Assembly: GCF_001050275.1 (NCBI RefSeq)
Contig: NZ_BBYA01000014.1
Location: forward strand, 1-64,000
Direction of reading: 5' to 3'
Length of the DNA stretch: 64,000 nucleotides
From: Leptolinea tardivitalis
GTDB taxonomy: Bacteria; Chloroflexota; Anaerolineae; Anaerolineales; Anaerolineaceae
The notes beneath the pieces were generated by a model, which worked only from the letters and a program-made list of their open reading frames with translations, was not told where the DNA came from and made no database searches. This document shows positions 1 to 64,000 of the stretch, in pieces (position 1 is the first letter of the stretch; every line of letters starts with the position of its first letter). A program made the translations under genes and the position numbers.

Positions 1-5
1 CGCAT

Positions 6-60
6 TGCCTCAAATTAAAAGTAACTTTAGGAGAAACGTTGCCTCACAATAGATGTTACC
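6..60 (+). repeat. Left terminal inverted repeat of the insertion sequence
   Basis: It starts TGCCTCA (6-12), has a second TTGCCTCA at 39-46 and ends GATGTTACC at 52-60. The inner copy and the flanking GATGTTACC match the right end best; the spacer is more diverged. Confidence 0.8.
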
Positions 61-93
61 TTGGGCAGAGAATAGAGAGCTGCCGAGGGAGCT

Positions 94-1233
94 ATGATGA
101 GTCAACAAAGCAAGCGAGAATTAGTAGAAACCATCCGACCCCGCTATCAAAAAGGGAACAAAACAGAAAAAGCAAGAATACTGGATGAATTAGTCGCCAT
201 CACGGGATATCATCGTAAGTATGCGATACGAGTATTGGGTAGGACGGGAAAACCAAGAGCCAAAAAGAAACCGGGGCCACGGAGAATCTATCAAGGCGAG
301 GTGGTCACGGCCCTGGAGTATATCTGGGAAATATGTGGTCAGATTTGTTCGAAGCGTCTAAAGCCATTTTTGCCAGAAATCGTAAAGGTACTTGAACGGA
401 ATAACGAAATCCACATATCGCCAGAGACAAAAAAGTTACTGCTGCAAATGAGCCGGTCCAGCATAGACCGGTGTTTGAGTTCAAGATATGACGTGCGTCC
501 TCATGGGCTAAGCACCACAAAACCAGGTACACTCCTTAAAAAATCAATTCCGGTACGTACCTATACCCCCTGGAATGAGGAAAGACCGGGGTTCATGGAA
601 ATTGACCTTGTAGCTCACTGTGGAGATACAGCCGCAGGTCAATTCGTAAATACATTGACCTGCGTGGATATTTGCACGGGGTGGACCGAGTGCCAGGCAG
701 TCTTCCCGCGTAGCCGACAGACGGTTCTGGAGGCTATTGTGGCCATGCAAGAACGCCTCCCGTTTGATCTATTGGGGCTTGATTCAGATAATGGCAGCGA
801 ATTCATCAATGAGATGTTGTTCCAATACTGCCAATTTGAAAAGATCACTTTTACACGCTCTCGCCCTTATCGCAAGAATGATCAGGCTCATGTCGAACAG
901 AAGAATTGGTCTGTGGTACGTCATCTGGTCGGTTATGACCGCTTTGATACTCTCTCTGGATATAATCTTCTGCAGAGTATTTACTCTGATCTCAGTCTCT
1001 ATTTCAATTTCTTTCAACCAGTGCTTAAGCTTATCTCCAAGGAGTATGTTGATGGTCGAATTATCAAACTCTATGACAAAGCGGCTACTCCCTACCAACG
1101 AGTTCTCGGTTCTGATCTGATCCCCTTCCAGATCAAAGCCAACCTCACCAATTTGTATGTTCAGCTAAATCCAGTTACTCTTCGTAAGTCCATAGATCAG
1201 AAGGTTCACCAATTATGTACTTTATCTCGGTAA
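94..1233 (+). CDS. DDE transposase with integrase-type (rve) core
   Basis: This 379-residue protein should catalyse transposition of the surrounding element. The N-terminal 130 residues are basic and look like a DNA-binding region, with KKKPGPRR near residues 58-64. The integrase core follows: MEID (D171), SDNGSEF (D232) and HVEQKNW (E268), which gives a D-x60-D-x35-E triad. The triad is intact and the frame is uninterrupted, so the element may still be active. The ATGATG start at 94 lies 34 bp inside the left inverted repeat. There is no second ORF, so no programmed frameshift is needed to make it. The fold is clear; the IS family name is less so. Confidence 0.88.
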   Translation: MMSQQSKRELVETIRPRYQKGNKTEKARILDELVAITGYHRKYAIRVLGRTGKPRAKKKPGPRRIYQGEVVTALEYIWEICGQICSKRLKPFLPEIVKVLERNNEIHISPETKKLLLQMSRSSIDRCLSSRYDVRPHGLSTTKPGTLLKKSIPVRTYTPWNEERPGFMEIDLVAHCGDTAAGQFVNTLTCVDICTGWTECQAVFPRSRQTVLEAIVAMQERLPFDLLGLDSDNGSEFINEMLFQYCQFEKITFTRSRPYRKNDQAHVEQKNWSVVRHLVGYDRFDTLSGYNLLQSIYSDLSLYFNFFQPVLKLISKEYVDGRIIKLYDKAATPYQRVLGSDLIPFQIKANLTNLYVQLNPVTLRKSIDQKVHQLCTLSR

Positions 1234-1284
1234 CATCAATTATGAGGCAACGATTACCCTTTGGTTACATTTTCCCGTGAGGCA
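1229..1284 (-). repeat. Right terminal inverted repeat of the insertion sequence
   Basis: Read on the minus strand it starts TGCCTCA, has CGTTGCCTCA after about 34 bp and ends GATGTTACC, mirroring the left end. It overlaps the transposase stop codon (TAA at 1231-1233), so the reading frame runs right into the terminal repeat. Confidence 0.8.
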
Positions 1285-1353
1285 TTACGCATTTGATATT
1301 ACAAAAATGAATAGTATTCGTTTAAAGAACAACTGGAATGATAAAATCTGATA

Positions 1354-2172
1354 ATGAAAACAGTTCGAAAAAGAATTGATAGCGGCCGATTGAGTATTGT
1401 CATGGCAGCTATCTTATTAGCTTATTCTCTTACGCCATTTATAAAAATTCCAAATCGTGAATTGAATCTGCAATTACCGGGATTCCTTTTCATTTTGCGC
1501 GTAGATTATACTGGTCTTGTTTCTATCCTTGCAGCAGGTCTTGGAGCAACCGGGATGTCATGGTTACTTCATTCAAGAATGGATGAATTGTATAATGGAA
1601 AAGAATTTCAACACCTTTTATTACCAGCTATGACAGCCTGGGCTATTGGTGTTCCGTTGGGGGCTCTTGAAATCAACTTACAGTGGTGGGCTGTTTTTAT
1701 TTTTGGCGGTCTTTTACTTGGTGTCGTATTTTATGCTGAATTTATTGTAGTGGATTTTACTGATGCTCGATACGACCTGGCGGTAATTAGTTTGACTGCT
1801 GTCGGTTATGCAGTATATCTTATCCTGTGTGTTGCATTACGAGGGGCCGGTATTCGTTTATATTTGACATTACCGGTTTATTTTTTAACAGCAGGGCTTA
1901 TCAGTTGGCGGGTATTAAGCCTTCGTCTGAGAGAAAAGAAACTACTGCATTGGTCTATTGTGACTGCTTTCGTAACAACTCAGGTGGCGATTGGTTTACA
2001 TTATTTACCCATTTTTCCCATCCAATTTGGTCTTTTTTTAACAGGTTTATGCTATGCATGCATTTCATTCGCTGTTCTTTATGAACATAAATTGGACATG
2101 CACAAAAATTGGATGGAACCTGTATTAATTCTCTTTCTATTTGTCGGCGTAGCTTTTGTTATACATCCTTGA
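1354..2172 (+). CDS. Multi-pass membrane protein of unknown function
   Basis: A 272-residue integral membrane protein with about eight hydrophobic segments, for example around 15-31, 55-72, 88-105, 110-135, 140-160, 170-188 and 200-265. No catalytic motif is recognised. Similar proteins are seen in Anaerolineae, possibly the DUF5656 group, but this is from memory. The start is the ATG at 1354 with no strong Shine-Dalgarno. The insertion sequence ends only 70 bp upstream, so the native promoter may have been displaced or replaced by sequence at the IS end. Confidence 0.6.
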   Translation: MKTVRKRIDSGRLSIVMAAILLAYSLTPFIKIPNRELNLQLPGFLFILRVDYTGLVSILAAGLGATGMSWLLHSRMDELYNGKEFQHLLLPAMTAWAIGVPLGALEINLQWWAVFIFGGLLLGVVFYAEFIVVDFTDARYDLAVISLTAVGYAVYLILCVALRGAGIRLYLTLPVYFLTAGLISWRVLSLRLREKKLLHWSIVTAFVTTQVAIGLHYLPIFPIQFGLFLTGLCYACISFAVLYEHKLDMHKNWMEPVLILFLFVGVAFVIHP

Positions 2173-2254
2173 AAAATATGAAATGAATATGACTTTTGTA
2201 CAGGCAGCAAAAAAAGCGACTCTGGTATGATTATGATATCAATTCAAAAAACGA

Positions 2255-2272
2255 AACCCCTTTTCGGGGGTT
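2255..2272 (+). terminator. Weak stem-loop between the membrane protein and plsY
   Basis: AACCCC (2255-2260) pairs with GGGGTT (2267-2272) across a TTTTCG loop. The plus-strand tail is poor in T, while the minus-strand side has a run of T. Function as a terminator is uncertain. Confidence 0.35.
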
Positions 2273-2310
2273 ATTGATTATAGAAAAATACCCTAAGAAG
2301 GATTGGATAC

Positions 2311-3012
2311 ATGGAAGTATTGACTTTCGTTTTATGCATTGTGGCATCATATTTCCTGGGTGCAATTCCGTTCGGGTTGATCATTGTAAGAATTGGAACG
2401 GGTAAAGATGTGCGCGGAGTTGGTTCTGGAAGAACTGGCGGAACAAATGCAATGCGAGCTGCCGGAGTTTTTGCCGGTTTTCTTACAGCTTTATTCGATA
2501 TTCTAAAAGGTGCCGCGACTTATTTTTTGGTAAACTTTTTTTCCCCGGGAAATGCATGGTTACAGGTTTTTTGTGGAATTGCTGCCATTATTGGACATAA
2601 TTATTCCATTTTCCTTGCGCATAAGGACGAAAAGGGCAAACTGAGATTGACTGGCGGGGCAGGAGGTGCAACCTGCCTGGGTGGCGCCATTGCAATCTGG
2701 CCGCCGATCTGGGCGTTTATTTTGCCCCTGGGTTTGTTGGTTTACGTGATCATTGGTTTTGCTTCAGTAACAACTATGAGTATTGCCTTAATCGCTACAG
2801 GAGTATTTATTTATCGTGCTGCAATGGGTTATGCCTCATGGATTTATGTGGCATATGGAGTCTTAAGCGAATTATTGTTGATCTGGGCTTTAAGACCAAA
2901 TATTAAACGGCTTATTGATGGAACCGAACGTTCTGTCGGCATTCGATCCTATATTCAACGCAAAAAAGCCGGAAAACGGCCTGATTTTTATAATGGTGAT
3001 GATTTGGAATAA
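2311..3012 (+). CDS. plsY: Acyl-phosphate:glycerol-3-phosphate acyltransferase PlsY
   Basis: PlsY is the membrane enzyme that transfers an acyl group from acyl phosphate to glycerol 3-phosphate, the first step of phospholipid synthesis. The 233-residue protein shows the family layout: an N-terminal SYFLGAIPFG segment, the GSGRTGGTNAMR motif near residue 39, DILKG near residue 63, GHNYSIFL near residue 92 and the glycine-rich GGAGGAT near residue 111. Five or more membrane segments are visible. It is slightly longer than the usual 200-210 residues because of a basic C-terminal tail. An AAGGA Shine-Dalgarno precedes the ATG. No plsX lies nearby. Confidence 0.9.
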   Translation: MEVLTFVLCIVASYFLGAIPFGLIIVRIGTGKDVRGVGSGRTGGTNAMRAAGVFAGFLTALFDILKGAATYFLVNFFSPGNAWLQVFCGIAAIIGHNYSIFLAHKDEKGKLRLTGGAGGATCLGGAIAIWPPIWAFILPLGLLVYVIIGFASVTTMSIALIATGVFIYRAAMGYASWIYVAYGVLSELLLIWALRPNIKRLIDGTERSVGIRSYIQRKKAGKRPDFYNGDDLE

Positions 3013-3018
3013 GAACGG

Positions 3019-3891
3019 CTAGATATTTTCGGCTGGTTCGTCAGATGAAAGCGCAGAAGCGCCTTCCCGCAGGAATTTGACATACAGAGATTTCAAATTG
3101 CGGCGATGAAGGTCTTCACCAAGTCCACCCAGATAGACTCTTGATTTCCCGCAGCTCTCAATATCCACTGTGCTCAGCACTTCTTCTGGATTGCGTTTTT
3201 TAATTGCAGATTTGACTGCTTTACGGATATTCGTCAAATAGGCAAGATTTTCTTTTACGGTTCCTTCAATTTCGCCACGCAAGATAATATCTCCATGACC
3301 CTGGACAATATTCTCCAATCCCATTTTCCCGATCTGTTTAATGACTTCTGCCATGGCGTCAATGTCACCATCAACAATATAAGGCAAGGGCATGAAGGCA
3401 TCACCGGCAAAAAGTACACGGTCTTCTTCAATTAACACAGATATACCGTCGGCACTATGACCGGGAGTGGTCATAAGAATGAGGTTTTTCTTACCAACCC
3501 GTAATGTCATTGTGCCTTCACTAAAGGTCAATTGTGGAAGCACAATTTTTGATTTACTGAATAGAGGATTATTCTGTTTGGTGTTTTCGAGAGCAGGGAT
3601 GGCTTTTTCCTGCATGGCTTTACGACATAATGAATGAGATAATACCGTGGCTCCCGGGAAATAACAATTGCCCCAGGTATGATCGGCATGATAGTGTGTA
3701 TTAATCACATAACGTACGGGCATACCCAGCGTCTCTTCTATATACTGGCGCATTTGTAAAGTTTCATCGGGCATAGCCAGAGTATCGATGACAACCGCCC
3801 ATTGCGTGCCGGTGACTGCACCTGCAGTTACCTGGGCATACACTTCACTTTGAAACCAGTAAACATTTTCGGAGACACGTTCGTGTTGCAT
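3019..3891 (-). CDS. Metallo-beta-lactamase-fold hydrolase
   Basis: A 290-residue soluble enzyme of the MBL-fold superfamily. The signature THYHADH (about residues 64-70) is the HxHxDH dinuclear metal site. A later TTPGHSADG (about 140-148) and DAFMPLPY (about 164-171) supply the third His and the bridging Asp, and QGHGD (about 198-202) the last His. The substrate cannot be told from sequence; hydrolysis of a thioester, lactone or similar bond is typical. It converges on plsY with 6 bp between the stop codons, and it is separated from the ABC operon upstream by a strong terminator, so it is probably transcribed alone. Confidence 0.85.
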   Translation of the reverse strand: MQHERVSENVYWFQSEVYAQVTAGAVTGTQWAVVIDTLAMPDETLQMRQYIEETLGMPVRYVINTHYHADHTWGNCYFPGATVLSHSLCRKAMQEKAIPALENTKQNNPLFSKSKIVLPQLTFSEGTMTLRVGKKNLILMTTPGHSADGISVLIEEDRVLFAGDAFMPLPYIVDGDIDAMAEVIKQIGKMGLENIVQGHGDIILRGEIEGTVKENLAYLTNIRKAVKSAIKKRNPEEVLSTVDIESCGKSRVYLGGLGEDLHRRNLKSLYVKFLREGASALSSDEPAENI

Positions 3892-3996
3892 GTAGTCTTA
3901 TCCTGAGAGTATAGAATGAACGGCCTGAAGAAATCCATCAAGCCTGGAGTGAAATATCAAATGGGTAGAATAGCACAAAATAAAATAAAAGTCAAA

Positions 3997-4030
3997 AAAG
4001 TGGTGGTTGAGGATATTCAACCACCACTTT
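3997..4030 (-). terminator. Rho-independent terminator of the amino-acid ABC operon
   Basis: A perfect 14-bp stem (3997-4010 with 4017-4030) with a 6-base loop. On the minus strand it is followed by a T run. It lies directly after the ATPase stop codon. Confidence 0.9.
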
Positions 4031-4033
4031 CTC

Positions 4034-4762
4034 TTATAGTACTTTACTTAAGAACAGTCTGGTGCGTTCTTCTTTGGGATTGGTGAACAAAATCTCCGGA
4101 GGTGCTTCCTCAATAATCTGTCCACCATCCATCAGAATGGCGCGATGAGCGGCAGCACGCGCGAAACCCATTTCATGAGAAACAACCACCATCGTCATAC
4201 CTTCTTTTGCCAGGTTAAGCATGACATCCAGAACCTCTTGAATCATTTCAGGGTCCAGAGCACTGGTGGGCTCGTCAAATAACATAATCTTGGGATTCAT
4301 TGCCAAAGCGCGGGCAATTGCCACACGCTGTTGCTGTCCACCTGATAACTGCCCGGGGCGGGCATGAGCCTTATCAGGAATTCCCACTTTTTCAAGTAGG
4401 TCGATAGCGACTTTTTCCGCTTCGGCTCTATTGCGTTTACGAACAACACGCTGGGCCAGAACAATATTATCGATGACAGACAGATGAGGAAAAAGATTGA
4501 ATTGTTGAAATACCATGCCTACTTCGGTACGCACTGCATTGATATTCTCGGCAGTATTCAAAGGAATACCATCAACAATAATCAATCCTTCATCATATTT
4601 TTCCAGACGATTAATGCACCGTAATAAAGTCGATTTTCCAGAACCTGAAGGGCCAATAATCATGACCACTTCACCTTTCTGAACATCAAGACTCACATTA
4701 TGCAGTGCTTCAAGCGCGCCAAATTTTTTGGAAATATTTTCAATGTGAATAATGGGTTCCAT
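4034..4762 (-). CDS. Polar amino-acid ABC transporter ATP-binding protein (GlnQ-like)
   Basis: The 242-residue ATPase of an amino-acid importer. It shows Walker [11 protein letters not shown]-loop FQQFNLFPH, signature LSGGQQQR, Walker [12 protein letters not shown] and the switch His in VVSHEMGF, and matches the GlnQ/HisP group in length. An upstream in-frame ATG at 4858 is rejected because it lies inside the permease gene. The ATG at 4762 has GGAGAG about 8 bases upstream and gives the usual MxxIIxIENISKxF start. It follows the permease stop with only two bases between, so translation is probably coupled. Confidence 0.93.
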
Positions 4763-4764
4763 GG

Positions 4765-5592
4765 TTATCTCTCCAAACGAGTCTTGTGCTCGATAAAAGT
4801 AACAATCCGGGCAGAGAACAAGGTCATTGTCAGATAAAGGAGAGCGACCATGGTCCATGTTTCCAATGGAATAAAATTGGCAGCCATGAATTCACGTCCG
4901 CGGCGGGTAATATCTGCCACTGCAACAACACTTACCAGCGATGAATCTTTTAAAAGTGAAATAAATTCATTTCCAACAGGCGGAAGAATGATGCGAACAG
5001 CCTGGGGAAGAATCACATATCTCATTGATTCAAAATGAGACATACCCAGACTGCGTGCAGCTTCCATTTGACCTTTGGGAATACTCTGAATACCGGCACG
5101 GTAAATTTCTGCCATGTAGGCGGCGTAACAGAAAGTTAAACCTAGAATAGCCATCCCAACAGGATTAGCGAGATAGTTCTTCAATGCTTCGATATTCAGT
5201 GAATTTCCGATTGCCTGAACAACGGAAGGAAAAGCAAAATACCAGAATAGCAATTGAACGAGTAATGGAATACCACGGATCACTTCGACATAAACCGTTG
5301 AAATTCCATTAATGACCTTACTTTTAGAAAGGCGGCCAAGTCCAACGAGAAGACCCACAACCAGAACCAAAAGGAAAGAAATTACGGTTGTGGATAATGA
5401 GACCCAGATACCATCCCGAACAAACAGGATGATTCTCCAATAAGGATCACTTTTTGTAATTGAAAGGTAAGCAATGAGGAAAACAACGAAAAGAAGCAAC
5501 AACCACCATTTATCAAAACGACGTTTCTCATCTCCATTTTTCGGGCTGGGAATAGGAGTTATCGAAACTGCACCATCAGTCTGTATTTCCAT
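4765..5592 (-). CDS. Polar amino-acid ABC transporter permease (HisM/GlnP type)
   Basis: The 275-residue permease has five to six membrane segments. The EAA loop sits around residues 182-200 ([23 protein letters not shown] region), as in the HisMQ family. It has an N-terminal cytoplasmic extension of about 30 residues before the first membrane helix. No periplasmic binding-protein gene is found next to the pair; the gene upstream on the other strand is unrelated. The substrate cannot be deduced. The ATG at 5592 has a poor Shine-Dalgarno of its own but lies four bases after the stop of a short ORF with a strong one. Confidence 0.9.
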
Positions 5593-5596
5593 CTGT

Positions 5597-5644
5597 TCAC
5601 CAGTCCGATAATAAAATTTTTGTAGGATTCTTTTGTTTCATCAT
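5597..5644 (-). CDS. Possible 15-codon upstream ORF coupled to the ABC permease
   Basis: The ORF encodes MMKQKNPTKILLSDW and is preceded by AGGAGAG, the best Shine-Dalgarno of this operon. Its TGA stop is four bases before the permease ATG, in another frame. It could be a leader peptide that delivers ribosomes to the permease start. It could also be the true start of the permease if a sequencing frameshift exists here. No known leader-peptide family is recognised. Confidence 0.4.
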   Translation of the reverse strand: MMKQKNPTKILLSDW

Positions 5645-5801
5645 ATCTCTCCTCTTTTGTAATCCATATTCGAAAATATAAATCAGATTGAAATTTAATT
5701 TTTGAAGTATATCACCTAACACATAGCTAGAAAGTATCATATTGTAGAGAAAAATCAATAGATGGAGGGGATAAAGATCTATCACATGCTAGAATTCGAA
5801 T

Positions 5802-6701
5802 ATGAAAAATACTCGATCTATCATTTTTAAAGAATTATTCACAACAAAATACGTCACAATTTTAACCGTCATTTTATTGACGGCATTTCTAGGAAATGGA
5901 ATTGCGAAATTCTTGGGGATCCCATTGAATTGGTTTTTGATTCTTTTGGAGTGTGGATTTTTTATTTTCATTGCGTTGGGAAGTTTTTCTATAACTATTT
6001 ACTTTGATCCATTATTAATGGCTCGTCATAAAGGAATCATTCCATCAACCGAAGAGATTATTATCAGGCGGGTATTCTTACTCATCTGTCTGATTTCCTA
6101 CACAGTTTGTTGCGCTTTTGTCTACTTAATTATCTATTTAACATCATACAATCTGGCTGAATTCTCTTTTTTTATCCTTATTTTTGTTCTTTTCCTTGCC
6201 TATGCAGTACCCCCAATGCGTCTGGCAGATAGGGGATATGGAGAAATATTACTGACTATTTTTACTGCCAACCTCATCCCTGCGACTGCTTTCTTTCTTC
6301 AAAGCCAGTCTTTCCACCCACTTGTCATTCAATTGACATTTCCACTGGTACCATTATTTCTCGCTGCGATGATCTCAACCAGTTTGAAGAATTATCTCAA
6401 TGAAATGATTACGGGGACCAATTCCATGGTGATGATGCTTGGCTGGAAATTGGCCATGGATCTACACAATTGGTTAATCCTGAGTGTCTATTTAATTATT
6501 GCTTTGTCGGCTGTGTTGGGTCTTACATGGAATCTTGTCTGGCCGATGTTTCTTCCTTTACCTATTTCCATTTTCTCCATTTATGAAATCCAGCGAATTA
6601 AAAATGGTGCAAAACCCAGGTGGTCTTTTCTGGCATTGGGGGGGTATGGGGAGGTTTTGTGTATGTTATACGTTCTGTTGTTTTCTTTGTGGGTCAAATG
6701 A
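5802..6701 (+). CDS. UbiA-like membrane protein with a degenerate active site
   Basis: A 299-residue membrane protein with about nine hydrophobic segments. The pattern PPMRLADRGYGEI (about residues 137-149) resembles the second conserved loop of UbiA/MenA prenyltransferases. The first Asp-rich motif (NDxxDxxxD) expected near residues 60-75 is absent: the region reads ITIYFDPLLMARHKG. Transfer of a prenyl group by the usual mechanism is therefore doubtful. It may be a diverged paralogue with another role. It lies 36 bp upstream of the peroxiredoxin gene and is probably co-transcribed with it. Confidence 0.6.
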   Translation: MKNTRSIIFKELFTTKYVTILTVILLTAFLGNGIAKFLGIPLNWFLILLECGFFIFIALGSFSITIYFDPLLMARHKGIIPSTEEIIIRRVFLLICLISYTVCCAFVYLIIYLTSYNLAEFSFFILIFVLFLAYAVPPMRLADRGYGEILLTIFTANLIPATAFFLQSQSFHPLVIQLTFPLVPLFLAAMISTSLKNYLNEMITGTNSMVMMLGWKLAMDLHNWLILSVYLIIALSAVLGLTWNLVWPMFLPLPISIFSIYEIQRIKNGAKPRWSFLALGGYGEVLCMLYVLLFSLWVK

Positions 6702-6737
6702 CATAATAAATATAGGAAAAATACAAAGGAGATAATT

Positions 6738-7196
6738 ATGACGCTAACAGCCAATACTCAAGCCCCGAATTTTCGGTTGGAAGATGAAAATGGGGATGTT
6801 CGTGAATTGCAGGATTATAAGGGTTCGCCTGTGTTGTTATACTTTTATCCGAAAGATGATACACCCGGTTGTACAACGGAAGCGTGCAATTTCAGAGATG
6901 ACTACTCAACTTATGAAAAAGCTGGTGTAAGGATTATTGGAGTGAGCCCGGATACAGTAAAAGCGCATAAAAAATTCAAAGAAAAATATCACCTGCCATT
7001 TACCCTATTGGCTGATGTAGAACATACAGTCTGTCAGTTGTATGGTGTCTGGGGCAGAAAAAAGTTCATGGGAAAAGAGTATGATGGTGTATTTCGCACC
7101 ACTTTTTTGATTGATAACGAAGGAATGATCAAGAAGGTATATGAAAATGTAAAACCGGCAGATCACAGTAAACAAATTATCGATGATTTGGGATAA
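6738..7196 (+). CDS. bcp: Thiol peroxidase, PrxQ/Bcp peroxiredoxin
   Basis: A 152-residue atypical two-Cys peroxiredoxin that reduces hydroperoxides. The catalytic loop DDTPGCTTEACNFRD holds the peroxidatic Cys45 and a resolving Cys50 five residues on, the arrangement of the PrxQ alpha-2 subgroup. Length and the downstream GVSPDTVKAHKKFKEKY region match the family. AAGGAG precedes the ATG. It converges with the 8-oxoguanine-deaminase-like gene, with a composite terminator between them. Confidence 0.93.
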   Translation: MTLTANTQAPNFRLEDENGDVRELQDYKGSPVLLYFYPKDDTPGCTTEACNFRDDYSTYEKAGVRIIGVSPDTVKAHKKFKEKYHLPFTLLADVEHTVCQLYGVWGRKKFMGKEYDGVFRTTFLIDNEGMIKKVYENVKPADHSKQIIDDLG

Positions 7197-7198
7197 AC

Positions 7199-7288
7199 AA
7201 AGCGGTCTGCCTGTGAACTGCACCCCTTTCTGTTGGTGGTGTCCAACTTTTGGGGTGCAGTTCACAGTCTGCCCAACCGCTTTTTTAT
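7199..7288 (+). terminator. Convergent terminator interrupted by a palindromic insertion
   Basis: The outer stem AAAGCGGT (7199-7206) pairs with ACCGCTTT (7276-7283), followed by a T run on the plus strand. Without the bases between the two GTCTGCC copies, this would be a compact hairpin with a CTGCCCA loop. The inserted piece is itself a palindrome, so the terminator now has a much longer stem and may still work for both converging genes. Confidence 0.75.
7212..7266 (+). mobile_element. 55-bp palindromic mini-element with 7-bp direct repeats
   Basis: The element starts TGTGAACTGCACCCC (7212-7226) and ends with its exact reverse complement (7252-7266). The middle contains GTTGG and CCAAC. 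It is flanked by direct GTCTGCC repeats at 7205-7211 and 7267-7273, as expected for a transposed piece with target duplication. The ends resemble the TGAACTGCACCCCAAAAGTTGG type of IS3/IS150-group terminal repeats (from memory), which would make this an internally deleted remnant of two IS ends. Confidence 0.65.
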
Positions 7289-8671
7289 TTATCTCAAAAT
7301 TCTGGCAGCAGCATGGTTATGTCGCTCGATGAGTTTATGTGAATCCACTGTCAAGATTTGGCCTTCTTTTACTATCATTCTTCCGTGAACAAAACTGTAG
7401 TCAACATTTTGCGGTGCGCAAAAGACAAGAGCCGCAACCGGATCATGTAATGCTCCAGCGTAGGCTAGTTTGTCGAGTTTAATCGCGATGAAATCAGCAC
7501 ATTTCCCCGGTTCTAAAGACCCAATATCCGATCGTCCCAGTACGGCGGCGCCACCTCGTGTTGCCAGTTCGAGAGCCTGACGGCCTGTAAAAATAGGGGG
7601 GGCATCATTCCCTGATAATGAGGCACCTTCAATTCCAGCACGCAATCTTGCTAAAAGCAATGCCTGCCTGGCTTCTCCTAACATATGAGAACCATCATTA
7701 CTGGCGGAACCGTCAACTCCCAACCCGAGTTTAACACCGGCAGATATATATTCACGTATAGGTGCAATGCCGCTGGCGAGCCGCATGTTTGAAGAGGGGC
7801 AATGAGCCACGCCGCATCCCTCATGCGCATAGAGTTCAATTTCTTTCTGGCTGACATAGATGGAATGTGCATACCATACATCCTTGCCTATCCAATCGAC
7901 TGATTGCATGTATTCAACTGGACGGTAACCGAACATTTGCTGGCAAAACGCCTCTTCGTCCTGGGTTTCTGCCAGGTGGGTATGCAAATGGATACCATAT
8001 TGACGGGCTAATTGTGCACTTTCTCTCATCAAATCGCTTGTAACGCTGAAAGGAGAACATGGAGACAGAACAATTTGAAGCATGGATCCTGGATTGGGGT
8101 CATGATAGGTTTCTATCAAACGCTGGCTGTCTTTCAAGATATTTTCTTCTGAATCTACAACACTATCCGGAGGCAGCCCACCTTTACTTTCACCAAGACT
8201 CATGGAACCGCGGGAAGCATGAAGACGGATACCAACCTCTTTGCCGGCAGCAATTTCATCATCCAACCTTGACCCATTGGGGAAGAGATAGAGGTGATCA
8301 GAAGCGGTTGTGCATCCTGAAAGTGCCAATTCTGTCATAGCCGTTTCTGCAGAAATAAAAACATCTTCTGGATTCATGCGGGCCCAGATAGGATAAAGGG
8401 TTTTTAACCAGTTAAAAAGGTTGGCATTCTGGGCAGTAGGAACTGCCCGGGTAAGGGTTTGATAAAAATGATGGTGTGTATTGACCAGCCCCGGCAGCAC
8501 AATATATCCAGAAAGATCAAGAACTTCATCGGCGGATGATGGCAATTCGGACGTCGGGCTGACATTTTTCAGAAAGCCATTTTCACAAAATAACCCGCCA
8601 TTTTTAATTTCCCGGCGGGAATCATCCATTGTCACCAGAACATCCGCATTTTTAATCAGTAGAGATGACAT
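7289..8671 (-). CDS. 8-oxoguanine-deaminase-like amidohydrolase
   Basis: A 460-residue amidohydrolase of the TrzN/AtzB/8-oxoguanine deaminase subgroup (SsnA is a relative). Metal ligands are visible: HHH at 66-68 in VNTHHHFYQTLTRAVP, H230 and H232 in HLHTHLAET with E235, H269 in YAHS, and D320 in GVDGSASND. The family converts 8-oxoguanine to uric acid plus ammonia; other amino-purines or s-triazines are possible. It follows folD by 8 bases on the same strand and is probably translated from the same mRNA, with AGGAT upstream of its ATG. The setting suggests purine salvage or catabolism, linked to the cluster beginning near 12.4 kb. Confidence 0.85.
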   Translation of the reverse strand: MSSLLIKNADVLVTMDDSRREIKNGGLFCENGFLKNVSPTSELPSSADEVLDLSGYIVLPGLVNTHHHFYQTLTRAVPTAQNANLFNWLKTLYPIWARMNPEDVFISAETAMTELALSGCTTASDHLYLFPNGSRLDDEIAAGKEVGIRLHASRGSMSLGESKGGLPPDSVVDSEENILKDSQRLIETYHDPNPGSMLQIVLSPCSPFSVTSDLMRESAQLARQYGIHLHTHLAETQDEEAFCQQMFGYRPVEYMQSVDWIGKDVWYAHSIYVSQKEIELYAHEGCGVAHCPSSNMRLASGIAPIREYISAGVKLGLGVDGSASNDGSHMLGEARQALLLARLRAGIEGASLSGNDAPPIFTGRQALELATRGGAAVLGRSDIGSLEPGKCADFIAIKLDKLAYAGALHDPVAALVFCAPQNVDYSFVHGRMIVKEGQILTVDSHKLIERHNHAAARILR

Positions 8672-8679
8672 TTTTTATC

Positions 8680-9558
8680 CTATCCATTCGCCATTTTTGA
8701 TGCTGTGAGGGTGCTCTTTAAGAGCATGGCGATTGTCATCGGACCAACACCACCAGGAACTGGCGTGATGGCTCCAGCCACTTCAACTGCTTCTTTGAAA
8801 TTAACATCCCCCACCACGCGATAACCTTTGGGACGGGAGGGATCATCGACATGATTGATTCCCACATCTATGATAACGGCGCCAGGCTTGATCCAATCAC
8901 CGCGAACCATTTCGGGACGGCCTACAGCTGTAACCAGAATGTCTGCCTGACGGATGATCCCGGGTAGGTCGGATGATTTGGAGTGGCAAATTGTTACGGT
9001 GGCGTTAGCCCTAATCAGCAATAGGGCGACTGGCATTCCGACAATATTGGAACGCCCGAGTACCACAGCATTCTTTCCTTCAATCTTCGGCAGATATTTT
9101 TCCAACATGAACATGCATCCGGCAGGAGTGCAGGGAACAAATAATGGTTCACGGCCTTTCTGTGCAAGGCGTCCAATGTTTATCGGATGGAATCCATCAA
9201 CATCCTTTTCCAGACGAATAGAGCTTAAGACGCTCTCTTCATCAAAACCTTTTGGTAAGGGCAGTTGTACCAATATCCCATTCACCTGGGGATCATCGTT
9301 TAATTTCTTGACCAGAGACTCCAATTCCTGTTGGGAGGTTGAAGCAGGAAGTTCATATCCGAAAGAATTGATCCCCACTTCGGCACAGGCTTTTTGTTTC
9401 GAGCGGACATAATCATGAGATGCAGGATCGTCACCTACCAGAACTGTAGCCAAACCGGGTTTGGGTTTTCCTGCCTGGACCCGTTCGGCCACCTCTTTGG
9501 CAACGTCAGCGCGAATTTGTTTTGCGATTTCTGTACCACTGATGATCGTAGCAGGCAT
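8680..9558 (-). CDS. folD: Bifunctional methylenetetrahydrofolate dehydrogenase/cyclohydrolase FolD
   Basis: FolD interconverts 5,10-methylene-, methenyl- and 10-formyl-tetrahydrofolate. The 292-residue protein shows the substrate motif YVRSKQKACAEVGI (about residues 50-63), the catalytic Lys54 (YxxxK pattern), QLPLPKGF, DVDGFHPINIGRL, the NADP-binding GRSNIVGMP and the C-terminal TPVPGGVGPMTIAML. Length is typical. The gene has a strong GGAGG and is the first of a two-gene unit with the deaminase, so one-carbon units and purine breakdown may be linked here. Confidence 0.96.
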   Translation of the reverse strand: MPATIISGTEIAKQIRADVAKEVAERVQAGKPKPGLATVLVGDDPASHDYVRSKQKACAEVGINSFGYELPASTSQQELESLVKKLNDDPQVNGILVQLPLPKGFDEESVLSSIRLEKDVDGFHPINIGRLAQKGREPLFVPCTPAGCMFMLEKYLPKIEGKNAVVLGRSNIVGMPVALLLIRANATVTICHSKSSDLPGIIRQADILVTAVGRPEMVRGDWIKPGAVIIDVGINHVDDPSRPKGYRVVGDVNFKEAVEVAGAITPVPGGVGPMTIAMLLKSTLTASKMANG

Positions 9559-9683
9559 AATTTCCTCCAGATTAGTATTAACCGCGCATATCCAATAAAA
9601 TTATACTGTTTGGGGAAAAACTTCCCTGTGGAATATTTCCATGATTAACCCTATATAAATAGGATTTATGTCACAACTTCCAG

Positions 9684-9689
9684 TATAAT
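9684..9689 (+). promoter_or_regulatory. -10 element upstream of the UDP-glucose dehydrogenase gene
   Basis: A perfect TATAAT lies 20 bases before the ATG, which is preceded by a CGGAGGG Shine-Dalgarno. No convincing -35 hexamer is seen at the right distance. Confidence 0.45.
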
Positions 9690-9709
9690 TTGGCTCTCGG
9701 AGGGTAAAC

Positions 9710-11032
9710 ATGAGCAAAATTTGCGTCATAGGTACCGGTTATGTTGGGTTGGTTACAGGAACCTGTTTTGCTGATCTGGGAAATTCAGTTACCTGTCTTG
9801 ATGTTGATGAAACCCGGATCTCAAAATTACTAAAAGGCATCATGCCGATTTATGAACCGGGTCTGCAGGAAATTGTTGAACGTAATGTTAAAGCCGGCAG
9901 GTTAATATTCACCACAGACTATGTGAAAGCCGTCAAGGATGCTGAAATAGCTTTTATTGCTGTAGGCACACCATCTGGCGTTGATGGAGAAGCCGATCTT
10001 CAATATGTTCGGCAGGCTGCTGAATCAATAGCTGACCTGGTAGATTCTAAAATTATTGTCGTTAATAAATCTACTGTACCGGTTGGCACCGGTGATTGGG
10101 TGGCTGAAGTCATTCAAAAACGCCGGAATGGACGTCCATTGGATTTAAATGTCGTATCCAATCCGGAATTTCTCCGCGAAGGTTCGGCAATCAATGATTT
10201 CATGCAATCTGATCGGGTAGTATTGGGCTCTGAAAATCGAACGGCAGCTGAAAAAGTGGCTGAGCTCTATGCACCCTTGCGCTGCCCGGTTCTTATCACA
10301 GATCTTCGCACGGCAGAGATGATTAAATATGCCTCGAATGCATTTCTTGCCACACGTATTTCGTTTATCAATGAAATTGCCAATGTCTGTGAAGAATTGG
10401 GTGCCGATGTAAAAGTAGTTGCCCAGGGAATGGGATTAGATAAACGCATTGGCAGCGCCTTCCTGGATGCTGGGCTGGGATGGGGTGGGTCTTGCTTCCC
10501 CAAAGACGTAAAAGCTCTGGCACATATGGCTGTTCTTCATGGTACCCATCCACAATTGCTGCAGGCTGTTATGGAAATTAACCGGAATCAGCGGCGCCGC
10601 CTGGTTTACAAACTCCGTAAAGCATTAGGCGGTTTAAATGATCGAACGATTGGCGTTCTTGGGATTTCCTTCAAACCAAATACAGATGATATTCGGGAAG
10701 CACCTGCATTGGAAGTGATACATCTGTTGGAAAATGAAGGTGCAAAGATCAAGGCATATGATCCGCAGGCAATGGAAAATGCCGCTCAGATTTTGCAAAA
10801 AGTCAAATTGTGTGACAATCCATATCAGGTGGCAGAAGGTTCTGATGCTCTAATTTTGATCACAGAATGGAATGAATTCAAGCAGATCGATTTTAATAAA
10901 ATTAAAGAATTGATGAATCAACCAGTAATTATGGATGGACGTAATCTCTGGGATGAAAAAACCTTGAAAAATATGGGATTCCAATATTTTGGTGTTGGAC
11001 GGGCTACAAAACCAACCAATACCCTGGATTAA
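9710..11032 (+). CDS. UDP-glucose 6-dehydrogenase
   Basis: The 440-residue enzyme oxidises UDP-glucose to UDP-glucuronate with two NAD, supplying acidic sugar for polysaccharides. The N-terminal Rossmann motif [10 protein letters not shown] (residues 7-16), [19 protein letters not shown] (about 147-156), the catalytic cysteine in GGSCFPKD (about 260-267) and the C-terminal [15 protein letters not shown] are all present. Length is standard for the UGD/TuaD family. A terminator follows directly. No polysaccharide cluster adjoins it, although several GT2 and GT-C genes occur elsewhere in the window. Confidence 0.95.
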
Positions 11033-11076
11033 CAGAGAATGCGTTAAAAATCTGGCGATGAATTCTTAACTGAAAG

Positions 11077-11106
11077 CACCTCAGGAAAAAACCTGAGGTG
11101 TTTTTC
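11077..11106 (+). terminator. Terminator of the UDP-glucose dehydrogenase gene
   Basis: A perfect 9-bp stem CACCTCAGG (11077-11085) with CCTGAGGTG (11092-11100), an A-rich loop and a T run after it. Confidence 0.93.
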
Positions 11107-11120
11107 TTTAAGAAAAAAAC

Positions 11121-11289
11121 CCCCGCTATGCCGATGTGCTGCATAGTTTTGCACCTGCATAAGCAGGTAGGATCCCGACCCAGTGAATCCGCCTTGGCCG
11201 AAGCCTATCGCGTCACCACTGAAAGATTAAGATCCGTTTGTAAACTGTTGGCGCAAAACCGCAGTTGCAGCATCACGAACACAGCAGGG
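11121..11289 (+). ncRNA. Candidate structured RNA of about 170 nt, class unknown
   Basis: The stretch is more GC-rich than its AT-rich flanks and folds by eye into nested helices. The ends close through CCC (11121-11123) with GGG (11287-11289) and GCT (11125-11127) with AGC (11283-11285). TGCTGC (11137-11142) pairs with GCAGCA (11267-11272). ACCTGC/GCAGGT (11153-11158, 11163-11168) forms a hairpin with an ATAA loop. GGATC (11170-11174) pairs with GATCC (11231-11235), and CAGTG (11181-11185) with CACTG (11217-11221). The closed long shape is reminiscent of 6S RNA, but no 6S, SRP, tmRNA or riboswitch signature is recognised. No terminator follows directly. Strand is inferred from the neighbours. 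Confidence 0.4.
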
Positions 11290-11330
11290 TAATTTCCTTA
11301 TACCACAATTTAAATTTGATGTATAGTGGG

Positions 11331-11346
11331 TTGGAAACGCTTTCAA
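11331..11346 (+). promoter_or_regulatory. LacI/CcpA-type operator upstream of thpR
   Basis: TTGGAAACGCTTTCAA fits the LacI-family pattern TTGnAAnCGnTTnCAA and the CcpA cre consensus TGnAAnCGnTnnCA at every fixed position. It lies four bases after a TATAGT -10-like hexamer (11322-11327), where a bound repressor would block transcription start. No LacI-family gene is in the window. Confidence 0.55.
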
Positions 11347-11374
11347 ATGCCGCTATCGCAAGGTACTAACGAAA

Positions 11375-11953
11375 ATGAGAACATTTATTGCCATCCCGCT
11401 CCCTGGGGAATTATTACATTATTTGACCGAAATTCAAACATTATTACGAAAGGGTATCCGGTCAGGGGTCGCCTGGGTCAATCCTACTTCGATTCACCTC
11501 ACATTAAAGTTTCTTGGAGAGATCAACGAGAAACAGCTTCCTGATGTTCGAATGAAGTTAGCAGACTGCCTGAAAAATACGAGTAAATTTCAACTAACCT
11601 CTGGTGGAATTGGTTGTTTTCCGGGTATTACAAATCCCAAGGTTCTGTGGTCGGGCATTCAGATGAATCCAAATCTAGAAGATATTCAATTCAAAATCGA
11701 AACGACTTTATCTCAAATTGGATTTGAAAAAGAAGAAAGGAAATTTTCACCTCATTTGACACTGGGAAGAGTGAAAACTGGTTTACTAAGACCGGAACAA
11801 GAATTTCTTCAAAAAATTATTGAACAAGAAGCCCATCACGATCCGATGATTTTTGTTGTAAATCAGGTTGTTCTTTATAAAAGTGACCTGACCCGATCAG
11901 GAGCGATTTATTCAGCAATTTCAATAAACCAATTGATTGAGAATAACAGGTAG
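11375..11953 (+). CDS. thpR: RNA 2',3'-cyclic phosphodiesterase (LigT/ThpR family)
   Basis: A 192-residue member of the 2H phosphoesterase superfamily that opens 2',3'-cyclic phosphate ends of RNA. The two catalytic HxT motifs are present as IHLTLKFLG (about residues 43-51) and HLTLGRVK (about 127-134). N-terminal MRTFIAIPLP is typical. The physiological substrate in bacteria is not firmly known. It is followed 45 bp later by rsfS and may share its transcript. Confidence 0.9.
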   Translation: MRTFIAIPLPGELLHYLTEIQTLLRKGIRSGVAWVNPTSIHLTLKFLGEINEKQLPDVRMKLADCLKNTSKFQLTSGGIGCFPGITNPKVLWSGIQMNPNLEDIQFKIETTLSQIGFEKEERKFSPHLTLGRVKTGLLRPEQEFLQKIIEQEAHHDPMIFVVNQVVLYKSDLTRSGAIYSAISINQLIENNR

Positions 11954-11998
11954 GAAAAAATCCGGTATACTTTAGAAAATTGTTTTATGAGGTGAATT

Positions 11999-12343
11999 CT
12001 GAATACGGTCGAAACGGCAAAAAAACTGATCACGGTGTTGGAAGATAAAAAAGGGGAAAATATCGTCCTTCTGGATGTCTCCGGGATAGCATCATTTACT
12101 GATTATTTTATTTTCTGTAACGGTTCCAGTACTAGAATGTTGACAGCTCTGGCCGAGAGCCTGGAACGGGCAGCCCGAACCGAATTCAGTTTGCATTCCA
12201 GAATTGAAGGGAATGCGGACGATGGTTGGATTTTGATTGATATGGGTGATATTGTTGTTCATCTATTTGATCCGGACCAGCGCCGTTATTATTCGTTGGA
12301 AGATCTTTGGAGTAATGGAAAGGTCTTGCTGAAAATCCAATAA
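11999..12343 (+). CDS. rsfS: Ribosomal silencing factor RsfS, probable CTG start
   Basis: RsfS binds uL14 and blocks subunit joining under starvation. The core LITVLEDKKGENIVLLDVSGIASFTDYF and the C-terminal DIVVHLFDPDQRRYYSLEDLW are diagnostic. Calling the first usual start codon (GTG at 12035) would remove the conserved first helix (AKKLITVL). Upstream, the frame is open only back to a TGA at 11993. The codons between offer a CTG at 11999 placed just after GAGGTGA, giving a 114-residue protein starting NTVETAKKL after the initiator. I take CTG as the likely start; ATT at 11996 is a worse alternative. Confidence 0.85.
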   Translation: MNTVETAKKLITVLEDKKGENIVLLDVSGIASFTDYFIFCNGSSTRMLTALAESLERAARTEFSLHSRIEGNADDGWILIDMGDIVVHLFDPDQRRYYSLEDLWSNGKVLLKIQ

Positions 12344-12379
12344 TACTGGCGATAGCTTTTTTGTTTACCATTTTCATTA

Positions 12380-12407
12380 TTGAAATGTCAGACATCTGAC
12401 GTATAAT
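12380..12407 (+). promoter_or_regulatory. Promoter of the GntR regulator gene, leaderless
   Basis: A -35 TTGAAA (12380-12385) and a -10 TATAAT (12402-12407) are 16 bases apart. The expected transcription start seven or so bases downstream coincides with the A of the ATG at 12415, and no Shine-Dalgarno exists. This predicts a leaderless mRNA. Confidence 0.8.
12387..12400 (+). promoter_or_regulatory. Palindromic operator in the promoter spacer
   Basis: GTCAGA-CA-TCTGAC is a perfect inverted repeat filling the spacer between -35 and -10. It is a natural site for autorepression by the GntR protein encoded immediately downstream. Twelve of the 13 bases in TCAGACATCTGAC recur at 27983-27995. Confidence 0.65.
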
Positions 12408-12414
12408 AAATATA

Positions 12415-13179
12415 ATGGCTAATGGTTATTCATATAGCTCACCTCTGTTGATAAGAGCTCCCAGAGTGGAGCTTGAAAATTCGCTTATCCAATTGTTGGG
12501 CACACTTTCTCCCGGTGATCGCTTGCCGCCTGAACCTGATCTGGCCAGGCAATTAGGTGTATCTCGGGCCATGTTGCGTGAAGTGGTAACTGGACTGGTG
12601 GAAAGGGGTTTATTAATTCGCCGGCAGGGAATTGGAACTTTTGTTGCGAGTCAGGCTCCTTTTATTGATTTTGGACTCGAAGTGTTGGAGAGCCTTGACA
12701 GTCTCGCAAAACGTAAGGGGATGGAAACGGAAGTACTTGAATTAGAAATCCGGTCAAGACGAATGACCGCTGACGAAATAGAAATTTTTAATCCTATCGA
12801 AAATTCAGCCAATGTACTTGAGGTATCTCGTGTCATTGCCATCAATGGAAAGGCTGTGGCCTATCTGGTTGATAATGTTCCCGAAATATATCTGGCTCAG
12901 GCTGACGTAAAGTCAAGTATTCATGGATCGGTTTATGACCTGCTGGCACAAAAAAAAGAAATACCTCTTTCATATTCACGAACAGACATACTGGCTATCA
13001 ATGCAGATGCGGAAACCAGCAGAAAACTGAAAATTGGTGAGGGGACGGCACTGATATTACTGACAGCTCAGTTGTATACAACGAATGGACGAATAGTGGA
13101 CTATTCCATTAGTTATTTTGTTCCAGGGCAATTTAAATTCCATGTGATGAGACGGCTTGGCAGACCCACTGAATGGTAG
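12415..13179 (+). CDS. GntR-family transcriptional regulator with UTRA domain
   Basis: The 254-residue regulator has an N-terminal winged helix (about residues 18-80; PEPDLARQLGVSRAMLREVVTGLVERGLLIRRQGIGTFV region, where the recognition helix is LGVSRAMLREV). A UTRA/chorismate-lyase-like ligand domain follows (about 90-245), as in HutC. HutC-type regulators sense small metabolites of the pathway they control, such as urocanate. Being at the head of a purine/ureide gene group, this one may sense a purine or ureido compound. Its promoter carries a palindrome in the spacer, so autoregulation is likely. Confidence 0.88.
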   Translation: MANGYSYSSPLLIRAPRVELENSLIQLLGTLSPGDRLPPEPDLARQLGVSRAMLREVVTGLVERGLLIRRQGIGTFVASQAPFIDFGLEVLESLDSLAKRKGMETEVLELEIRSRRMTADEIEIFNPIENSANVLEVSRVIAINGKAVAYLVDNVPEIYLAQADVKSSIHGSVYDLLAQKKEIPLSYSRTDILAINADAETSRKLKIGEGTALILLTAQLYTTNGRIVDYSISYFVPGQFKFHVMRRLGRPTEW

Positions 13180-13217
13180 AGCCGTAGAAAACAATCAATA
13201 AAAAATGGAGGTTCAAT

Positions 13218-14168
13218 ATGCGTAGTTTTGCTGGTCGCGACATTCTTTCTTTGAAAGATTTTGAACGAAATGAGTTTTTCCATGTGTTGCAGGTAGCTGA
13301 TGAATTGGAACCCATTGCCCGCTCACGGAAAAATGTCGATATGTTGAAAGAAAAGACGCTGGTAACGGCATTCTACCAACCGAGTACCCGCACTCGCCTT
13401 GCCCATGAAGCAGCCATGCACCGGCTTGGTGGTCATGTTACCGGTTTTTCCGATGCCAAGATGACCCGCGCTGGAGATTGGTATCAGGAATCGATTAAAG
13501 ATACCGTCAAGATGCTTGAATTCTATGGCGATGTGATTGTGATGCGCCACTTCCAACAGGGTGCACCACATGAAGCCGCCAAGTGGGCTTCTGTACCGAT
13601 CATCAATGGTGGTGATGGATGGGGTGAACATCCCACCCAGATCCTGACGGACCTGTATACGGTTCTTACCGAAAAAGGCACTCTGGATGGTCTGACCTGG
13701 CTTTGTGTCGGTGATATGCGCATGCGTACCATGCACTCCATCGCCTATGCCCTTACACAATTTGATGCCAAAGCCATATTTGTGTCGCCTCCCGATATGT
13801 CAATGAAACCAGAATTTAAGGAAGAATTGAAACAATACAACCTTGATTTCTGCGAAGCACCACATGTGGGAGATGTAATTGATCAGGCAGATGTCATCCT
13901 TGTTGAACCGGTTGTGCAACCCGATTATACAAAATCACGCCAGGAAGCCGGAGAACACGGAGAAACACCGGCAAATTACAAGATCACCCGTGACTTGCTT
14001 TTCAACAAAGCCAAAAGTGATTCAATTTTGCTTCACTCTCTCCCGCGCATGGATGAAATTCCTCCCGATGTGGATATCACCAAACATTCCCGTTACTGGC
14101 AGGAAGCCTATAATGGCGTTGTGATGCGTATGGCGTTGTTGGCGCTGGTTCTTGGAAAAATGGAGTAA
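13218..14168 (+). CDS. ATCase-like carbamoyltransferase with altered substrate site
   Basis: A 316-residue transcarbamylase. The carbamoyl-phosphate site is intact: STRTR (56-60), HPTQ (138-141), GDMRMRTMHS (165-174) and LPRMDEI (275-281), all in aspartate carbamoyltransferase form. The second substrate loop differs. Where E. coli PyrB has TRVQ (Arg229, Gln231, which bind aspartate), this protein reads VEPVVQP (229-235). The loop carrying Lys84 of PyrB is also altered, with an insertion around AKMTRAGDWYQES. It probably uses another amine or ureide, possibly in the phosphorolytic direction. GGAGG precedes the start. It sits 38 bp after the regulator gene and is followed by a strong terminator. 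No pyrI or other pyr gene is nearby. Confidence 0.8.
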   Translation: MRSFAGRDILSLKDFERNEFFHVLQVADELEPIARSRKNVDMLKEKTLVTAFYQPSTRTRLAHEAAMHRLGGHVTGFSDAKMTRAGDWYQESIKDTVKMLEFYGDVIVMRHFQQGAPHEAAKWASVPIINGGDGWGEHPTQILTDLYTVLTEKGTLDGLTWLCVGDMRMRTMHSIAYALTQFDAKAIFVSPPDMSMKPEFKEELKQYNLDFCEAPHVGDVIDQADVILVEPVVQPDYTKSRQEAGEHGETPANYKITRDLLFNKAKSDSILLHSLPRMDEIPPDVDITKHSRYWQEAYNGVVMRMALLALVLGKME

Positions 14169-14183
14169 AGAATTAAATCTTTT

Positions 14184-14223
14184 GATTGCCGCTGCATTTT
14201 TTATGCAGCGGCAATCATTTGTT
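14184..14223 (+). terminator. Terminator after the ATCase-like gene
   Basis: A perfect 13-bp stem (14184-14196 with 14204-14216), a 7-base loop and a T-rich tail. It separates the regulator-carbamoyltransferase pair from the membrane genes that follow. Confidence 0.93.
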
Positions 14224-14231
14224 TTTTACCA

Positions 14232-16178
14232 ATGAAATCTGCTTTATCTAAAAAGACACTTGATCCGATACTGTTGTTGCTCCTTGCCGTCCTGACGTAT
14301 GGTCTGGTAATCCCAAAATTAGGATTATTTGGAGATGACTGGCCGCACCTATGGGCTTTTCATATGTTTGGAATGGAAGGGCTTAATAACCTTGTAGCCT
14401 GGGACAGGCCATTTTCATCTTGGGTATATGGAATTATCGCCCCTTTGGCTAATGATCATATCTGGGCTTATCACGTTTATCTGCTTATCTTACGCTGGAT
14501 TAGCGCTGTTCTTTTTTATTATCTTATTAAAGAAATCATTCCAGATAGCGATCCATTTCCATTTTGGGCAGCTTCGTTCCTTTTGATTTATCCGGGTTTC
14601 CGGCAACAACCGCAACCTTTGGAATTTATTCTGCATTTTACAATTTTCGATCTTATGCTAGTCTCTTTCATTTGCATGATGAAGGCTGGAAAAGATATTA
14701 AGACGAATTGGCCTTATCAGGTTGCAGGTACTCTGGCATCTTTATCGATATTTTCAGTGGAATATTTCATCGGGCTGGAATTGCTTCGTCCGATTCTATT
14801 GTTTATCAATTTTCAACGGTCTCTCAAGAATTGGAAGACTGCTATTTATAAAACTGCAATTACGTGGTTCCCCTATATTGTTGTACTGGGATGTTACGCA
14901 TACTGGCGCATGTTCATATTTAAATTTCCTACGTATAAACCGACTTTTCTAAATCAGGTGGGACTAAATCCGATCCAAACATTGATAGGTCTCTTGGAAG
15001 TGCTTGTTGAAGAAATCAGAGCTGCCATACTGGGAGCCTGGAGACAGGTTATATCAATTCCATTGGATAACCATCCGGGAATCATTTATTACCTGCTCAT
15101 TTGTGTCAGTTTCATATTTGTTTTCATCTCTTTGACCCGAAAAAAAGTATCAGCAGAGACAACATCACCTCTCATTACTCTGCTTATGGGAAGCGTGGCG
15201 ATCATATTGGCTGGAATACCATTCTGGATTACAGGTATACCTGTACAGTTGGAATTTCCATGGGATCGTTCCACACTGCCTTTCATGGTGGGTTCAAGTT
15301 TGTTATTGGCAGGTTGTTTATTGCTTTTTCGACCGGCTTTCCGCAACGCATTCGCCGCCTTGATCATAGCTGGAAGCGTTGGCATGCATTATCAGAATGT
15401 TATGCTGTATCAGTTGGAATGGCAAAAATTGAACCAGTTCTTCTGGCAATTATCCTGGCGGGCACCTTCCCTTCAACCGGGAACAATAGTGATTTCAGAA
15501 GTCATCCCTTTGTTTTATTATGGAGATAACAACCTTACACCGATTCTTAACTGGACTTATGCACCGCAAAGCAAGTCAACCAAATTGGCATACAACTTTT
15601 TTGATATGGGTGAACGGCTTGGATCAAACCTTTCTGATTTGAAGCCAAATATTTCCGTTTCACATGGTTACCGGTTTTTAACCTTTGAATCGAACAGCAA
15701 CAATTTGCTTCCCGTTGTGTATAAAGATGGGAGCTGTCTGCGTATTGTGGATGAACAAACAGTATTACTTGATTCTTTGCCAAAACGATTAAAGAAAGTT
15801 GCCAGTTTCACCCATCCCGAAGAACGAATACTACCTGGACCGCAATCAACCCCACCTTCATTTATGCCTGAACCTGAACACGGATGGTGCTATATCTACC
15901 AGAAAAGCGAATTGGCCGTTCAACTGGGAAAATGGTCAGAAGTTCGAGCTCTTTATGATGATGCTGAGAAGAATCATATGGAACCCAACGACCTTACGGA
16001 AAACATGCCATTCATTGAGGCTTTTATAAGGATAGGTGACATTGATAGTGCCGCCAAATTGGCCAGGTCAAGCCTGAAACAAGAAAACAGCCGACCGGCT
16101 ATCTGTAATCTCTGGAATAAACTGGCGAAAGAGGATAATGAAGTCGGACGCTTTACTGAACAGGCTGGGTGCGATTAA
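14232..16178 (+). CDS. Large membrane protein, tandem paralogue 1
   Basis: A 648-residue protein with about ten membrane segments in the first 400 residues and a soluble C-terminal part. The loop after the first helix reads LFGDDWPHLW. Acidic pairs at this place are typical of GT-C glycosyltransferases (GT39/GT83-like), so a lipid-linked sugar transferase is possible but not shown. The C-terminal 100 residues (YQKSELAVQLGKWSEVRALYDDAEK and onward) look like TPR-type helical repeats. The next gene is a diverged paralogue with the same plan. There is no Shine-Dalgarno at the ATG, and the upstream T run belongs to a terminator, so expression may depend on read-through. Confidence 0.65.
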   Translation: MKSALSKKTLDPILLLLLAVLTYGLVIPKLGLFGDDWPHLWAFHMFGMEGLNNLVAWDRPFSSWVYGIIAPLANDHIWAYHVYLLILRWISAVLFYYLIKEIIPDSDPFPFWAASFLLIYPGFRQQPQPLEFILHFTIFDLMLVSFICMMKAGKDIKTNWPYQVAGTLASLSIFSVEYFIGLELLRPILLFINFQRSLKNWKTAIYKTAITWFPYIVVLGCYAYWRMFIFKFPTYKPTFLNQVGLNPIQTLIGLLEVLVEEIRAAILGAWRQVISIPLDNHPGIIYYLLICVSFIFVFISLTRKKVSAETTSPLITLLMGSVAIILAGIPFWITGIPVQLEFPWDRSTLPFMVGSSLLLAGCLLLFRPAFRNAFAALIIAGSVGMHYQNVMLYQLEWQKLNQFFWQLSWRAPSLQPGTIVISEVIPLFYYGDNNLTPILNWTYAPQSKSTKLAYNFFDMGERLGSNLSDLKPNISVSHGYRFLTFESNSNNLLPVVYKDGSCLRIVDEQTVLLDSLPKRLKKVASFTHPEERILPGPQSTPPSFMPEPEHGWCYIYQKSELAVQLGKWSEVRALYDDAEKNHMEPNDLTENMPFIEAFIRIGDIDSAAKLARSSLKQENSRPAICNLWNKLAKEDNEVGRFTEQAGCD

Positions 16179-16182
16179 TCAT

Positions 16183-18102
16183 ATGGTATCCACGCGCGAT
16201 TCACAACGCTTTTATCAGCATTTTCTAACTATAGGGTTGATATTTATCATAACAATCCTGACTACCGGCGTTTTTATTCATCGATTTGGTTTATATGGTG
16301 ACCAGTGGGTATCTGTTCTACACCCATCAGACGTTGGATCGAATCTCTATCTGGATGAGAGGATTCAGAGTGCAATAATATTTTTCATAGGTAAACAACC
16401 GTTTCTGTATCATTTATTAAACATGTTATTGTTGTCATTTTCTGGAATTTTGGCCTACATTCTTCTTTTAAGATTGAATTTTGGGAATTTTTATTCAACT
16501 GCTGGCAGTCTTCTATTTTTAGTTTTTCCGACATTTGGACAACCAGGTGCTGCGTTTGCACTTTCATCGATCCTTTTAGGACTCAGCCTGTCACTACTAT
16601 CGGCTATTTGTTATCTGTTTGCACTTTCTCAAAATAGAATTGTTTCTTGGAATTTATTCATAGCTTTTGTTTTTTCACTCTTGTCTTTATTTATCACTCC
16701 CATAATCACTCTTTTTGAAGGGCTCTTAATAATTGGGATCGCCTTGTATGTTTCATTGGGAGAATATGGAAAAAGAAAAGGTTGGATTCTTGGAACAGGT
16801 TTAGGGCATCTGGTAGTAAGTATTTTGATTGTATTGGGAACCAACCCTGTAGAAACAAACATCAGATCACTATTTCTATCAACAATACGCGAGTGGTTTT
16901 CTGAAGTAATTTCAATCTGGAGAAAGGTTATCAGTTTTCCATCTGGAGGCGGGCAGGTTGCAGTTTACCTTGCAATACTTTTGATTGCTGCATGTTTTTT
17001 GACATATTTGCTGTCCAAATTACATAATGGAATACAACAGGCTGATTGGAAGACAGGTAAGAATGATATTTGTATTTTTGCGGGACTGGTCATTTTCACG
17101 ATATGCTTTATTTTTGAACAAAAAATAGCACACATCACAGTGACAGCAAATTACCCTGATGATCTGGGAATTCTGGTAAGTGGATTTCTATTATCAATTC
17201 TTACCATTCTGGGAATAAAAATACTCTTTCTGGAAAAATATCAGGCAATACTATTTTCTTTGCTGATAGTCTTATCGGCTGGAGCAAGGTTTCAGATTTC
17301 CCAACGATTTGCTAATGAGTCTGCGAAAGTAGATAGCTTTCTTTCCCAATTACAGGTCAGAGGGAATGCATTGGAAGAGGGAACCAGTATTGTGGTAGAG
17401 CAATTGCCATTGGATTTTACGTCCATCAGATCAATCAATGCTCTGGTCAAAGAAAAGATGAACGTACCGGAGGGCGATGCTTCAGTGAATATCATATCGG
17501 CGAATGAACCTGGTTTTCAAGAATTTTTGGCAGATTCAGGTAAGAATAGCCGTGTTTTGCGCATAGACAATTTGGATTTGGCAATTGATAAAACAAAAAT
17601 ACTGACTATCTGGCAGCCTGAAAATGGATGTCTTCATTTGATTGAACCTGATACAGATATTGTGAATTTACCAAAGAGTCTGGCATTGACTAAAAAATTC
17701 TCCAATCCTTCTTTGTTGATACCTGACCAGATGTCAGATGTCAAACAACATAACACATTTCGAGCTACAATTAATCCAGCAGGTTGCTATTTCTATCAGA
17801 TGGGAACTCGGTTACTACAAGAAAAGAAATGGGATGACGTTATAGATTTGTATCAACAGGAAAAAGACCAGAACCTTTCCATTCGAAATTTTGAAGAAGT
17901 ACAGCCATTACTCAGAGCATATCTCGAAAAAGGCAAGTATTTTGACGCTGTTCATGTATCTCAGAAATTTAATTTAAATCCAGAGTCGCAACAGGAAATC
18001 TGCAAAACGTGGACAGATACGTTGCAAGAGAAATTAGACAAAGAGGAGGTGGTACAGGAAGTTAGAAAATCAATGGCACAAATCGGATGTAATAATGAGT
18101 GA
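16183..18102 (+). CDS. Large membrane protein, tandem paralogue 2
   Basis: A 639-residue protein with the same architecture as the gene before it: a membrane helix, a LYGDQW loop in place of LFGDDW, a set of hydrophobic helices, a central soluble region with INL and QPENGCLHLIEPDT, and a C-terminal TPR-like end (YFYQMGTRLLQEKKWDDVIDLYQQ region, compare the matching segment of the first copy). The first acidic pair is DQ rather than DD, so the two copies may not be equivalent. The start is ambiguous. ATG at 16183 follows the stop of the previous gene; ATG at 16138 has GAGG three bases upstream and would overlap by 41 bases. Confidence 0.65.
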   Translation: MVSTRDSQRFYQHFLTIGLIFIITILTTGVFIHRFGLYGDQWVSVLHPSDVGSNLYLDERIQSAIIFFIGKQPFLYHLLNMLLLSFSGILAYILLLRLNFGNFYSTAGSLLFLVFPTFGQPGAAFALSSILLGLSLSLLSAICYLFALSQNRIVSWNLFIAFVFSLLSLFITPIITLFEGLLIIGIALYVSLGEYGKRKGWILGTGLGHLVVSILIVLGTNPVETNIRSLFLSTIREWFSEVISIWRKVISFPSGGGQVAVYLAILLIAACFLTYLLSKLHNGIQQADWKTGKNDICIFAGLVIFTICFIFEQKIAHITVTANYPDDLGILVSGFLLSILTILGIKILFLEKYQAILFSLLIVLSAGARFQISQRFANESAKVDSFLSQLQVRGNALEEGTSIVVEQLPLDFTSIRSINALVKEKMNVPEGDASVNIISANEPGFQEFLADSGKNSRVLRIDNLDLAIDKTKILTIWQPENGCLHLIEPDTDIVNLPKSLALTKKFSNPSLLIPDQMSDVKQHNTFRATINPAGCYFYQMGTRLLQEKKWDDVIDLYQQEKDQNLSIRNFEEVQPLLRAYLEKGKYFDAVHVSQKFNLNPESQQEICKTWTDTLQEKLDKEEVVQEVRKSMAQIGCNNE

Positions 18103-18156
18103 ATACGCTTCTTGAATTGCGTATACACAAATATAACTATAGAAAGGATCAGTATC

Positions 18157-19137
18157 ATGCAAACATTCTTACATGGACGTGATTTGATTGGTGATCTGGA
18201 TTTTAGCAAAGAAGAAGTTGAAACAGTCATGGATGTGGCGTTTGACCTGAAACGCAAACGCGCTTTGAATGAACCATTTCCGCTTTTGAGAGATAAAGTT
18301 CTGGCTATGCTATTTTTCTTTAGCAGCACTCGGACTCGCGGCTCATTTGAAGCAGGAATCTCTCATCTTGGAGGTCATGCGGCTTTCATCGAATCGAAAT
18401 CCACGCAAATTGCGCACGGTGATACCCCCAAGGAAATTGGAGAGATTTTCGGCCGATATTATGATGGCATTGCCATCCGCCATGTTGACTGGGGTGTAGG
18501 AAATAAATACATAAATGATGTTGCCAAATATTCGCGAGTTCCTGTTCTCAATATGCAGGATGAAATCTACCATCCTTTCCAGTGTCTTGCAGATTTGATG
18601 ACCATTCTTGAAAAGAAGGGACGTGATCTTCGGAAGAAGAAGATGGTAGTCTCCTGGGCATACGCGGCATCATACCAGAAACCTATGTCAGTCCCTCAGA
18701 GTCTGATCTTGCAAATGCCCCGTTTTGGCCTGGATGTAACCCTGGCATATCCTCCTGAGTTTAAATTGATGCCAGATATTATGGCGCAGGCTGAAGAACA
18801 GGCTAAACGCTTCAATACCAAATTTGAAGTAGTTGATGATATGGAGAAAGCATTCAAGGATGCCGATATCGTCTATGCCAAATCATGGGGAGCTATGCTC
18901 ACAACAACCGATACGGAAGAAGGCGCCAAAATCATCAAGAAATATGAATCATGGATCACGGATGAACGCAAGATGAAATTGGCGAAACCTGATGCTATTT
19001 ATATGCATCCTCTTCCGGCTGACCGCAATATCGAAGTAACCGATGCTGTAATTGATGGACCGAATTCTGTGGTCTATGATGAGGCCGAAAACCGAATGCA
19101 TGCTCAGGAAGCCGTAATGGCTTTAACCATGGGATAA
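18157..19137 (+). CDS. YgeW-like (knotted) carbamoyltransferase
   Basis: A 326-residue transcarbamylase of the ornithine/acetylornithine/YgeW branch. The carbamoyl-phosphate motifs are STRTR (57-61), HPFQ (139-142) and HPLPADR (284-290). The proline-rich SYQKPMSVPQ (172-181) and FKDADIVYAKSWG (233-245) match E. coli YgeW (SYGKPLSVPQ; FKDADIVYPKSW, from memory) and not the DxxxSMG loop of ornithine transcarbamylase, so ornithine is unlikely. YgeW belongs to an anaerobic purine/uric-acid cluster. The start at 18157 has AGGATC upstream; a longer frame from 18112 is rejected. Carbamate kinase follows after 22 bp, so the expected role is to make carbamoyl phosphate from a ureido compound. Confidence 0.85.
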   Translation: MQTFLHGRDLIGDLDFSKEEVETVMDVAFDLKRKRALNEPFPLLRDKVLAMLFFFSSTRTRGSFEAGISHLGGHAAFIESKSTQIAHGDTPKEIGEIFGRYYDGIAIRHVDWGVGNKYINDVAKYSRVPVLNMQDEIYHPFQCLADLMTILEKKGRDLRKKKMVVSWAYAASYQKPMSVPQSLILQMPRFGLDVTLAYPPEFKLMPDIMAQAEEQAKRFNTKFEVVDDMEKAFKDADIVYAKSWGAMLTTTDTEEGAKIIKKYESWITDERKMKLAKPDAIYMHPLPADRNIEVTDAVIDGPNSVVYDEAENRMHAQEAVMALTMG

Positions 19138-19159
19138 AACTGAAAGGAAAGAAATACGA

Positions 19160-20107
19160 ATGGAAAAAAAAGGTGTTGCTGTTGTCGCTGTTGGTGGTAA
19201 TTCATTAATCAAAGATGAAGACCACAAGACAATTCCAGACCAGTATCATGCTGGAAAGGAATCGATGAAGCACATCGTAGATATGATCGAACAGGGTTGG
19301 GAAGTCGTAGTGACTCATGGCAATGGACCGCAAGTTGGATTCATTCTTCGCCGCTCAGAACTATCACGCCATGAATTGCACGATGTTTCATTGGATTTCT
19401 GTGGCGCAGATTCGCAGGGTTCCATCGGTTATATGTTCGCAATGGCTTTGCATAATGAATTTCTTGCCCGTGGTATGAAAAAACAGGCTGCGGCTATCGT
19501 AACACAGACAATTGTCGACCGAAACGATAAAGCCTTCCAGAATCCCACCAAACCTATTGGCAGTTTTATGGATGAAAAAACCGCCAAAGAACGTCGGGAC
19601 AAAGAAGGCTGGGTTGTGGTGGAAGATGCCGGGCGGGGTTGGAGACGTGTAGTCGCATCTCCAATACCCCAGAAGATTGTTGAAGCAGAAGCCATTAATT
19701 CACTGATCAAAGCTGGTTTTACCGTTGTCGGTGTTGGTGGAGGCGGGATTCCGGTGATTGAAGATGAAAACGGTAATCTCGTTGGAGTAGAGGCTGTTAT
19801 TGACAAAGATTTCGGCTCTGCACTTCTGGCAAATCTTATCAATGCTGATCTTTTTGTTATCAGCACTGCGGTAGAAAAAGTGGCTATCAACTTTAATAAA
19901 CCAGACCAGAAGTGGATTGATAAGATGACAGCAGCTGAAGCCCGAAAGTATATGGAAGAAGGGCATTTTGCCAAAGGCAGTATGCTTCCAAAAATTCAGG
20001 CAATCTTGAAATTCCTGGATGCCGGCGGGAAAAAAGCCTTGATTACAAATCCAGAGAATATTGGCCGCGCATTGAAAGGCGAGACCGGTACCTGGATAGT
20101 TCCGTAG
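19160..20107 (+). CDS. arcC: Carbamate kinase
   Basis: A 315-residue amino-acid-kinase-fold enzyme that transfers phosphate from carbamoyl phosphate to ADP, giving ATP plus carbamate. Signatures include VAVGGNSLI (8-16), THGNGPQVGFI (53-63), GVGGGGIPV (about 190-198), DKDFGSALLA (214-223) and GSMLPKIQA (about 274-282). Length matches ArcC/YqeA. It is directly downstream of the YgeW-like transcarbamylase and ends at a strong terminator, so the pair forms an ATP-yielding step. The usual partner of the arginine deiminase pathway (arcA) is absent here. Confidence 0.95.
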   Translation: MEKKGVAVVAVGGNSLIKDEDHKTIPDQYHAGKESMKHIVDMIEQGWEVVVTHGNGPQVGFILRRSELSRHELHDVSLDFCGADSQGSIGYMFAMALHNEFLARGMKKQAAAIVTQTIVDRNDKAFQNPTKPIGSFMDEKTAKERRDKEGWVVVEDAGRGWRRVVASPIPQKIVEAEAINSLIKAGFTVVGVGGGGIPVIEDENGNLVGVEAVIDKDFGSALLANLINADLFVISTAVEKVAINFNKPDQKWIDKMTAAEARKYMEEGHFAKGSMLPKIQAILKFLDAGGKKALITNPENIGRALKGETGTWIVP

Positions 20108-20111
20108 TATT

Positions 20112-20152
20112 ATGAACCCCTGACATGAATTGTTGTCAGGGGTTCATCTTAT
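20112..20152 (+). terminator. Terminator after carbamate kinase
   Basis: A perfect 14-bp stem (20112-20125 with 20134-20147), an 8-base loop and a CTTATT tail. Confidence 0.88.
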
Positions 20153-20169
20153 TCTATGGTGGTTAAATC

Positions 20170-20907
20170 ATGAATTATCCGAGCGTCTCTGTTTGTTTTC
20201 CAGCCTACAATGAAGAAAAAACAGTTGGACAAGTTTTAGAGCATGCCTACGATTTGTTGACGGCATGGAAAATTGACTTTGAGTTGATTATTTGCAATGA
20301 TGCCTCCAGCGATAATACAGGAAAAATCATTGAGAGTTTTGCTGCGGAGAAGCCGGAAGTAAGAGTGATAAATCACCTTGTGAATAAAGGTATCCGGGAT
20401 ACCTTCGAGGAGTTGAATCAAAAGGCGGAGAAAGATTTTGTATTTCTAAATTCCACTGATGGACAATGGAAAACGGAAAGCCTGATACATATGCTTCCGA
20501 TGACAGAACAATGGGATGTCATCATTGCCAGTCGGATACGAAAGCCATATGGACCTGGTCGTTTATTTATTTCGATGGTCTTTAATTTGATTCCAAAAAT
20601 TTTCTTTGGAGTAAATACATATGATGCCGGAGCAGTTAAGCTTGTACGCAAAGAGATCATTCAACGATTTCCGCTAATTTCCTCGACGCCATTTTCTGAA
20701 GCCGAGCGGTTGATAAAGTCAAGCAAAGCCGGTTATCGCATTACAGAATACCCGGTTGAAGTTGAATATAGAAGAACCGGTAAATCAAATGCAATCAAAT
20801 GGAAAGTTTTAAAGAACACATTAACCGATGTAATTAAAGTCTGGTGGCAGGTTCAAATTAAGAATGACCTGAATGAAGCATTCTCGGGAGGCAAACAATT
20901 AAGATAA
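20170..20907 (+). CDS. Glycosyltransferase family 2 protein without membrane anchor
   Basis: A 245-residue GT-A fold glycosyltransferase. The N-terminal SVCFPAYNEEKTVGQVL and ICNDASSDNTGKIIE (nucleotide-binding Asp) are typical of the DPM1/GT2 type. The usual DxD position reads LNSTDGQW, so the second acidic residue of the motif is not obvious. No membrane helices are present. The acceptor is unknown. It sits between carbamate kinase and the adenine-deaminase-like gene without an evident role in that pathway. A GGTGG lies upstream of the ATG. Confidence 0.82.
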   Translation: MNYPSVSVCFPAYNEEKTVGQVLEHAYDLLTAWKIDFELIICNDASSDNTGKIIESFAAEKPEVRVINHLVNKGIRDTFEELNQKAEKDFVFLNSTDGQWKTESLIHMLPMTEQWDVIIASRIRKPYGPGRLFISMVFNLIPKIFFGVNTYDAGAVKLVRKEIIQRFPLISSTPFSEAERLIKSSKAGYRITEYPVEVEYRRTGKSNAIKWKVLKNTLTDVIKVWWQVQIKNDLNEAFSGGKQLR

Positions 20908-21043
20908 AATAGAATTGTTTCCTTTCGGGGATGGAACAAAATAATAGAAGTTCGATATGCAACAAAATAAAGCAAGTTTTTCTGCCTGATATAACGAACA
21001 ACAACCTTTGTTGGTTGAAACATTATTACAGTAAGGAGAAAAA

Positions 21044-22882
21044 ATGACTGTTGCTAAATCTGGAACTTACTATCATCAAAGAAAAGCATTGCACGATGTA
21101 ACACGCGACATGGCTGCTGTTGCCATGGGTTTTCTTCCCGCTGATCTGATTATCAAAAATGGAAAATTAATAAATGTCAATACGTCCCAGATTCAACCGG
21201 GGATTGATATTGCCATTAAACACGGATTTATTGCACTGGTTGGCAATGCCGATCACGTGCTTGCGGATGAAAACACGAAGATTGTCGATGCCAATGGACG
21301 TTATCTGGCTCCCGGGTTTATTGACAGTCATATGCATATCGAAAGCACCATGGTTGATATCCGTAGTTTTGCTGCGGGAATATTGCCCCATGGAACTACT
21401 ACCATTTGTCCAGACAACCATGAAATAACAAATGTATTCGGTTTGAAAGCTGTTGAATTATTTCACAAAGCGGCAGAAGGATTACCGCTAAAGGTTTTCC
21501 TGGCTATGCCTGTTTGTGTTCCGTCAATTCCGGGTTTTGAAGATGCCGGTGCAACAATCACAGCCGAAGAAGTGGCTAAAGCATATGAAGAGGGTTGGGC
21601 TCAATTGCAGGGAGAACAGATGAATTTCCCTGGTGTTATTTATGGTGATCCCAATACTCATGCCATTACAGCCGCCTCTTTGAAGGCGGGTATTATTTTA
21701 ACAGGGCATTATGCATCTCTGGAATTGAATAAGGGTTTAAATGCATTCATTGCATCTGGTATGAATGCCTGCCACGAGTCGACGACGGCAGAAGCAACAT
21801 TAAAACGAGCTCAATTAGGTATGTATCCTCAGCAGCGTTATGGTACAGCCTGGTTGGATATGCCAAATACCATCAAAGCCATTACTGAGAATCCGGGAAT
21901 TGATACCCGATTCTTCTCGATGGTAACCGATGATGTGACACCAGCGACAGTAGCCTACGAAGGCCATCTTGTGCGGGTTGTACGCGAGGCTATTCGTCAG
22001 GGAGTGAATCCCATTACGGCTATTCAAATGGTCACTATTAATACAGCTCAACTTTTGGAAAAAGCCCGTTATATTGGAACGATATCTCCCGGACGGGCTG
22101 CCGACATTCTTATTTTGAGTGATCTGGTAAATGTAACCATTGATGAAGTCTATGCCGATGGTGTGTTGGTTTCAAAAGATGGCAAGATGGTTGTTGAATT
22201 GCCCCGCTATGATTATCCTGAATGGGCTTTGAAGTCTGTTCATCTGAAAAAACTCACCGAAAAAGATTTTGCTATTCCAGCTAGTGGAAAAGAGACTGTT
22301 CGAGTAATGCGTGTTTATCCTGGCATGGTGCACACAACGGAAGAATTTACCGAAATGACACCTGTCAATGGAGGGTTGCAATCTGATCCTTCGAAAGATA
22401 TTGCTAAGATAGCCATTTTTTATCGTCATCAGGAGAAGGAAGGTTTGACGGGAACAAAGGGGCTGGGATTTATGACCGGTGCTACCCTTAAACCCAACAC
22501 TGCCTTTGCCTCCACCGTATCACATGATTGTCACAATCTAATGGTTTTGGGAACTGATGATAAAGCTATGGCTGTGGCAGGAAATGCCCTTATTGAAGCC
22601 GGCGGAGGATTCGCTGTAGTAGTGGACGGTCAAATAGAAGCCATTATGCCGCTGCCTCTAGCAGGGTTGATGTCATTGGAACCGGTGGCTGTGGCTGCCA
22701 AACAGGTTCGGGCGGTTGAGGATGCCATTAAAAAGGCAGGCTGTCCGGCTGATTCAGTAGAAATGACATTGAGCCTTCTGGGTCTGATTGTTTTGGAAGA
22801 GTTACACCTTTCCAACAAAGGATTGGTTGAACTGAAACCCGGTCAACCGCCTAAATTTGTTGATTTGGTCGTCAATAAATAG
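21044..22882 (+). CDS. Adenine-deaminase-like amidohydrolase
   Basis: A 612-residue protein of the AdeC family, which deaminates adenine to hypoxanthine. It has an N-terminal extension before the amidohydrolase core, metal ligands FIDSHMHIEST (H96, H98), GTTTICPDNHEITNV (119-131), the TDDVTP motif and the C-terminal SHDCHNLMVLG typical of the family. Two conserved spots differ from E. coli AdeC as remembered: CDPHE is here PDNHE, and the SDHE/TDHE loop is NACHE (Asp to Cys). Another purine or ureide ring may be the substrate. A strong AAGGAG precedes the ATG. The purine-type transporter gene follows within 100 bp, supporting a purine role. Confidence 0.85.
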   Translation: MTVAKSGTYYHQRKALHDVTRDMAAVAMGFLPADLIIKNGKLINVNTSQIQPGIDIAIKHGFIALVGNADHVLADENTKIVDANGRYLAPGFIDSHMHIESTMVDIRSFAAGILPHGTTTICPDNHEITNVFGLKAVELFHKAAEGLPLKVFLAMPVCVPSIPGFEDAGATITAEEVAKAYEEGWAQLQGEQMNFPGVIYGDPNTHAITAASLKAGIILTGHYASLELNKGLNAFIASGMNACHESTTAEATLKRAQLGMYPQQRYGTAWLDMPNTIKAITENPGIDTRFFSMVTDDVTPATVAYEGHLVRVVREAIRQGVNPITAIQMVTINTAQLLEKARYIGTISPGRAADILILSDLVNVTIDEVYADGVLVSKDGKMVVELPRYDYPEWALKSVHLKKLTEKDFAIPASGKETVRVMRVYPGMVHTTEEFTEMTPVNGGLQSDPSKDIAKIAIFYRHQEKEGLTGTKGLGFMTGATLKPNTAFASTVSHDCHNLMVLGTDDKAMAVAGNALIEAGGGFAVVVDGQIEAIMPLPLAGLMSLEPVAVAAKQVRAVEDAIKKAGCPADSVEMTLSLLGLIVLEELHLSNKGLVELKPGQPPKFVDLVVNK

Positions 22883-22982
22883 GGTAATAGAACCGGAATA
22901 TTTTTGTCAGGAGGTGATGCAATTCTTATCATGTAATGCTGATTTTCCCAAATTCAATAACAAATTTACAGGAGGAGTAGTT

Positions 22983-24302
22983 ATGAAAAAGAATGTAATC
23001 TGGCGTACCATAGTTGTGTTTATGCTTGCATCCATGCTTGTTTCTGCATGTGCACCGGCTGCTACCCCGGCTCCAACAGCAGAACCTGCCAAACCCGCCG
23101 AACCAACCAAAGCCGCAGAACCTGCTGCTGCCGAACCAACCAAAGCACCCGAACCGACAAAAGCTGAAGCTGCTGCCCCGACTGCTGCTGGTGAATTTAC
23201 GTTCGGTATTGTTATGGTTGGTCCATATAATGATCATGGATGGAGTGAAGCCAGCTATCTGGCCGGCCAGTATGTAGAGAAAATGGTTCCAGGAACCAAA
23301 ATGATCTACATCGATAAAGTCAATTCTGCTGACCGTCCGGGTACAACCGGTGATCAGCTCGCCGAAGAATTAGTCTCAAAAGGTGCGAAATTAATCGTCT
23401 TCAATTCGGATGACTTCAAGGACGCCTCGGTCGAATTCAAAAAGAACAATCCGACCATTCCTGTATTGCACATCTCTGGTGATCTGGCCTGGAAAGATGG
23501 CAAGAACTATAAAGAAATGGAAGGTTATTCCAACCTGATGTCTCAGATGGAATATGGTGAAATGATCGGTGGTTGCGCTGCAGCCCTTACCACCCAGACT
23601 GGAAAGATCGGATATGTTGGTCCATTGATCAATGATGAGACCCGCCGTTTTGCCAACGCCACCTATTTGGGCGCCAAACACTGCTGGGAAACCTATGCCA
23701 AGAAAGATCCAAAAGATCTGAAGATGAAAGTTACCTGGATTGGTTTCTGGTTCAATATTCCTGGTGTTACGGCTGACCCCTCTACTGTATCTGATGATTT
23801 CTTGAACAGTGGTCATGATGTATTGATTTCTGCTCTTGATACCATGGAAGCACTGGTGCAGACAAAGAAAGCCGTCGATGGCGGCAAGAAGGCCTGGGCT
23901 GTGGCGTATGATTACAAGGATGCCTGCAATGAAGCTCCGGATGTATGCCTGGGTGTCAGATACTTCAACTGGGGGCCCGGTTATGTAAAGGCTGTCAAAG
24001 CTGTAATGGATGGTTCTTTCAAATCATACTGGGAATGGGCAGCTCCGGATTGGAAAGATATCAACAATCCCGATACTTCTGCCATGGGCTTCAACAAAGG
24101 CAAAGGTTTGTCTGAAGAAAATGCCAAGAATTTGGATGCTTTCATTGGTGAACTTGCTGGTGGTTTGAACCTGTGGACGGGTCCGATCAAATGGCAGGAT
24201 GGTACAGATTTCTTGAAAGATGGCGAGAAAGCCACTGATCAGCAGATCTGGTATCAACCGCAATTGCTGGAAGGTATTGAAGGCTTGAGCGTTGCTCCGT
24301 AG
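22983..24302 (+). CDS. BMP-family (PnrA-like) nucleoside-binding lipoprotein
   Basis: The 439-residue substrate-binding lipoprotein of an ABC importer. The signal peptide ends in VSAC (lipidated Cys23). A 45-residue Ala/Pro/Glu/Thr/Lys linker follows, then the periplasmic-binding fold starting FTFGIVMVGPYNDHGWSEA. BMP/PnrA proteins bind purine nucleosides in Treponema and others. The ATG at 22983 has an AGGAGGAG Shine-Dalgarno; a longer frame from 22857 lacks a signal peptide and is rejected. A hairpin follows the gene, and the ATPase and two permease genes come next in order. Confidence 0.93.
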   Translation: MKKNVIWRTIVVFMLASMLVSACAPAATPAPTAEPAKPAEPTKAAEPAAAEPTKAPEPTKAEAAAPTAAGEFTFGIVMVGPYNDHGWSEASYLAGQYVEKMVPGTKMIYIDKVNSADRPGTTGDQLAEELVSKGAKLIVFNSDDFKDASVEFKKNNPTIPVLHISGDLAWKDGKNYKEMEGYSNLMSQMEYGEMIGGCAAALTTQTGKIGYVGPLINDETRRFANATYLGAKHCWETYAKKDPKDLKMKVTWIGFWFNIPGVTADPSTVSDDFLNSGHDVLISALDTMEALVQTKKAVDGGKKAWAVAYDYKDACNEAPDVCLGVRYFNWGPGYVKAVKAVMDGSFKSYWEWAAPDWKDINNPDTSAMGFNKGKGLSEENAKNLDAFIGELAGGLNLWTGPIKWQDGTDFLKDGEKATDQQIWYQPQLLEGIEGLSVAP

Positions 24303-24329
24303 TATAAAAACCTTCTGAAATAATCCAAG

Positions 24330-24366
24330 GGGAGGAAGGAGTTAGTCCTTCCTCCCACTTTTCTAA
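24330..24366 (+). terminator. Intra-operon hairpin after the binding-protein gene
   Basis: GGGAGGAAGGA (24330-24340) pairs exactly with TCCTTCCTCCC (24346-24356), followed by ACTTTTCT. Because the remaining transporter genes lie downstream, it probably acts as a partial terminator or as an mRNA 3'-end stabiliser that makes the binding protein more abundant. Confidence 0.75.
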
Positions 24367-24400
24367 AATCCCAAATCTCCAGAAAACAAACTGATCCAAT

Positions 24401-25873
24401 ATGAAAGTAGAACTGCGGAGTATCCATAAGTATTTTGGTCCCGTTCACGCAAATAACAATATTTCATTGACGATACTACCAGGTACGATACAGGGTATAG
24501 TTGGTGAGAATGGTGCCGGAAAAAGTACACTGATGAAAATCCTTTCCGGATTTATTCAGGCCGATGAAGGCGAAATTTTGCTGGATGACCAGGTGATTAC
24601 GATTCACTCTCCTTCGGATGCGCTGAAACGCGGAATCGGAATGCTCCATCAGGACCCGCTTGATTTTCCGCCAATGAAGGTGATTGATAATCTTCTTATA
24701 GGCCAGGAAGGCGGACTTTTTCCAAATAAGCGCAAGGTAGCCGCTGATATTAAGAAACTGGCCAATCAATTCGGTTTTTCTATTGATACAGAAGCCTATG
24801 TCGAAGGATTGACTGTGGGAGAACGCCAGCAATTAGAGATCATCAGGCTTCTCTGGATGGGAGCCAGAATTCTAATTCTGGATGAACCCACAACGGGTAT
24901 ATCAGCTTCTCAAAAAGAAAAATTATTCGAAACACTAACACGATTGGCATCAGAAGGAATGATCGTGATTTTTGTTTCTCATAAGTTGGAAGAAATCGAG
25001 ACACTCTGTCACAGGGCGGCGGTATTCCGAGGAGGTTTGCTGGTCGGAGAAGCCATACAACCGTACCATACAGATGATCTTGTTCGATTAATGTTTGGCA
25101 AGCCCATGGAATTGGGCAGCAGATTGGGCTGCCATAGTGAAGAGAATGTGGTAGAGATACATAACCTCGAAATTGAAGATCCCCGGCTGCATATACGTGA
25201 TGTTGATCTTGATGTAAAAGCTGGTGAAGTGATCGGTTTGGCGGGTATGGAAGGCAGCGGACAACGGTTATTCTTGCGCGCTTTGGGTGGATTATTGGCG
25301 ACGACCGGACGTACAAAACTGCTTGTAAAGGGGCATGACCTTACTCACGAGCCATACTCTTCCTACCTGAAAACTGGAGTAGCCTATGTTCCAGCAGATC
25401 GTATGGAAGAAGGATTAATACCCGGACTTACATTAAAAGAGCACTTCATATTGACAGGCGACACAAAAAAGTTATTTATTGATCAAGAAGAATCTTTACA
25501 TCGTACAAAAGTAAAGATCAGTGAATTCAATATCAAGGGAAGACCAGATAGCTATGTTGAGGAATTATCCGGCGGCAACCAGCAACGCGCCCTTCTGGCT
25601 TTATTGAATGAACCGCTTAGCCTGGTATTGCTGGAACACCCATCACGAGGGTTGGATCTTGAATCAACCATCTGGTTATGGGAAAAGCTGAAAGAAAGAT
25701 GCAAGACCGGAACAGCGGTGATATTCATTTCCTCTGATCTTGAACAAATTCTTCACTACAGTGACCGGATTCTGGTATTTTTTGGTGGAAAAGTATCTAA
25801 ACCGATGCTTGCCGCAGAAACAAACGTCGATCAACTTGGTCAATTGATTGGCGGAAAAGGCTTTGTGAACTAA
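24401..25873 (+). CDS. Nucleoside ABC transporter ATPase, two nucleotide-binding domains (NupA/YufO-like)
   Basis: A 490-residue tandem ATPase of the sugar/nucleoside (CUT2-like) type. The first half has Walker A GENGAGKST, Walker B LILDEPTTG and the switch His in FVSHKLEEI. The signature LTVGERQQLEI replaces LSGGQ, as common in this family. The second half has a changed Walker A (GMEGSGQR), signature LSGGNQQR and LVLLEHPSRGLD. The second site is therefore probably non-hydrolytic. It follows the BMP lipoprotein gene and precedes two permease genes, matching bmpA-nupABC order. Confidence 0.92.
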   Translation: MKVELRSIHKYFGPVHANNNISLTILPGTIQGIVGENGAGKSTLMKILSGFIQADEGEILLDDQVITIHSPSDALKRGIGMLHQDPLDFPPMKVIDNLLIGQEGGLFPNKRKVAADIKKLANQFGFSIDTEAYVEGLTVGERQQLEIIRLLWMGARILILDEPTTGISASQKEKLFETLTRLASEGMIVIFVSHKLEEIETLCHRAAVFRGGLLVGEAIQPYHTDDLVRLMFGKPMELGSRLGCHSEENVVEIHNLEIEDPRLHIRDVDLDVKAGEVIGLAGMEGSGQRLFLRALGGLLATTGRTKLLVKGHDLTHEPYSSYLKTGVAYVPADRMEEGLIPGLTLKEHFILTGDTKKLFIDQEESLHRTKVKISEFNIKGRPDSYVEELSGGNQQRALLALLNEPLSLVLLEHPSRGLDLESTIWLWEKLKERCKTGTAVIFISSDLEQILHYSDRILVFFGGKVSKPMLAAETNVDQLGQLIGGKGFVN

Positions 25874-25885
25874 GGAGATTCTCCA

Positions 25886-26926
25886 TTGAAAAGCGGATCA
25901 CGTTGGTATCGATTTGGAATTCAGGTAGCCGCGGTTGTTCTGGCTTTGGTTTTTACGTCTATCATTTTGCTCATTGCAAAAGCCCAACCGCTGGAAGCTT
26001 ACAAAAACATCCTTGTGGGATCTTTTAGCTCCATAGAAGCGATCACAAATGTTATTGTGGTATGGATTCCATTGCTGTTAGCCTCTGCAGGAGCCCTCGT
26101 CACTTTTACTGCCGGCTTGTGGAATATCGGTATTGAAGGCCAGATTACACTTGGAGCTATTTCAACCACACTGGTACTTCGTTTATTGCAGCATTCCGAT
26201 GTTTCTCCGGCAATCATTATTTTCCTGGCTGTATTAAGTGGATTTATTGGTGGAGCTTTGTGGGCGGCATTAGCCGGGGCACTGAAAACCTATGGTGGTG
26301 TTAATGAGATTTTTGGTGGATTGGGTTTGAATTTTGTTGCCACAGCCATGACTATCTGGCTGATATTTGGACCGTGGAAGCGTCCAGGTATCGGTTCCAT
26401 GAGTGGAACGGAACCATTTGCTAATACACTCTGGCTGCCTACCATCCCCGGACTTCGATTAAGTTGGTGGTCACTTCTTATTGGAATTCTTGCACTTGTG
26501 CTTGTATATGTTTTGTTGTCCAATACCCACTTTGGATTGAAATTAAAGGCTGTTGGAAAAAATCGAAAAGCGGCTTCCGTTTTTGGGATACCTACTTCAA
26601 ATTTCATGATGTCTGCCTTCTTAATTTGTGGAGGATTGGCAGGACTAGCCGGAGCATTACAGGTTCTAGCGGTATATCACAGGTTAATACCTTCCATTTC
26701 CTCCGGATATGGGTACCTTGGGTTGATGGTGGGAATGTTGATTAATTATCAGGCTATTTGGGCAGCTCCAGTCGCTTTCTTTTTTGCTGCCCTAAACTTT
26801 GGAAGTATTCAATTACCCATTGTCATGAAATTAGATTCATCTCTTTCCGGCGTATTACAGGGTGCGCTTGTCCTTTTTGTTTTGATGATGGACGGCGTAC
26901 GAAAACGCTTCGAGAAAAAGGCTTAG
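25886..26926 (+). CDS. Nucleoside ABC transporter permease 1 (NupB/YufP-like)
   Basis: A 346-residue permease of the BPD_transp_2 family with about nine membrane helices and the conserved GLWNIGIEGQITLGA near residues 76-90. The start is TTG at 25886 with AAGGAG about nine bases before it; no ATG gives a full-length protein. It follows the ATPase by 12 bp and is followed by the second permease after 9 bp, so the three are translated from one mRNA. Confidence 0.9.
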   Translation: MKSGSRWYRFGIQVAAVVLALVFTSIILLIAKAQPLEAYKNILVGSFSSIEAITNVIVVWIPLLLASAGALVTFTAGLWNIGIEGQITLGAISTTLVLRLLQHSDVSPAIIIFLAVLSGFIGGALWAALAGALKTYGGVNEIFGGLGLNFVATAMTIWLIFGPWKRPGIGSMSGTEPFANTLWLPTIPGLRLSWWSLLIGILALVLVYVLLSNTHFGLKLKAVGKNRKAASVFGIPTSNFMMSAFLICGGLAGLAGALQVLAVYHRLIPSISSGYGYLGLMVGMLINYQAIWAAPVAFFFAALNFGSIQLPIVMKLDSSLSGVLQGALVLFVLMMDGVRKRFEKKA

Positions 26927-26935
26927 GTCAGAATT

Positions 26936-27937
26936 ATGGAATTTAATCTCATTCTTGTTGGTCTGGCCGGTGTAATCGCCGCAGCTACTCCTATTGTTTT
27001 TGCCACCATTGGTGAAACCATAACGGAAAAAGCTGGTGTAACTAACTTGTCTGTCAATGGAACAATCATCCTCTCTGCAATGACTGGATTTGCTGTGGCA
27101 ACCAGCACTGACAATTTATGGTTAGGTTTTTTAGCTGGAGCTTTTGTTGGCGCTCTGGTAGCGGCGATTGTAGCTTTTTCAAGCATCACATTAAAACAAT
27201 CGCAGGTTGCAGTTGGTTTTGTTTTAACATTGATGTGTAGAGATCTGGCTTATTTTTTGGGTAATCCATTTATGGGATTATCAGGTCCCCGTGTTCCACC
27301 GGCTTTTGAAATTCCCTTACTTTCAAAAATTCCGATACTTGGAACCTTGTTTTTTAATCAAGACATTCTGGTCTATTTAAGTTTTTTACTGATCATTTTT
27401 GCGAATATTTATGTTTATAAAACTCGCCCCGGGCTCAGTTTGCAGGGTATTGGGGAAAGGCCGGCATCTGCGTATATCCGTGGAACAAATGTAAATAAAA
27501 TGCGGTATATCTATACTATCCTGGGGGGAGCACTGGTTGGAGTTGCCGGACCAATGTACTCCTTATCAGTGAAAGCTGGATGGAAGGGCACCATATCTGG
27601 ATTGGACGGAATTGGTTGGATCGTACTGGCTATCGTAATTTTCGGCGGATGGAACCCATTACGTGGAAGTCTGGGAGCCTATCTATTTGCTTTTCTGCAA
27701 TGGTTAGGATTGGTGTTGCAAACCAGCCTCCCGGGAATTCCCAGCCAGGTTTTACAGGTTGCTCCTTTTCCATTAATGATTCTTACTCTACTTTTAGTCA
27801 ATATTGGAAACGCTGAATGGGTTGATCGAACGATAATGGGATTACCGGAAAATGTGCGGCCTGCAATCAGCCGGTTACTCCGTTCCATGAAGACCAATCC
27901 ACCTTCATCTCTGGGTGTACCATTTGAAAATGAATAG
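26936..27937 (+). CDS. Nucleoside ABC transporter permease 2 (NupC/YufQ-like)
   Basis: A 333-residue BPD_transp_2 permease with about nine helices and the family motif ATIGETITEKAGVTNLSVNGTIILSA (around residues 22-47), the equivalent of the NIGIEGQ segment of its partner. It completes the importer. An AGGT lies upstream of the ATG. About 70 bp after its stop come a TATAAT, the repeated operator motif and the gene for a PLP enzyme. Confidence 0.9.
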   Translation: MEFNLILVGLAGVIAAATPIVFATIGETITEKAGVTNLSVNGTIILSAMTGFAVATSTDNLWLGFLAGAFVGALVAAIVAFSSITLKQSQVAVGFVLTLMCRDLAYFLGNPFMGLSGPRVPPAFEIPLLSKIPILGTLFFNQDILVYLSFLLIIFANIYVYKTRPGLSLQGIGERPASAYIRGTNVNKMRYIYTILGGALVGVAGPMYSLSVKAGWKGTISGLDGIGWIVLAIVIFGGWNPLRGSLGAYLFAFLQWLGLVLQTSLPGIPSQVLQVAPFPLMILTLLLVNIGNAEWVDRTIMGLPENVRPAISRLLRSMKTNPPSSLGVPFENE

Positions 27938-27954
27938 AAGTATACAATTCGATG

Positions 27955-27960
27955 TATAAT
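27955..27960 (+). promoter_or_regulatory. -10 element before the threonine-synthase-like gene
   Basis: TATAAT 45 bases before the ATG; no clear -35. The operator-like repeat lies just downstream of it. Confidence 0.4.
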
Positions 27961-27978
27961 GAATTGGTGAAAAGATAA

Positions 27979-27997
27979 GACATCAGACATCAGACAG
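27979..27997 (+). promoter_or_regulatory. Second copy of the GntR operator-like motif
   Basis: GACATCA occurs twice in a row (27979-27985, 27986-27992), followed by GACAG. The 13-mer TCAGACATCAGAC (27983-27995) matches 12 of 13 bases of the palindrome in front of the GntR gene (12388-12400). It sits between a TATAAT and the Shine-Dalgarno AGGTGA, a good place for repression. Confidence 0.55.
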
Positions 27998-28004
27998 GTG
28001 AAAG

Positions 28005-29252
28005 ATGAAAGAATTCTTGGGATATCGTTGTTCTTTGTGTGGAACAGAATACACTGCAGAGCAACTTACTTATACATGCCCTAAAGATGGCGGAAATCTG
28101 GATGTTATTCTCGATTATGATGAAATCAAGAAAAAATACCAGATTGAAGATATTATCTCAAGGGATGATCCTTCATTATGGCGATACCTTCCACTTCTAC
28201 CAGTAAAGGATCCTGGAGGAGAAGGAACTCCACTGCGCATGGCGGGGGGAACTCCTGTATATTCCCCCCCATTATTAAAGAAAAAACTGGGTCTGAAAAA
28301 TTTGTGGATTAAAGATGAAGGTCGAAATCCATCTGCGTCATTTAAAGATAGAGCCAGTTCAGTTGTGGTGGCACGGGCCAGGGAAATCAAATCTGAAGTC
28401 GTAGTAACAGCTTCAACGGGAAATGCCGGTGCGGCTTTGGCATGCATGTCAGCAGCTGTTGGGCAAAAATCGGTAATTTTCGCTCCAAGAACAGCTCCTG
28501 CCGCCAAGGTGGCGCAATTAATTGTTTTTGGCGCACAGGTTATTCTCGTTGATGGAAATTATGATTCAGCCTTTGATCTAACCATAGAAGCCTCCCAGGA
28601 ATTTGGGTGGTATTGCCGTAACACAGGTTACAACCCATTCACTGCAGAGGGGAAGAAAACCGGCGGTTTTGAAATATGGGAGCAAGTTCTCTTAAAGTTG
28701 GACGAAGATTCTTGCCCGGCCTGCATTTTTGTGTCTGTTGGTGATGGAAATATTATTTCGGGTATTCATAAAGGTCTAAAAGACCTGCAAAGATTGGGTT
28801 GGTTAAGACAAATGCCTCGGATTTTTGGAATTCAATCTGAAAAATCTGCGGCAATAGCCAATACATTCTTTGCCGGAAATGAAATAATCGTTCCTATTTC
28901 GGCAACAACAATCGCCGATAGTATCAGTGTTGATCTACCGCGTGATGGCGTCCGGGCTGTTAGAGCGGCAAGAGAAACAGGTGGTGCTTATATTACTGTT
29001 TCTGATGAAGAGATCATAACAGGAATTGCAGAACTGGGAAAAGTTGGGATATTTGCTGAGCCTGCCGGTTCTACTGCATATGCCGGTTTGGTGAAAGCTA
29101 TCGAAACAAAATTAATCAATGAAAATGACCCTGTCGTAGTCATTAATACCGGCAATGGCCTAAAGGATATCAAATCGGCTATGCAGGCTGTAAATCCCGC
29201 TCCCGTAATAGAACCTACAATGAAAGCCCTGATGAAACATCTGGGAAAATAG
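28005..29252 (+). CDS. Threonine-synthase-like PLP-dependent enzyme
   Basis: A 415-residue fold-type II PLP enzyme. The PLP lysine is Lys114 in [12 protein letters not shown], the substrate-side Asn lies in [12 protein letters not shown] (about 138-149), and the phosphate-binding glycine-rich loop is [10 protein letters not shown] (about 247-256). The N-terminus has a remnant zinc-ribbon pattern, CSLC at 9-12 and C25, with the fourth Cys replaced. It resembles threonine synthase. However, no homoserine pathway genes are nearby and the neighbours are a nucleoside importer and a dihydropyrimidinase, so an ammonia-lyase role on a purine-derived amino acid is possible. It has a good AGGTGA Shine-Dalgarno. 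Confidence 0.78.
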
Positions 29253-29275
29253 GAGATAGAAGGGATTACAACGTC

Positions 29276-30220
29276 ATGCCAAACAAACCAGAATTCTCAA
29301 TTATTGTTCCTGTCTACAATGAAAAAGATTGTATTCAGGAAATGTACCGGCGAGTTTCTGAGGTGATGAATTCAACCGGTCAAACCTGGGAATTGATTGT
29401 GGTTGATGACGGATCAATGGACGGCTCCACTGAACAGATTCGGGAATTAGGTGAACGAGACAAAAAAGTAAAACCAATTATATTTGCCCGGAATTTTGGA
29501 CACCAAATAGCCGTCACAGCAGGATTGGATTATTCTGAAGGTAAGGCTGTCGTTATTATTGATGCTGACCTTCAAGATCCACCGGAGGTCATTCTTCCGT
29601 TGATTGAAAAATGGCGGGAAGGATACCAGGTGGTTTATGCTGTTCGTGGAGAACGTGAAGGGGAAAGCTGGTTTAAGACCTTTACCGCTTCCTTTTTTTA
29701 TCGCCTGATTCATAAAATTACCGATGTGAATATTCCGTTGGATACGGGTGATTTCCGGTTGATGGACCGGAGAGTTGTGGATGTACTGAATTCAATGCAT
29801 GAGCGGCATCGTTTCTTGAGGGGAATGTCTGCCTGGGTTGGCTTCAAGTCAATTGGTGTGACATATAAAAGGGCTGCGAGATTTGCTGGTGAAACAAAAT
29901 ATCCTTTGAAAAAGATGCTTTTGCTGGCATTGAATGCAATCACCGGCTTCTCCTATTTTCCTTTGCAGCTTGCCACCTATGTAGGTTTCGTTGCTGCAGG
30001 AATCAGCATTATTGCCATACCAATCGTTATCATAATGCGTATAGCAGGATCACAAGCATTTTTCGGACAGGCTTCCACACTTCTTGCGGTTTTGTTCCTT
30101 GGCGGTGTTCAACTTATCTGCCTGGGTATCTTGGGTGAATATATTGGCCGGATCTATGATGAAGTAAAAGGTCGGCCGTTATATATTGTGAGTGAAGCAC
30201 CAGAAAAACCATCTAAATAA
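29276..30220 (+). CDS. Polyprenyl-phosphate glycosyltransferase (GtrB/DPM1-like)
   Basis: A 314-residue GT2 enzyme that probably moves a sugar from a nucleotide onto a polyprenyl phosphate. [24 protein letters not shown], the DxD in [12 protein letters not shown] (about 96-107), [13 protein letters not shown] and the RGMSAWVGF segment are those of the GtrB/DPM group. Two C-terminal membrane helices (about 230-290) anchor it, and [18 protein letters not shown] closes the protein as usual. It lies between two PLP-enzyme genes with short gaps, though its function seems unrelated. Confidence 0.9.
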
Positions 30221-30240
30221 CCTATTTCAGGAGAAAAAAG

Positions 30241-31707
30241 ATGACAAAAATTGATCTGACTATGCATCCTGACCGGCTTGAACGAGCTGTCAAACGGGCC
30301 AGGGAGCGGAATATCATTATTCCTACTTATGCGCAGATGAAAAATCCGGCTTTAATTCCAGACAAAGTAAAAACCGGACTAAAAAACATTGGATTATGGG
30401 ATGTTTCACCAGAAAACCTGTTCCGAATCACCTGGCATAACGAACCAGTTGCCAAGGGTGGAGCTTTTGGTGGAGTAAATTACATAGAATTACCCTCCAG
30501 CCTTACTGGCACAAAAGCCAGAGTAATTGCATTGGTAGGAAAATGGTTCCCAACAGGCGCTCATAAAGTGGGTGCTGCTTTTGGCTGCCTGGTTCCCCGG
30601 CTTGTGACAGGCCAATTTGACCCAACCACCCAAAAAGCCGTATGGCCTTCGACAGGAAATTATTGCCGTGGTGGTGCCTATGATTCAGCCTTGTTAGCCT
30701 GCCAATCCATAGCTATTCTTCCAGAAGGAATGAGCAAGGAAAGGTTTGAATGGTTGAAAAAAATTGCCGGTGAAACGATTGCAACTCCTGGCAGCGAATC
30801 GAATGTCAAAGAAATATTCGATAAATGCTGGGAATTGCGAAAATCCGGTCAGGATTTGATGATTTTCAATCAATTTGAAGAGTTTGGGAACTATCTATGG
30901 CATTATGAAATCACCGGTCACGCCATGGAAGAAGTCATAAAAAAGGAATTACGCAAAGGTGGTCGTTTCGGTGGTGTAGCCCTTACAACTGGATCTGCTG
31001 GAACCATTGCCTGTGGCGATTACCTGAAACAGGCATTTCCTAACAGCCAGATCATCGCCAGTGAAGCTCTTCAATGTCCCACACTTTTGATGAACGGATT
31101 TGGTTCTCACCGGATCGAAGGAATAGGCGACAAGCATGTGCCATGGATTCATAATGTGAAAAATACGGATGTCGTTGTAGCGATTGACGATAATGCCGTA
31201 GTCAATATTATGCGTTTATTCAACGAGCCGGTGGGACGTGCCTACTTAAAAAAACAGGGAATTCCTGAAAAAATCGTAAATCAACTTGATTTGCTGGGAT
31301 TTTCTGGAATTGCCAATTGTCTATCCGCTATAAAATTCGCTAAATATGAAGGATTGGGCGAAGAAGATATCGTCATCACCGTATTAACTGACTCTATGGA
31401 ATTGTACGGCAGCCGGATTTCAGAATATCGGCAGGCATTTGGTGAATTCACCGAGAATGATGCGGCTGCTACATTCGATCATTACTTGAAGGGTATTTCC
31501 TCTGATTACCTGCTTGACCTGACTACAATGGACCGCAAACGCATCCATAATCTGAAGTACTATACCTGGGTAGAGCAACAGGGAAAAACTTTCGAAGAGA
31601 TCAATGCCCAGTGGGATGATGATCATTACTGGACTGATATCCAGAAACAAATTCCTGAAATAGATGCATTGATAAGTGAATTCAATGATCGCGTAGGACT
31701 TTTGTAA
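30241..31707 (+). CDS. PLP-dependent lyase-like enzyme of uncertain substrate
   Basis: A 488-residue fold-type II PLP protein. The likely Schiff-base lysine is Lys109 in FPTGAHKVGAAFG, the Asn loop is STGNYCRGGAYDSA (137-150), and the phosphate-binding loop is TTGSAGTIACGD (about 249-260). It resembles cysteine-synthase/tryptophan-synthase-beta proteins annotated only as PLP-dependent subunit beta. It is about 90 residues longer than E. coli YgeX (diaminopropionate ammonia-lyase) but could fill the same step, releasing ammonia from an amino acid left after ring opening. AGGAG precedes the ATG. A conserved protein of unknown role and the dihydropyrimidinase gene follow. Confidence 0.75.
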   Translation: MTKIDLTMHPDRLERAVKRARERNIIIPTYAQMKNPALIPDKVKTGLKNIGLWDVSPENLFRITWHNEPVAKGGAFGGVNYIELPSSLTGTKARVIALVGKWFPTGAHKVGAAFGCLVPRLVTGQFDPTTQKAVWPSTGNYCRGGAYDSALLACQSIAILPEGMSKERFEWLKKIAGETIATPGSESNVKEIFDKCWELRKSGQDLMIFNQFEEFGNYLWHYEITGHAMEEVIKKELRKGGRFGGVALTTGSAGTIACGDYLKQAFPNSQIIASEALQCPTLLMNGFGSHRIEGIGDKHVPWIHNVKNTDVVVAIDDNAVVNIMRLFNEPVGRAYLKKQGIPEKIVNQLDLLGFSGIANCLSAIKFAKYEGLGEEDIVITVLTDSMELYGSRISEYRQAFGEFTENDAAATFDHYLKGISSDYLLDLTTMDRKRIHNLKYYTWVEQQGKTFEEINAQWDDDHYWTDIQKQIPEIDALISEFNDRVGLL

Positions 31708-31752
31708 TTATCAAAACTACAGGAATTTGGTGTTCTCATTCGGAGCAACACA

Positions 31753-32370
31753 TTGCTGTCTGTCCCTGATGAAGCGTTAATGCTTGTTGGTATACTTCCG
31801 GATCAGAGAGATCTGGAGATAGCCCGTTTATTGGGATGGTATCGAATTCCATTAAAATCTGCACCAAAGGTAGTGGATGTTGATTATTTAGCTTTTTATC
31901 AAACCGGTGCTTTTGGTGCAGATCATCGATGGCAAATAGAATATATCTGCCCGGTTAATGGCCATGAATTGGTCACCCGGGCAGAATTGTTTCACGATGA
32001 GATGGACCATAAACGAGCCAATGAAGAATACTACAAACTGGCATTGGGACCGATTTCGTGTATAGATCATCCAATAAAAGCTGGTAACTGGAAACGAATA
32101 ACTTTTTTATATACAATTGGTGAATTATTTAACAATGCAGATACTGTAAATGATCTGGTGGTTAGATCTGATAAGAGACGTTTACTCTGGCAGAGTTTAA
32201 GGGAAAGAGCCATTTCAGATCAGTCATCATTTGAATCAGAAGAACCTTCCATGATTGATGACATGATTTTGCTTGAAACATTAATGCAATGGATAGATTT
32301 TCCAAAAAACCGGAAGAATAAATTGTACGATACAGATTTGTCTGGAGGACACCATGAAGAAAATAATTAA
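31753..32370 (+). CDS. Conserved protein of unknown function
   Basis: A 205-residue soluble protein. The N-terminal half is rich in conserved-looking motifs (IARLLGWYRIPLKSAPKV, DYLAFYQTGAFG, ELFHDEMDHKRANEEYYKLALG). Similar segments are known to me from other Chloroflexota proteins without an assigned role. No catalytic signature is recognised; the His/Asp-rich ELFHDEMDH could bind metal. The start is TTG at 31753 with GGAG seven bases upstream, and no better start exists. Its 3' end overlaps the dihydropyrimidinase start by 17 bases, so the two are tightly coupled. Confidence 0.6.
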   Translation: MLSVPDEALMLVGILPDQRDLEIARLLGWYRIPLKSAPKVVDVDYLAFYQTGAFGADHRWQIEYICPVNGHELVTRAELFHDEMDHKRANEEYYKLALGPISCIDHPIKAGNWKRITFLYTIGELFNNADTVNDLVVRSDKRRLLWQSLRERAISDQSSFESEEPSMIDDMILLETLMQWIDFPKNRKNKLYDTDLSGGHHEENN

Positions 32371-33772
32371 AGGTGGAACAATTATCACAGCCTCTGAAAC
32401 ATACCAGGCTGATGTTTTGATTGAAAATGAAATAATCCTACAAATTGGTAGAGAAATAACTGACAATGTAGATGAGGTATATGACGCTACCGGGAAATAT
32501 GTTTTACCAGGCGGGGTGGATGTTCACACACATTTTGCCTTACCTATGGCCGGTACGGTATCATCCGATGATCATTATACGGGACAAAAAGCAGCTGCCT
32601 TCGGGGGAACCACAACCACAATCGATTTTGTATCACAAGATTGTGAAACACTGACAGAGAGTGTGGAAGCATGGCATCAAAGAACAGATAATCTGGCAGT
32701 AACAGATTATTCGTTCCATATGAATATTACTCGATTCAATAAAGATATTGGTAAAGAGATTCCAAGTCTTGTAAAAAAAGGTATTACTACATTAAAAGTA
32801 TTTACAGCCTACAATAATCGACTTCGCCTTCAAGATGGAGAAATCCTTCAGGTTTTACGTATTGCCAAAAGTGCCGGTATGTTAACTATGCTCCATGCAG
32901 AGAATGGAGATGTAATTGATCTGCTTATAGAGGAAGCATTAGCCGCCGGGAATACGTCACCTGTTTGGCATGCCCGTACAAGACCCGCCTGGGGTGCCGT
33001 CGAAGCCAGTCTGCGCGGCTGTGCTTTGGCCGCCCAAGCAAGAGCTCCACTCTATATTGTCCACATGAATGCCGCAGGAGAAGTGGATCAATTGGAATAT
33101 GCTCGCAGCAAAGGATTGCCTGTAATGGGCGAAACTTGTCCTCAATATCTTTTCTTTACAGAGGAAAACCTTGATCAATCAGATGGAGCCAAATGGATTT
33201 GTTCTCCACCTATGCGTTCAAAAGAAGATAATTTAAGACTTTGGGAAGGTTTGGAAAAAGGAACAATAAAAGTTCTGTCTACAGATCATTGCCCATTTTT
33301 CTTTGAAGGAAATAGACCAATCATCTATGAAAATGAACCTGTAATGATCCCTGGAAAAGAACTTGGCAAAGATGATTTCACAAAAATTCCCAATGGTCTT
33401 CCCGGTGTCGGAGATCGGTTGCCAATACTCTGGACAGAAGGTGTTCAAAAGGGAAGAATCACTGCAAATGAATTTGTGGCGTTAAATTGTACGAATCCGG
33501 CGAAAATTTTTGGTTTGTATCCAAAAAAGGGTACTATACTGCCGGGCAGTGATGCTGATATTGCCATATGGGATCCAAATAAAAAAGTCATATATGGGGT
33601 AGGTGTGGCACAGCATCGGACAGATTATAATCTTTACGAAGGCTGGCGCTTGACCGGTTATCCAGAGAAGGTCTTTTCCAGAGGAAAATTGATCGTTGAT
33701 GGTAGCACCTGGTACGGCAAAAAGGGATCCGGAAAATTTCTCTACCGTAAGCCATTTGCTGAAATTCTTTAA
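32354..33772 (+). CDS. Dihydropyrimidinase / hydantoinase
   Basis: A 472-residue cyclic amidohydrolase. It hydrolyses amide bonds of dihydropyrimidines, hydantoins or similar cyclic ureides. The dinuclear metal site is complete: H58 and H60 (DVHTHF), the carbamylated Lys148 (LKVFTAY), H181 (HAENGD), H237 (YIVHMN) and D311 (STDHCPF). Similarity is to HydA/HyuA, the latter being part of the E. coli purine cluster. It overlaps the unknown gene before it by 17 bases and has GGAGG upstream of ATG. It probably opens the ring of a reduced pyrimidine or a purine-derived imidazolone/hydantoin. Confidence 0.92.
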   Translation: MKKIIKGGTIITASETYQADVLIENEIILQIGREITDNVDEVYDATGKYVLPGGVDVHTHFALPMAGTVSSDDHYTGQKAAAFGGTTTTIDFVSQDCETLTESVEAWHQRTDNLAVTDYSFHMNITRFNKDIGKEIPSLVKKGITTLKVFTAYNNRLRLQDGEILQVLRIAKSAGMLTMLHAENGDVIDLLIEEALAAGNTSPVWHARTRPAWGAVEASLRGCALAAQARAPLYIVHMNAAGEVDQLEYARSKGLPVMGETCPQYLFFTEENLDQSDGAKWICSPPMRSKEDNLRLWEGLEKGTIKVLSTDHCPFFFEGNRPIIYENEPVMIPGKELGKDDFTKIPNGLPGVGDRLPILWTEGVQKGRITANEFVALNCTNPAKIFGLYPKKGTILPGSDADIAIWDPNKKVIYGVGVAQHRTDYNLYEGWRLTGYPEKVFSRGKLIVDGSTWYGKKGSGKFLYRKPFAEIL

Positions 33773-33790
33773 AGCGACAGAATACAATCT

Positions 33791-35368
33791 GTGTTTGGTT
33801 TCATACCTGTAATAATTCTTCTCAGTGCCGCTATCGCTGTGGTTGTATTGAATTTCGTACCCAGAGGGCCGGGAATTGCCTGGTTGGTTGCAATTCTGGC
33901 GTCTGTAATTGCCTGGATTATTACTTTACTTTTCAAAAATAGGCTGCCTTTTAATCTCTCATTTCATTCGCTGGATTCTTTGGGAGCTGCTTACCTATTT
34001 CCATTTTTACAAATAGATATCATTTCCTGGCCAATTGCATTCATGATATGCGCCGTAACTATTTCTCTTTTGATTGTTTCTTCTGCAAGAATTGGTCGCG
34101 ATGCTGATTGCTGGGAATGGGCGGGTATTCTATTACTAGGCGCTCTTGGATATCTGGCAAGTCAGACTGGAAATTTGCTAACAGTTATTTTATTAATCGG
34201 AATTTTTGATATTGTTGATATCGGTTTTCTATCTTTTTCAGGAAAAACAAATGAAGAGTTTTCCTTCAATATTACAAATTCTGTGTGGCATTTTGTCAGT
34301 TTGATTTTATTGATTATTTCACTGGCATGGAACAGTTCATTGCCTGATGTTTCCGATGATTGGAAATCCATACAACCAGGACCGATGTATCTGATACTTG
34401 CCAGTTGCGTTATTCGAATGGTTATGTTGCCAATAAACAAAGTGACCGGTTCACCGCGTGAGACCAAGGAGGGTTTATTTATTTCCCGGATTTGTATGGA
34501 TATGTGCATTACCTTATCTGTATTGTTCAGGTTATCTGTTCCAACAAATAATACGGCCATTAAATCTGGTTTTCTGCTTTATCTTTTGGGTATTTCAATA
34601 TTTGCCATAATAGTCTTACTGATTGGAAAAACAAGCTCAAATGCGGCTGTTCTTAAAATTGTCTTTGCATGTATGATCATGAGTGAATTTTTATATGGGT
34701 TTTCTGCCTCTGGAATCCAGCTATTAATCTGCTCGATTGGGATTTTTTTAGTATTGGTTTTACAATACCCTGTAAATACGTTTTCCAAGATAGTAGGAGT
34801 ACTGGCTTTGGCCAGTTTTAGTGGATTGCCTTTTACTCCAAACAATACCGGTTATTCAGGTTTTACAGTAAAAGGACAAATACCCGGTATCATCTTTCTC
34901 ATACCTGCAACATTACTATTTTATTATTCGATAAAAAAGACACTTAAAAAAGAAAACTTTGAAAATCCAGAGGGAGAACGTTGGGCGGTATATCTTTCAC
35001 CTACCGGTCTTATCTTTCCAATAATTTCATCATGGATAATTCTTCTTCAATGGATGCCTGGTTTATTTAGACTCAATATAGTGATCCAACCAATCATTGT
35101 GACTGTGGCCGGTTTTGTCATTTTCTTTTTTGAAAGGATGAATCTTTTTAATTTTGAATCTGGTATAGCTTCTGGTAAGACCTTATATTTGAAACTTTTG
35201 GAAAAATCTCAATTTTCTCGCTTTAGTTTTTTCTCAGGATTTCAGAATAAACTATCTTTACCTATTTCGACAATCAACAATTTGTTAGAAGGTGATGGAG
35301 GTATTCTCTGGGCGATACTTTGTCTGGTATTGGTCATCACCATTCTACAAAGTCTGGGTATGTCATAA
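33791..35368 (+). CDS. Complex-I-antiporter-like membrane protein, degenerate (subunit A)
   Basis: A 525-residue protein with about 14 membrane helices that resembles the NuoL/M/N antiporter fold only loosely. Where the family has a Glu in helix 5 (FWE), the matching segment NLLTVILLIGIFDIVD has Asp. The usual KSAQxPFHxWLP stretch is represented by RMVMLPINK. Key proton-path residues are thus replaced. The start is GTG at 33791 with no clear Shine-Dalgarno, 19 bp after the dihydropyrimidinase. The stop is immediately followed by the ATG of the next gene. The assignment to this superfamily is an inference from length, helix pattern and neighbours. Confidence 0.55.
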   Translation: MFGFIPVIILLSAAIAVVVLNFVPRGPGIAWLVAILASVIAWIITLLFKNRLPFNLSFHSLDSLGAAYLFPFLQIDIISWPIAFMICAVTISLLIVSSARIGRDADCWEWAGILLLGALGYLASQTGNLLTVILLIGIFDIVDIGFLSFSGKTNEEFSFNITNSVWHFVSLILLIISLAWNSSLPDVSDDWKSIQPGPMYLILASCVIRMVMLPINKVTGSPRETKEGLFISRICMDMCITLSVLFRLSVPTNNTAIKSGFLLYLLGISIFAIIVLLIGKTSSNAAVLKIVFACMIMSEFLYGFSASGIQLLICSIGIFLVLVLQYPVNTFSKIVGVLALASFSGLPFTPNNTGYSGFTVKGQIPGIIFLIPATLLFYYSIKKTLKKENFENPEGERWAVYLSPTGLIFPIISSWIILLQWMPGLFRLNIVIQPIIVTVAGFVIFFFERMNLFNFESGIASGKTLYLKLLEKSQFSRFSFFSGFQNKLSLPISTINNLLEGDGGILWAILCLVLVITILQSLGMS

Positions 35369-35953
35369 ATGCTTCAGAATATTTCCATTATTGCCGTGTT
35401 ACTTATACTGGTTGCCACAACCATTGAGTTTGTATTAAACCAATGGAGATGGATTTCTATCGCCTGGGTATTCCAGGTTTTCTCAGTTTTCTGGTTAACA
35501 ACACTTTCATGGTCTTTCGCTGAAAGCGCAGTAAAACTAATTGGTGGTTGGATCGCCATCGCGATTGTTAGTTCCGTTCATCCAGATTCGATACTTGAAA
35601 AAGAGAATGAAACTATGACATCTGGCTTTGGGTTCCGATTTCTGGTCATCGCCATGATCTGGCTTCTAGCATTTTCAAGTTCATCCTTGATTCAAAACCT
35701 GATTCCTGCCAGAGTTGAAATACTCTGGGGAGGAATGCTCCTTTTGGGCAGTGGAATTATACAGGTCGGATTTTCACGAAATATTATCCGAACAATTATT
35801 GGATTAATCACATTTATCAGTGGCTTTGAAGTTATGTATGCCTCTATAGAAAGTTCTGTTTTAGTTTCAGGTGTACTTGCTTTTCTTACCATTGGTTTGG
35901 CCTGGTTGACCGTATATTTTCATTCAACCGAGGAAGAGTTGAGGGTTGAATGA
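35369..35953 (+). CDS. NuoK/HyfE-like small membrane subunit
   Basis: A 194-residue protein with six hydrophobic segments. The length and helix spacing match HyfE/NuoK-type subunits rather than the 100-residue NuoK alone. A conserved Glu appears in ISGFEVMYASIES. It starts directly after the stop of the previous gene and overlaps the next by four bases (ATGA), so the three are a translation-coupled membrane module. Confidence 0.5.
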   Translation: MLQNISIIAVLLILVATTIEFVLNQWRWISIAWVFQVFSVFWLTTLSWSFAESAVKLIGGWIAIAIVSSVHPDSILEKENETMTSGFGFRFLVIAMIWLLAFSSSSLIQNLIPARVEILWGGMLLLGSGIIQVGFSRNIIRTIIGLITFISGFEVMYASIESSVLVSGVLAFLTIGLAWLTVYFHSTEEELRVE

Positions 35954-37338
35954 GCGCTCCCATACTTTGGATTGGAATGCCTTTACTTGTTGCCATATTT
36001 CTGTGGACAATCCGAAAAGATGAAAGGCGTACATTAATCTGGGGTCTTGGATTTTCAATTTTCTTTTTCATATCAAGCAGCCTGGTTCCAATTGGCAAGC
36101 CCCTGATTAGAATTGGAGAATTTGTATTTCAATTTTCACCATCCATCTCCTTTTTAGGGAGAAGCTTTACTCTACGAAATGGAGATCTGATATATACATC
36201 ATTAATTTATGTCATTCTCTTCTTCTTTATATCGATGGCATTCATTATTGATGTTCCTGTAAAATTCGTGCCGCTTAGTTTTTTCCTGACTGGTCTTTTT
36301 ATTGGTGCGTTATCGGTTCAACCTTTTCTTTATGCAGCATTATTATTGGAGATTTGTGTCATTTTATCTGTAGTTCTATTAACTTCTTACGGAAAATTAC
36401 CCTCTAATGGAGTGATGCGGTTTCTCATTTTTCAATCTATTGCGATGCCGTTTATGCTTATTTCTGGTTGGGTTTTGTCTGCCATTGAAGCCAATCCAAC
36501 AGAAACAAGACTAATATTCCAGGCTTTAGTATTACTTGGGCTTGGATTTTCATTTTGGTTGGGAGTTTTCCCATTTAACGCCTGGATGACACAGATATCA
36601 GAAGAAAAACCTCCATTTGAGGTTGGGTTCGTTCTTCTACTCTTTAATACGGCAACATTAATTTTGATCATTCGGTATCTAGACGGATTTGTTTGGTTAA
36701 GAGATGATGCCAGAATATTTATTGTCTTACGTTTCATAGGCATACTATTATTGGCCAGCAGTTCCTTATTTTTCTTTTTTGAGAAAAATATCTATCGAAC
36801 TACAGCTTACCTGATCTCTTTTGAAACTGGATTATCTCTAATATCATTGAGCCTCAATGATACAGGTGGTTGGAATGCCTTTGTACTCATGATCCTCCCA
36901 AGAATAATGGCTATTTCCTTATGGTCTGTTTTATTAACCTTTATTCAACAATTGGAAGAAAACAATACGGAGAAACAGGCTTTATCCATACACCCTGCAA
37001 TGATTTTTGGTTTCTTTTTATCAACATTTTCTATTGCAGGAATACCTGTCTTACCCGCGTTTTACTCTAGACTTTCATTATTTGAATCACTGGCAAAAAA
37101 AGATTTTACTGCTATGATTTGGGTAACAATTTGTATCCTTGTTTTCCTGCTAAGCTCAATACGTTTCATAAGAAAAATTCAAAAGTTGTATTCTCCAAGA
37201 ATAGATGTACAAATTTCCCGCACTGAAAAATTGTATTTATATGGATGGAATTTGTTATTTCTGTTAATTGGTGTATTTCCTCTTCCACTATATAAAACAT
37301 TGCTCTCAATGCTTCAGGCTTTCCCAAATCTAAAATAA
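35950..37338 (+). CDS. NuoN/NuoM-like membrane protein, degenerate (subunit C)
   Basis: A 462-residue protein with about 14 helices. The helix-5 Glu of the antiporter family is present (LLLEICVIL, E134), and FPFNAW (207-212) corresponds to the PFHxW motif. The Lys of helix 7/8 (LLKMGGY in NuoM) is not found: the segment reads LLLFNTATLILII. A full proton path is doubtful. No NADH-, hydrogenase- or formate-type catalytic subunit is encoded nearby, so the module may couple to another partner or act as a stand-alone ion channel or transporter. Confidence 0.6.
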   Translation: MSAPILWIGMPLLVAIFLWTIRKDERRTLIWGLGFSIFFFISSSLVPIGKPLIRIGEFVFQFSPSISFLGRSFTLRNGDLIYTSLIYVILFFFISMAFIIDVPVKFVPLSFFLTGLFIGALSVQPFLYAALLLEICVILSVVLLTSYGKLPSNGVMRFLIFQSIAMPFMLISGWVLSAIEANPTETRLIFQALVLLGLGFSFWLGVFPFNAWMTQISEEKPPFEVGFVLLLFNTATLILIIRYLDGFVWLRDDARIFIVLRFIGILLLASSSLFFFFEKNIYRTTAYLISFETGLSLISLSLNDTGGWNAFVLMILPRIMAISLWSVLLTFIQQLEENNTEKQALSIHPAMIFGFFLSTFSIAGIPVLPAFYSRLSLFESLAKKDFTAMIWVTICILVFLLSSIRFIRKIQKLYSPRIDVQISRTEKLYLYGWNLLFLLIGVFPLPLYKTLLSMLQAFPNLK

Positions 37339-37352
37339 CGATAATATCCGGA

Positions 37353-37361
37353 TGGTATAAT
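37353..37361 (+). promoter_or_regulatory. Extended -10 promoter for the coiled-coil/selB operon
   Basis: TGGTATAAT gives the TGn extension plus a perfect TATAAT. It lies 30 bases before the ATG of the coiled-coil gene. No strong -35 is seen, as allowed for extended -10 promoters. Confidence 0.6.
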
Positions 37362-37390
37362 TTTTTCGAGACCATCAAGAAGGGTTCATT

Positions 37391-38569
37391 ATGGATTTAG
37401 AGCAACTAAACAAAAAAATCGAATGGCTTGATGAAGAACGTCGAAAAGATAAAACAACAATTGCCATGTTGATAGATCGTCTGACTTCATTGGAAGCCAG
37501 TATTGTTAGTGCTTCGCAGGAAGTAAAAACTATTCAAACTGAAACGAGCCGGATTACTTCTCTTACCGGAAAATTTGAACAAATTGATTCCGCTATCAGT
37601 ACATTAAGAATAGAGCTGACAAAAAATATCGAATTAATTGACAAAGCAAGAATTGATCAAAATCGCGAAATTGAGAAGACAAGATCAAAAGAAATTGATA
37701 CGATAAATAAAAATCTCGCAGAACTTCGAAAAAATTTGGAAGCAATCAACGAAATAAGAAGAAATTTACAGGTAAGGCAAGAGGAAGAGTTCAGATTAAA
37801 CCGATTGTTGGGTGAAACCGATAAGAAAATTGCAGATATTTCACATGGTGATGAAGAATATAAACGAACGCTTCGCCTTTTAGAAGAAGGAAGAAGACAG
37901 GATTCAAAACGTCTTTCTGATCTCCTGGGTGAAGTAACTGCCATAAGAAAACGTCAGGATGAACAACGCGGTAAAGTTGATATGACAACTGATTCCGTTC
38001 GAAAACTAGAAATGCGCGTAGCTGAATTATTAACGGCAGAAACAGAACGTAGACAAATTGTAAACGCGTTTATCGAAAAACAATCTTTGCAACAGGTAGA
38101 GCGGGATCGAACTTGGAAAGAATGGCAGGATAGATTCTCAGCTTTTGAAAAACAAACTACGACGATTGATACTCAATTACAGACTCTTGAAGCCATGCAA
38201 CGAGCCGTAAAACGATCTCAAGATACATTTGATGATATTACACAAAAGTTTGATCGAAGAATAAATGAAATCACTGAAATGTCTCGGATAAATGAAGACA
38301 GGTTCCGGCAGGAGTGGAGCGGCTTCAAAAATGATGATCAAAAACGGTGGACGAATTATTCATTAAGCCAGGAAGAACAATTTAGAGAATTGATGCGTCA
38401 ATTAGAAAAATATCAAGAACGCATTGTTAAACTGGAAGACCTATCAGCTGATATCAATGACATGATTACTCAGATCAATGAAGAAACACAGAAACGTCTT
38501 CAAGCCCTGGTATTAATGAGCCATTCCTGGGCAGAAGAATTCAATCAGGTCTCCAAAACCAACGGATAA
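37391..38569 (+). CDS. Long coiled-coil protein of unknown function
   Basis: A 392-residue hydrophilic protein that is nearly all heptad-repeat helix (Glu, Lys, Arg, Gln, Leu and Ile rich), with no membrane helix, signal peptide or ATPase motif. The conserved-looking C-terminal end is LSADINDMITQINEETQKRLQALVLMSHSWAEEF. It may be a scaffold or filament. It has its own promoter and an AGAAGGG Shine-Dalgarno, and selB follows after 2 bases, so the two are co-transcribed; a functional link is not known. Confidence 0.7.
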   Translation: MDLEQLNKKIEWLDEERRKDKTTIAMLIDRLTSLEASIVSASQEVKTIQTETSRITSLTGKFEQIDSAISTLRIELTKNIELIDKARIDQNREIEKTRSKEIDTINKNLAELRKNLEAINEIRRNLQVRQEEEFRLNRLLGETDKKIADISHGDEEYKRTLRLLEEGRRQDSKRLSDLLGEVTAIRKRQDEQRGKVDMTTDSVRKLEMRVAELLTAETERRQIVNAFIEKQSLQQVERDRTWKEWQDRFSAFEKQTTTIDTQLQTLEAMQRAVKRSQDTFDDITQKFDRRINEITEMSRINEDRFRQEWSGFKNDDQKRWTNYSLSQEEQFRELMRQLEKYQERIVKLEDLSADINDMITQINEETQKRLQALVLMSHSWAEEFNQVSKTNG

Positions 38570-38571
38570 TC

Positions 38572-40482
38572 ATGAAAGTTATCGGTACAGCCGGACATGT
38601 TGATCATGGGAAATCAACACTTGTTTCGGTTTTAACGGGCATGGATCCTGATCGATTAAAAGAAGAAAAAACCAGGCAAATGACCATTGATCTGGGATTT
38701 GCCTGGATGAATCTACCCAGCGGCGAAACCATCGGATTTGTTGACGTTCCTGGACATATTGATTTTGTAGATAATATGATTTCTGGTGTTGGGGGGATTG
38801 ATGCCGTTGTTTTGGTTATTGCGGCTGATGAAGGCGTTATGCCTCAGACACGGGAACATCTGGAAATCCTTGACTTGTTAGCTATTAATTATGGTGTCAT
38901 AGCATTAACAAAGTGTGATCTGGTAACAGATAATGAATGGTTGGAAATAGTCACCGAGGACATTCGGAAATCGGTGAAAAATACATTTCTGGAATCCTCA
39001 CCCATCATTCCAATTTCTGCAAAAACAAAGGCTGGAATTCCAGAATTGATCGAAGCTATAGAAAATGTTATTTCAGGTATTAAGAATAGGCGAGACATTT
39101 CCAGGCCACGGTTAAGCGTTGATAGAGTTTTTACGATAAAAGGATTTGGCACCGTAGTTACTGGAACATTAATGGATGGAATGTTACACACGGGTGATGA
39201 AATTTGCATTCTACCCAAAGGAATCATCAGCCGCATCCGGGGTCTTCAATCCTTGAAGAGAAACGTTGATCAGGTTTTCCCTGGGTCACGAGTGGCAATC
39301 AACATTCAGGGAATTGATGCTTCCACCGTAGAGAGAGGTGACATGATTACTGGGGGGCAAGCCAGTAGACCTTCTAAGCGGATTGATGCACATGTAACTG
39401 TATTGAGCGAATCCTTAAAAAGTTTGAAACATAACGATCAAGTGAAAGTCCATCTCTTTGCTGCATCAAGAATGGGGCGCATCAGGTTACTGGGTGCTGA
39501 AGAAATTAATCCAGGAAGCGAAGGATATATTCAAATTGAATTCTCTGATCCAATTCCTGTTGAAATTGGAGATCGCATAATTCTACGGAATCCATCACTG
39601 TCTTTGACTATAGGCGGGGGAGAAATAATGCGTGTGGATGTTCCACAAAAATATAAACGTTTTGACGAAAACAACCTAAAAACACTGGCAAGAATATTCC
39701 ATGGAACATTGGATGAAAAAATTTTGGGAATTGCAGACCAGAACTTCATATTTTCTACGAAAGATTTGTACGCAAGAATTCCAGAATCTCCTGAAATCAT
39801 AAGAATAGAAATAGAAAGACTCATAGATTCTAGGAAAATTATTGATTTATTAAGCAAAGAAACAAATTTTGATAAAAAGGCATTTATTACTACAGAGAAT
39901 TGGACAGAATTTAGGAAAAAAATGATGAATCTATTGGATGGATATCACACTAAAAATCCAATGTCTGATGGAATATCAAAAATTGAGCTGCAACAGTCCC
40001 TTAAAATCAATAAAGATTTATTAGAAATTCTTTTAAATCATGCTCTATATTTAAAACTGATTATTAAAAAAAATGAACATCTCCAGCTTCCCAACTATTC
40101 AATTCAATTCTCTGCAGACCAAATTGGAAAGATTGAGGAATTATTCAAAATCTGGGATCAACGTCCGTATAAACCGCCAGATGAAATGGAAATAACTGAG
40201 GTTGTTGGGAAGAAAGTATTCAATGCTTTGGTGGCAGATGGAAAAATAATCCGGGTTTCAACTGATATCTATTTCAGAGATTCTGAAATAGAAAAGATGA
40301 CGAATTTTGTAATACAGACTATATCAAAAAAGAACGAGATAACAGTTGCCGAATTTCGAGACTATTTCAAATCCACCCGCAAGTATGCATTGGCTTTTCT
40401 TGAATATTTGGACAGATCGGGGGTGACACTCCGTGACGGCGATGTTCGCAGGTTGGGGAAAATCAATAAACTACCAGGATAA
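38572..40482 (+). CDS. selB: Selenocysteine-specific elongation factor SelB
   Basis: SelB delivers Sec-tRNA to UGA codons that have a SECIS element. The 636-residue protein starts with the GTPase domain (G1 GTAGHVDHGKST, residues 6-17; G3 DVPGHIDF; G4 TKCD) and goes on to the EF-Tu-like domains with DRVFTIKGFGTVVTGTL. The C-terminal third consists of winged helices that bind SECIS (residues about 380-636). Its presence implies that this organism makes selenoproteins. No selA, selC or selD is seen in the window. Its 3' end overlaps the convergent rsmI gene by 20 bases. Confidence 0.95.
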   Translation: MKVIGTAGHVDHGKSTLVSVLTGMDPDRLKEEKTRQMTIDLGFAWMNLPSGETIGFVDVPGHIDFVDNMISGVGGIDAVVLVIAADEGVMPQTREHLEILDLLAINYGVIALTKCDLVTDNEWLEIVTEDIRKSVKNTFLESSPIIPISAKTKAGIPELIEAIENVISGIKNRRDISRPRLSVDRVFTIKGFGTVVTGTLMDGMLHTGDEICILPKGIISRIRGLQSLKRNVDQVFPGSRVAINIQGIDASTVERGDMITGGQASRPSKRIDAHVTVLSESLKSLKHNDQVKVHLFAASRMGRIRLLGAEEINPGSEGYIQIEFSDPIPVEIGDRIILRNPSLSLTIGGGEIMRVDVPQKYKRFDENNLKTLARIFHGTLDEKILGIADQNFIFSTKDLYARIPESPEIIRIEIERLIDSRKIIDLLSKETNFDKKAFITTENWTEFRKKMMNLLDGYHTKNPMSDGISKIELQQSLKINKDLLEILLNHALYLKLIIKKNEHLQLPNYSIQFSADQIGKIEELFKIWDQRPYKPPDEMEITEVVGKKVFNALVADGKIIRVSTDIYFRDSEIEKMTNFVIQTISKKNEITVAEFRDYFKSTRKYALAFLEYLDRSGVTLRDGDVRRLGKINKLPG

Positions 40483-41146
40483 ATTCTGCCTTTTTACCGC
40501 CAGCCTGTTTGTATATCTCCCCCAGATTTCCACGATAAATGATTTCTCCGGGTAACGTAAGATCGCAAGCCAACACAGCACGTTTTCCTGATCCAAATGC
40601 TTTTATGGAATCCTTCAAGACCGTGTCCATTCGATAGGGGGTGTCCATAAGAACGATTGGAATATGCATTTTTCGAATGTATTCCAACATGGCTACTCGT
40701 TCTTCTGGCTGTCGAGGCAAGAAACCGGCAAAGTAAAATTTTGTAAGAGGCAGGTCCAGAATTGATAATGTTGCCATAAGCGATGATGCACCTGGAACAG
40801 GCACTACCTTTGCTCCTATTCCTATAGCTCTCTCAATTAATCTCGCCCCAGGATCAGAAAAGACGGGGGTTCCACAATCTGTGATAAGCGCTATCGAAGC
40901 ACCACATAACAATTTTTCCTGAACAAGGTCACCAGCGCGACTTTCGTTATGTTCACTTGCTTCAATCCATTCTTTCACATCAATTCCAATACTTTTTGCC
41001 AGTCTGGATCCGATTTTTCGATCTTCGCAAATAACGGCATCGGCTTCTCGCAGAATATCAATGGCTCGAAGGGTTATATCACGCGGATTTCCAATGGGAG
41101 TAGCCACAATATACAAAATTCCCAGCTTTATATTTCGAAGATCCAT
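40463..41146 (-). CDS. rsmI: 16S rRNA (cytidine-1402-2'-O)-methyltransferase RsmI, short form
   Basis: A 227-residue SAM-dependent enzyme of the tetrapyrrole-methylase fold that methylates C1402 in the decoding centre. ILYIVATPIGNPRDITLRAIDIL, CEDRK, SEHNE, ALITDCGTPVFSDPGARLI and VPVPGASSLMATLSI are diagnostic. It ends right after the methyltransferase core (FILVVY) and lacks the roughly 50-residue C-terminal domain of E. coli RsmI. ATG at 41146 is chosen; a TTG at 41158 would add four residues. It follows the metal-permease gene on the same strand and converges with selB. Confidence 0.9.
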   Translation of the reverse strand: MDLRNIKLGILYIVATPIGNPRDITLRAIDILREADAVICEDRKIGSRLAKSIGIDVKEWIEASEHNESRAGDLVQEKLLCGASIALITDCGTPVFSDPGARLIERAIGIGAKVVPVPGASSLMATLSILDLPLTKFYFAGFLPRQPEERVAMLEYIRKMHIPIVLMDTPYRMDTVLKDSIKAFGSGKRAVLACDLTLPGEIIYRGNLGEIYKQAGGKKAEFILVVY

Positions 41147-41163
41147 AATGATATCCAATCAGG

Positions 41164-41994
41164 TTAAGATACCCGAAGAATTCCCTTCCTCGGTGAGAAT
41201 AAATAGGAAAAGATAAAGATCAACGTCGAAACAAGAACGATCGCAGAACCTGATGCAATGCTTACATAATAACTTATGTATAAACCCAAAACACTGGATA
41301 ACACCCCGATCCCGGCTGAAACCAACATCATACGTGAAAGTCGATTGGTAAGGAGAAAAGCGGAAGCCGCCGGAGTGACGAGCATCGCGGCCACCAGACC
41401 AATCCCTACAGTTTGAAGAGAGGTAACAATAGTAAGAGAAATTAGGATAAGAAGTAATGTTCTTAATTGTTCAGCTGGTAATTTAAGTGTTGTAGCAAGA
41501 ACAGGATCAAAGGAAATGATCTTGAATGGTCGATAAAAAACCAGAACAAGCATAATTATTACAAAAGCCAGAATGGAAATTTGAATAAGGTCTGATGAGC
41601 TAACGCCCAAAACATCGCCAAATAAGATGTGGCTAAGATCGACTGCATATGTCCGAATGGTGCTTATGATGGCAATACCCAAAGCCAAAGCAGCAGAAAA
41701 CAACACACCAATGGCTGTATCTTCACGTATGGTGCCATGTTTTGAAAAGAAGCCAATTGCAAGAGCAACCAGAATGGAGGCGACAAGTGCTCCTATCATA
41801 AGGTTGCCACCAAAAAGATACGCAATGGCAATGCCGGGCAGAATGGCATGGGCCAGAGCATCACCCAGAAAAGCCATGGATCGTAAAACAACATAACAGC
41901 CAATTATTGAACAGACCAAACCTACAATCACAGCCGCCAATAAACCGCGTTGCATGAATTCATACATCAAAGGTTGAGTAATCCATGTGATCAT
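41164..41994 (-). CDS. Metal ABC transporter permease (ZnuB/MntB family)
   Basis: A 276-residue ABC-3 family permease with about eight helices. LRSMAFLGDALAHAILPGIAIAYLFG (about residues 35-60) is the family hallmark. Zn, Mn or Fe import is expected. The frame opens at 42030, but ATG at 41994 overlaps the ATPase stop by four bases and gives the natural N-terminus. No substrate-binding protein is encoded alongside. Confidence 0.9.
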   Translation of the reverse strand: MITWITQPLMYEFMQRGLLAAVIVGLVCSIIGCYVVLRSMAFLGDALAHAILPGIAIAYLFGGNLMIGALVASILVALAIGFFSKHGTIREDTAIGVLFSAALALGIAIISTIRTYAVDLSHILFGDVLGVSSSDLIQISILAFVIIMLVLVFYRPFKIISFDPVLATTLKLPAEQLRTLLLILISLTIVTSLQTVGIGLVAAMLVTPAASAFLLTNRLSRMMLVSAGIGVLSSVLGLYISYYVSIASGSAIVLVSTLIFIFSYLFSPRKGILRVS

Positions 41995-42812
41995 AGGTGG
42001 TTCACCTCGGTCGAATCGGGTGGACAACAATGATCAACCAGTGCTGCACCATCCAACATGAATAGTTGCTCACCAAAGGCGGCTGCCAGATGTTCGCGTT
42101 TCATCACCTCGGCAGGTTTCCCATAGGCAATTAAGCGATGCCTGAGCAATACAATGGCTTCAAATCTTGTAGCGGCCATGTTTAGATCGTGTGTTGAAAC
42201 CATCACAGTAACCTGTTGTTTTTTTAATTCATCAAGAAGTTCAAAAGTCGCCTCTTGAGTTGATAAATCCACTCCATTAAATGGTTCATCCATCAAAAGA
42301 ATATGCGGCTCTTGCGCAATTGCACGAGCAAGAAACACCCTCTGCAATTGACCGCCGGAAAGTTCATTCAAAGACGAATTCGCTAATTTTTGAATTCCCA
42401 AACGTTTCATGGCAATACGGACAATTTCGCGGTCATTTTGTGATGGTTTTCTAATAAGACCATAGTGTCGATAGCGACCCATCATAATGACTTCCTGAAC
42501 CGTAACTGGAAAGCGGAGATCCACCTCTTCCCTTTGTGGAACATATGCCACACAATAGGCATCATCCCCCAGTGGTTGGGAATGAATTTGAATCGTACCC
42601 GTATCTGGATGGATTAATCCAACCAGCAATTTAAACAGGGTAGATTTTCCGGCGCCATTAGGTCCCACAACAGCTACCTGTAAACCATGTGGAACAGAAA
42701 GCGATACATGATCTAATGCCGGTCTGTTATTATAGATGACTGATACATCTGAAATATCAATTCTTGCCGGTATTTCTGAAAAAATACCCTCTTTTAATTC
42801 CTGGTTTCCCAT
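41991..42812 (-). CDS. Metal ABC transporter ATPase (ZnuC/MntA-like)
   Basis: A 273-residue ATPase with Walker A GPNGAGKST, Q-loop AYVPQREEVD, signature LSGGQLQR, Walker B ILLMDEPFNGVD and the switch His in VSTHDLN. The QREEVDxxFPVTVxExVMMGRY stretch is typical of Mn/Zn importers. The C-terminus has VDHCCPP, a Cys-Cys pair that could respond to metal. It is the first gene of the unit and lies behind a Fur-type box. Confidence 0.92.
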   Translation of the reverse strand: MGNQELKEGIFSEIPARIDISDVSVIYNNRPALDHVSLSVPHGLQVAVVGPNGAGKSTLFKLLVGLIHPDTGTIQIHSQPLGDDAYCVAYVPQREEVDLRFPVTVQEVIMMGRYRHYGLIRKPSQNDREIVRIAMKRLGIQKLANSSLNELSGGQLQRVFLARAIAQEPHILLMDEPFNGVDLSTQEATFELLDELKKQQVTVMVSTHDLNMAATRFEAIVLLRHRLIAYGKPAEVMKREHLAAAFGEQLFMLDGAALVDHCCPPDSTEVNHL

Positions 42813-42865
42813 TGCAATCCAGTACCTTACAGGTAATTGTCAAACCTGATTTTTTTTTGTAATTG

Positions 42866-42884
42866 AAAAACATTATCATTATCA
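42866..42884 (-). promoter_or_regulatory. Fur/Zur/MntR-type box before the metal transporter
   Basis: Read on the minus strand the site is TGATAATGATAATGTTTTT, with two full GATAAT hexamers of the Fur consensus GATAATGATAATCATTATC. It is about 54 bp upstream of the ATPase start, so metal-dependent repression is expected. Which metal is unknown. Confidence 0.65.
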
Positions 42885-42945
42885 ATAAAAGAGATTTCTT
42901 GTCAAGAGTTTGATAAAATATTCTTTTTGAAGATTGGGACCAACC

Positions 42946-44490
42946 ATGAAAATCAGACTCAGTCAGATCGCAAAAAATTCTGCCATTGTTGCCGCTTTTT
43001 TCTTAATCGATAAAGTTATTGGATTTCTAAGACAAATCATAATCGTAAGGCAATTTGGACTTTCAAAAGAATTGGATGCTTTTAATGTAGCCAATAATCT
43101 GCCTGACATGCTCTTCGCGCTGATTTCAGGGGGTGCCCTGGCTATGGCATTTATTCCCGTGTTGACACAGACTTTGACTCTGGAAGGGCGAGAATCAGCC
43201 TGGCGATTGTTTTCACGCATAGCCAACCTGGCTTTTATTGTGACAGCCGGTTTAGCGATTATTATCGCTTTGCTTAGCGATAAGTTGGTTATATGGCAAA
43301 TAGGGATTGCACCAGGATTTGAAAGGCCACAACAGATGTTAGTGGCTGAATTAATGCGCCTGAACCTTATTGCCACAGTGATCTTCTCAATATCAGGACT
43401 TGTATTGGCAGGTCTTCAGGCAAACCAACATTTCATCCTTCCGGCTGCCGCACCGGTACTTTACAATCTGGGACAGATATTTGGGGCTTTAGTGCTTTCT
43501 CCCACAGAGGGTTATCGGATTGGCTCAATACAATTACCGGCATTTGGGATGGGAGTATACGGTTTAGTCTATGGTGTCATAATTGGTGCTGTTTTTCATC
43601 TTCTTATTCAAGTTCCTGGTCTAATTAAATACCGATATCACTGGCAACCGGGTATTCATCTGGAAGATAAAGCTGTTCGCCAGGTGTTGACAATTCTGGG
43701 GCCCCGTCTGGTGACCATGGTATTTATTCAATTGATTTTCATTGTTCGAGACAATATCGCCAGCCGTTTATCAACAGGGTCTGTTTCTGCCCTCACCTAT
43801 GGATGGATGTTTTTTCAATTTCCGGAGACTTTTATTGGTACAGCCATTGGCACCGCCATGCTGCCAAGTCTCGCAGAGTTAGCAGCCAAAAAGGAATGGG
43901 AAGAATTTGCCAGAACAATCGAAAGAGCCGTTCAGACTTTGATTGTATTGACCTTACCTGTTGCCTTTGTACTGGGTTCCGGGTTGGGCGGAGTGATCTC
44001 AACTGCCTTTAAATTCACACCAGAGCAGACTGATCTGGTACTCTGGGTTACCCGTGGATACCTGCTAGGTTTGGCCGGACAATGTGTTCTGGAAGTTGCT
44101 GTGCGGTCTTTCTATTCCCAAAAAGATGCAATTACCCCTTTGTGGGCAGCCGGATTGAATTTAATCATTTTCCTGGGCTTGGCAGTTGGATTAACCAGTC
44201 TGTTGGGTGCGGTAGGCATCAGCCTGGCAGATTGTCTGGCTTATACAAGTGAAGCCGTCATTTTACTCTGGGTATTTAAAAAGAGAATACATCAGAATAT
44301 CAGTTTTTCTTCTTCAATACCAAGAGGATTGGCGGCAGCATTAATTGGTGGATTAGTCACAACAATTTCTTTATTATTACTTCAGGACTACACTCGACCA
44401 TTATTTGCTTCATTAATCGCTTTGGTTCTTGGTGGAGTAGCCACTCTACCGTTATTATGGAAAGAAATGAAGCAATTAACACGGTTGTGA
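42946..44490 (+). CDS. murJ: Lipid II flippase MurJ (MVF family)
   Basis: A 514-residue polytopic protein that moves lipid II across the membrane for peptidoglycan synthesis. It shows the MVF layout of 14 helices, with the N-terminal FFLIDKVIGFLRQIIIVRQFGLSKELDAFNVANNLPDML segment and the GTAIGTAMLPSLAELAA motif near the middle. Arg residues at the cavity position (GFLRQ) are present. ATG at 42946 is preferred over TTG at 42934. The gene diverges from the metal ABC operon. Confidence 0.93.
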   Translation: MKIRLSQIAKNSAIVAAFFLIDKVIGFLRQIIIVRQFGLSKELDAFNVANNLPDMLFALISGGALAMAFIPVLTQTLTLEGRESAWRLFSRIANLAFIVTAGLAIIIALLSDKLVIWQIGIAPGFERPQQMLVAELMRLNLIATVIFSISGLVLAGLQANQHFILPAAAPVLYNLGQIFGALVLSPTEGYRIGSIQLPAFGMGVYGLVYGVIIGAVFHLLIQVPGLIKYRYHWQPGIHLEDKAVRQVLTILGPRLVTMVFIQLIFIVRDNIASRLSTGSVSALTYGWMFFQFPETFIGTAIGTAMLPSLAELAAKKEWEEFARTIERAVQTLIVLTLPVAFVLGSGLGGVISTAFKFTPEQTDLVLWVTRGYLLGLAGQCVLEVAVRSFYSQKDAITPLWAAGLNLIIFLGLAVGLTSLLGAVGISLADCLAYTSEAVILLWVFKKRIHQNISFSSSIPRGLAAALIGGLVTTISLLLLQDYTRPLFASLIALVLGGVATLPLLWKEMKQLTRL

Positions 44491-44511
44491 TAAGAGGTTA
44501 TAATTTACACC

Positions 44512-45783
44512 ATGGCGAAGAAAAAAACAAATAAATTGGAAACTCCCGAAATCAATCCGGAAGATACATCACCCGTGGTAATAGATGCTTTACATGAAGG
44601 AAAGACCATGCAGGTACGCGTTGCACCGGGAACCACAAGACCAATTCGTGAAATAGATTCTAATCTTAGTGAAACCCAGGCAGTTCATCCTGTCAAATTG
44701 GATGATGAAGTAAATCTTACGCCGCCTGGTGATCCTCCTACACAGCCGCTGCCAACCGCAAAACCCAAACGTTGGAAATGGATTTTAATTGGTTTAATCC
44801 TTATCATAATCGGTGGTGGAATTGGCGGATGGATTGGATACAATGCAGCTGTTAAAGCACGACTGGCTGAACAAAAAAATAAGATAGCTGTCGTGGCTAC
44901 GACACAGTTCCAACTGGCTCTTCTTGATCAGTCACAGGGCAAGTTAGATACTGCCCGAAAACGTCTGGAATATATTGTTCAGCTAAACCCGGATTTCCCT
45001 GGAATTAAAGAGAAGCTGGCTGAAGTCATGATGGCCCAGGCAATGGTTTCAACTCCAACAGCAGTTGTGGCTGACGTTCCTACACCTGTTCCAACAAAAG
45101 ATACCCGCAATACCGAGGAATTATTCGTTCAGGCCAGACAACAGGTTGCCAATAATGAATGGAATGCGGCGATTACCACACTTGATTCTCTTCGTGATGT
45201 AGACCGAACATACAGGGCTATTCAAGTAGACGGCCTGTATTATATTTCTTTGCGTAATAGAGGAATTGCTCGAATAAACAGTGGTCTCCTGGAACAAGGG
45301 ATTTATGACATCACGATGGCTGGGCAATATGGACCTCTGGATAAAGATGCCTTATCCTACCGGCAGACGGCTGGATATTACCTGTATGGTGCAGCTGCCT
45401 GGGCTGTCGATTGGCCAAAGGTTCTGGAATTCTTTGCCCAGTTCTATGCAACAGCTCCAGGTTTGAGAGATGCTTCAGGAATGACAGCAGCGGAAAGATA
45501 CCGGATGGGATCAATCCTTTATGGTGATCAATTGATGGCCAAGGATGATCCTTGCAGCGCGGTTCAGCAATACCAGAATGCCCTGCAACTATCTGTAGAT
45601 GAAGCCACCCAGAAAAAATTAAACGAAGCCACAGGAAAATGTACTCCCCCGACGGAAGCGGTGCCACCTACTGCTCATCCTGAACCGACCAGTGAATCAC
45701 CGGTTCCTGTCGAACCAACAGTAGTACCTACTATTGGAACAACAGATGTACCAACTGAAGAGCCAACTGCGGTACCAACATGA
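44512..45783 (+). CDS. Membrane-anchored TPR protein with Pro/Thr-rich tail
   Basis: A 423-residue protein with a hydrophilic N-terminus (1-87), one membrane helix (about 88-110), and an extracellular TPR-like part (about 125-365; LLDQSQGKLDTARKRLEYIVQLNPDFPGIKEKL is the clearest repeat). A low-complexity P/T/E/V tail (about 370-423) follows. The type is frequent in Chloroflexota and may act in protein-protein contact at the envelope. AGAGG lies upstream of the ATG. It follows murJ by 21 bp. Confidence 0.75.
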   Translation: MAKKKTNKLETPEINPEDTSPVVIDALHEGKTMQVRVAPGTTRPIREIDSNLSETQAVHPVKLDDEVNLTPPGDPPTQPLPTAKPKRWKWILIGLILIIIGGGIGGWIGYNAAVKARLAEQKNKIAVVATTQFQLALLDQSQGKLDTARKRLEYIVQLNPDFPGIKEKLAEVMMAQAMVSTPTAVVADVPTPVPTKDTRNTEELFVQARQQVANNEWNAAITTLDSLRDVDRTYRAIQVDGLYYISLRNRGIARINSGLLEQGIYDITMAGQYGPLDKDALSYRQTAGYYLYGAAAWAVDWPKVLEFFAQFYATAPGLRDASGMTAAERYRMGSILYGDQLMAKDDPCSAVQQYQNALQLSVDEATQKKLNEATGKCTPPTEAVPPTAHPEPTSESPVPVEPTVVPTIGTTDVPTEEPTAVPT

Positions 45784-45851
45784 TAATTATATAGTAATTA
45801 GATAGTTGGTTTATTTCCATTTTGAATGGTTCTGGTTTCTACAGATAATCA

Positions 45852-47411
45852 TTATTGAAATGATCGTAAAATAAAAGGCTCATCGGGATAATAATGCCAG
45901 ATTAGCCTTTTTGGAAACATGGAGGCAGCCATGGCATCCATGGCAGCACCTTTGCTGAGAGAAAAAACAAAAGGTGTATCGAAATATGGATTGCTGAGCT
46001 CAGTGAGGGAAGAATAGTCTGTCCAGGATTGAGTGATGTGGACGATCACCAGAGCCGGTGTGATTCCTGGTCTGTCATTGGTGATAAAGGGCTGAAGCCT
46101 ATCTCTGTTGGCTCCATAAAGGTTATGAAAACGCGGCAGGCGCTGCGGCAGGTAGAAAAATAGAGAACAGCAAATAAGCAGCACAAATATAGTAGATATC
46201 GTTATAAAACGCCATGAAGAAATGGCTTTCCAAAATTGGCCACCATTCAGATGTGGAAGCCTGCCAAGCAGCCAGTCTATTGCGGCAGCTGAAAGTAAAA
46301 CACAGGCTGGCAGGGCTTCAAAGTAATATCGAGGTCCCAGCAGGTCGGAACCTATCCAGTAGAGTGCATATGCCGCGATAAGCGTAAACAATGTGCCGCT
46401 CATCATGAGAGCGCGCCAGTTACGATGGATAATCAGTACCAGCAATCCAAGCGGCAAGAAAACCCAGGAATAACTTAACCAGCCAAATAAATCAAACATG
46501 CCGACGTATAAAGAAGCCCGGGCGTTCAAAATCGCCATACGGGGTTGGTAACCACCTGTCTGGCGACCAATACCGGGACCAAACCCTATCGTGTCATATG
46601 GCCATACAAATGTATATGGATTTCGGAGAGGATCACCCGTTAAAACATATTGCCATAAGAAATAAACGGGTATGAAGAGCATAACAATACCGGCCATAAC
46701 ATAAAGTAAACGCTTTTGTTGATGAGATCCAGTAATCAAAAGAATAAAACCAGATAAAAGAAAGGGGACGATTACTCCCAATGCGGTTAACGGGCGGGAA
46801 AGCATTAACAAACCTAGAGAGAAACTGGAAATTACCACTAACATCCAGAAAGGTAATTTGTCATTATTCTTCGGAAAGATGTCCAGCCAACTGTTAAAAA
46901 AGACAAGTACAAGAAATAATGAAAATGTGTGGGATAGTAAAGTAGAAGAAAGTATCAAAAAGAAAGGTGAAGAAGCTAATAATAAAGCGCCAATAATGGC
47001 AGAACGAGAGGAAAGAATCTTCTGAATGAGCTGATAGATAAGCCAGATACACCAGGCCGCCAGAAATGGATTCACATAATCACGGACGTGCAAATTGATC
47101 CCAAATGAAAGCATGACCGGCCAGGGAAGTGGATATTTCCCATAGCGAAGTCCGTTGTGGTCTATGACAAATGGAACGAGAAAACAACGAGGGCAGGCGG
47201 GAGACGGTCTGAATATCTCACCTCTGGCGGCAACTTGTGCCTGCCAGACGTAGGCGAATTCATCTTCCAGGTGGGGCATTCGATCGAAAATCTGATCGCT
47301 GATCACCAATGTGCCGAAAAATACCCCAACACAGATTATTAATACAATCCCATCTTTCCAGGAGAAGTGATCATAAAAATAATGGCAAATGGATGAAAAT
47401 AATCTTCTCAT
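45852..47411 (-). CDS. GT-C-like multi-pass membrane protein
   Basis: A 519-residue protein with about 12 helices. The first large loop has MPHLEDEFAYVWQAQ, an acidic cluster typical of GT39/ArnT/PMT-type glycosyltransferases that use polyprenyl-phosphate sugars. The loop continues with PSPACPRCF, a CxxC that is unusual there. Donor and acceptor are unknown. It is the last gene of the rodZ-rimO unit, 17 bp after rimO. Confidence 0.7.
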   Translation of the reverse strand: MRRLFSSICHYFYDHFSWKDGIVLIICVGVFFGTLVISDQIFDRMPHLEDEFAYVWQAQVAARGEIFRPSPACPRCFLVPFVIDHNGLRYGKYPLPWPVMLSFGINLHVRDYVNPFLAAWCIWLIYQLIQKILSSRSAIIGALLLASSPFFLILSSTLLSHTFSLFLVLVFFNSWLDIFPKNNDKLPFWMLVVISSFSLGLLMLSRPLTALGVIVPFLLSGFILLITGSHQQKRLLYVMAGIVMLFIPVYFLWQYVLTGDPLRNPYTFVWPYDTIGFGPGIGRQTGGYQPRMAILNARASLYVGMFDLFGWLSYSWVFLPLGLLVLIIHRNWRALMMSGTLFTLIAAYALYWIGSDLLGPRYYFEALPACVLLSAAAIDWLLGRLPHLNGGQFWKAISSWRFITISTIFVLLICCSLFFYLPQRLPRFHNLYGANRDRLQPFITNDRPGITPALVIVHITQSWTDYSSLTELSNPYFDTPFVFSLSKGAAMDAMAASMFPKRLIWHYYPDEPFILRSFQ

Positions 47412-47428
47412 CCATCATATTGTAGTAA

Positions 47429-48766
47429 TTATTGAAGCGGACGGGAAACCAGGTCATATGCCATGGCACCGGTAACCTGAACATGGGAAATCTCTCCGAC
47501 AGGCAATTGGCCTTCTACGATGACAAGGCCATCTATTTCAGGGGCATCTCTATAACTGCGGCCAATGGATATCCCGTTGTCCATTCCTTCAACTAGAACA
47601 GATAGTTCTTTGCCAATAAATTCCTGGTTCTTTTCCAACGAGATACGTTCCTGCTCGGCCATTAAAATATTGAATCGTTCTTCCTTCAATTCCTGTGGAA
47701 TAGGATCACCCAACGGTTCACTGCTGGTACCTGGTTCAAATGAAAAAGTAAAGACGCCAACACGGTCAAATTTCACAGTTCGAACAAAATCCATCAAGGT
47801 ATTGAATTCATCTTCAGTTTCACCGGGATAACCAACGATGAATGTGGTTCGTAGTGCAATTTGTGGATTACCTTTACGCAGTTTTTCAATCGTACCAAAT
47901 ACCCATTCCATATTGGATGGACGTTTCATTCGTTTTAATGTTTCTGGGTGAGCATGCTGCAAGGGAATATCCAGGTATGGTAAAACAACGGCTCCTTCAG
48001 ATAGTTGGGTAATCAACCTGTCTGAGACTGCCCCGGGGTAGGCATAGAGTAAACGGATCCATGGAATATTGGGTACGTTTTTTTTCAATTGATCAAGAAG
48101 ATCAGGTAAAGCATCTTTTTTCCCCTGATCACTTCCATAATCCGTTACATCCTGGGCTATTAAATTGATCTCTTTAACGCCATTTTCCTGTAGATACTCG
48201 GCTTCTGCCAAAATGGTTGACATTGGACGGCTGACGGCTGTGCCCTTGATAAGGGGTATTGAACAAAATGCGCAGGGTCTGCGGCAACCATCTGCAATTT
48301 TCAAATATGCGCTAGGTCCCTGGACGGCCACTCGTAAAACACCCTTTTCATCTGTACCAATGGTAGGAACATCTGGAAGATGATACAAAGGAGTCTGTCG
48401 CGATGGGGTTTGATGAATTTTCTCCAATAACTCAATAATATCCATCCATCGGCGGGTTCCAAGAATTCCATCAATATTGGATATTTCATTGACAATCAGA
48501 TAGCGATCGCGCTGGGTCAGGCATCCGGCTGCAATCAGGATTTGACTGTTTTTTTTATGGGAAGAAAGCCTTTTAAGAGCATCAAGAGATTCCTGACGGG
48601 CGGCAGATATAAATCCGCATGTATTAACAAGCAATACATCAGCCTGCGATGGTTTTTCAACAGCAGAGTATCCATCACGAATAAGAAGGCTGGCCATGGA
48701 TTCGGAATCAACTGTATTCTTGGCACAGCCTAATGACTCTAAATAGAATGTCTTTTTAGATTTCAT
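47429..48766 (-). CDS. rimO: Ribosomal protein uS12 methylthiotransferase RimO
   Basis: A 445-residue radical-SAM enzyme that adds a methylthio group to an Asp of uS12. It has an N-terminal UPF0004 domain with three Cys for the auxiliary cluster (SLGCAKN, NTCGFI, AAGCLTQ), the radical-SAM motif CRRPCAFC (about 157-164) and a C-terminal TRAM domain. RimO rather than MiaB is indicated by SLGCAKNTVDSE. The ATG overlaps the stop codon of the rodZ-like gene (TGATG), and TTG one codon earlier is the alternative. Confidence 0.93.
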   Translation of the reverse strand: MKSKKTFYLESLGCAKNTVDSESMASLLIRDGYSAVEKPSQADVLLVNTCGFISAARQESLDALKRLSSHKKNSQILIAAGCLTQRDRYLIVNEISNIDGILGTRRWMDIIELLEKIHQTPSRQTPLYHLPDVPTIGTDEKGVLRVAVQGPSAYLKIADGCRRPCAFCSIPLIKGTAVSRPMSTILAEAEYLQENGVKEINLIAQDVTDYGSDQGKKDALPDLLDQLKKNVPNIPWIRLLYAYPGAVSDRLITQLSEGAVVLPYLDIPLQHAHPETLKRMKRPSNMEWVFGTIEKLRKGNPQIALRTTFIVGYPGETEDEFNTLMDFVRTVKFDRVGVFTFSFEPGTSSEPLGDPIPQELKEERFNILMAEQERISLEKNQEFIGKELSVLVEGMDNGISIGRSYRDAPEIDGLVIVEGQLPVGEISHVQVTGAMAYDLVSRPLQ

Positions 48767-50220
48767 CAAGGTATATAAGGGGTAATTGTAGGAGGAACTG
48801 AAGTAGGACTTGGCCGCAACGTTAATGTTGCCAGAGGAGTGCTGGTTGGAGCAGAGGTCACAGCTGATGTTGGGGTAGCAATGCCATCCTTTGAAAAGAT
48901 CAATCGTAACGGCTCTCCAGGAAGACCGAGGGTGCCAAGGTCCTTCTGGTTGTAATAAATTTGAAGGGAAGCGGCATCACCGCTGACAACTTCGATACGT
49001 TCATCAGAAGTAAACGGATATGCATTGCCCGGAACAGTCCGACCCAGGAAGGCGACTTTTCGACCTGTTGTTACCTGAAGGAACACTCTTTGATTGGTAA
49101 TGATATATACCTGCATGGAAGCTTTACCCAGATTGGGTACAGGGGGAGTGGGTGATTCATTCGTTTGAGGTTGATTTAAATTCGTATTTGCCGTAGGAAT
49201 TTTCCCAATGTCTTCCGGGTTACGGGCCAAAAGTGTTGGTTCTATGGTTTGAGTGCCTTTGAAAGGGGATTCGCTTGTTGGATTTTGCATTAAAACATCA
49301 GCGATGGCAGGCGGTTTTTCAACAGTTTTATTGTGAGTAGAAATGACTTTAATAGCTGACCAGGTGCCAAAAATCACTAGACCTATAATTGTCACGCTGC
49401 CCACTATAAAATCAAGAGTAATGAATCGAGTAATCCCAGTTCTTTCTTTTTTAGGAGTGCTTTTAGCCTTTTTTTCTTTTACAAGTTCAGGCTCGGGTGG
49501 AAGTAATTCAATGCGGCGCTGTTGCAGTGCCTCTGCAAATTTACTTAAAATTTGATCAGAATCAATATTCAGAAAGGTTGCATATCCATTCAATAGACCG
49601 CGGGCTTGAACCATTGATGGAATGTCATTGAAATTTCCGTTTTCCATATCAAGTAGATATCTTGCACGGATATGAGTCAATTTTTCAATTTCATCGACTG
49701 AAATATTGAGTTTTTCGCGGCAAGTTTTTAATTCACTGCCAATTTGTTGAAATAGGATACTTGACGTAATCTGGGGTTTGACAGATCGGTCAACTATTTC
49801 ATCATTGGTTTCAATCTCTGATATGGGTGCCGGAGATTCAACTGAACTGTCTCTATTATGCGATTCGATTGGTTCAGTTTTTGCAGTCAAATCAGAAACA
49901 ACTGATTCCTTTTTAAATTTGTTGAAGAAATTAATCTTTGTTTTCTTCTCTGGTTCAAAATTCTGTGGTTGAACGGGAATTGAAATTTCCGGTTTAGGGA
50001 ATAGCGAATCCAGAAGAATTTGAGTATCCAATCCCAGCCAGTCTGAATACAGGCGAATAAAGCCTTTGACCTGTGCCTGTGATGGAATCTCATCAAATTT
50101 CCCTTCTTCCAGGGCTTCAATAAAATATGAACGGATATGAATCGCCCTGGAGACATCCTCAATGGATGCTTTCCGGGCTAACCGAGCCTGTTTAAATTGT
50201 TCGCCGATGGAAGTTTGCAT
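48766..50220 (-). CDS. RodZ-like protein with two helix-turn-helix domains
   Basis: A 484-residue protein with two copies of the RodZ-type HTH (about residues 5-70 and 158-225), a membrane helix (about 269-291) and an extracellular C-terminal DUF4115-like domain (about 385-455). A Ser/Thr/Pro-rich tail ends it. RodZ links MreB to the envelope, and a single HTH is standard, so the doubled domain is unusual. In both copies the pattern is IGxxxKxxRxxxxxSIxxxxxxxxIRxxYLxxxExGxFxxIPS. ATG at 50220 is chosen; a frame from 50259 adds a non-conserved piece. It is the first gene before rimO. Confidence 0.85.
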   Translation of the reverse strand: MQTSIGEQFKQARLARKASIEDVSRAIHIRSYFIEALEEGKFDEIPSQAQVKGFIRLYSDWLGLDTQILLDSLFPKPEISIPVQPQNFEPEKKTKINFFNKFKKESVVSDLTAKTEPIESHNRDSSVESPAPISEIETNDEIVDRSVKPQITSSILFQQIGSELKTCREKLNISVDEIEKLTHIRARYLLDMENGNFNDIPSMVQARGLLNGYATFLNIDSDQILSKFAEALQQRRIELLPPEPELVKEKKAKSTPKKERTGITRFITLDFIVGSVTIIGLVIFGTWSAIKVISTHNKTVEKPPAIADVLMQNPTSESPFKGTQTIEPTLLARNPEDIGKIPTANTNLNQPQTNESPTPPVPNLGKASMQVYIITNQRVFLQVTTGRKVAFLGRTVPGNAYPFTSDERIEVVSGDAASLQIYYNQKDLGTLGLPGEPLRLIFSKDGIATPTSAVTSAPTSTPLATLTLRPSPTSVPPTITPYIP

Positions 50221-50236
50221 GAATTGAGATTCAATC

Positions 50237-50275
50237 AAAAAAACCGGCCAGCCAGTCAAAGCTGGAGCTGGCCGG
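50237..50275 (-). terminator. Terminator of the rplI gene
   Basis: CCGGCCAGC and GCTGGCCGG (50244-50252, 50267-50275) form a GC-rich stem, followed on the minus strand by TTTTTTTGATTG. Confidence 0.9.
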
Positions 50276-50304
50276 AAAATAGTAAATACAAATAATATTT
50301 TTTG

Positions 50305-50838
50305 TTATGCCGAAGTTTCAGCGGTTTCAATTTCTGCCGCTTCAACCTTTTCGGCAACAGGGGCGGCTGTAGTGGTGGGGACAGCCACAGTTTCACCTTC
50401 ACGATGAACAATGATCTTGATTTCAGGTACAAGGTCCATTGTCAGACGAATACGAGCTTTGTGTTCACCAAGAGTACGTACAGGTTGAATTTCTACGGCG
50501 CGGCGATCAATGTTTGTGCCACATTTGCTGTTGAGTGCCTCTGCAATCATTTGCGTGGTAATGGAACCATACAGTTTTCCGGTTTCTCCAGCTTTGGAGG
50601 CAAATGTCAAAACAATACCATTGATTTTTTCTGCAACACTGCCCATCTCACTGTTGAGTTCAGCACGACGAACAGATGCCTGAGCGCGAATTTTGTCAGC
50701 CTGTTTCAAAGCTCCCATAGTTGCCAGAACAGCAAAACCCTGGGGAAGCAGGAAGTTGCGGCCATAGCCATCAGCTACTTTTTTTACATCACCGGCGCGG
50801 CCAAGCTTATAAACATCTTTGATTAATAATACTTTCAT
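50305..50838 (-). CDS. rplI: 50S ribosomal protein bL9 with a C-terminal extension
   Basis: bL9 binds 23S rRNA near the L1 stalk. The N-terminal domain MKVLLIKDVYKLGRAGDVKKVADGYGRNFLLPQGFA is diagnostic. A long helix and the C-terminal domain (DRRAVEIQP, LGEHKARIRLTMDLVPEIKIIV) follow, to about residue 150. The last 25 residues (VPTTTAAPVAEKVEAAEIETAETSA) are an Ala/Glu/Thr-rich extension absent from most bL9 proteins. No rpsF, ssb or rpsR gene adjoins it. Confidence 0.97.
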   Translation of the reverse strand: MKVLLIKDVYKLGRAGDVKKVADGYGRNFLLPQGFAVLATMGALKQADKIRAQASVRRAELNSEMGSVAEKINGIVLTFASKAGETGKLYGSITTQMIAEALNSKCGTNIDRRAVEIQPVRTLGEHKARIRLTMDLVPEIKIIVHREGETVAVPTTTAAPVAEKVEAAEIETAETSA

Positions 50839-50863
50839 TCTCTAAGCCCTTTCAAAAATGATT

Positions 50864-50887
50864 AAGACCGAAGGGTACTACGGTCTT
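50864..50887 (-). terminator. Possible terminator of the PII-like gene
   Basis: AAGACCG (50864-50870) pairs with CGGTCTT (50881-50887). The minus-strand tail is AATCATTTTT, which is only moderately T-rich. It lies between the PII-like gene and rplI. Confidence 0.5.
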
Positions 50888-50929
50888 TGCAAACAAATAT
50901 TTTACCAGTTGAAAGGAGATTGGTCAAAC

Positions 50930-51292
50930 TTAATTCTTCGTAGAAGAACGCTCTATGCCATAAGCAGAAAGAACTGGTAAGACTACAAAAATACCCGAAT
51001 TTGGATTTGTAAGCAGACCTACGATATCAATAGTTGCTTTATAAACGGCATCAACTATTTCTTGAGTTTGAACGATAGAAAATAACGAACGAGAATGATT
51101 TTGAGGAGATTCAACAAGGTCTTCCAATGTAGGAATGATAGGAAAATCTTCTTGTAAGGCTCGCTTTTCCTTCATCTTTACAATTCCAATACTTGGTAAA
51201 ATCGTTACCCCCGACACACCAGCTTTTTGCCATGCATCCAAAATTTGGTCCAATTTATCCGTATCCTGTAAAACAAAAAGAATGAAAAACAT
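50930..51292 (-). CDS. PII-like small protein paired with a cation antiporter
   Basis: A 120-residue protein with a start (MFFILFVLQDTDKLDQILDAWQKAGVSGVTIL) that matches the ferredoxin-like fold of PII/CutA-type regulators. The T-loop uridylylation Tyr of GlnB is not obvious. The ATG overlaps the stop of the antiporter by one base (TAATG), so production of the two is coupled. A role as a nucleotide- or ligand-sensing controller of the antiporter is an inference by analogy to PII-like proteins next to transporters (SbtB, for example). Confidence 0.65.
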   Translation of the reverse strand: MFFILFVLQDTDKLDQILDAWQKAGVSGVTILPSIGIVKMKEKRALQEDFPIIPTLEDLVESPQNHSRSLFSIVQTQEIVDAVYKATIDIVGLLTNPNSGIFVVLPVLSAYGIERSSTKN

Positions 51293-52542
51293 TATTCAAC
51301 CTCCTCGGATTTTACGGGTTCAATTGTGGATGCTTTTTTATCTTTAATAATAAAAAAAACTGGTGGATTTGTAAAACTCTTTTTTAGTAGGATGGGTGTA
51401 ATAAGAGTTGATATCAAAACTATTATCACAATATCTGTTAGAACGGCGGAAGTAATAAGACCTGAATTCGCACCGATACTGGCCACAATCAATCCTACTT
51501 CACCTCTTGAAATCATTCCATTACCAAGTTGATAGGATTCTTGCCATGATAATCCCCCGATTTTGGCACCGAGACCGGAGCCTAAAATCTTGCTGATGAC
51601 TGCAACAAGTAACATTACGATAAGGAAACCGAGTGATTCGAGTGAGAATAATCGAAGGTTTGTTTTCAGACCTATGCTAACAAAGAAAATCGGAACGAAA
51701 AATCCGTAAGCCAGGTTTTGTATGCCAGCTGATACTTGATCTTTTTCTATTGTGCGTGAGAAGAAAAGACCGGCAAAAAAGGTACCAGTGATTGCTGCCA
51801 TATTGCCAATTAATTCTGCCGATAAACCATAGATGAAGACCATAACCAGCGTAAAAGTGAGCATTCCCTGACTAGAAGATGTTGCAGAAACACGCTTAAC
51901 TAATTTGGGAAGGATGAAATAACCAAAGGCACCAGCTAGAGAAAAGAAAATGACCATTCGAAGGATGAGAAGGAAAACACTTGCAGCACTAAATACACCT
52001 TCAATGGAAGCGACAAAGATGGATAACAATAAAATAACAAAAATATCGTCATAAACTGCCGCACCGAGCAAGCCAAAGCCAACACGTGTCTTTAAATATC
52101 CTAATTCCATTAATGTCTGAGCAGAAATTGAGACACTGGTTGCTGCCAGTGTAAGGCCGACAAATAATGCAATCTTGAATTCCATACCAAGCAGTATGCC
52201 GCCCAAAAAACCAAGAAGAATCGGAAATATGACCCCCAGTGAACCTGAAAACATAGCTACACGTGAACTGCGGGCCAATTCACGCAAGTGAAGCTCAATT
52301 CCAGCCAGAAACATCAGAAGCAGCACACCTATTTCTGCCATTTCATCAATAGTATCGATTAGATGCATATCAGAAATAAATGGCAGGTTGATAAGATTTA
52401 CCAGCGATGGCCCTAAAATAATCCCTATGAGCAATTCACCAAAAACAGATGGCTGGCCAAACTTAACACTAACATGACCGGCGATTTTTGCTGCTGAAAG
52501 AATAATTATTAATGCTGTGAGTAATTGGAGAAAATTTGTCAT
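51292..52542 (-). CDS. Cation:proton antiporter, CPA2/KefB type membrane domain
   Basis: A 416-residue antiporter with about 12 helices. The family segments KFGQPSVFGELLIGIILGP (about 28-46) and the ion-binding region LGLLGAAVYDDIFVILLLSIF (about 155-175, with the Asp-Asp pair) are present. There is no TrkA-N domain at the C-terminus, in contrast to KefB/KefC, so gating may be done by the separate PII-like protein. K or Na specificity cannot be told. No clear Shine-Dalgarno precedes the ATG. Confidence 0.88.
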   Translation of the reverse strand: MTNFLQLLTALIIILSAAKIAGHVSVKFGQPSVFGELLIGIILGPSLVNLINLPFISDMHLIDTIDEMAEIGVLLLMFLAGIELHLRELARSSRVAMFSGSLGVIFPILLGFLGGILLGMEFKIALFVGLTLAATSVSISAQTLMELGYLKTRVGFGLLGAAVYDDIFVILLLSIFVASIEGVFSAASVFLLILRMVIFFSLAGAFGYFILPKLVKRVSATSSSQGMLTFTLVMVFIYGLSAELIGNMAAITGTFFAGLFFSRTIEKDQVSAGIQNLAYGFFVPIFFVSIGLKTNLRLFSLESLGFLIVMLLVAVISKILGSGLGAKIGGLSWQESYQLGNGMISRGEVGLIVASIGANSGLITSAVLTDIVIIVLISTLITPILLKKSFTNPPVFFIIKDKKASTIEPVKSEEVE

Positions 52543-52626
52543 AGTGAATTTATTTTATCAAAATAAACTTCAATATGCTATTCACTGTATACTTAATTAT
52601 CAAATTCCAAATTTCTCGAGGCGACG

Positions 52627-54276
52627 ATGACGATTGAAGACTATCAGAGACAATGGATGTCTACAAGATATGCCGCTTCAATAAAAAAAGCACCTGAACG
52701 AAAAAAAATATTCAAATCTACATCGGGAATTGAAATCCCAATTGTTGCGATGCCAAGTGATTTGAATTATGAAAAAGAATTGGGATTACCTGGAGAATAT
52801 CCCTTTACAAGAGGTGTTCAACCATCCATGTATCGAAGCCGGTTCTGGACAATGCGCCAGTATGCTGGATATGCGACAGCGGAAGAATCTAACAAGCGGT
52901 ATCGATATTTATTGGATCAAGGACAAACTGGACTTTCTGTAGCGTTTGACCTACCGACTCAAATTGGTTATGATGCCGATGACCCCATATCTGCTGGCGA
53001 AGTTGGAAAAGTGGGAGTTTCGATTTCCAGTCTCGATGATATGCAGGCTTTATTTAATGGAATCCCTCTAGACAAAGTTTCCACCAGCATGACGATTAAT
53101 GCACCCGCATCTATATTGTTGGCTATGTATATTGCTGTGGCAAAGAAGCAGGGTGTAGAAGAAAAATGTTTACGGGGAACAATTCAAAATGATATCTTGA
53201 AAGAATATATAGCCAGAGGAACATATATTTTTCCTCCAAAGCCATCAATGCGGCTAATCACCGATGTTTTTCAATACTGCACAGAACATATTCCCCACTG
53301 GAATACCATCAGTATTTCTGGATATCACATTCGTGAAGCCGGCGCTACGGCAGTTCAAGAGGTAGCCTTCACTCTGGCTGATGCGATTGCCTATGTCGAT
53401 GCTGCCATTAATGCCGGGCTGCCTGTTGATGATTTCGCCTCACAATTGTCATTTTTCTTCAATGCCCATAATAATTTCTTTGAGGAAATTGCCAAATTCC
53501 GGGCTGCACGCCGATTATGGGCGAGAATCATGAAAGATCGATTTGGGGCAAAAGACGAAAAATCATGGATGCTTCGTTTTCATACACAAACAGCCGGTTC
53601 AACATTGACTGCACAGCAGCCGGAAAACAATGTAATTCGAGTTACCTTGCAGGCTTTGGCAGCTGTTCTGGGTGGCACACAATCACTCCATACAAATAGT
53701 ATGGATGAAGCCCTCTGGCTTCCAACAGAAAAATCAGTGAGGGTTGCCCTCAGGACGCAACAAATAATCGCTCACGAATCCGGTGTGGCAGACAGCGTGG
53801 ACCCGATTGCCGGTTCTTATCTAGTTGAACAACTAACCAATGAAATTGAAAATAAAGCCGTTGCGTATATACAAAAGATCGATGAAATGGGAGGAGCTTT
53901 ACAGGCGATCGAACGAGGGTATATTCAAAATGAAATTCAAAATTCGGCTTATTCATTTCAAAAAGACGTTGAATCCAATGACCAGATAATTGTTGGTGTG
54001 AATGAATTTCAGATAGATGAGAAACAGGATCTGGACCGTCTTAAGGTTGACAACCAGATTGAGATTAGACAAATTCAAAAACTGCAGGAATTTAAAACTT
54101 CAAGAGATCATCAAAAGGTAACAGAATTACTCACCAGACTGGAAACTTCGGCTAAAACCACAGATAACTTGATGCCTCTGTTTATTGAGTGTGTTGAAAA
54201 CAATGTCACTCTTGGTGAGATTACCGGTGTATTAAAACAACTTTGGGGTGAATATCAGGCCCCATCTTTTTCATAA
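52627..54276 (+). CDS. Methylmalonyl-CoA mutase, large catalytic subunit (no B12 domain)
   Basis: A 549-residue protein with the TIM-barrel domain of methylmalonyl-CoA mutase. Typical stretches are [88 protein letters not shown] and [15 protein letters not shown]. The cobalamin-binding domain is a separate protein in this type and is not in the window. Succinyl-CoA and methylmalonyl-CoA are interconverted. The epimerase gene follows after 8 bases. CGAGGCG precedes the ATG. Confidence 0.94.
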
Positions 54277-54284
54277 GGGTGATT

Positions 54285-54689
54285 ATGGCAAAAATTCTGA
54301 AAATTCATCATATTGGAATAGCTGTAAAAAATTCGGAAGAGTCTTCTGCTTTCTGGCAGAATGCCCTGGGATTAGCTGTAGACCATACTGAAAATGTTGT
54401 CGCCCAAAAATCAAAAGTGACTTTTCTTCCAGTTGGTCAAAGCGAGGTAGAACTAGTGCAACCGACAGATGAAGATTCGACCATAGCAAAATTCTTGACA
54501 GACCGTGGACCGGGAATTCATCATATTTGTCTGCAGGTAGATGATATTGAAGGAATGTTGCAGACTCTGCAAGAAAAAGGTATCCGGTTAATTAATTCAG
54601 TCCCAATGGAAGAACCGGGTAGAAAAATGGCGTTTATCCACCCTAAAAGCACTGGAGGGGTGTTGGTGGAGCTTTATCAAGTTGTCTAG
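54285..54689 (+). CDS. mce: Methylmalonyl-CoA epimerase
   Basis: A 134-residue VOC-fold metalloenzyme that interconverts the D and L forms of methylmalonyl-CoA. KIHHIGIAVKNSEESSAFW gives the first metal His, GPGIHHICLQVDDIE the second, and the Glu of GGVLVELYQV completes the site. It follows the mutase closely. ATG at 54285 is chosen rather than GTG at 54279. Confidence 0.94.
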   Translation: MAKILKIHHIGIAVKNSEESSAFWQNALGLAVDHTENVVAQKSKVTFLPVGQSEVELVQPTDEDSTIAKFLTDRGPGIHHICLQVDDIEGMLQTLQEKGIRLINSVPMEEPGRKMAFIHPKSTGGVLVELYQVV

Positions 54690-54698
54690 ACTTTGTTT

Positions 54699-55610
54699 AT
54701 GAAAAATTTTACAGAACAATGTAAAAAGTACCCGGTATGGGGATGGGCCGGCATGGTTTTGGTAGCTGTCTTTTGGCCAATGAATTGGTTCTTGCCAGGG
54801 ACACGATCCATGTACGCTTTTTTCCCTCTTTGGTTGGGCTATATTCTTATTGTTGATGGAATGGTATTTCTCCGATCCAATACAAGTCAAATAAACAGAA
54901 ATGTTAGAGGATTTGTATTTTTATTTTGTACCTCTGCTCCGTTTTGGTGGTTGTTTGAAATACTAAACAGACGAGTACAAAACTGGCATTATCTGGGTGT
55001 CGAAAACCTCAATACTATAGAATATTTCCTTATGGCAACCATAAATTTTTCGGTTGTGATTCCGGCTGTTTTTGAATCATCCGAACTGGCAAGTACATTT
55101 AAATGGGTAAAACCAATTTTTATAAATATAAGAATTCAAAAATCAGGCAGAACAGCCGTTCTTTCTTTACTTACAGGTATAGTAATGCTGACAGTTCTAC
55201 TGATCTGGCCGAAGTACTTCTTCCCGTTCATGTGGTTATCTATCTATTTCATTGTTGAACCTGTAAATTTCTGGTTGGGTACATCTGGATTGTATGATTT
55301 TTTGGAAAAGAAAGATTGGCGTCCAGTTTTATGCCTCTTTGTTGGGGTACTTGTCACAGGTTTCTTCTGGGAATGCTGGAATTATTATTCTTATCCTAAG
55401 TGGATTTATACAGTTCCCTATGTAAACTTTGCAAAAATTTTCGAAATGCCAGCGCCTGGCTATTTGGGATATCTGCCTTTTTCATTAGAACTCTGTGCTC
55501 TTTTTCAATTCATTAATGGGTTTAGCAGAATAAAAAACACCGGAATTATTCCGGTGTTTGAAAGGGTATTTACCGAATCGGGTCAAGAACCTGTCAAGCT
55601 TGAACAGTGA
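54699..55610 (+). CDS. Multi-pass membrane protein of unknown function
   Basis: A 303-residue protein with about eight helices, rich in aromatic residues (FWWLFEILNRRVQNWHYLG, FFWECWNYYSYPKWIY). No family is recognised. It lies 9 bp after the epimerase. The 3' end overlaps the convergent MFS gene by 17 bases and contains that gene's terminator. ATG at 54699 is used; TTG at 54693 is the alternative. Confidence 0.6.
   Translation: MKNFTEQCKKYPVWGWAGMVLVAVFWPMNWFLPGTRSMYAFFPLWLGYILIVDGMVFLRSNTSQINRNVRGFVFLFCTSAPFWWLFEILNRRVQNWHYLGVENLNTIEYFLMATINFSVVIPAVFESSELASTFKWVKPIFINIRIQKSGRTAVLSLLTGIVMLTVLLIWPKYFFPFMWLSIYFIVEPVNFWLGTSGLYDFLEKKDWRPVLCLFVGVLVTGFFWECWNYYSYPKWIYTVPYVNFAKIFEMPAPGYLGYLPFSLELCALFQFINGFSRIKNTGIIPVFERVFTESGQEPVKLEQ
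55529..55559 (-). terminator. Terminator of the MFS gene, inside the opposite gene
   Basis: AAACACCGGAA (55535-55545) pairs with TTCCGGTGTTT (55549-55559). On the minus strand a run of six T follows. The hairpin therefore serves the minus-strand gene but is encoded inside the last codons of the plus-strand membrane-protein gene. Confidence 0.85.
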
Positions 55611-56895
55611 CTTCCTGTAAAGCAGCTTCTTCTTTTTCAGCGATGGCAATACCTTCTTCCACATTAACACGGCTTAAAAGAATCGCACCAATAATAAAAA
55701 AGATGATAAGGGAAACAATGCTCAAGCGGCTGTGACCGACTAATTGACCAACAACACCAAATACAAACGGACCGGCAATTCCGGCAAATTTCTCGCTGAC
55801 ACTGAAAAACCCGAAAAACTCTGCCGATTTACTCTTTGGCATCATACGGCCGAACAGAGAACGACTTAAAGCCTGACTTCCACCCTGAACTGTCGCCACG
55901 GCAAAACCCAATGCCCAGAAATGCCATTCCTGTTGCATGAAATATCCAAATATGGCAATCAGTGTATAAATGAGCAGGCTAAGATAAATGGATTTTTTTG
56001 TGCCAATCTTTTTTGCCAGCCACCCGAAAAGGAATGCAAAGGGAATGGCGACAAATTGAACCATCAGCAATGTTCCGATGAGTGTAGTCTGCCCGATTCC
56101 GATCTCTGCACCGTAAATCGTGGCCATTTTGATTATTGTTCCAATGCCATCGTTATAAAACCAGAATGCTATGAGAAAGATGAATAACTGACGATATTTT
56201 CTGATTTCTTTGAAGGTTCTACCGAGGCGGCCAAAACTGGCCTTCAATGGGTTAATTTCTTCTTCACCGGCCATAATGTGACGGTCAGGCTCAGGGACAT
56301 ATTTGAGAAGCGGTATTGTAAAAACAAACCACCAGATTGCCACGGAGAGAAAACTCAACCGTGACATGAGACCTGTCAATTCTTTAGGTGCCAGCATGAT
56401 CATCACAAGATTGACAGCCAGTAACAACCCACCACCGAGATAACCGAGTGCATATCCCTTGGATGATACCTGGTCCATTTCTTCCCCTGAAGCGATGTGG
56501 GGCAGCAACGAATCATAGAAAACCAGAGAACCAGCAAAACCCAGATCCCCCACAATAAAGAAGATGGAAGCCATCAGCCAATCACCGGTTTTTACAAAAT
56601 AGAGCAATGCTGTTCCAAGAACACCGATGAAGGCAAAGAGAGCCAGCAGCCGTTTCTTCGAGCCGCTGAAATCTGCCAGAGCACCAAGAATGGGACTGGC
56701 AATGGCTGCAATCAACAATGAAATGGATGTGGTGTATGCCCAGTAGACTGTTGCAGAATTACCTGGCAGATTGGCTGCCGCTACACTGGCATAATAGACT
56801 GGTAAAACCGCCGCCATGATTGTGGTGGCAAACGCTGAATTTGCCCAGTCGTACATCGCCCAGGCATTGATGATCTTTTTATGGTCTTTTTCCAT
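55594..56895 (-). CDS. MFS transporter of the UMF1/Atg22-like group
   Basis: A 433-residue protein with 12 helices. The N-terminus INAWAMYDWANSAFATTIMAAVLPVYY is the UMF1/Atg22 signature. GDLGFAGSLVFYDSLLPHIA and a loop with RSLFGRMMPKSKSAEFFGFFSVSEKFAG fit too. Atg22-like proteins export amino acids from the yeast vacuole, but the bacterial substrate is unknown. The start at 56895 has GAGAGTG upstream; the longer frame from 56922 is rejected. Confidence 0.88.
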   Translation of the reverse strand: MEKDHKKIINAWAMYDWANSAFATTIMAAVLPVYYASVAAANLPGNSATVYWAYTTSISLLIAAIASPILGALADFSGSKKRLLALFAFIGVLGTALLYFVKTGDWLMASIFFIVGDLGFAGSLVFYDSLLPHIASGEEMDQVSSKGYALGYLGGGLLLAVNLVMIMLAPKELTGLMSRLSFLSVAIWWFVFTIPLLKYVPEPDRHIMAGEEEINPLKASFGRLGRTFKEIRKYRQLFIFLIAFWFYNDGIGTIIKMATIYGAEIGIGQTTLIGTLLMVQFVAIPFAFLFGWLAKKIGTKKSIYLSLLIYTLIAIFGYFMQQEWHFWALGFAVATVQGGSQALSRSLFGRMMPKSKSAEFFGFFSVSEKFAGIAGPFVFGVVGQLVGHSRLSIVSLIIFFIIGAILLSRVNVEEGIAIAEKEEAALQEVTVQA

Positions 56896-57016
56896 ATTGT
56901 CACTCTCGGTGGGGATTTTCAATTGATTATAAAGGAAAATAAAAAAGACAGTTATAAATGGTAAATTAATTCTAAGAACAAATGGTTTATATACTGTAGA
57001 AATAAAGTTCGAATAG

Positions 57017-57022
57017 TATAAT
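57017..57022 (+). promoter_or_regulatory. -10 element of the uvrA promoter
   Basis: TATAAT 42 bases before the uvrA ATG. A good -35 hexamer is not seen. No proven SOS box is recognised. Confidence 0.45.
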
Positions 57023-57063
57023 ACAGGCTTGAATCGGCTAAATTGGACTCATCAGGTGAAATT

Positions 57064-59949
57064 ATGTCGCAAAATTTAATACGGGTTACAGGTGCCAGAG
57101 AGCACAACCTGAAAAACATTAATGTAGATATTCCTCGCGATAAACTGGTTGTTATTACAGGATTATCGGGGTCAGGAAAGTCATCCCTCGCTTTCGATAC
57201 GATTTTTGCAGAAGGGCAGAGACGGTATGTTGAATCTCTATCTGCTTATGCCAGACAATTTTTAGGGCAAATGGATAAGCCGGATGTCGATTCGATTGAA
57301 GGCCTGTCTCCTGCAGTATCCATCGATCAGAAAGCAACCTCCCATAATCCGAGATCCACAGTCGGAACGGTAACAGAGATTTACGATTATTTGCGTCTGT
57401 TATATTCTCGTGTAGGGATTCCACACTGTCCGATTTGTGGACGAGAAGTTCAGCGGCAGTCTGCTCAAGAAATTGTTGATATTATTGAGGGGTTGCCTGA
57501 TGGCACACGTATTCTGGTTCTGGCACCATTGGTCAGGGGGAGAAAGGGAACCTACCAGAACATTTTTGACGATATCCGAAAAATGGGATTTGTTCGTGCC
57601 AGAGTTGATGGAAAAGTTTTCAATCTCGAAGATGAAATTTCCCTCGACAGGTTCAAATTACACACAATTGAAGCTGTAGTGGACCGTCTGGTGATAAATA
57701 AACAGGCAGATGAGTCAGAACAACATTCAGCCCTTTCACGATTGACGGATTCAATTGAGACCAGCTTGAAAATTGGTGAAGGTTATGTAACGATTCAAAA
57801 CCTCAGTGTAGACCCGCCCACTGATCTATTTTTCAGTGAACACCTGGCCTGTCCGGAACATGGGGTCAGTCTGCCGGAAATTGAGCCGAGAACGTTTTCT
57901 TTTAATACTCCACACGGTGCCTGTCCGGAATGCGAAGGGTTGGGAAGCAAACTGGAGATCGATCCAGATCTGCTTATTCCTGACCGGGAACGATCACTCA
58001 ACGACGGTGCCATTATTGCCACGGAATGGAGCAATTCGCGCGAGCAGGGTGGTTATTACTGGCAGATGCTGGAGGCTGTTGCAGAACATTTCGATATTGA
58101 CCTGGATATGCCCATTAAAGATATTCCGGAAGAGAAGGTACGGTTAGTTCTTTATGGAACTGGAAAACAGGAAGTGACCATGAATATGGTCGGACGAAAC
58201 GACCGGAAAACAACCTTTGATACTACGTTTGAAGGTGTAATTCCAAACCTTGAGAGGCGATTCCGGGAAACTTCTTCAGAATTCATTCGCAGCAAGATCA
58301 GCGAATATATGTGTGACCGGCTCTGTCCGAATTGTAAGGGAACGCGTCTGCGTCCGGAAGCACTGGCGGTGACTATTGATGAAAAGAATATCGTTGAAGT
58401 AACCGGTTGGCCTGTTGTGACGACACTGGATTGGATCAGGAAACTAATGGAGAAAGATTCCTGCCTGACCTCAAGACAGCAGGCTATTGCCGAACGGGTG
58501 CTTAAGGAAATTAAAGAAAGATTAGGATTTCTTGTTGATGTTGGATTGGATTATTTGACATTACGCCGTCCTGCCGGATCGTTATCCGGAGGGGAAGCAC
58601 AGCGTATTCGGCTGGCAACTCAAATCGGATCACGGTTGATGGGAGTGCTTTATGTGTTGGATGAACCGTCAATTGGTTTGCATCCGCGAGATAATGACCG
58701 GCTCCTGGCCACATTAAAGGGATTGGTGTCACTGGGTAATACTGTTCTGGTAGTTGAACATGACGACGAGACTATTCGGGCAGCAGATTGGATTATTGAC
58801 CTGGGTCCCGGAGCAGGCGAACATGGAGGAAAAATTATTTCCGCCGGAACAGTTGATCATATTCTTCAGGATGAAAACTCTCTTACCGGAGCATATTTGA
58901 GTGGACGGAAAAAAATCCCCATTCCCCAAAAACGACGTAAAGGCAATGGTAAAGAGCTGGTAATTCGGGGCGCCAGGGCCAACAACCTGAAGAATATTGA
59001 TGTGCATATCCCTCTCGGAGTACTCTCATGTATCACTGGTGTTTCAGGATCCGGCAAGAGCACATTAATGATTGACATTTTGTATGCCGAGCTGGCAAAA
59101 CAAATTTATGGATCCCATACACAGCCGGGAGAATTTGAGAGACTTGAAGGTATTGAACATATCGATAAAGTCATCAATATTGACCAGTCACCAATTGGAC
59201 GTACCCCGCGATCCAACCCGGCCACTTATACCGGCTTATTCGATGAAATCCGTCAACTATTTGCCGAATTACCCGAAAGCAAGATTCGCGGCTATAAAAG
59301 TGGACGTTTCTCGTTTAATGTTCATGGAGGACGCTGCGAAGCGTGCCAGGGTCAAGGACAATTGCGTATAGAGATGCAATTCTTGCCGGATGTGTATGTT
59401 CCATGCGATGTTTGTCACGGAACCCGGTTCAATCGTGAGACACTGCAGGTCAAATTTAAAGGAAAATCCATTGCGGATGTCCTGGATTCAACCATTGAGG
59501 AATCCATCGAATTCTTTTCTGCTTTCCCCAATATTCAGGCAAAACTGAGTACCTTGATGGACGTAGGTTTGGGATATGTCCGTCTGGGCCAACCAGCAAC
59601 CACACTTTCTGGTGGTGAAGCGCAACGAGTAAAACTGGCAAAAGAGCTTTCTCGCCGGGCAACCGGGAAAACTTTGTATGTTCTGGATGAACCTTCCGTT
59701 GGATTACATGCAGCCGATGTTCATAAGCTGATTGAAGTATTGCAGCGTCTGGTGGATAATGGTAATTCGATTATCATTATTGAACACAACCTCGACATTA
59801 TCAAGGTTGCAGATTATATTATTGATCTGGGACCGGATGGAGGAGACCGTGGTGGTCAACTTATCGCAACCGGAACGCCGGAACAAATTGCTGTTGTTGA
59901 AACGTCATATACGGGAAAATTCCTGAAGCCTTTACTGACAAACAGATAG
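57064..59949 (+). CDS. uvrA: Excinuclease ABC subunit A
   Basis: A 961-residue damage-recognition ATPase of nucleotide excision repair. Two ABC modules are visible: the Walker A motifs GLSGSGKSS and GVSGSGKST, and the signatures [12 protein letters not shown] and [12 protein letters not shown]. There are several zinc-type Cys pairs ([32 protein letters not shown] and [10 protein letters not shown]). Length is standard. AGGTGA precedes the ATG at 57064, which is preferred to the TTG at 57043. No other uvr gene is nearby. Confidence 0.97.
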
Positions 59950-60066
59950 ATGAAGGTGACTCGCATAAAGAGCAAGAATCAAGTAGAATGCCTGATAGCA
60001 GGATTAACTGAGCAACGATAAACCAGGAACGTAAGGCTTATCATTTGCCTGAAATTCCAAAAGAGA

Positions 60067-60834
60067 ATGGGAAATCCTATGGCTGGAAAAGAAAACCCAC
60101 AAAATGTCATTGATTCATACAAAAAACGGCAGCAATCCATGCCGTTCCTCATAGGAGGATTGGCCGGTGTATTAATTCTGGGCGGCGTCCTACTGCTGGT
60201 GTTCTGGCTTTCAGGACCGAATAAACCTGATTTGCCTTTTTTATCAACAAAAACAAGCACACCTACATTGACTTTCACCGCTTCACCCGTACCTCCAACC
60301 AGTACTCCTACTGAGACGGCTACATTGACTCTGACGGTGGCTCCCACCGAGACAGTTACTCCAAGTGGACCGTTTGAATACACGGTAGTAGAAGGTGATT
60401 ATTGCCAGAAAATTGCCGATCAATTTTCCACCGTGGTAAAGGCTCTCGTGCTGCTAAATCCGGCATTGGGCGCCAATTGCAATATCCGTGTAGGAGAAAA
60501 GATATTGATTCCACAGCCAGGAGCTGTATTACCGACAGATACCCCAATTCCCCAGAATATTAAATCTGGCACGCTGGTGGAGTATACTGTGGAACCAGGT
60601 GATACCATCGGTAAAATAGCCAGCAAATTCAACAGCGTGGCTGAGAACATTCTTACAACAAACAAATTAAAAGATGCCAATTTGATTTATGTCGGTCAGG
60701 TATTAAAAATCCCTGTCAATATTGTCACTATTGTTCCAACCCGGCCGGCTACTATTACACCCGGCGGTACGCAAATTGGCGGAACTAAACAGCCCGCTGC
60801 AGCTGCCACAGTAACAGCGACTAAACCGAAATAG
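60067..60834 (+). CDS. Membrane-anchored protein with two LysM domains
   Basis: A 255-residue protein with a short cytoplasmic N-terminus, one membrane helix (about 28-50), a Thr/Pro-rich linker and two LysM domains (about 104-150 EYTVVEGDYCQKIADQF and 174-220 EYTVEPGDTIGKIASKF). A Thr/Ala/Pro tail follows. LysM binds N-acetylglucosamine polymers such as peptidoglycan. No catalytic domain is attached. The start may instead be ATG at 60079 (MAGKENPQ). A terminator follows. Confidence 0.82.
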   Translation: MGNPMAGKENPQNVIDSYKKRQQSMPFLIGGLAGVLILGGVLLLVFWLSGPNKPDLPFLSTKTSTPTLTFTASPVPPTSTPTETATLTLTVAPTETVTPSGPFEYTVVEGDYCQKIADQFSTVVKALVLLNPALGANCNIRVGEKILIPQPGAVLPTDTPIPQNIKSGTLVEYTVEPGDTIGKIASKFNSVAENILTTNKLKDANLIYVGQVLKIPVNIVTIVPTRPATITPGGTQIGGTKQPAAAATVTATKPK

Positions 60835-60866
60835 ATAAATACCTTTCACAAAGGAAGAAGATTGCA

Positions 60867-60893
60867 GGGCGGGTAATTTACCCGCCCTTTATT
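60867..60893 (+). terminator. Terminator after the LysM gene
   Basis: GGGCGGG (60867-60873) pairs with CCCGCCC and the loop is AT-rich. TTTATTCT follows. The next ATG is three bases after the tail. Confidence 0.85.
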
Positions 60894-60895
60894 CT

Positions 60896-62260
60896 ATGAG
60901 CAGAAATAAAACATATCCATTAATACTTTATATTTGTTTTGGAATTCTGGTGGTGGGAGGCCTTGTATTAGTATTTGCACCCCCTTTTTTTTCATTACCC
61001 GACCCAAAGATCAAACCGGATGCCGATAGTTCCATTGGAATGGTTTCTTCGATCAAATTGACGTTTCCCGAATCCATGAATACCAATTCTGTGGAAAGTC
61101 GAATTCAGATCATTCCAGAAACACATGTAAAATTTTCATGGATTAATAAAACACTAATTATTTTTCCGGATTCTGCCTTCATGGCTGGCAAAAATTTAAC
61201 GATTAAGCTGATCAGTGGCGCCAGCAGCCTGGATGGAAGAACTCTGAAAAGCGACTATGTATGGACTTATTCCATTCGTTCACCCCGCATTGCTTTCCTG
61301 GGGCAGGCTACCACTTCACCAGAAATTTTTTTGGCCGATGGCAACGGAACTGTAACAAAAATTACAGAAACCAGGGGGAATATCATAGATTTCGCCGCTC
61401 TACCGGATGGCTCTGGTTTTGTTTATTCCGTAAAAAATTCTTCCGGCGGTTCGGATATTCATGAAATTAGTATAGATAGTCAGAAAGATGTGAAAATACT
61501 GGATTGCATGAAAGAATCATGTGGAGATCCCGCTGTCTCTAACGATGGTCACCTGATGGCTTTTTCGTGGAATCATGATCCTATGGATGGATCTACCAGC
61601 ATTCGATCATATATTTACACAATGATTCTTGACGAAGGTAAATATTCTCCAGAACCACTTGCCGAGGAAAAAAATATGCCAGGTATCCTTCCTTCTTTCT
61701 CACCAGATGGGAAAAAAATAGCGTTTTATGACTCCATCGGTAAGGGCATTCGCGTTATGATCCCTGAAGGAAAGAACAACTTTTTGCTCGGAACCAGTCG
61801 AATACAGCGTGGAACCTGGTCGCCTGATGGATCTCATATGGTTTTTGTGGATGATATGCCCGGACACGATGATGTTTTTTCAAAACTTTACTCAGTCGAT
61901 CTTGGATCAAGCACAATTAGTGAACCAATGGTCGGTCAATTAGACGATATAGAGTTGGGTGAACCTGACTGGTCACCCGATGGACGTTTTTTAGTTGCCG
62001 GTGTTCGAAAATCAGATGGACCAGTTTCACGTCAAATCTGGTTAATCAACCTGGAAACGAAAGAAATCAAACAAATAACTGATAATTATTCATTAATCAA
62101 TGCCGCACCAAAGTGGAGGCCTGATGGAGACGAAATTGTATTTCAGCAGGCACAAATGGGTACTTCTGATGTGAAACCACGCATTGCAAAATGGAATAAA
62201 GATGACGGAAATATCACCATTATTGCGAATGACGCTGCCTTGCCGAATTGGGTTCCTTAA
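60896..62260 (+). CDS. Membrane-anchored PD40/TolB-like propeller protein with Ig-like domain
   Basis: A 454-residue protein: a membrane helix (about 8-28), an Ig-like domain with the Big_5 pattern KLTFPESMNTNSVESRIQI (about 50-130), then a beta-propeller of PD40 repeats. The repeats are recognised by ALPDGSGFVYS, PSFSPDGKKIAFY, GTWSPDGSHMVFV, PDWSPDGRFLVAG and PKWRPDGDEIVF. It is an envelope protein of unknown ligand. The ATG has no Shine-Dalgarno and follows a terminator directly, so it may have a separate, unrecognised start of transcription. It converges with queG, overlapping by four bases. Confidence 0.8.
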   Translation: MSRNKTYPLILYICFGILVVGGLVLVFAPPFFSLPDPKIKPDADSSIGMVSSIKLTFPESMNTNSVESRIQIIPETHVKFSWINKTLIIFPDSAFMAGKNLTIKLISGASSLDGRTLKSDYVWTYSIRSPRIAFLGQATTSPEIFLADGNGTVTKITETRGNIIDFAALPDGSGFVYSVKNSSGGSDIHEISIDSQKDVKILDCMKESCGDPAVSNDGHLMAFSWNHDPMDGSTSIRSYIYTMILDEGKYSPEPLAEEKNMPGILPSFSPDGKKIAFYDSIGKGIRVMIPEGKNNFLLGTSRIQRGTWSPDGSHMVFVDDMPGHDDVFSKLYSVDLGSSTISEPMVGQLDDIELGEPDWSPDGRFLVAGVRKSDGPVSRQIWLINLETKEIKQITDNYSLINAAPKWRPDGDEIVFQQAQMGTSDVKPRIAKWNKDDGNITIIANDAALPNWVP

Positions 62261-63399
62261 GGCAAGTCAAGAGCCTGCCTGATCTCAGACTGCACAGATG
62301 AATCTATCTCCCGGGTAAGCCGGACAGATAAAATTGTTCGGGCTTTTGATGTACGAATCTGACCCAATCCCCAGGCAGCATGGCAGCGTATGACAGGATC
62401 TGGTTCATTTTCAAGTAACCAGCCAAGCGGTTTTACGGCATCCAATTGACCGGAATTCCCTAAAGCAACGGCAGCATTCCGGACAAGACGGGAACGCTTC
62501 AACCGTTTTAAGGATGTACCGGAAAAACGAGATTTGAATTCATCATCCGAAAGATGGACAATTTCGACCAAATCAGGAAAGATGACACGTTCATCTGCAG
62601 CTTCAAATTCAGGAAGTACATAATTATTTCCAGGTTTTCGATTCCACGGACACACAGCCTGACAGATCGTGCATCCATATATCCAATTCCCCATGGACTT
62701 TCGCAGTTCGACCGGAATTATGCCGCGATGTTCAATGGTTAAATATGAGATACATCGGCGGGCTTCCAGCAATCCGCCGGGCAAAATGCAGGCGGTAGGA
62801 CAGGCATCAATGCAACGGTGGCATGTTCCGCAGGAACCGTACAGATTGTTAAAGATAGGGTCAAGTTTTTCTTTAAGGAAAATATTGGTAAGAAAAAAGA
62901 ACGATCCCAATCGGGGATGAATCAGAAGAGAGTTGTTACCCGTCCAGCCCAGGCGGGCACGTTTGGCCAGGGGTTTTTCGAGAATGGGAGAAGAATCCAC
63001 TGCCACAAAATTTTCAACCGGTTTTCCCAAAGAATCAGAAATATCTGACATCACCAGTTCAGCCCGATGTTGCAACACATCATGATAATCTTTCCCCCAG
63101 GCATACGAAGCGATTCGACCGGATAATGGAAACGGACTTTCCGTCAATCGATCTATAGTATATCTGGCTCCCAGAACAAGCACAGACATACTGCCGGGGA
63201 ATAATTGCTCTGGATTTGACCGTGATTTCATACCTTTGGGATCTTCTAAAAAATGCATGGTTCCCTGATATCCAGCCTTGATCCAATCCAGATACCGGTC
63301 AAACTCAGGCAAAGGATCGGTGCTGGCAGCTCCGCAGAGTACAAATCCATGGCGGGAGGTAATCGAAATAATTTCATTGGCGGTTATAAATGTGGACAT
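62257..63399 (-). CDS. queG: Epoxyqueuosine reductase QueG
   Basis: A 380-residue cobalamin-dependent enzyme that makes queuosine from epoxyqueuosine in tRNA. The domain order is a DUF1730-like N-terminal part, two 4Fe-4S cluster motifs (CGTCHRCIDACPT and CTICQAVCPWN) and a C-terminal HEAT-like repeat (about 310-375). GWTGNNSLLIHPRLGSFFFL is diagnostic. Length is standard. No other queuosine gene is in the window. Confidence 0.94.
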   Translation of the reverse strand: MSTFITANEIISITSRHGFVLCGAASTDPLPEFDRYLDWIKAGYQGTMHFLEDPKGMKSRSNPEQLFPGSMSVLVLGARYTIDRLTESPFPLSGRIASYAWGKDYHDVLQHRAELVMSDISDSLGKPVENFVAVDSSPILEKPLAKRARLGWTGNNSLLIHPRLGSFFFLTNIFLKEKLDPIFNNLYGSCGTCHRCIDACPTACILPGGLLEARRCISYLTIEHRGIIPVELRKSMGNWIYGCTICQAVCPWNRKPGNNYVLPEFEAADERVIFPDLVEIVHLSDDEFKSRFSGTSLKRLKRSRLVRNAAVALGNSGQLDAVKPLGWLLENEPDPVIRCHAAWGLGQIRTSKARTILSVRLTREIDSSVQSEIRQALDLP

Positions 63400-63450
63400 A
63401 AAATTAATTATACTTGTCGGAAATTTTGGTACGAAAAGAAACAGAAAAAA

Positions 63451-63477
63451 AGACTGTGAAGATTTCCCTCACAGTCT
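63451..63477 (-). terminator. Terminator of the NBR1-Ig protein gene
   Basis: AGACTGTGA (63451-63459) pairs with TCACAGTCT (63469-63477). A seven-T run follows on the minus strand. Confidence 0.92.
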
Positions 63478-63500
63478 TTTCAATAATTGAACTGCTGATC

Positions 63501-64000
63501 TTATTTTACAGAGAAAACGTAATTGAAGTGGAAGAAGGTTACTCCGTCATCATTGACCAGACCCCATTTTGATACGTAGTTACCGGGTTTCTGGGGAGCG
63601 ACAAAATCAGCCAAAATCTCTGTCTCACCGCCGCGATTAACTTTCGGGAGCATCAGTACTTCAAAAGTGGAACTTTTAACGCCACTGATATACCGAATGT
63701 AGAATTCATTATTCCAATCGCGGGCGCCTATGTTCTTTATAACCCATTTGACATCAAAAGCCTGACCGGGTGCCATTACCAGGCCGTCTGCCGGGTTCTG
63801 GAAGGAAAGGGAGGCGCGATCTGTATAGGGAGTAACCGTCCAGGTCGGGTAACGGGTATAGGAACTTGCCGCAGTGAATGTTGATTTAGGCGCCACGGTG
63901 ATGATGGCAGGGAGCGTGATAGTAGGCGCAACAGGTGCGGCGGCTGTGGCTGTATCTATCGGAGTTGACGTGGCAGCCGCAGTGGGGGTTGCCTTTGGAG
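63501..64000 (-). CDS. Exported NBR1-Ig domain protein, partial at window edge
   Basis: The frame is open from the window edge to the stop at 63501, so only the C-terminal part of about 166 residues is seen. The upstream part is a Thr/Ala/Pro linker (KATPTAAATSTPIDTATAAA region). The rest is a complete NBR1-like Ig domain (GQAFDVKWVIKNIGARDWNNEF, LPKVNRGGETEILADFVAPQKPGNYVSKWGLVNDDG). Such domains are abundant in surface proteins of Anaerolineae; the function is unknown. A GTG inside the frame at 63896 is not a start. Confidence 0.85.
   Translation of the reverse strand, partial: PKATPTAAATSTPIDTATAAAPVAPTITLPAIITVAPKSTFTAASSYTRYPTWTVTPYTDRASLSFQNPADGLVMAPGQAFDVKWVIKNIGARDWNNEFYIRYISGVKSSTFEVLMLPKVNRGGETEILADFVAPQKPGNYVSKWGLVNDDGVTFFHFNYVFSVK

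Follow-up and report, generated by a model that had tools for sequence, protein, structure and literature searches.

In aspartate carbamoyltransferase (ATCase, PyrB), R229 and Q231 hold the β-carboxylate of aspartate, and R167 together with K84 helps to position the α-carboxylate (Shi 2015, PMC4581275). A set of relatives, the 'pseudo-ATCases', have lost the R-x-Q pair and kept the carbamoyl phosphate motifs, and were divided into three subgroups with AIA/AIS/SIA, GX[SC] and VXP, respectively, at the R-x-Q position (Barba et al. 2013, PMC4016543). Subgroup 1 includes the ureidoglycine carbamoyltransferase (UGTCase) of Rubrobacter (Rxyl_2847), which was shown to phosphorolyse allantoate. The subgroup 2 gene of Nocardioides JS614 is found next to xdh, hyuA and a homologue of ygeW, and subgroup 3 is characterized by an HSLP motif and by a Na+ symporter, an asparaginase and a HyuC-like gene as neighbours (PMC4016543).

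The reductive (yanthine) route of urate degradation was demonstrated with genes of the ygeW-xdhD region of E. coli (Li et al. 2025, PMC12507026), where ygeW, ygeX, ygeY, hyuA, yqeA, ygfK, ssnA, ygfM and xdhD are found together. 2,3-Diureidopropionate (DUPA) carries two ureido groups, one of which is assigned in E. coli to YgeW, acting with phosphate, and the other to YgeY, acting with water (PMC12990295). Which of the two leaves first is disputed (PMC12990295): in the scheme of Liu et al. 2025, as reported in Percudani's commentary (PMC12990295), it is the 3-ureido group, and Li et al. (PMC12507026) assigned YgeW to the 2-ureido group and detected albizziin with YgeW. YgeY makes the second cleavage in both published schemes (PMC12990295; PMC12507026). 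For Chloroflexota, Li et al. noted SsnA together with a putative F420-dependent luciferase-family enzyme in place of YgfK.

The window analysed here is a stretch of 64,000 nucleotides from Leptolinea tardivitalis (contig NZ_BBYA01000014.1, positions 1 to 64,000, forward strand), whose genome is referred to as G000. It encodes an ATCase-like carbamoyltransferase, ATCA, and a second carbamoyltransferase, OTCB (Table 1). Loss of R229 and Q231 is in itself an already known mark of the pseudo-ATCases (Barba et al. 2013), with which ATCA shares the retained STRT and HPTQ, the lost R230-x-Q232 and the presence of an authentic PyrB elsewhere in the genome. It resembles subgroup 2 in lying beside a YgeW-clade gene but differs from it in having PVV instead of GX[SC] at R-x-Q. 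HSLP is common to ATCA and subgroup 3; the VXP of that subgroup corresponds to PVV in the ungapped alignment and to VQP only if the alignment is shifted. Judged by the motif descriptions, and pending a tree, we provisionally call ATCA a further pseudo-ATCase branch.

Table 1. Features of the ATCA locus, with positions in the window
Feature	Position	Strand	Evidence
8-oxoguanine deaminase-like amidohydrolase	7289..8671	-	NF006055 679 bits, cut-off 532
GntR/UTRA regulator directly upstream of ATCA	12415..13179	+	Pfam PF00392, PF07702; tblastn match in 75/80 related loci
ATCA, ATCase-like carbamoyltransferase, 316 aa	13218..14168	+	ORF/translation; TIGR00670 258 bits; ATCase fold
Rebuilt 80s loop of ATCA, residues 80-94 (AKMTRAGDWYQESIK)	13455..13499	+	near-invariant in 101-sequence alignment
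Start of the rebuilt 240s loop of ATCA, residues 229-237 (VEPVVQPDY), opposite TRVQKER of E. coli	13902..13928	+	alignments
Two membrane proteins of ~650 aa between ATCA and OTCB	14232..18102	+	no Pfam match
OTCB, second carbamoyltransferase, YgeW clade	18157..19137	+	Pfam; tree with E. coli YgeW 100/97; KSW motif
Carbamate kinase	19160..20107	+	TIGR00746 378 bits, cut-off 358
Adenine deaminase-like amidohydrolase, below family cut-off	21044..22882	+	TIGR01178 398 bits, cut-off 472
BMP-type ABC uptake system (binding protein, ATPase, two permeases)	22857..27937	+	PF02608 on binding protein; ORFs, conserved order
PLP enzyme PALP1	28005..29252	+	genome's best match to diaminopropionate ammonia-lyase, far below cut-off
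PLP enzyme PALP2, in many clusters	30241..31707	+	PF00291
D-hydantoinase, HyuA-like	32354..33772	+	TIGR02033 536 bits, cut-off 393; 42% identity to E. coli HyuA

The rebuilt pocket of ATCA

ATCA is encoded by a single open frame. It passes the NCBIfam equivalog model of ATCase (TIGR00670, cut-off 237), thus automatic annotation would label it pyrB. An AlphaFold (AF2) model (pLDDT 88.1) has the ATCase fold, and the closest structures are ATCases with bound PALA: 6yw9 (Z 39.2, rmsd 2.1 Å over 306 residues) followed by 1ml4 (Z 38.8, 2.4 Å over 304). With the YgeW model TIGR03316 the score was 27 bits (cut-off 500), and EPV stands at the place of the KSW motif.

Residues were compared in a MAFFT alignment of 101 distinct ATCA, nine PyrB, 93 OTCB and four ArgI-type sequences and E. 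coli YgeW. The 101 were drawn from 117 matched ATCA ORFs by leaving out duplicates, ORFs shorter than 300 aa or with fewer than 300 aligned residues, and those containing X or stops; replacements are written from E. coli ATCase mature numbering to ATCA numbering. The first-pass annotation of the window, made from the sequence, had described the carbamoyl phosphate residues as intact, and this was borne out: STRTR (56-60), HPTQ (138-141) and LPRMDEI (275-281) are all present in ATCA, S52, T53, R54, T55, R105, H134 and Q137 are kept in 101/101 sequences, and the carbamoyl phosphate site as a whole (STRT, R105, HPxQ, HxLP) is found in all 101, with L267 in 100.

The side of the pocket that faces aspartate in ATCase is different. 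EPVVQPD of ATCA is placed opposite T228-R234 (TRVQKER) of the E. coli enzyme without a gap, both in a phmmer alignment to the P. abyssi ATCase and in the MAFFT alignment (101 ATCA, nine PyrBs and others). The RxQxER motif of the 240s loop is thereby replaced by PVVQPD, with the changes T228 to E230, R229 to P231, Q231 to V233, E233 to P235 and R234 to D236. The loop carrying K84, which had also been noted as rebuilt, is one residue longer than in ATCase (AKMTRAGDWYQES in ATCA vs SANTSLGKKGET), the extra residue being W88 (F in some relatives), and shows the replacements S80 to R84, K83 to D87 and K84 to Y89. Thus Ser80 and Lys84, which the neighbouring subunit provides in ATCase, are absent, and R84 and Y89 occur in 101/101 sequences. 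Equally invariant are the changes of R229 to P, R234 to D, T228 to E and S80 to R, and K83 too is replaced in every one of the 101; Q231 is V in 100 sequences and I in one. P266 is replaced by S274 in the MAFFT alignment, which gives the HSLP motif. The acidic residues E230, D87 and D236 occupy positions that were basic or neutral, and the change of S80 to R84 goes in the opposite direction. R84 and R241 are invariant arginines specific to the family in the 101-sequence alignment, and as such are candidates for an arginine standing in space at the R229 site.

The statement that the aspartate-binding residues are lost has to be narrowed: R229, Q231, R234, S80 and K84 are gone, but R167 is retained in 101/101 sequences, with a one-residue deletion immediately before it. 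Taking into account the roles of these residues in ATCase (PMC4581275), the part of the pocket that reads the α-carboxylate would be half kept and the part that reads the side chain remade. The pattern hardly varies among the 101 distinct relatives, the most divergent of which are about 70% identical, and no intermediates were found among the matches listed, which argues against chance. Since the rebuilt pocket is invariant, a separate true pyrB exists and the operon is of a purine type, a change of the second substrate relative to ATCase is a well supported prediction, as had been proposed in the first-pass annotation, whose interpretation was right in direction and is partly supported as a whole.

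Genomic context and extent of the family

Five carbamoyltransferases (Pfam PF02729) are encoded in the genome, three of which are named by NCBIfam models over the cut-off: L001 as a putrescine carbamoyltransferase (530 bits), L002 as an ornithine carbamoyltransferase (400 bits) and L003 (G000:C9:403035; TIGR00670 380 bits) as the authentic pyrB. The latter has RVQKER intact and lies in a pyr cluster, with pyrF (248 bits, cut-off 111) on one side and a dihydroorotase-like gene (272 bits, below its cut-off of 279) on the other. The remaining two are ATCA and OTCB. ATCA adjoins the GntR regulator and stands outside any pyr operon, as had been noticed; a true pyrB elsewhere, whose absence would have spoken for ordinary ATCase function, was found.

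The neighbourhood was compared in 80 related loci taken from named contigs. Some ORFs in the first locus listing were antisense shadows, and the counts were repeated by tblastn (E <= 1e-15); contig ends lower these counts. In 78 of the 80 loci ATCA is followed, after a gap of 7-3995 bp, by OTCB in the same orientation; in the two remaining cases the sequence stops 6 and 103 bp past ATCA. Matches were obtained to carbamate kinase in 70 loci, to the 8-oxoguanine deaminase-like gene in 60 (as best match, ahead of SsnA), to the adenine deaminase-like gene in 54 (median identity 42%) and to operon-type YgeY in 23. Relatives of the two membrane proteins occur in 24, and the same insert of both between ATCA and OTCB is present in L006 and L007. 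The BMP-type ABC system, whose other components were named from sequence, probably imports purines or nucleosides.

OTCB joins E. coli YgeW in the tree with 100/97 support, with a program warning that YgeW is a long branch and that the placement may be false; despite its KSW motif it scores 177 bits with the YgeW model TIGR03316 (cut-off 500). In some other genomes the pair is found close to further genes of the urate route (gene names are best blastp matches). The order is SsnA-PALP2-GT-PALP1-CK-OTCB-ATCA-AdeD-HyuA-8oxoGD in L137 and, with unnamed genes interspersed, GntR-ATCA-OTCB-CK-PALP1-PALP2-SsnA-YgfK-like in L186. ATCA-OTCB-CK is accompanied by SsnA and a YgfK-like gene in both L186 and L173, and in L173 and L179, which lie outside the class, ATCA-OTCB occurs with SsnA-, YgfK- and Xdh-like genes, to which L179 adds a HyuA-like gene.

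In G000 the set for the reductive pathway comprises SsnA, the HyuA-like hydantoinase, OTCB and carbamate kinase. SsnA (462 bits, cut-off 455.5) is on the same contig from 118.9 kb onward, 100 kb from the ATCA locus, and is followed by NADPH-F420 reductase (NpdG), CofE and CofD, all over cut-off. The cluster also holds Xdh-like genes, which reach 722 bits with XdhA (cut-off 780), and a luciferase-type gene whose nearest match is F420 Mer (149 bits, cut-off 276); it corresponds to the Chloroflexota variant noted by Li et al. 2025. For the diaminopropionate ammonia-lyase YgeX no match over the cut-off was found in G000, the best being PALP1 with 37 bits. A distant YgeY-like protein is encoded on another contig (360 and 387 bits, cut-offs 321.5 and 321).

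ATCA was found in 37 of 150 genomes of the class (>=90% complete) with 70-100% identity, two copies being partial. Among the matches listed for these 150 genomes none falls between 44% and 70% identity, and the next ones, at <=44%, are PyrB-like. At least 28 of the 37 ATCA genomes have a second match in the PyrB range among the matches listed. A search of 400 genomes of the phylum (>=85% complete) gave ATCA in 32, with 13 outside the class, 12 of these in one family; two further rows were PyrB-like. Identity across the phylum is 69-100%, and the counterpart in Leptolinea sp. HRD-7, of the same genus, is 97% identical. In a tree of 36 sequences ATCA forms one clade (100/100) within the ATCase side, and its nearest relative in this sample, an ATCase-like protein encoded on S. 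epidermidis plasmids (98/96, with a long-branch warning), has the 80s-loop and 160s-loop changes too. No close relative was detected in plasmid (60 records at E 1e-30, 77 at 1e-18) and phage (20 records) collections, where all matches were below 60% identity, and eight pattern matches in viral contigs included no relative.

Complementary occurrence of ATCA and YgeY

OTCB is present in 93 of the 150 class genomes, among them 36 of the 37 with ATCA, the exception being G164. A replacement of YgeW by ATCA was therefore rejected, OTCB being the member of the YgeW clade. YgeY was listed down to 302 bits, and a copy was regarded as operon-type if OTCB or ATCA was no more than 15 kb away or if it reached 430 bits. 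By this definition, 56 of the 57 OTCB genomes without ATCA possess operon-type YgeY (46 linked, 10 elsewhere); the remaining one, G070, has neither and gave one YgeY match at 1e-61. Among the 36 genomes with both OTCB and ATCA, operon-type YgeY is absent from 25 and kept in 11. Fourteen of the 25 have only other YgeY-like copies and 11 have none above 300 bits; five of these 11 gave weaker matches (E 1e-67 to 1e-77) and six none at E 1e-60. The negative association between ATCA and operon-type YgeY in the 93 OTCB genomes is strong (Fisher P = 4e-13). Exactly one of the two genes occurs in 81 of the 93, a number reached in 0 of 20,000 within-family shuffles of YgeY. In the eight families in which both states occur, YgeY is present in 23/23 genomes without ATCA and absent from 16/21 with it.

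In the operon, ATCA occupies the place of YgeY or one next to it: the order GntR-YgeY-OTCB is seen without ATCA (L146-L149, L155), vs GntR-ATCA-OTCB without YgeY. Where a locus has both, YgeY stands between GntR and ATCA in 20/23 cases (GntR-YgeY-ATCA-OTCB). A YgeY tree of 42 sequences was built from 41 of 42 chosen loci (L047 gave no sequence; one of two unlinked G087 copies was used) and E. coli YgeY. All 20 linked YgeYs group together in a clade (98/96) whose neighbour is E. coli YgeY (86/81), and 13 of the 15 unlinked YgeY-like copies of ATCA genomes fall in another (98/97), which also holds second copies from genomes without ATCA. The copies of G000 and G192 are long branches in neither clade. 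Long-branch warnings in the trees concerned these two copies, the Staphylococcus row and the E. coli sequences of YgeY and YgeW.

Taking the complementarity, the tree and the shared operon slot together, the simplest reading is that ATCA and YgeY carry out the same step. The replacement would not be strict, since 11 of 36 genomes with ATCA and OTCB keep operon-type YgeY. ATCA alone is not associated with SsnA (32/37 vs 92/113, P = 0.62), because SsnA, counted at E <= 1e-90, is widespread in the class (124/150 genomes, 122 over cut-off). OTCB is (88/93 vs 36/57, P = 2e-6); of the 88 genomes with both, 13 have SsnA no more than 25 kb from OTCB, six with ATCA and seven without. The five ATCA genomes in which SsnA is missing at this threshold are G073, G079, G115, G164 and G169.

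Proposed role and alternatives

A function of ATCA in the reductive urate pathway appears likely from these data, and probably it is that of a catabolic carbamoyltransferase which phosphorolyses a DUPA-derived ureido group in YgeY's place. In the proposed series of reactions HyuA would open ureidomethylhydantoin to DUPA, from which OTCB, with phosphate, would take the 3-ureido group as carbamoyl phosphate and leave 3-amino-2-ureidopropionate. ATCA, again with phosphate, would release 2,3-diaminopropionate from this compound together with another carbamoyl phosphate. Carbamate kinase would use both carbamoyl phosphates to make ATP, and a PLP enzyme of the cluster would cleave diaminopropionate. 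We infer the direction of the reaction, the 2-ureido specificity, the order of the steps and which PLP enzyme acts. The equilibrium of carbamoyl transfer favours synthesis (PMC4581275), therefore phosphorolysis is uphill and would need the pull of carbamate kinase and the lyase. As to the exact substrate, chances for the 2-ureido group of 3-amino-2-ureidopropionate seem about even: R167 would help to bind a carboxylate beside the reacting nitrogen, and the acidic replacements could meet the 3-ammonium group. Removal of the 2-ureido group by ATCA agrees with the order of Liu et al. (via PMC12990295), not with that of Li et al., whose assignment of YgeW to the 2-ureido group would leave the 3-ureido group to ATCA, contrary to the R167 argument.

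The main rival keeps the pathway and reverses the order: ATCA would take the 2-ureido group of DUPA, yielding albizziin, and OTCB would then take the 3-ureido group of albizziin. This we regard as rather unlikely, even though R167 (for its role see PMC4581275) suits any N-carbamoyl α-amino acid, OTCB falls on the OTCase/YgeW side within the superfamily and albizziin was detected with YgeW (PMC12507026). It is YgeY, the enzyme of the second cleavage in both published schemes, and not YgeW that ATCA appears to replace, and the three acidic replacements at the side-chain site should suit a positively charged group more than the neutral ureidomethyl side chain of albizziin, a compound that resembles a shortened citrulline. 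Some other ureido compound of purine salvage, not related to DUPA, could also be the substrate, or ATCA could be mainly a structural partner of OTCB, and the deaminase-like genes for 8-oxoguanine and adenine, the BMP-type ABC system and the 11 genomes keeping ATCA and YgeY together could be taken in this sense. We find this very improbable: with all carbamoyl phosphate site residues invariant catalysis would be expected, and the complementarity of ATCA and YgeY points to a single shared step.

Allantoate-, ureidoglycine- and diaminopropionate-type substrates had been named as candidates in the first-pass annotation, and the last type fits best. That ATCA is a UGTCase which phosphorolyses allantoate is suggested by the likeness to the Rubrobacter enzyme, itself a catabolic, ATCase-like protein that has lost R229/Q231, turns a ureide into carbamoyl phosphate and is encoded beside carbamate kinase (PMC4016543); R167 is kept in both (PMC4581275). 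However, UGTCase is listed with S102 and K106, the Ser80 and Lys84 equivalents (proposed in a review, not from a structure; PMC4581275), which ATCA lacks, and serves an oxidative purine route, whereas ATCA is linked to SsnA, HyuA, Xdh and YgfK-like genes. Allantoinase over the TIGR03178 cut-off was found in 0/25 ATCA genomes without operon-type YgeY; a weaker hydantoinase-family match is present in 24 of these 25. Owing to the differing 80s-loop residues and the missing allantoinase this highly unlikely assignment was set aside. The TIGR00670 score, the fold and the top structural matches to ATCase-PALA complexes would also be accounted for if ATCA were an additional ATCase or a relaxed duplicate that still had some activity with aspartate, but this is extremely unlikely: RxQxER is lost in 101/101 sequences, the side-chain and 80s-loop sites are frozen in a new state, and a separate pyrB lies in the pyr cluster. 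Plain ATCase was set aside on account of this frozen pocket, and a decayed paralogue because at least 69% identity is maintained over the phylum, unlike in decay.

Compared with the enzymes of known pathways, ATCA as a substitute of YgeY would share with the latter the step and the operon slot, but YgeY is a hydrolase of the M20/ArgE-DapE type, and with ATCA the carbamoyl group would be conserved for ATP formation. YgeW (YTCase) is likewise a carbamoyltransferase acting on a diaminopropionate ureide, with carbamate kinase in the cluster; it belongs, however, to the OTCase/AOTCase side, has the KSW motif, and has its counterpart here in OTCB. DPTCase of zwittermicin and viomycin synthesis also has diaminopropionate as second substrate, but it is biosynthetic, makes β-ureidoalanine and has HDLP (Shi 2015, PMC4581275), in contrast to HSLP and R167 of ATCA. 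From ATCase itself, with which it has the fold, the carbamoyl phosphate site and R167 in common, ATCA differs by the loss of RxQxER, S80 and K84. In the literature searched, which consisted largely of titles and abstract openings and covered Liu et al. 2025 through the commentary, no earlier description was found that assigns an ATCase-like enzyme to reductive urate degradation, and within that literature the role as YgeY replacement appears to be new.

One branch of the pseudo-ATCases, which pipelines would label pyrB, would thereby acquire a defined function. The retained Arg167, suggesting a carboxylate beside the reacting nitrogen, makes the order of ureido removal testable, and if the proposal is true, the α-carboxylate site of ATCA supports the 3-ureido-first scheme of Liu et al. 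over the 2-ureido-first scheme of Li et al. A reversible, ATP-saving substitute of YgeY may interest designers of urate-degrading strains. With the scales about level, Chloroflexota may possess a fully energy-conserving urate branch, in which carbamoyltransferases of two distant lineages, a YgeW-type enzyme and a repurposed ATCase as the non-homologous replacement of YgeY, would each phosphorolyse one ureido group of DUPA, for a yield of two carbamoyl phosphates and a gain of two ATP. ATCA would then save energy where gut bacteria such as E. coli use the wasteful hydrolase YgeY, and would explain a second ATP gain from purine scavenging in Anaerolineae.

Upper pathway genes and neighbours of ATCA

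On the contig that carries ATCA, the ATCase-like carbamoyltransferase, the genes for SsnA, F420 functions, a luciferase-type enzyme and two molybdo-hydroxylase-like sets form a single run, which represents the upper part of the urate pathway in its Chloroflexota version. A search of the genome detected no YgeX over its cut-off, and one of the two PLP enzymes, PALP1 or PALP2, could be an unrecognised diaminopropionate lyase. The membrane proteins preceding OTCB, the YgeW-clade carbamoyltransferase, had no match in Pfam; relatives were found in 24 of 80 related loci, in several of them preceded by carbamate kinase.

Features of the ATCA contig and of a Staphylococcus plasmid
Feature	Position	Strand	Remark
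6S RNA	11116-11293	-	Rfam RF00013, 58 bits
Two ~650-aa membrane proteins	14232-18102	+	between ATCA and OTCB
PALP1	28005-29252	+	accompanies ATCA cluster
PALP2	30241-31707	+	accompanies ATCA cluster
SsnA run	G000:C14:118867-135000		loci L126, L127
ATCase-like protein	L214:295-1218		S. epidermidis plasmid p2, NZ_CP093195.1; annotated aspartate carbamoyltransferase

Related clusters and plasmids

According to Li 2025 (PMC12507026), YgfK is absent from Chloroflexota. In contrast, YgfK-like genes (38-45% identity to E. coli YgfK) were present in ATCA-OTCB clusters of Anaerolineae (L186, L187) and outside the class (L173, L176, L179).

Among the ATCA matches in a plasmid collection were 13 Staphylococcus records. 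The protein of the small plasmid p2, 36% identical to ATCA, lacks RxQ and shares the 80s- and 160s-loop changes; its gene is overlapped by a ThiF-family gene. It perhaps belongs to a small-molecule pathway; a literature search on this protein gave no result.

Genomes with both or neither of ATCA and YgeY

Only one of the 93 OTCB genomes (G070:C38, L152) lacked both ATCA and operon-type YgeY, despite SsnA lying at 5 kb; a different ureidase may be active there. Both genes occurred together in all four sampled OTCB genomes of one family, f50 (G173:C133, G143:C58, G160:C102 and G095), which provide a natural control for division of labour.
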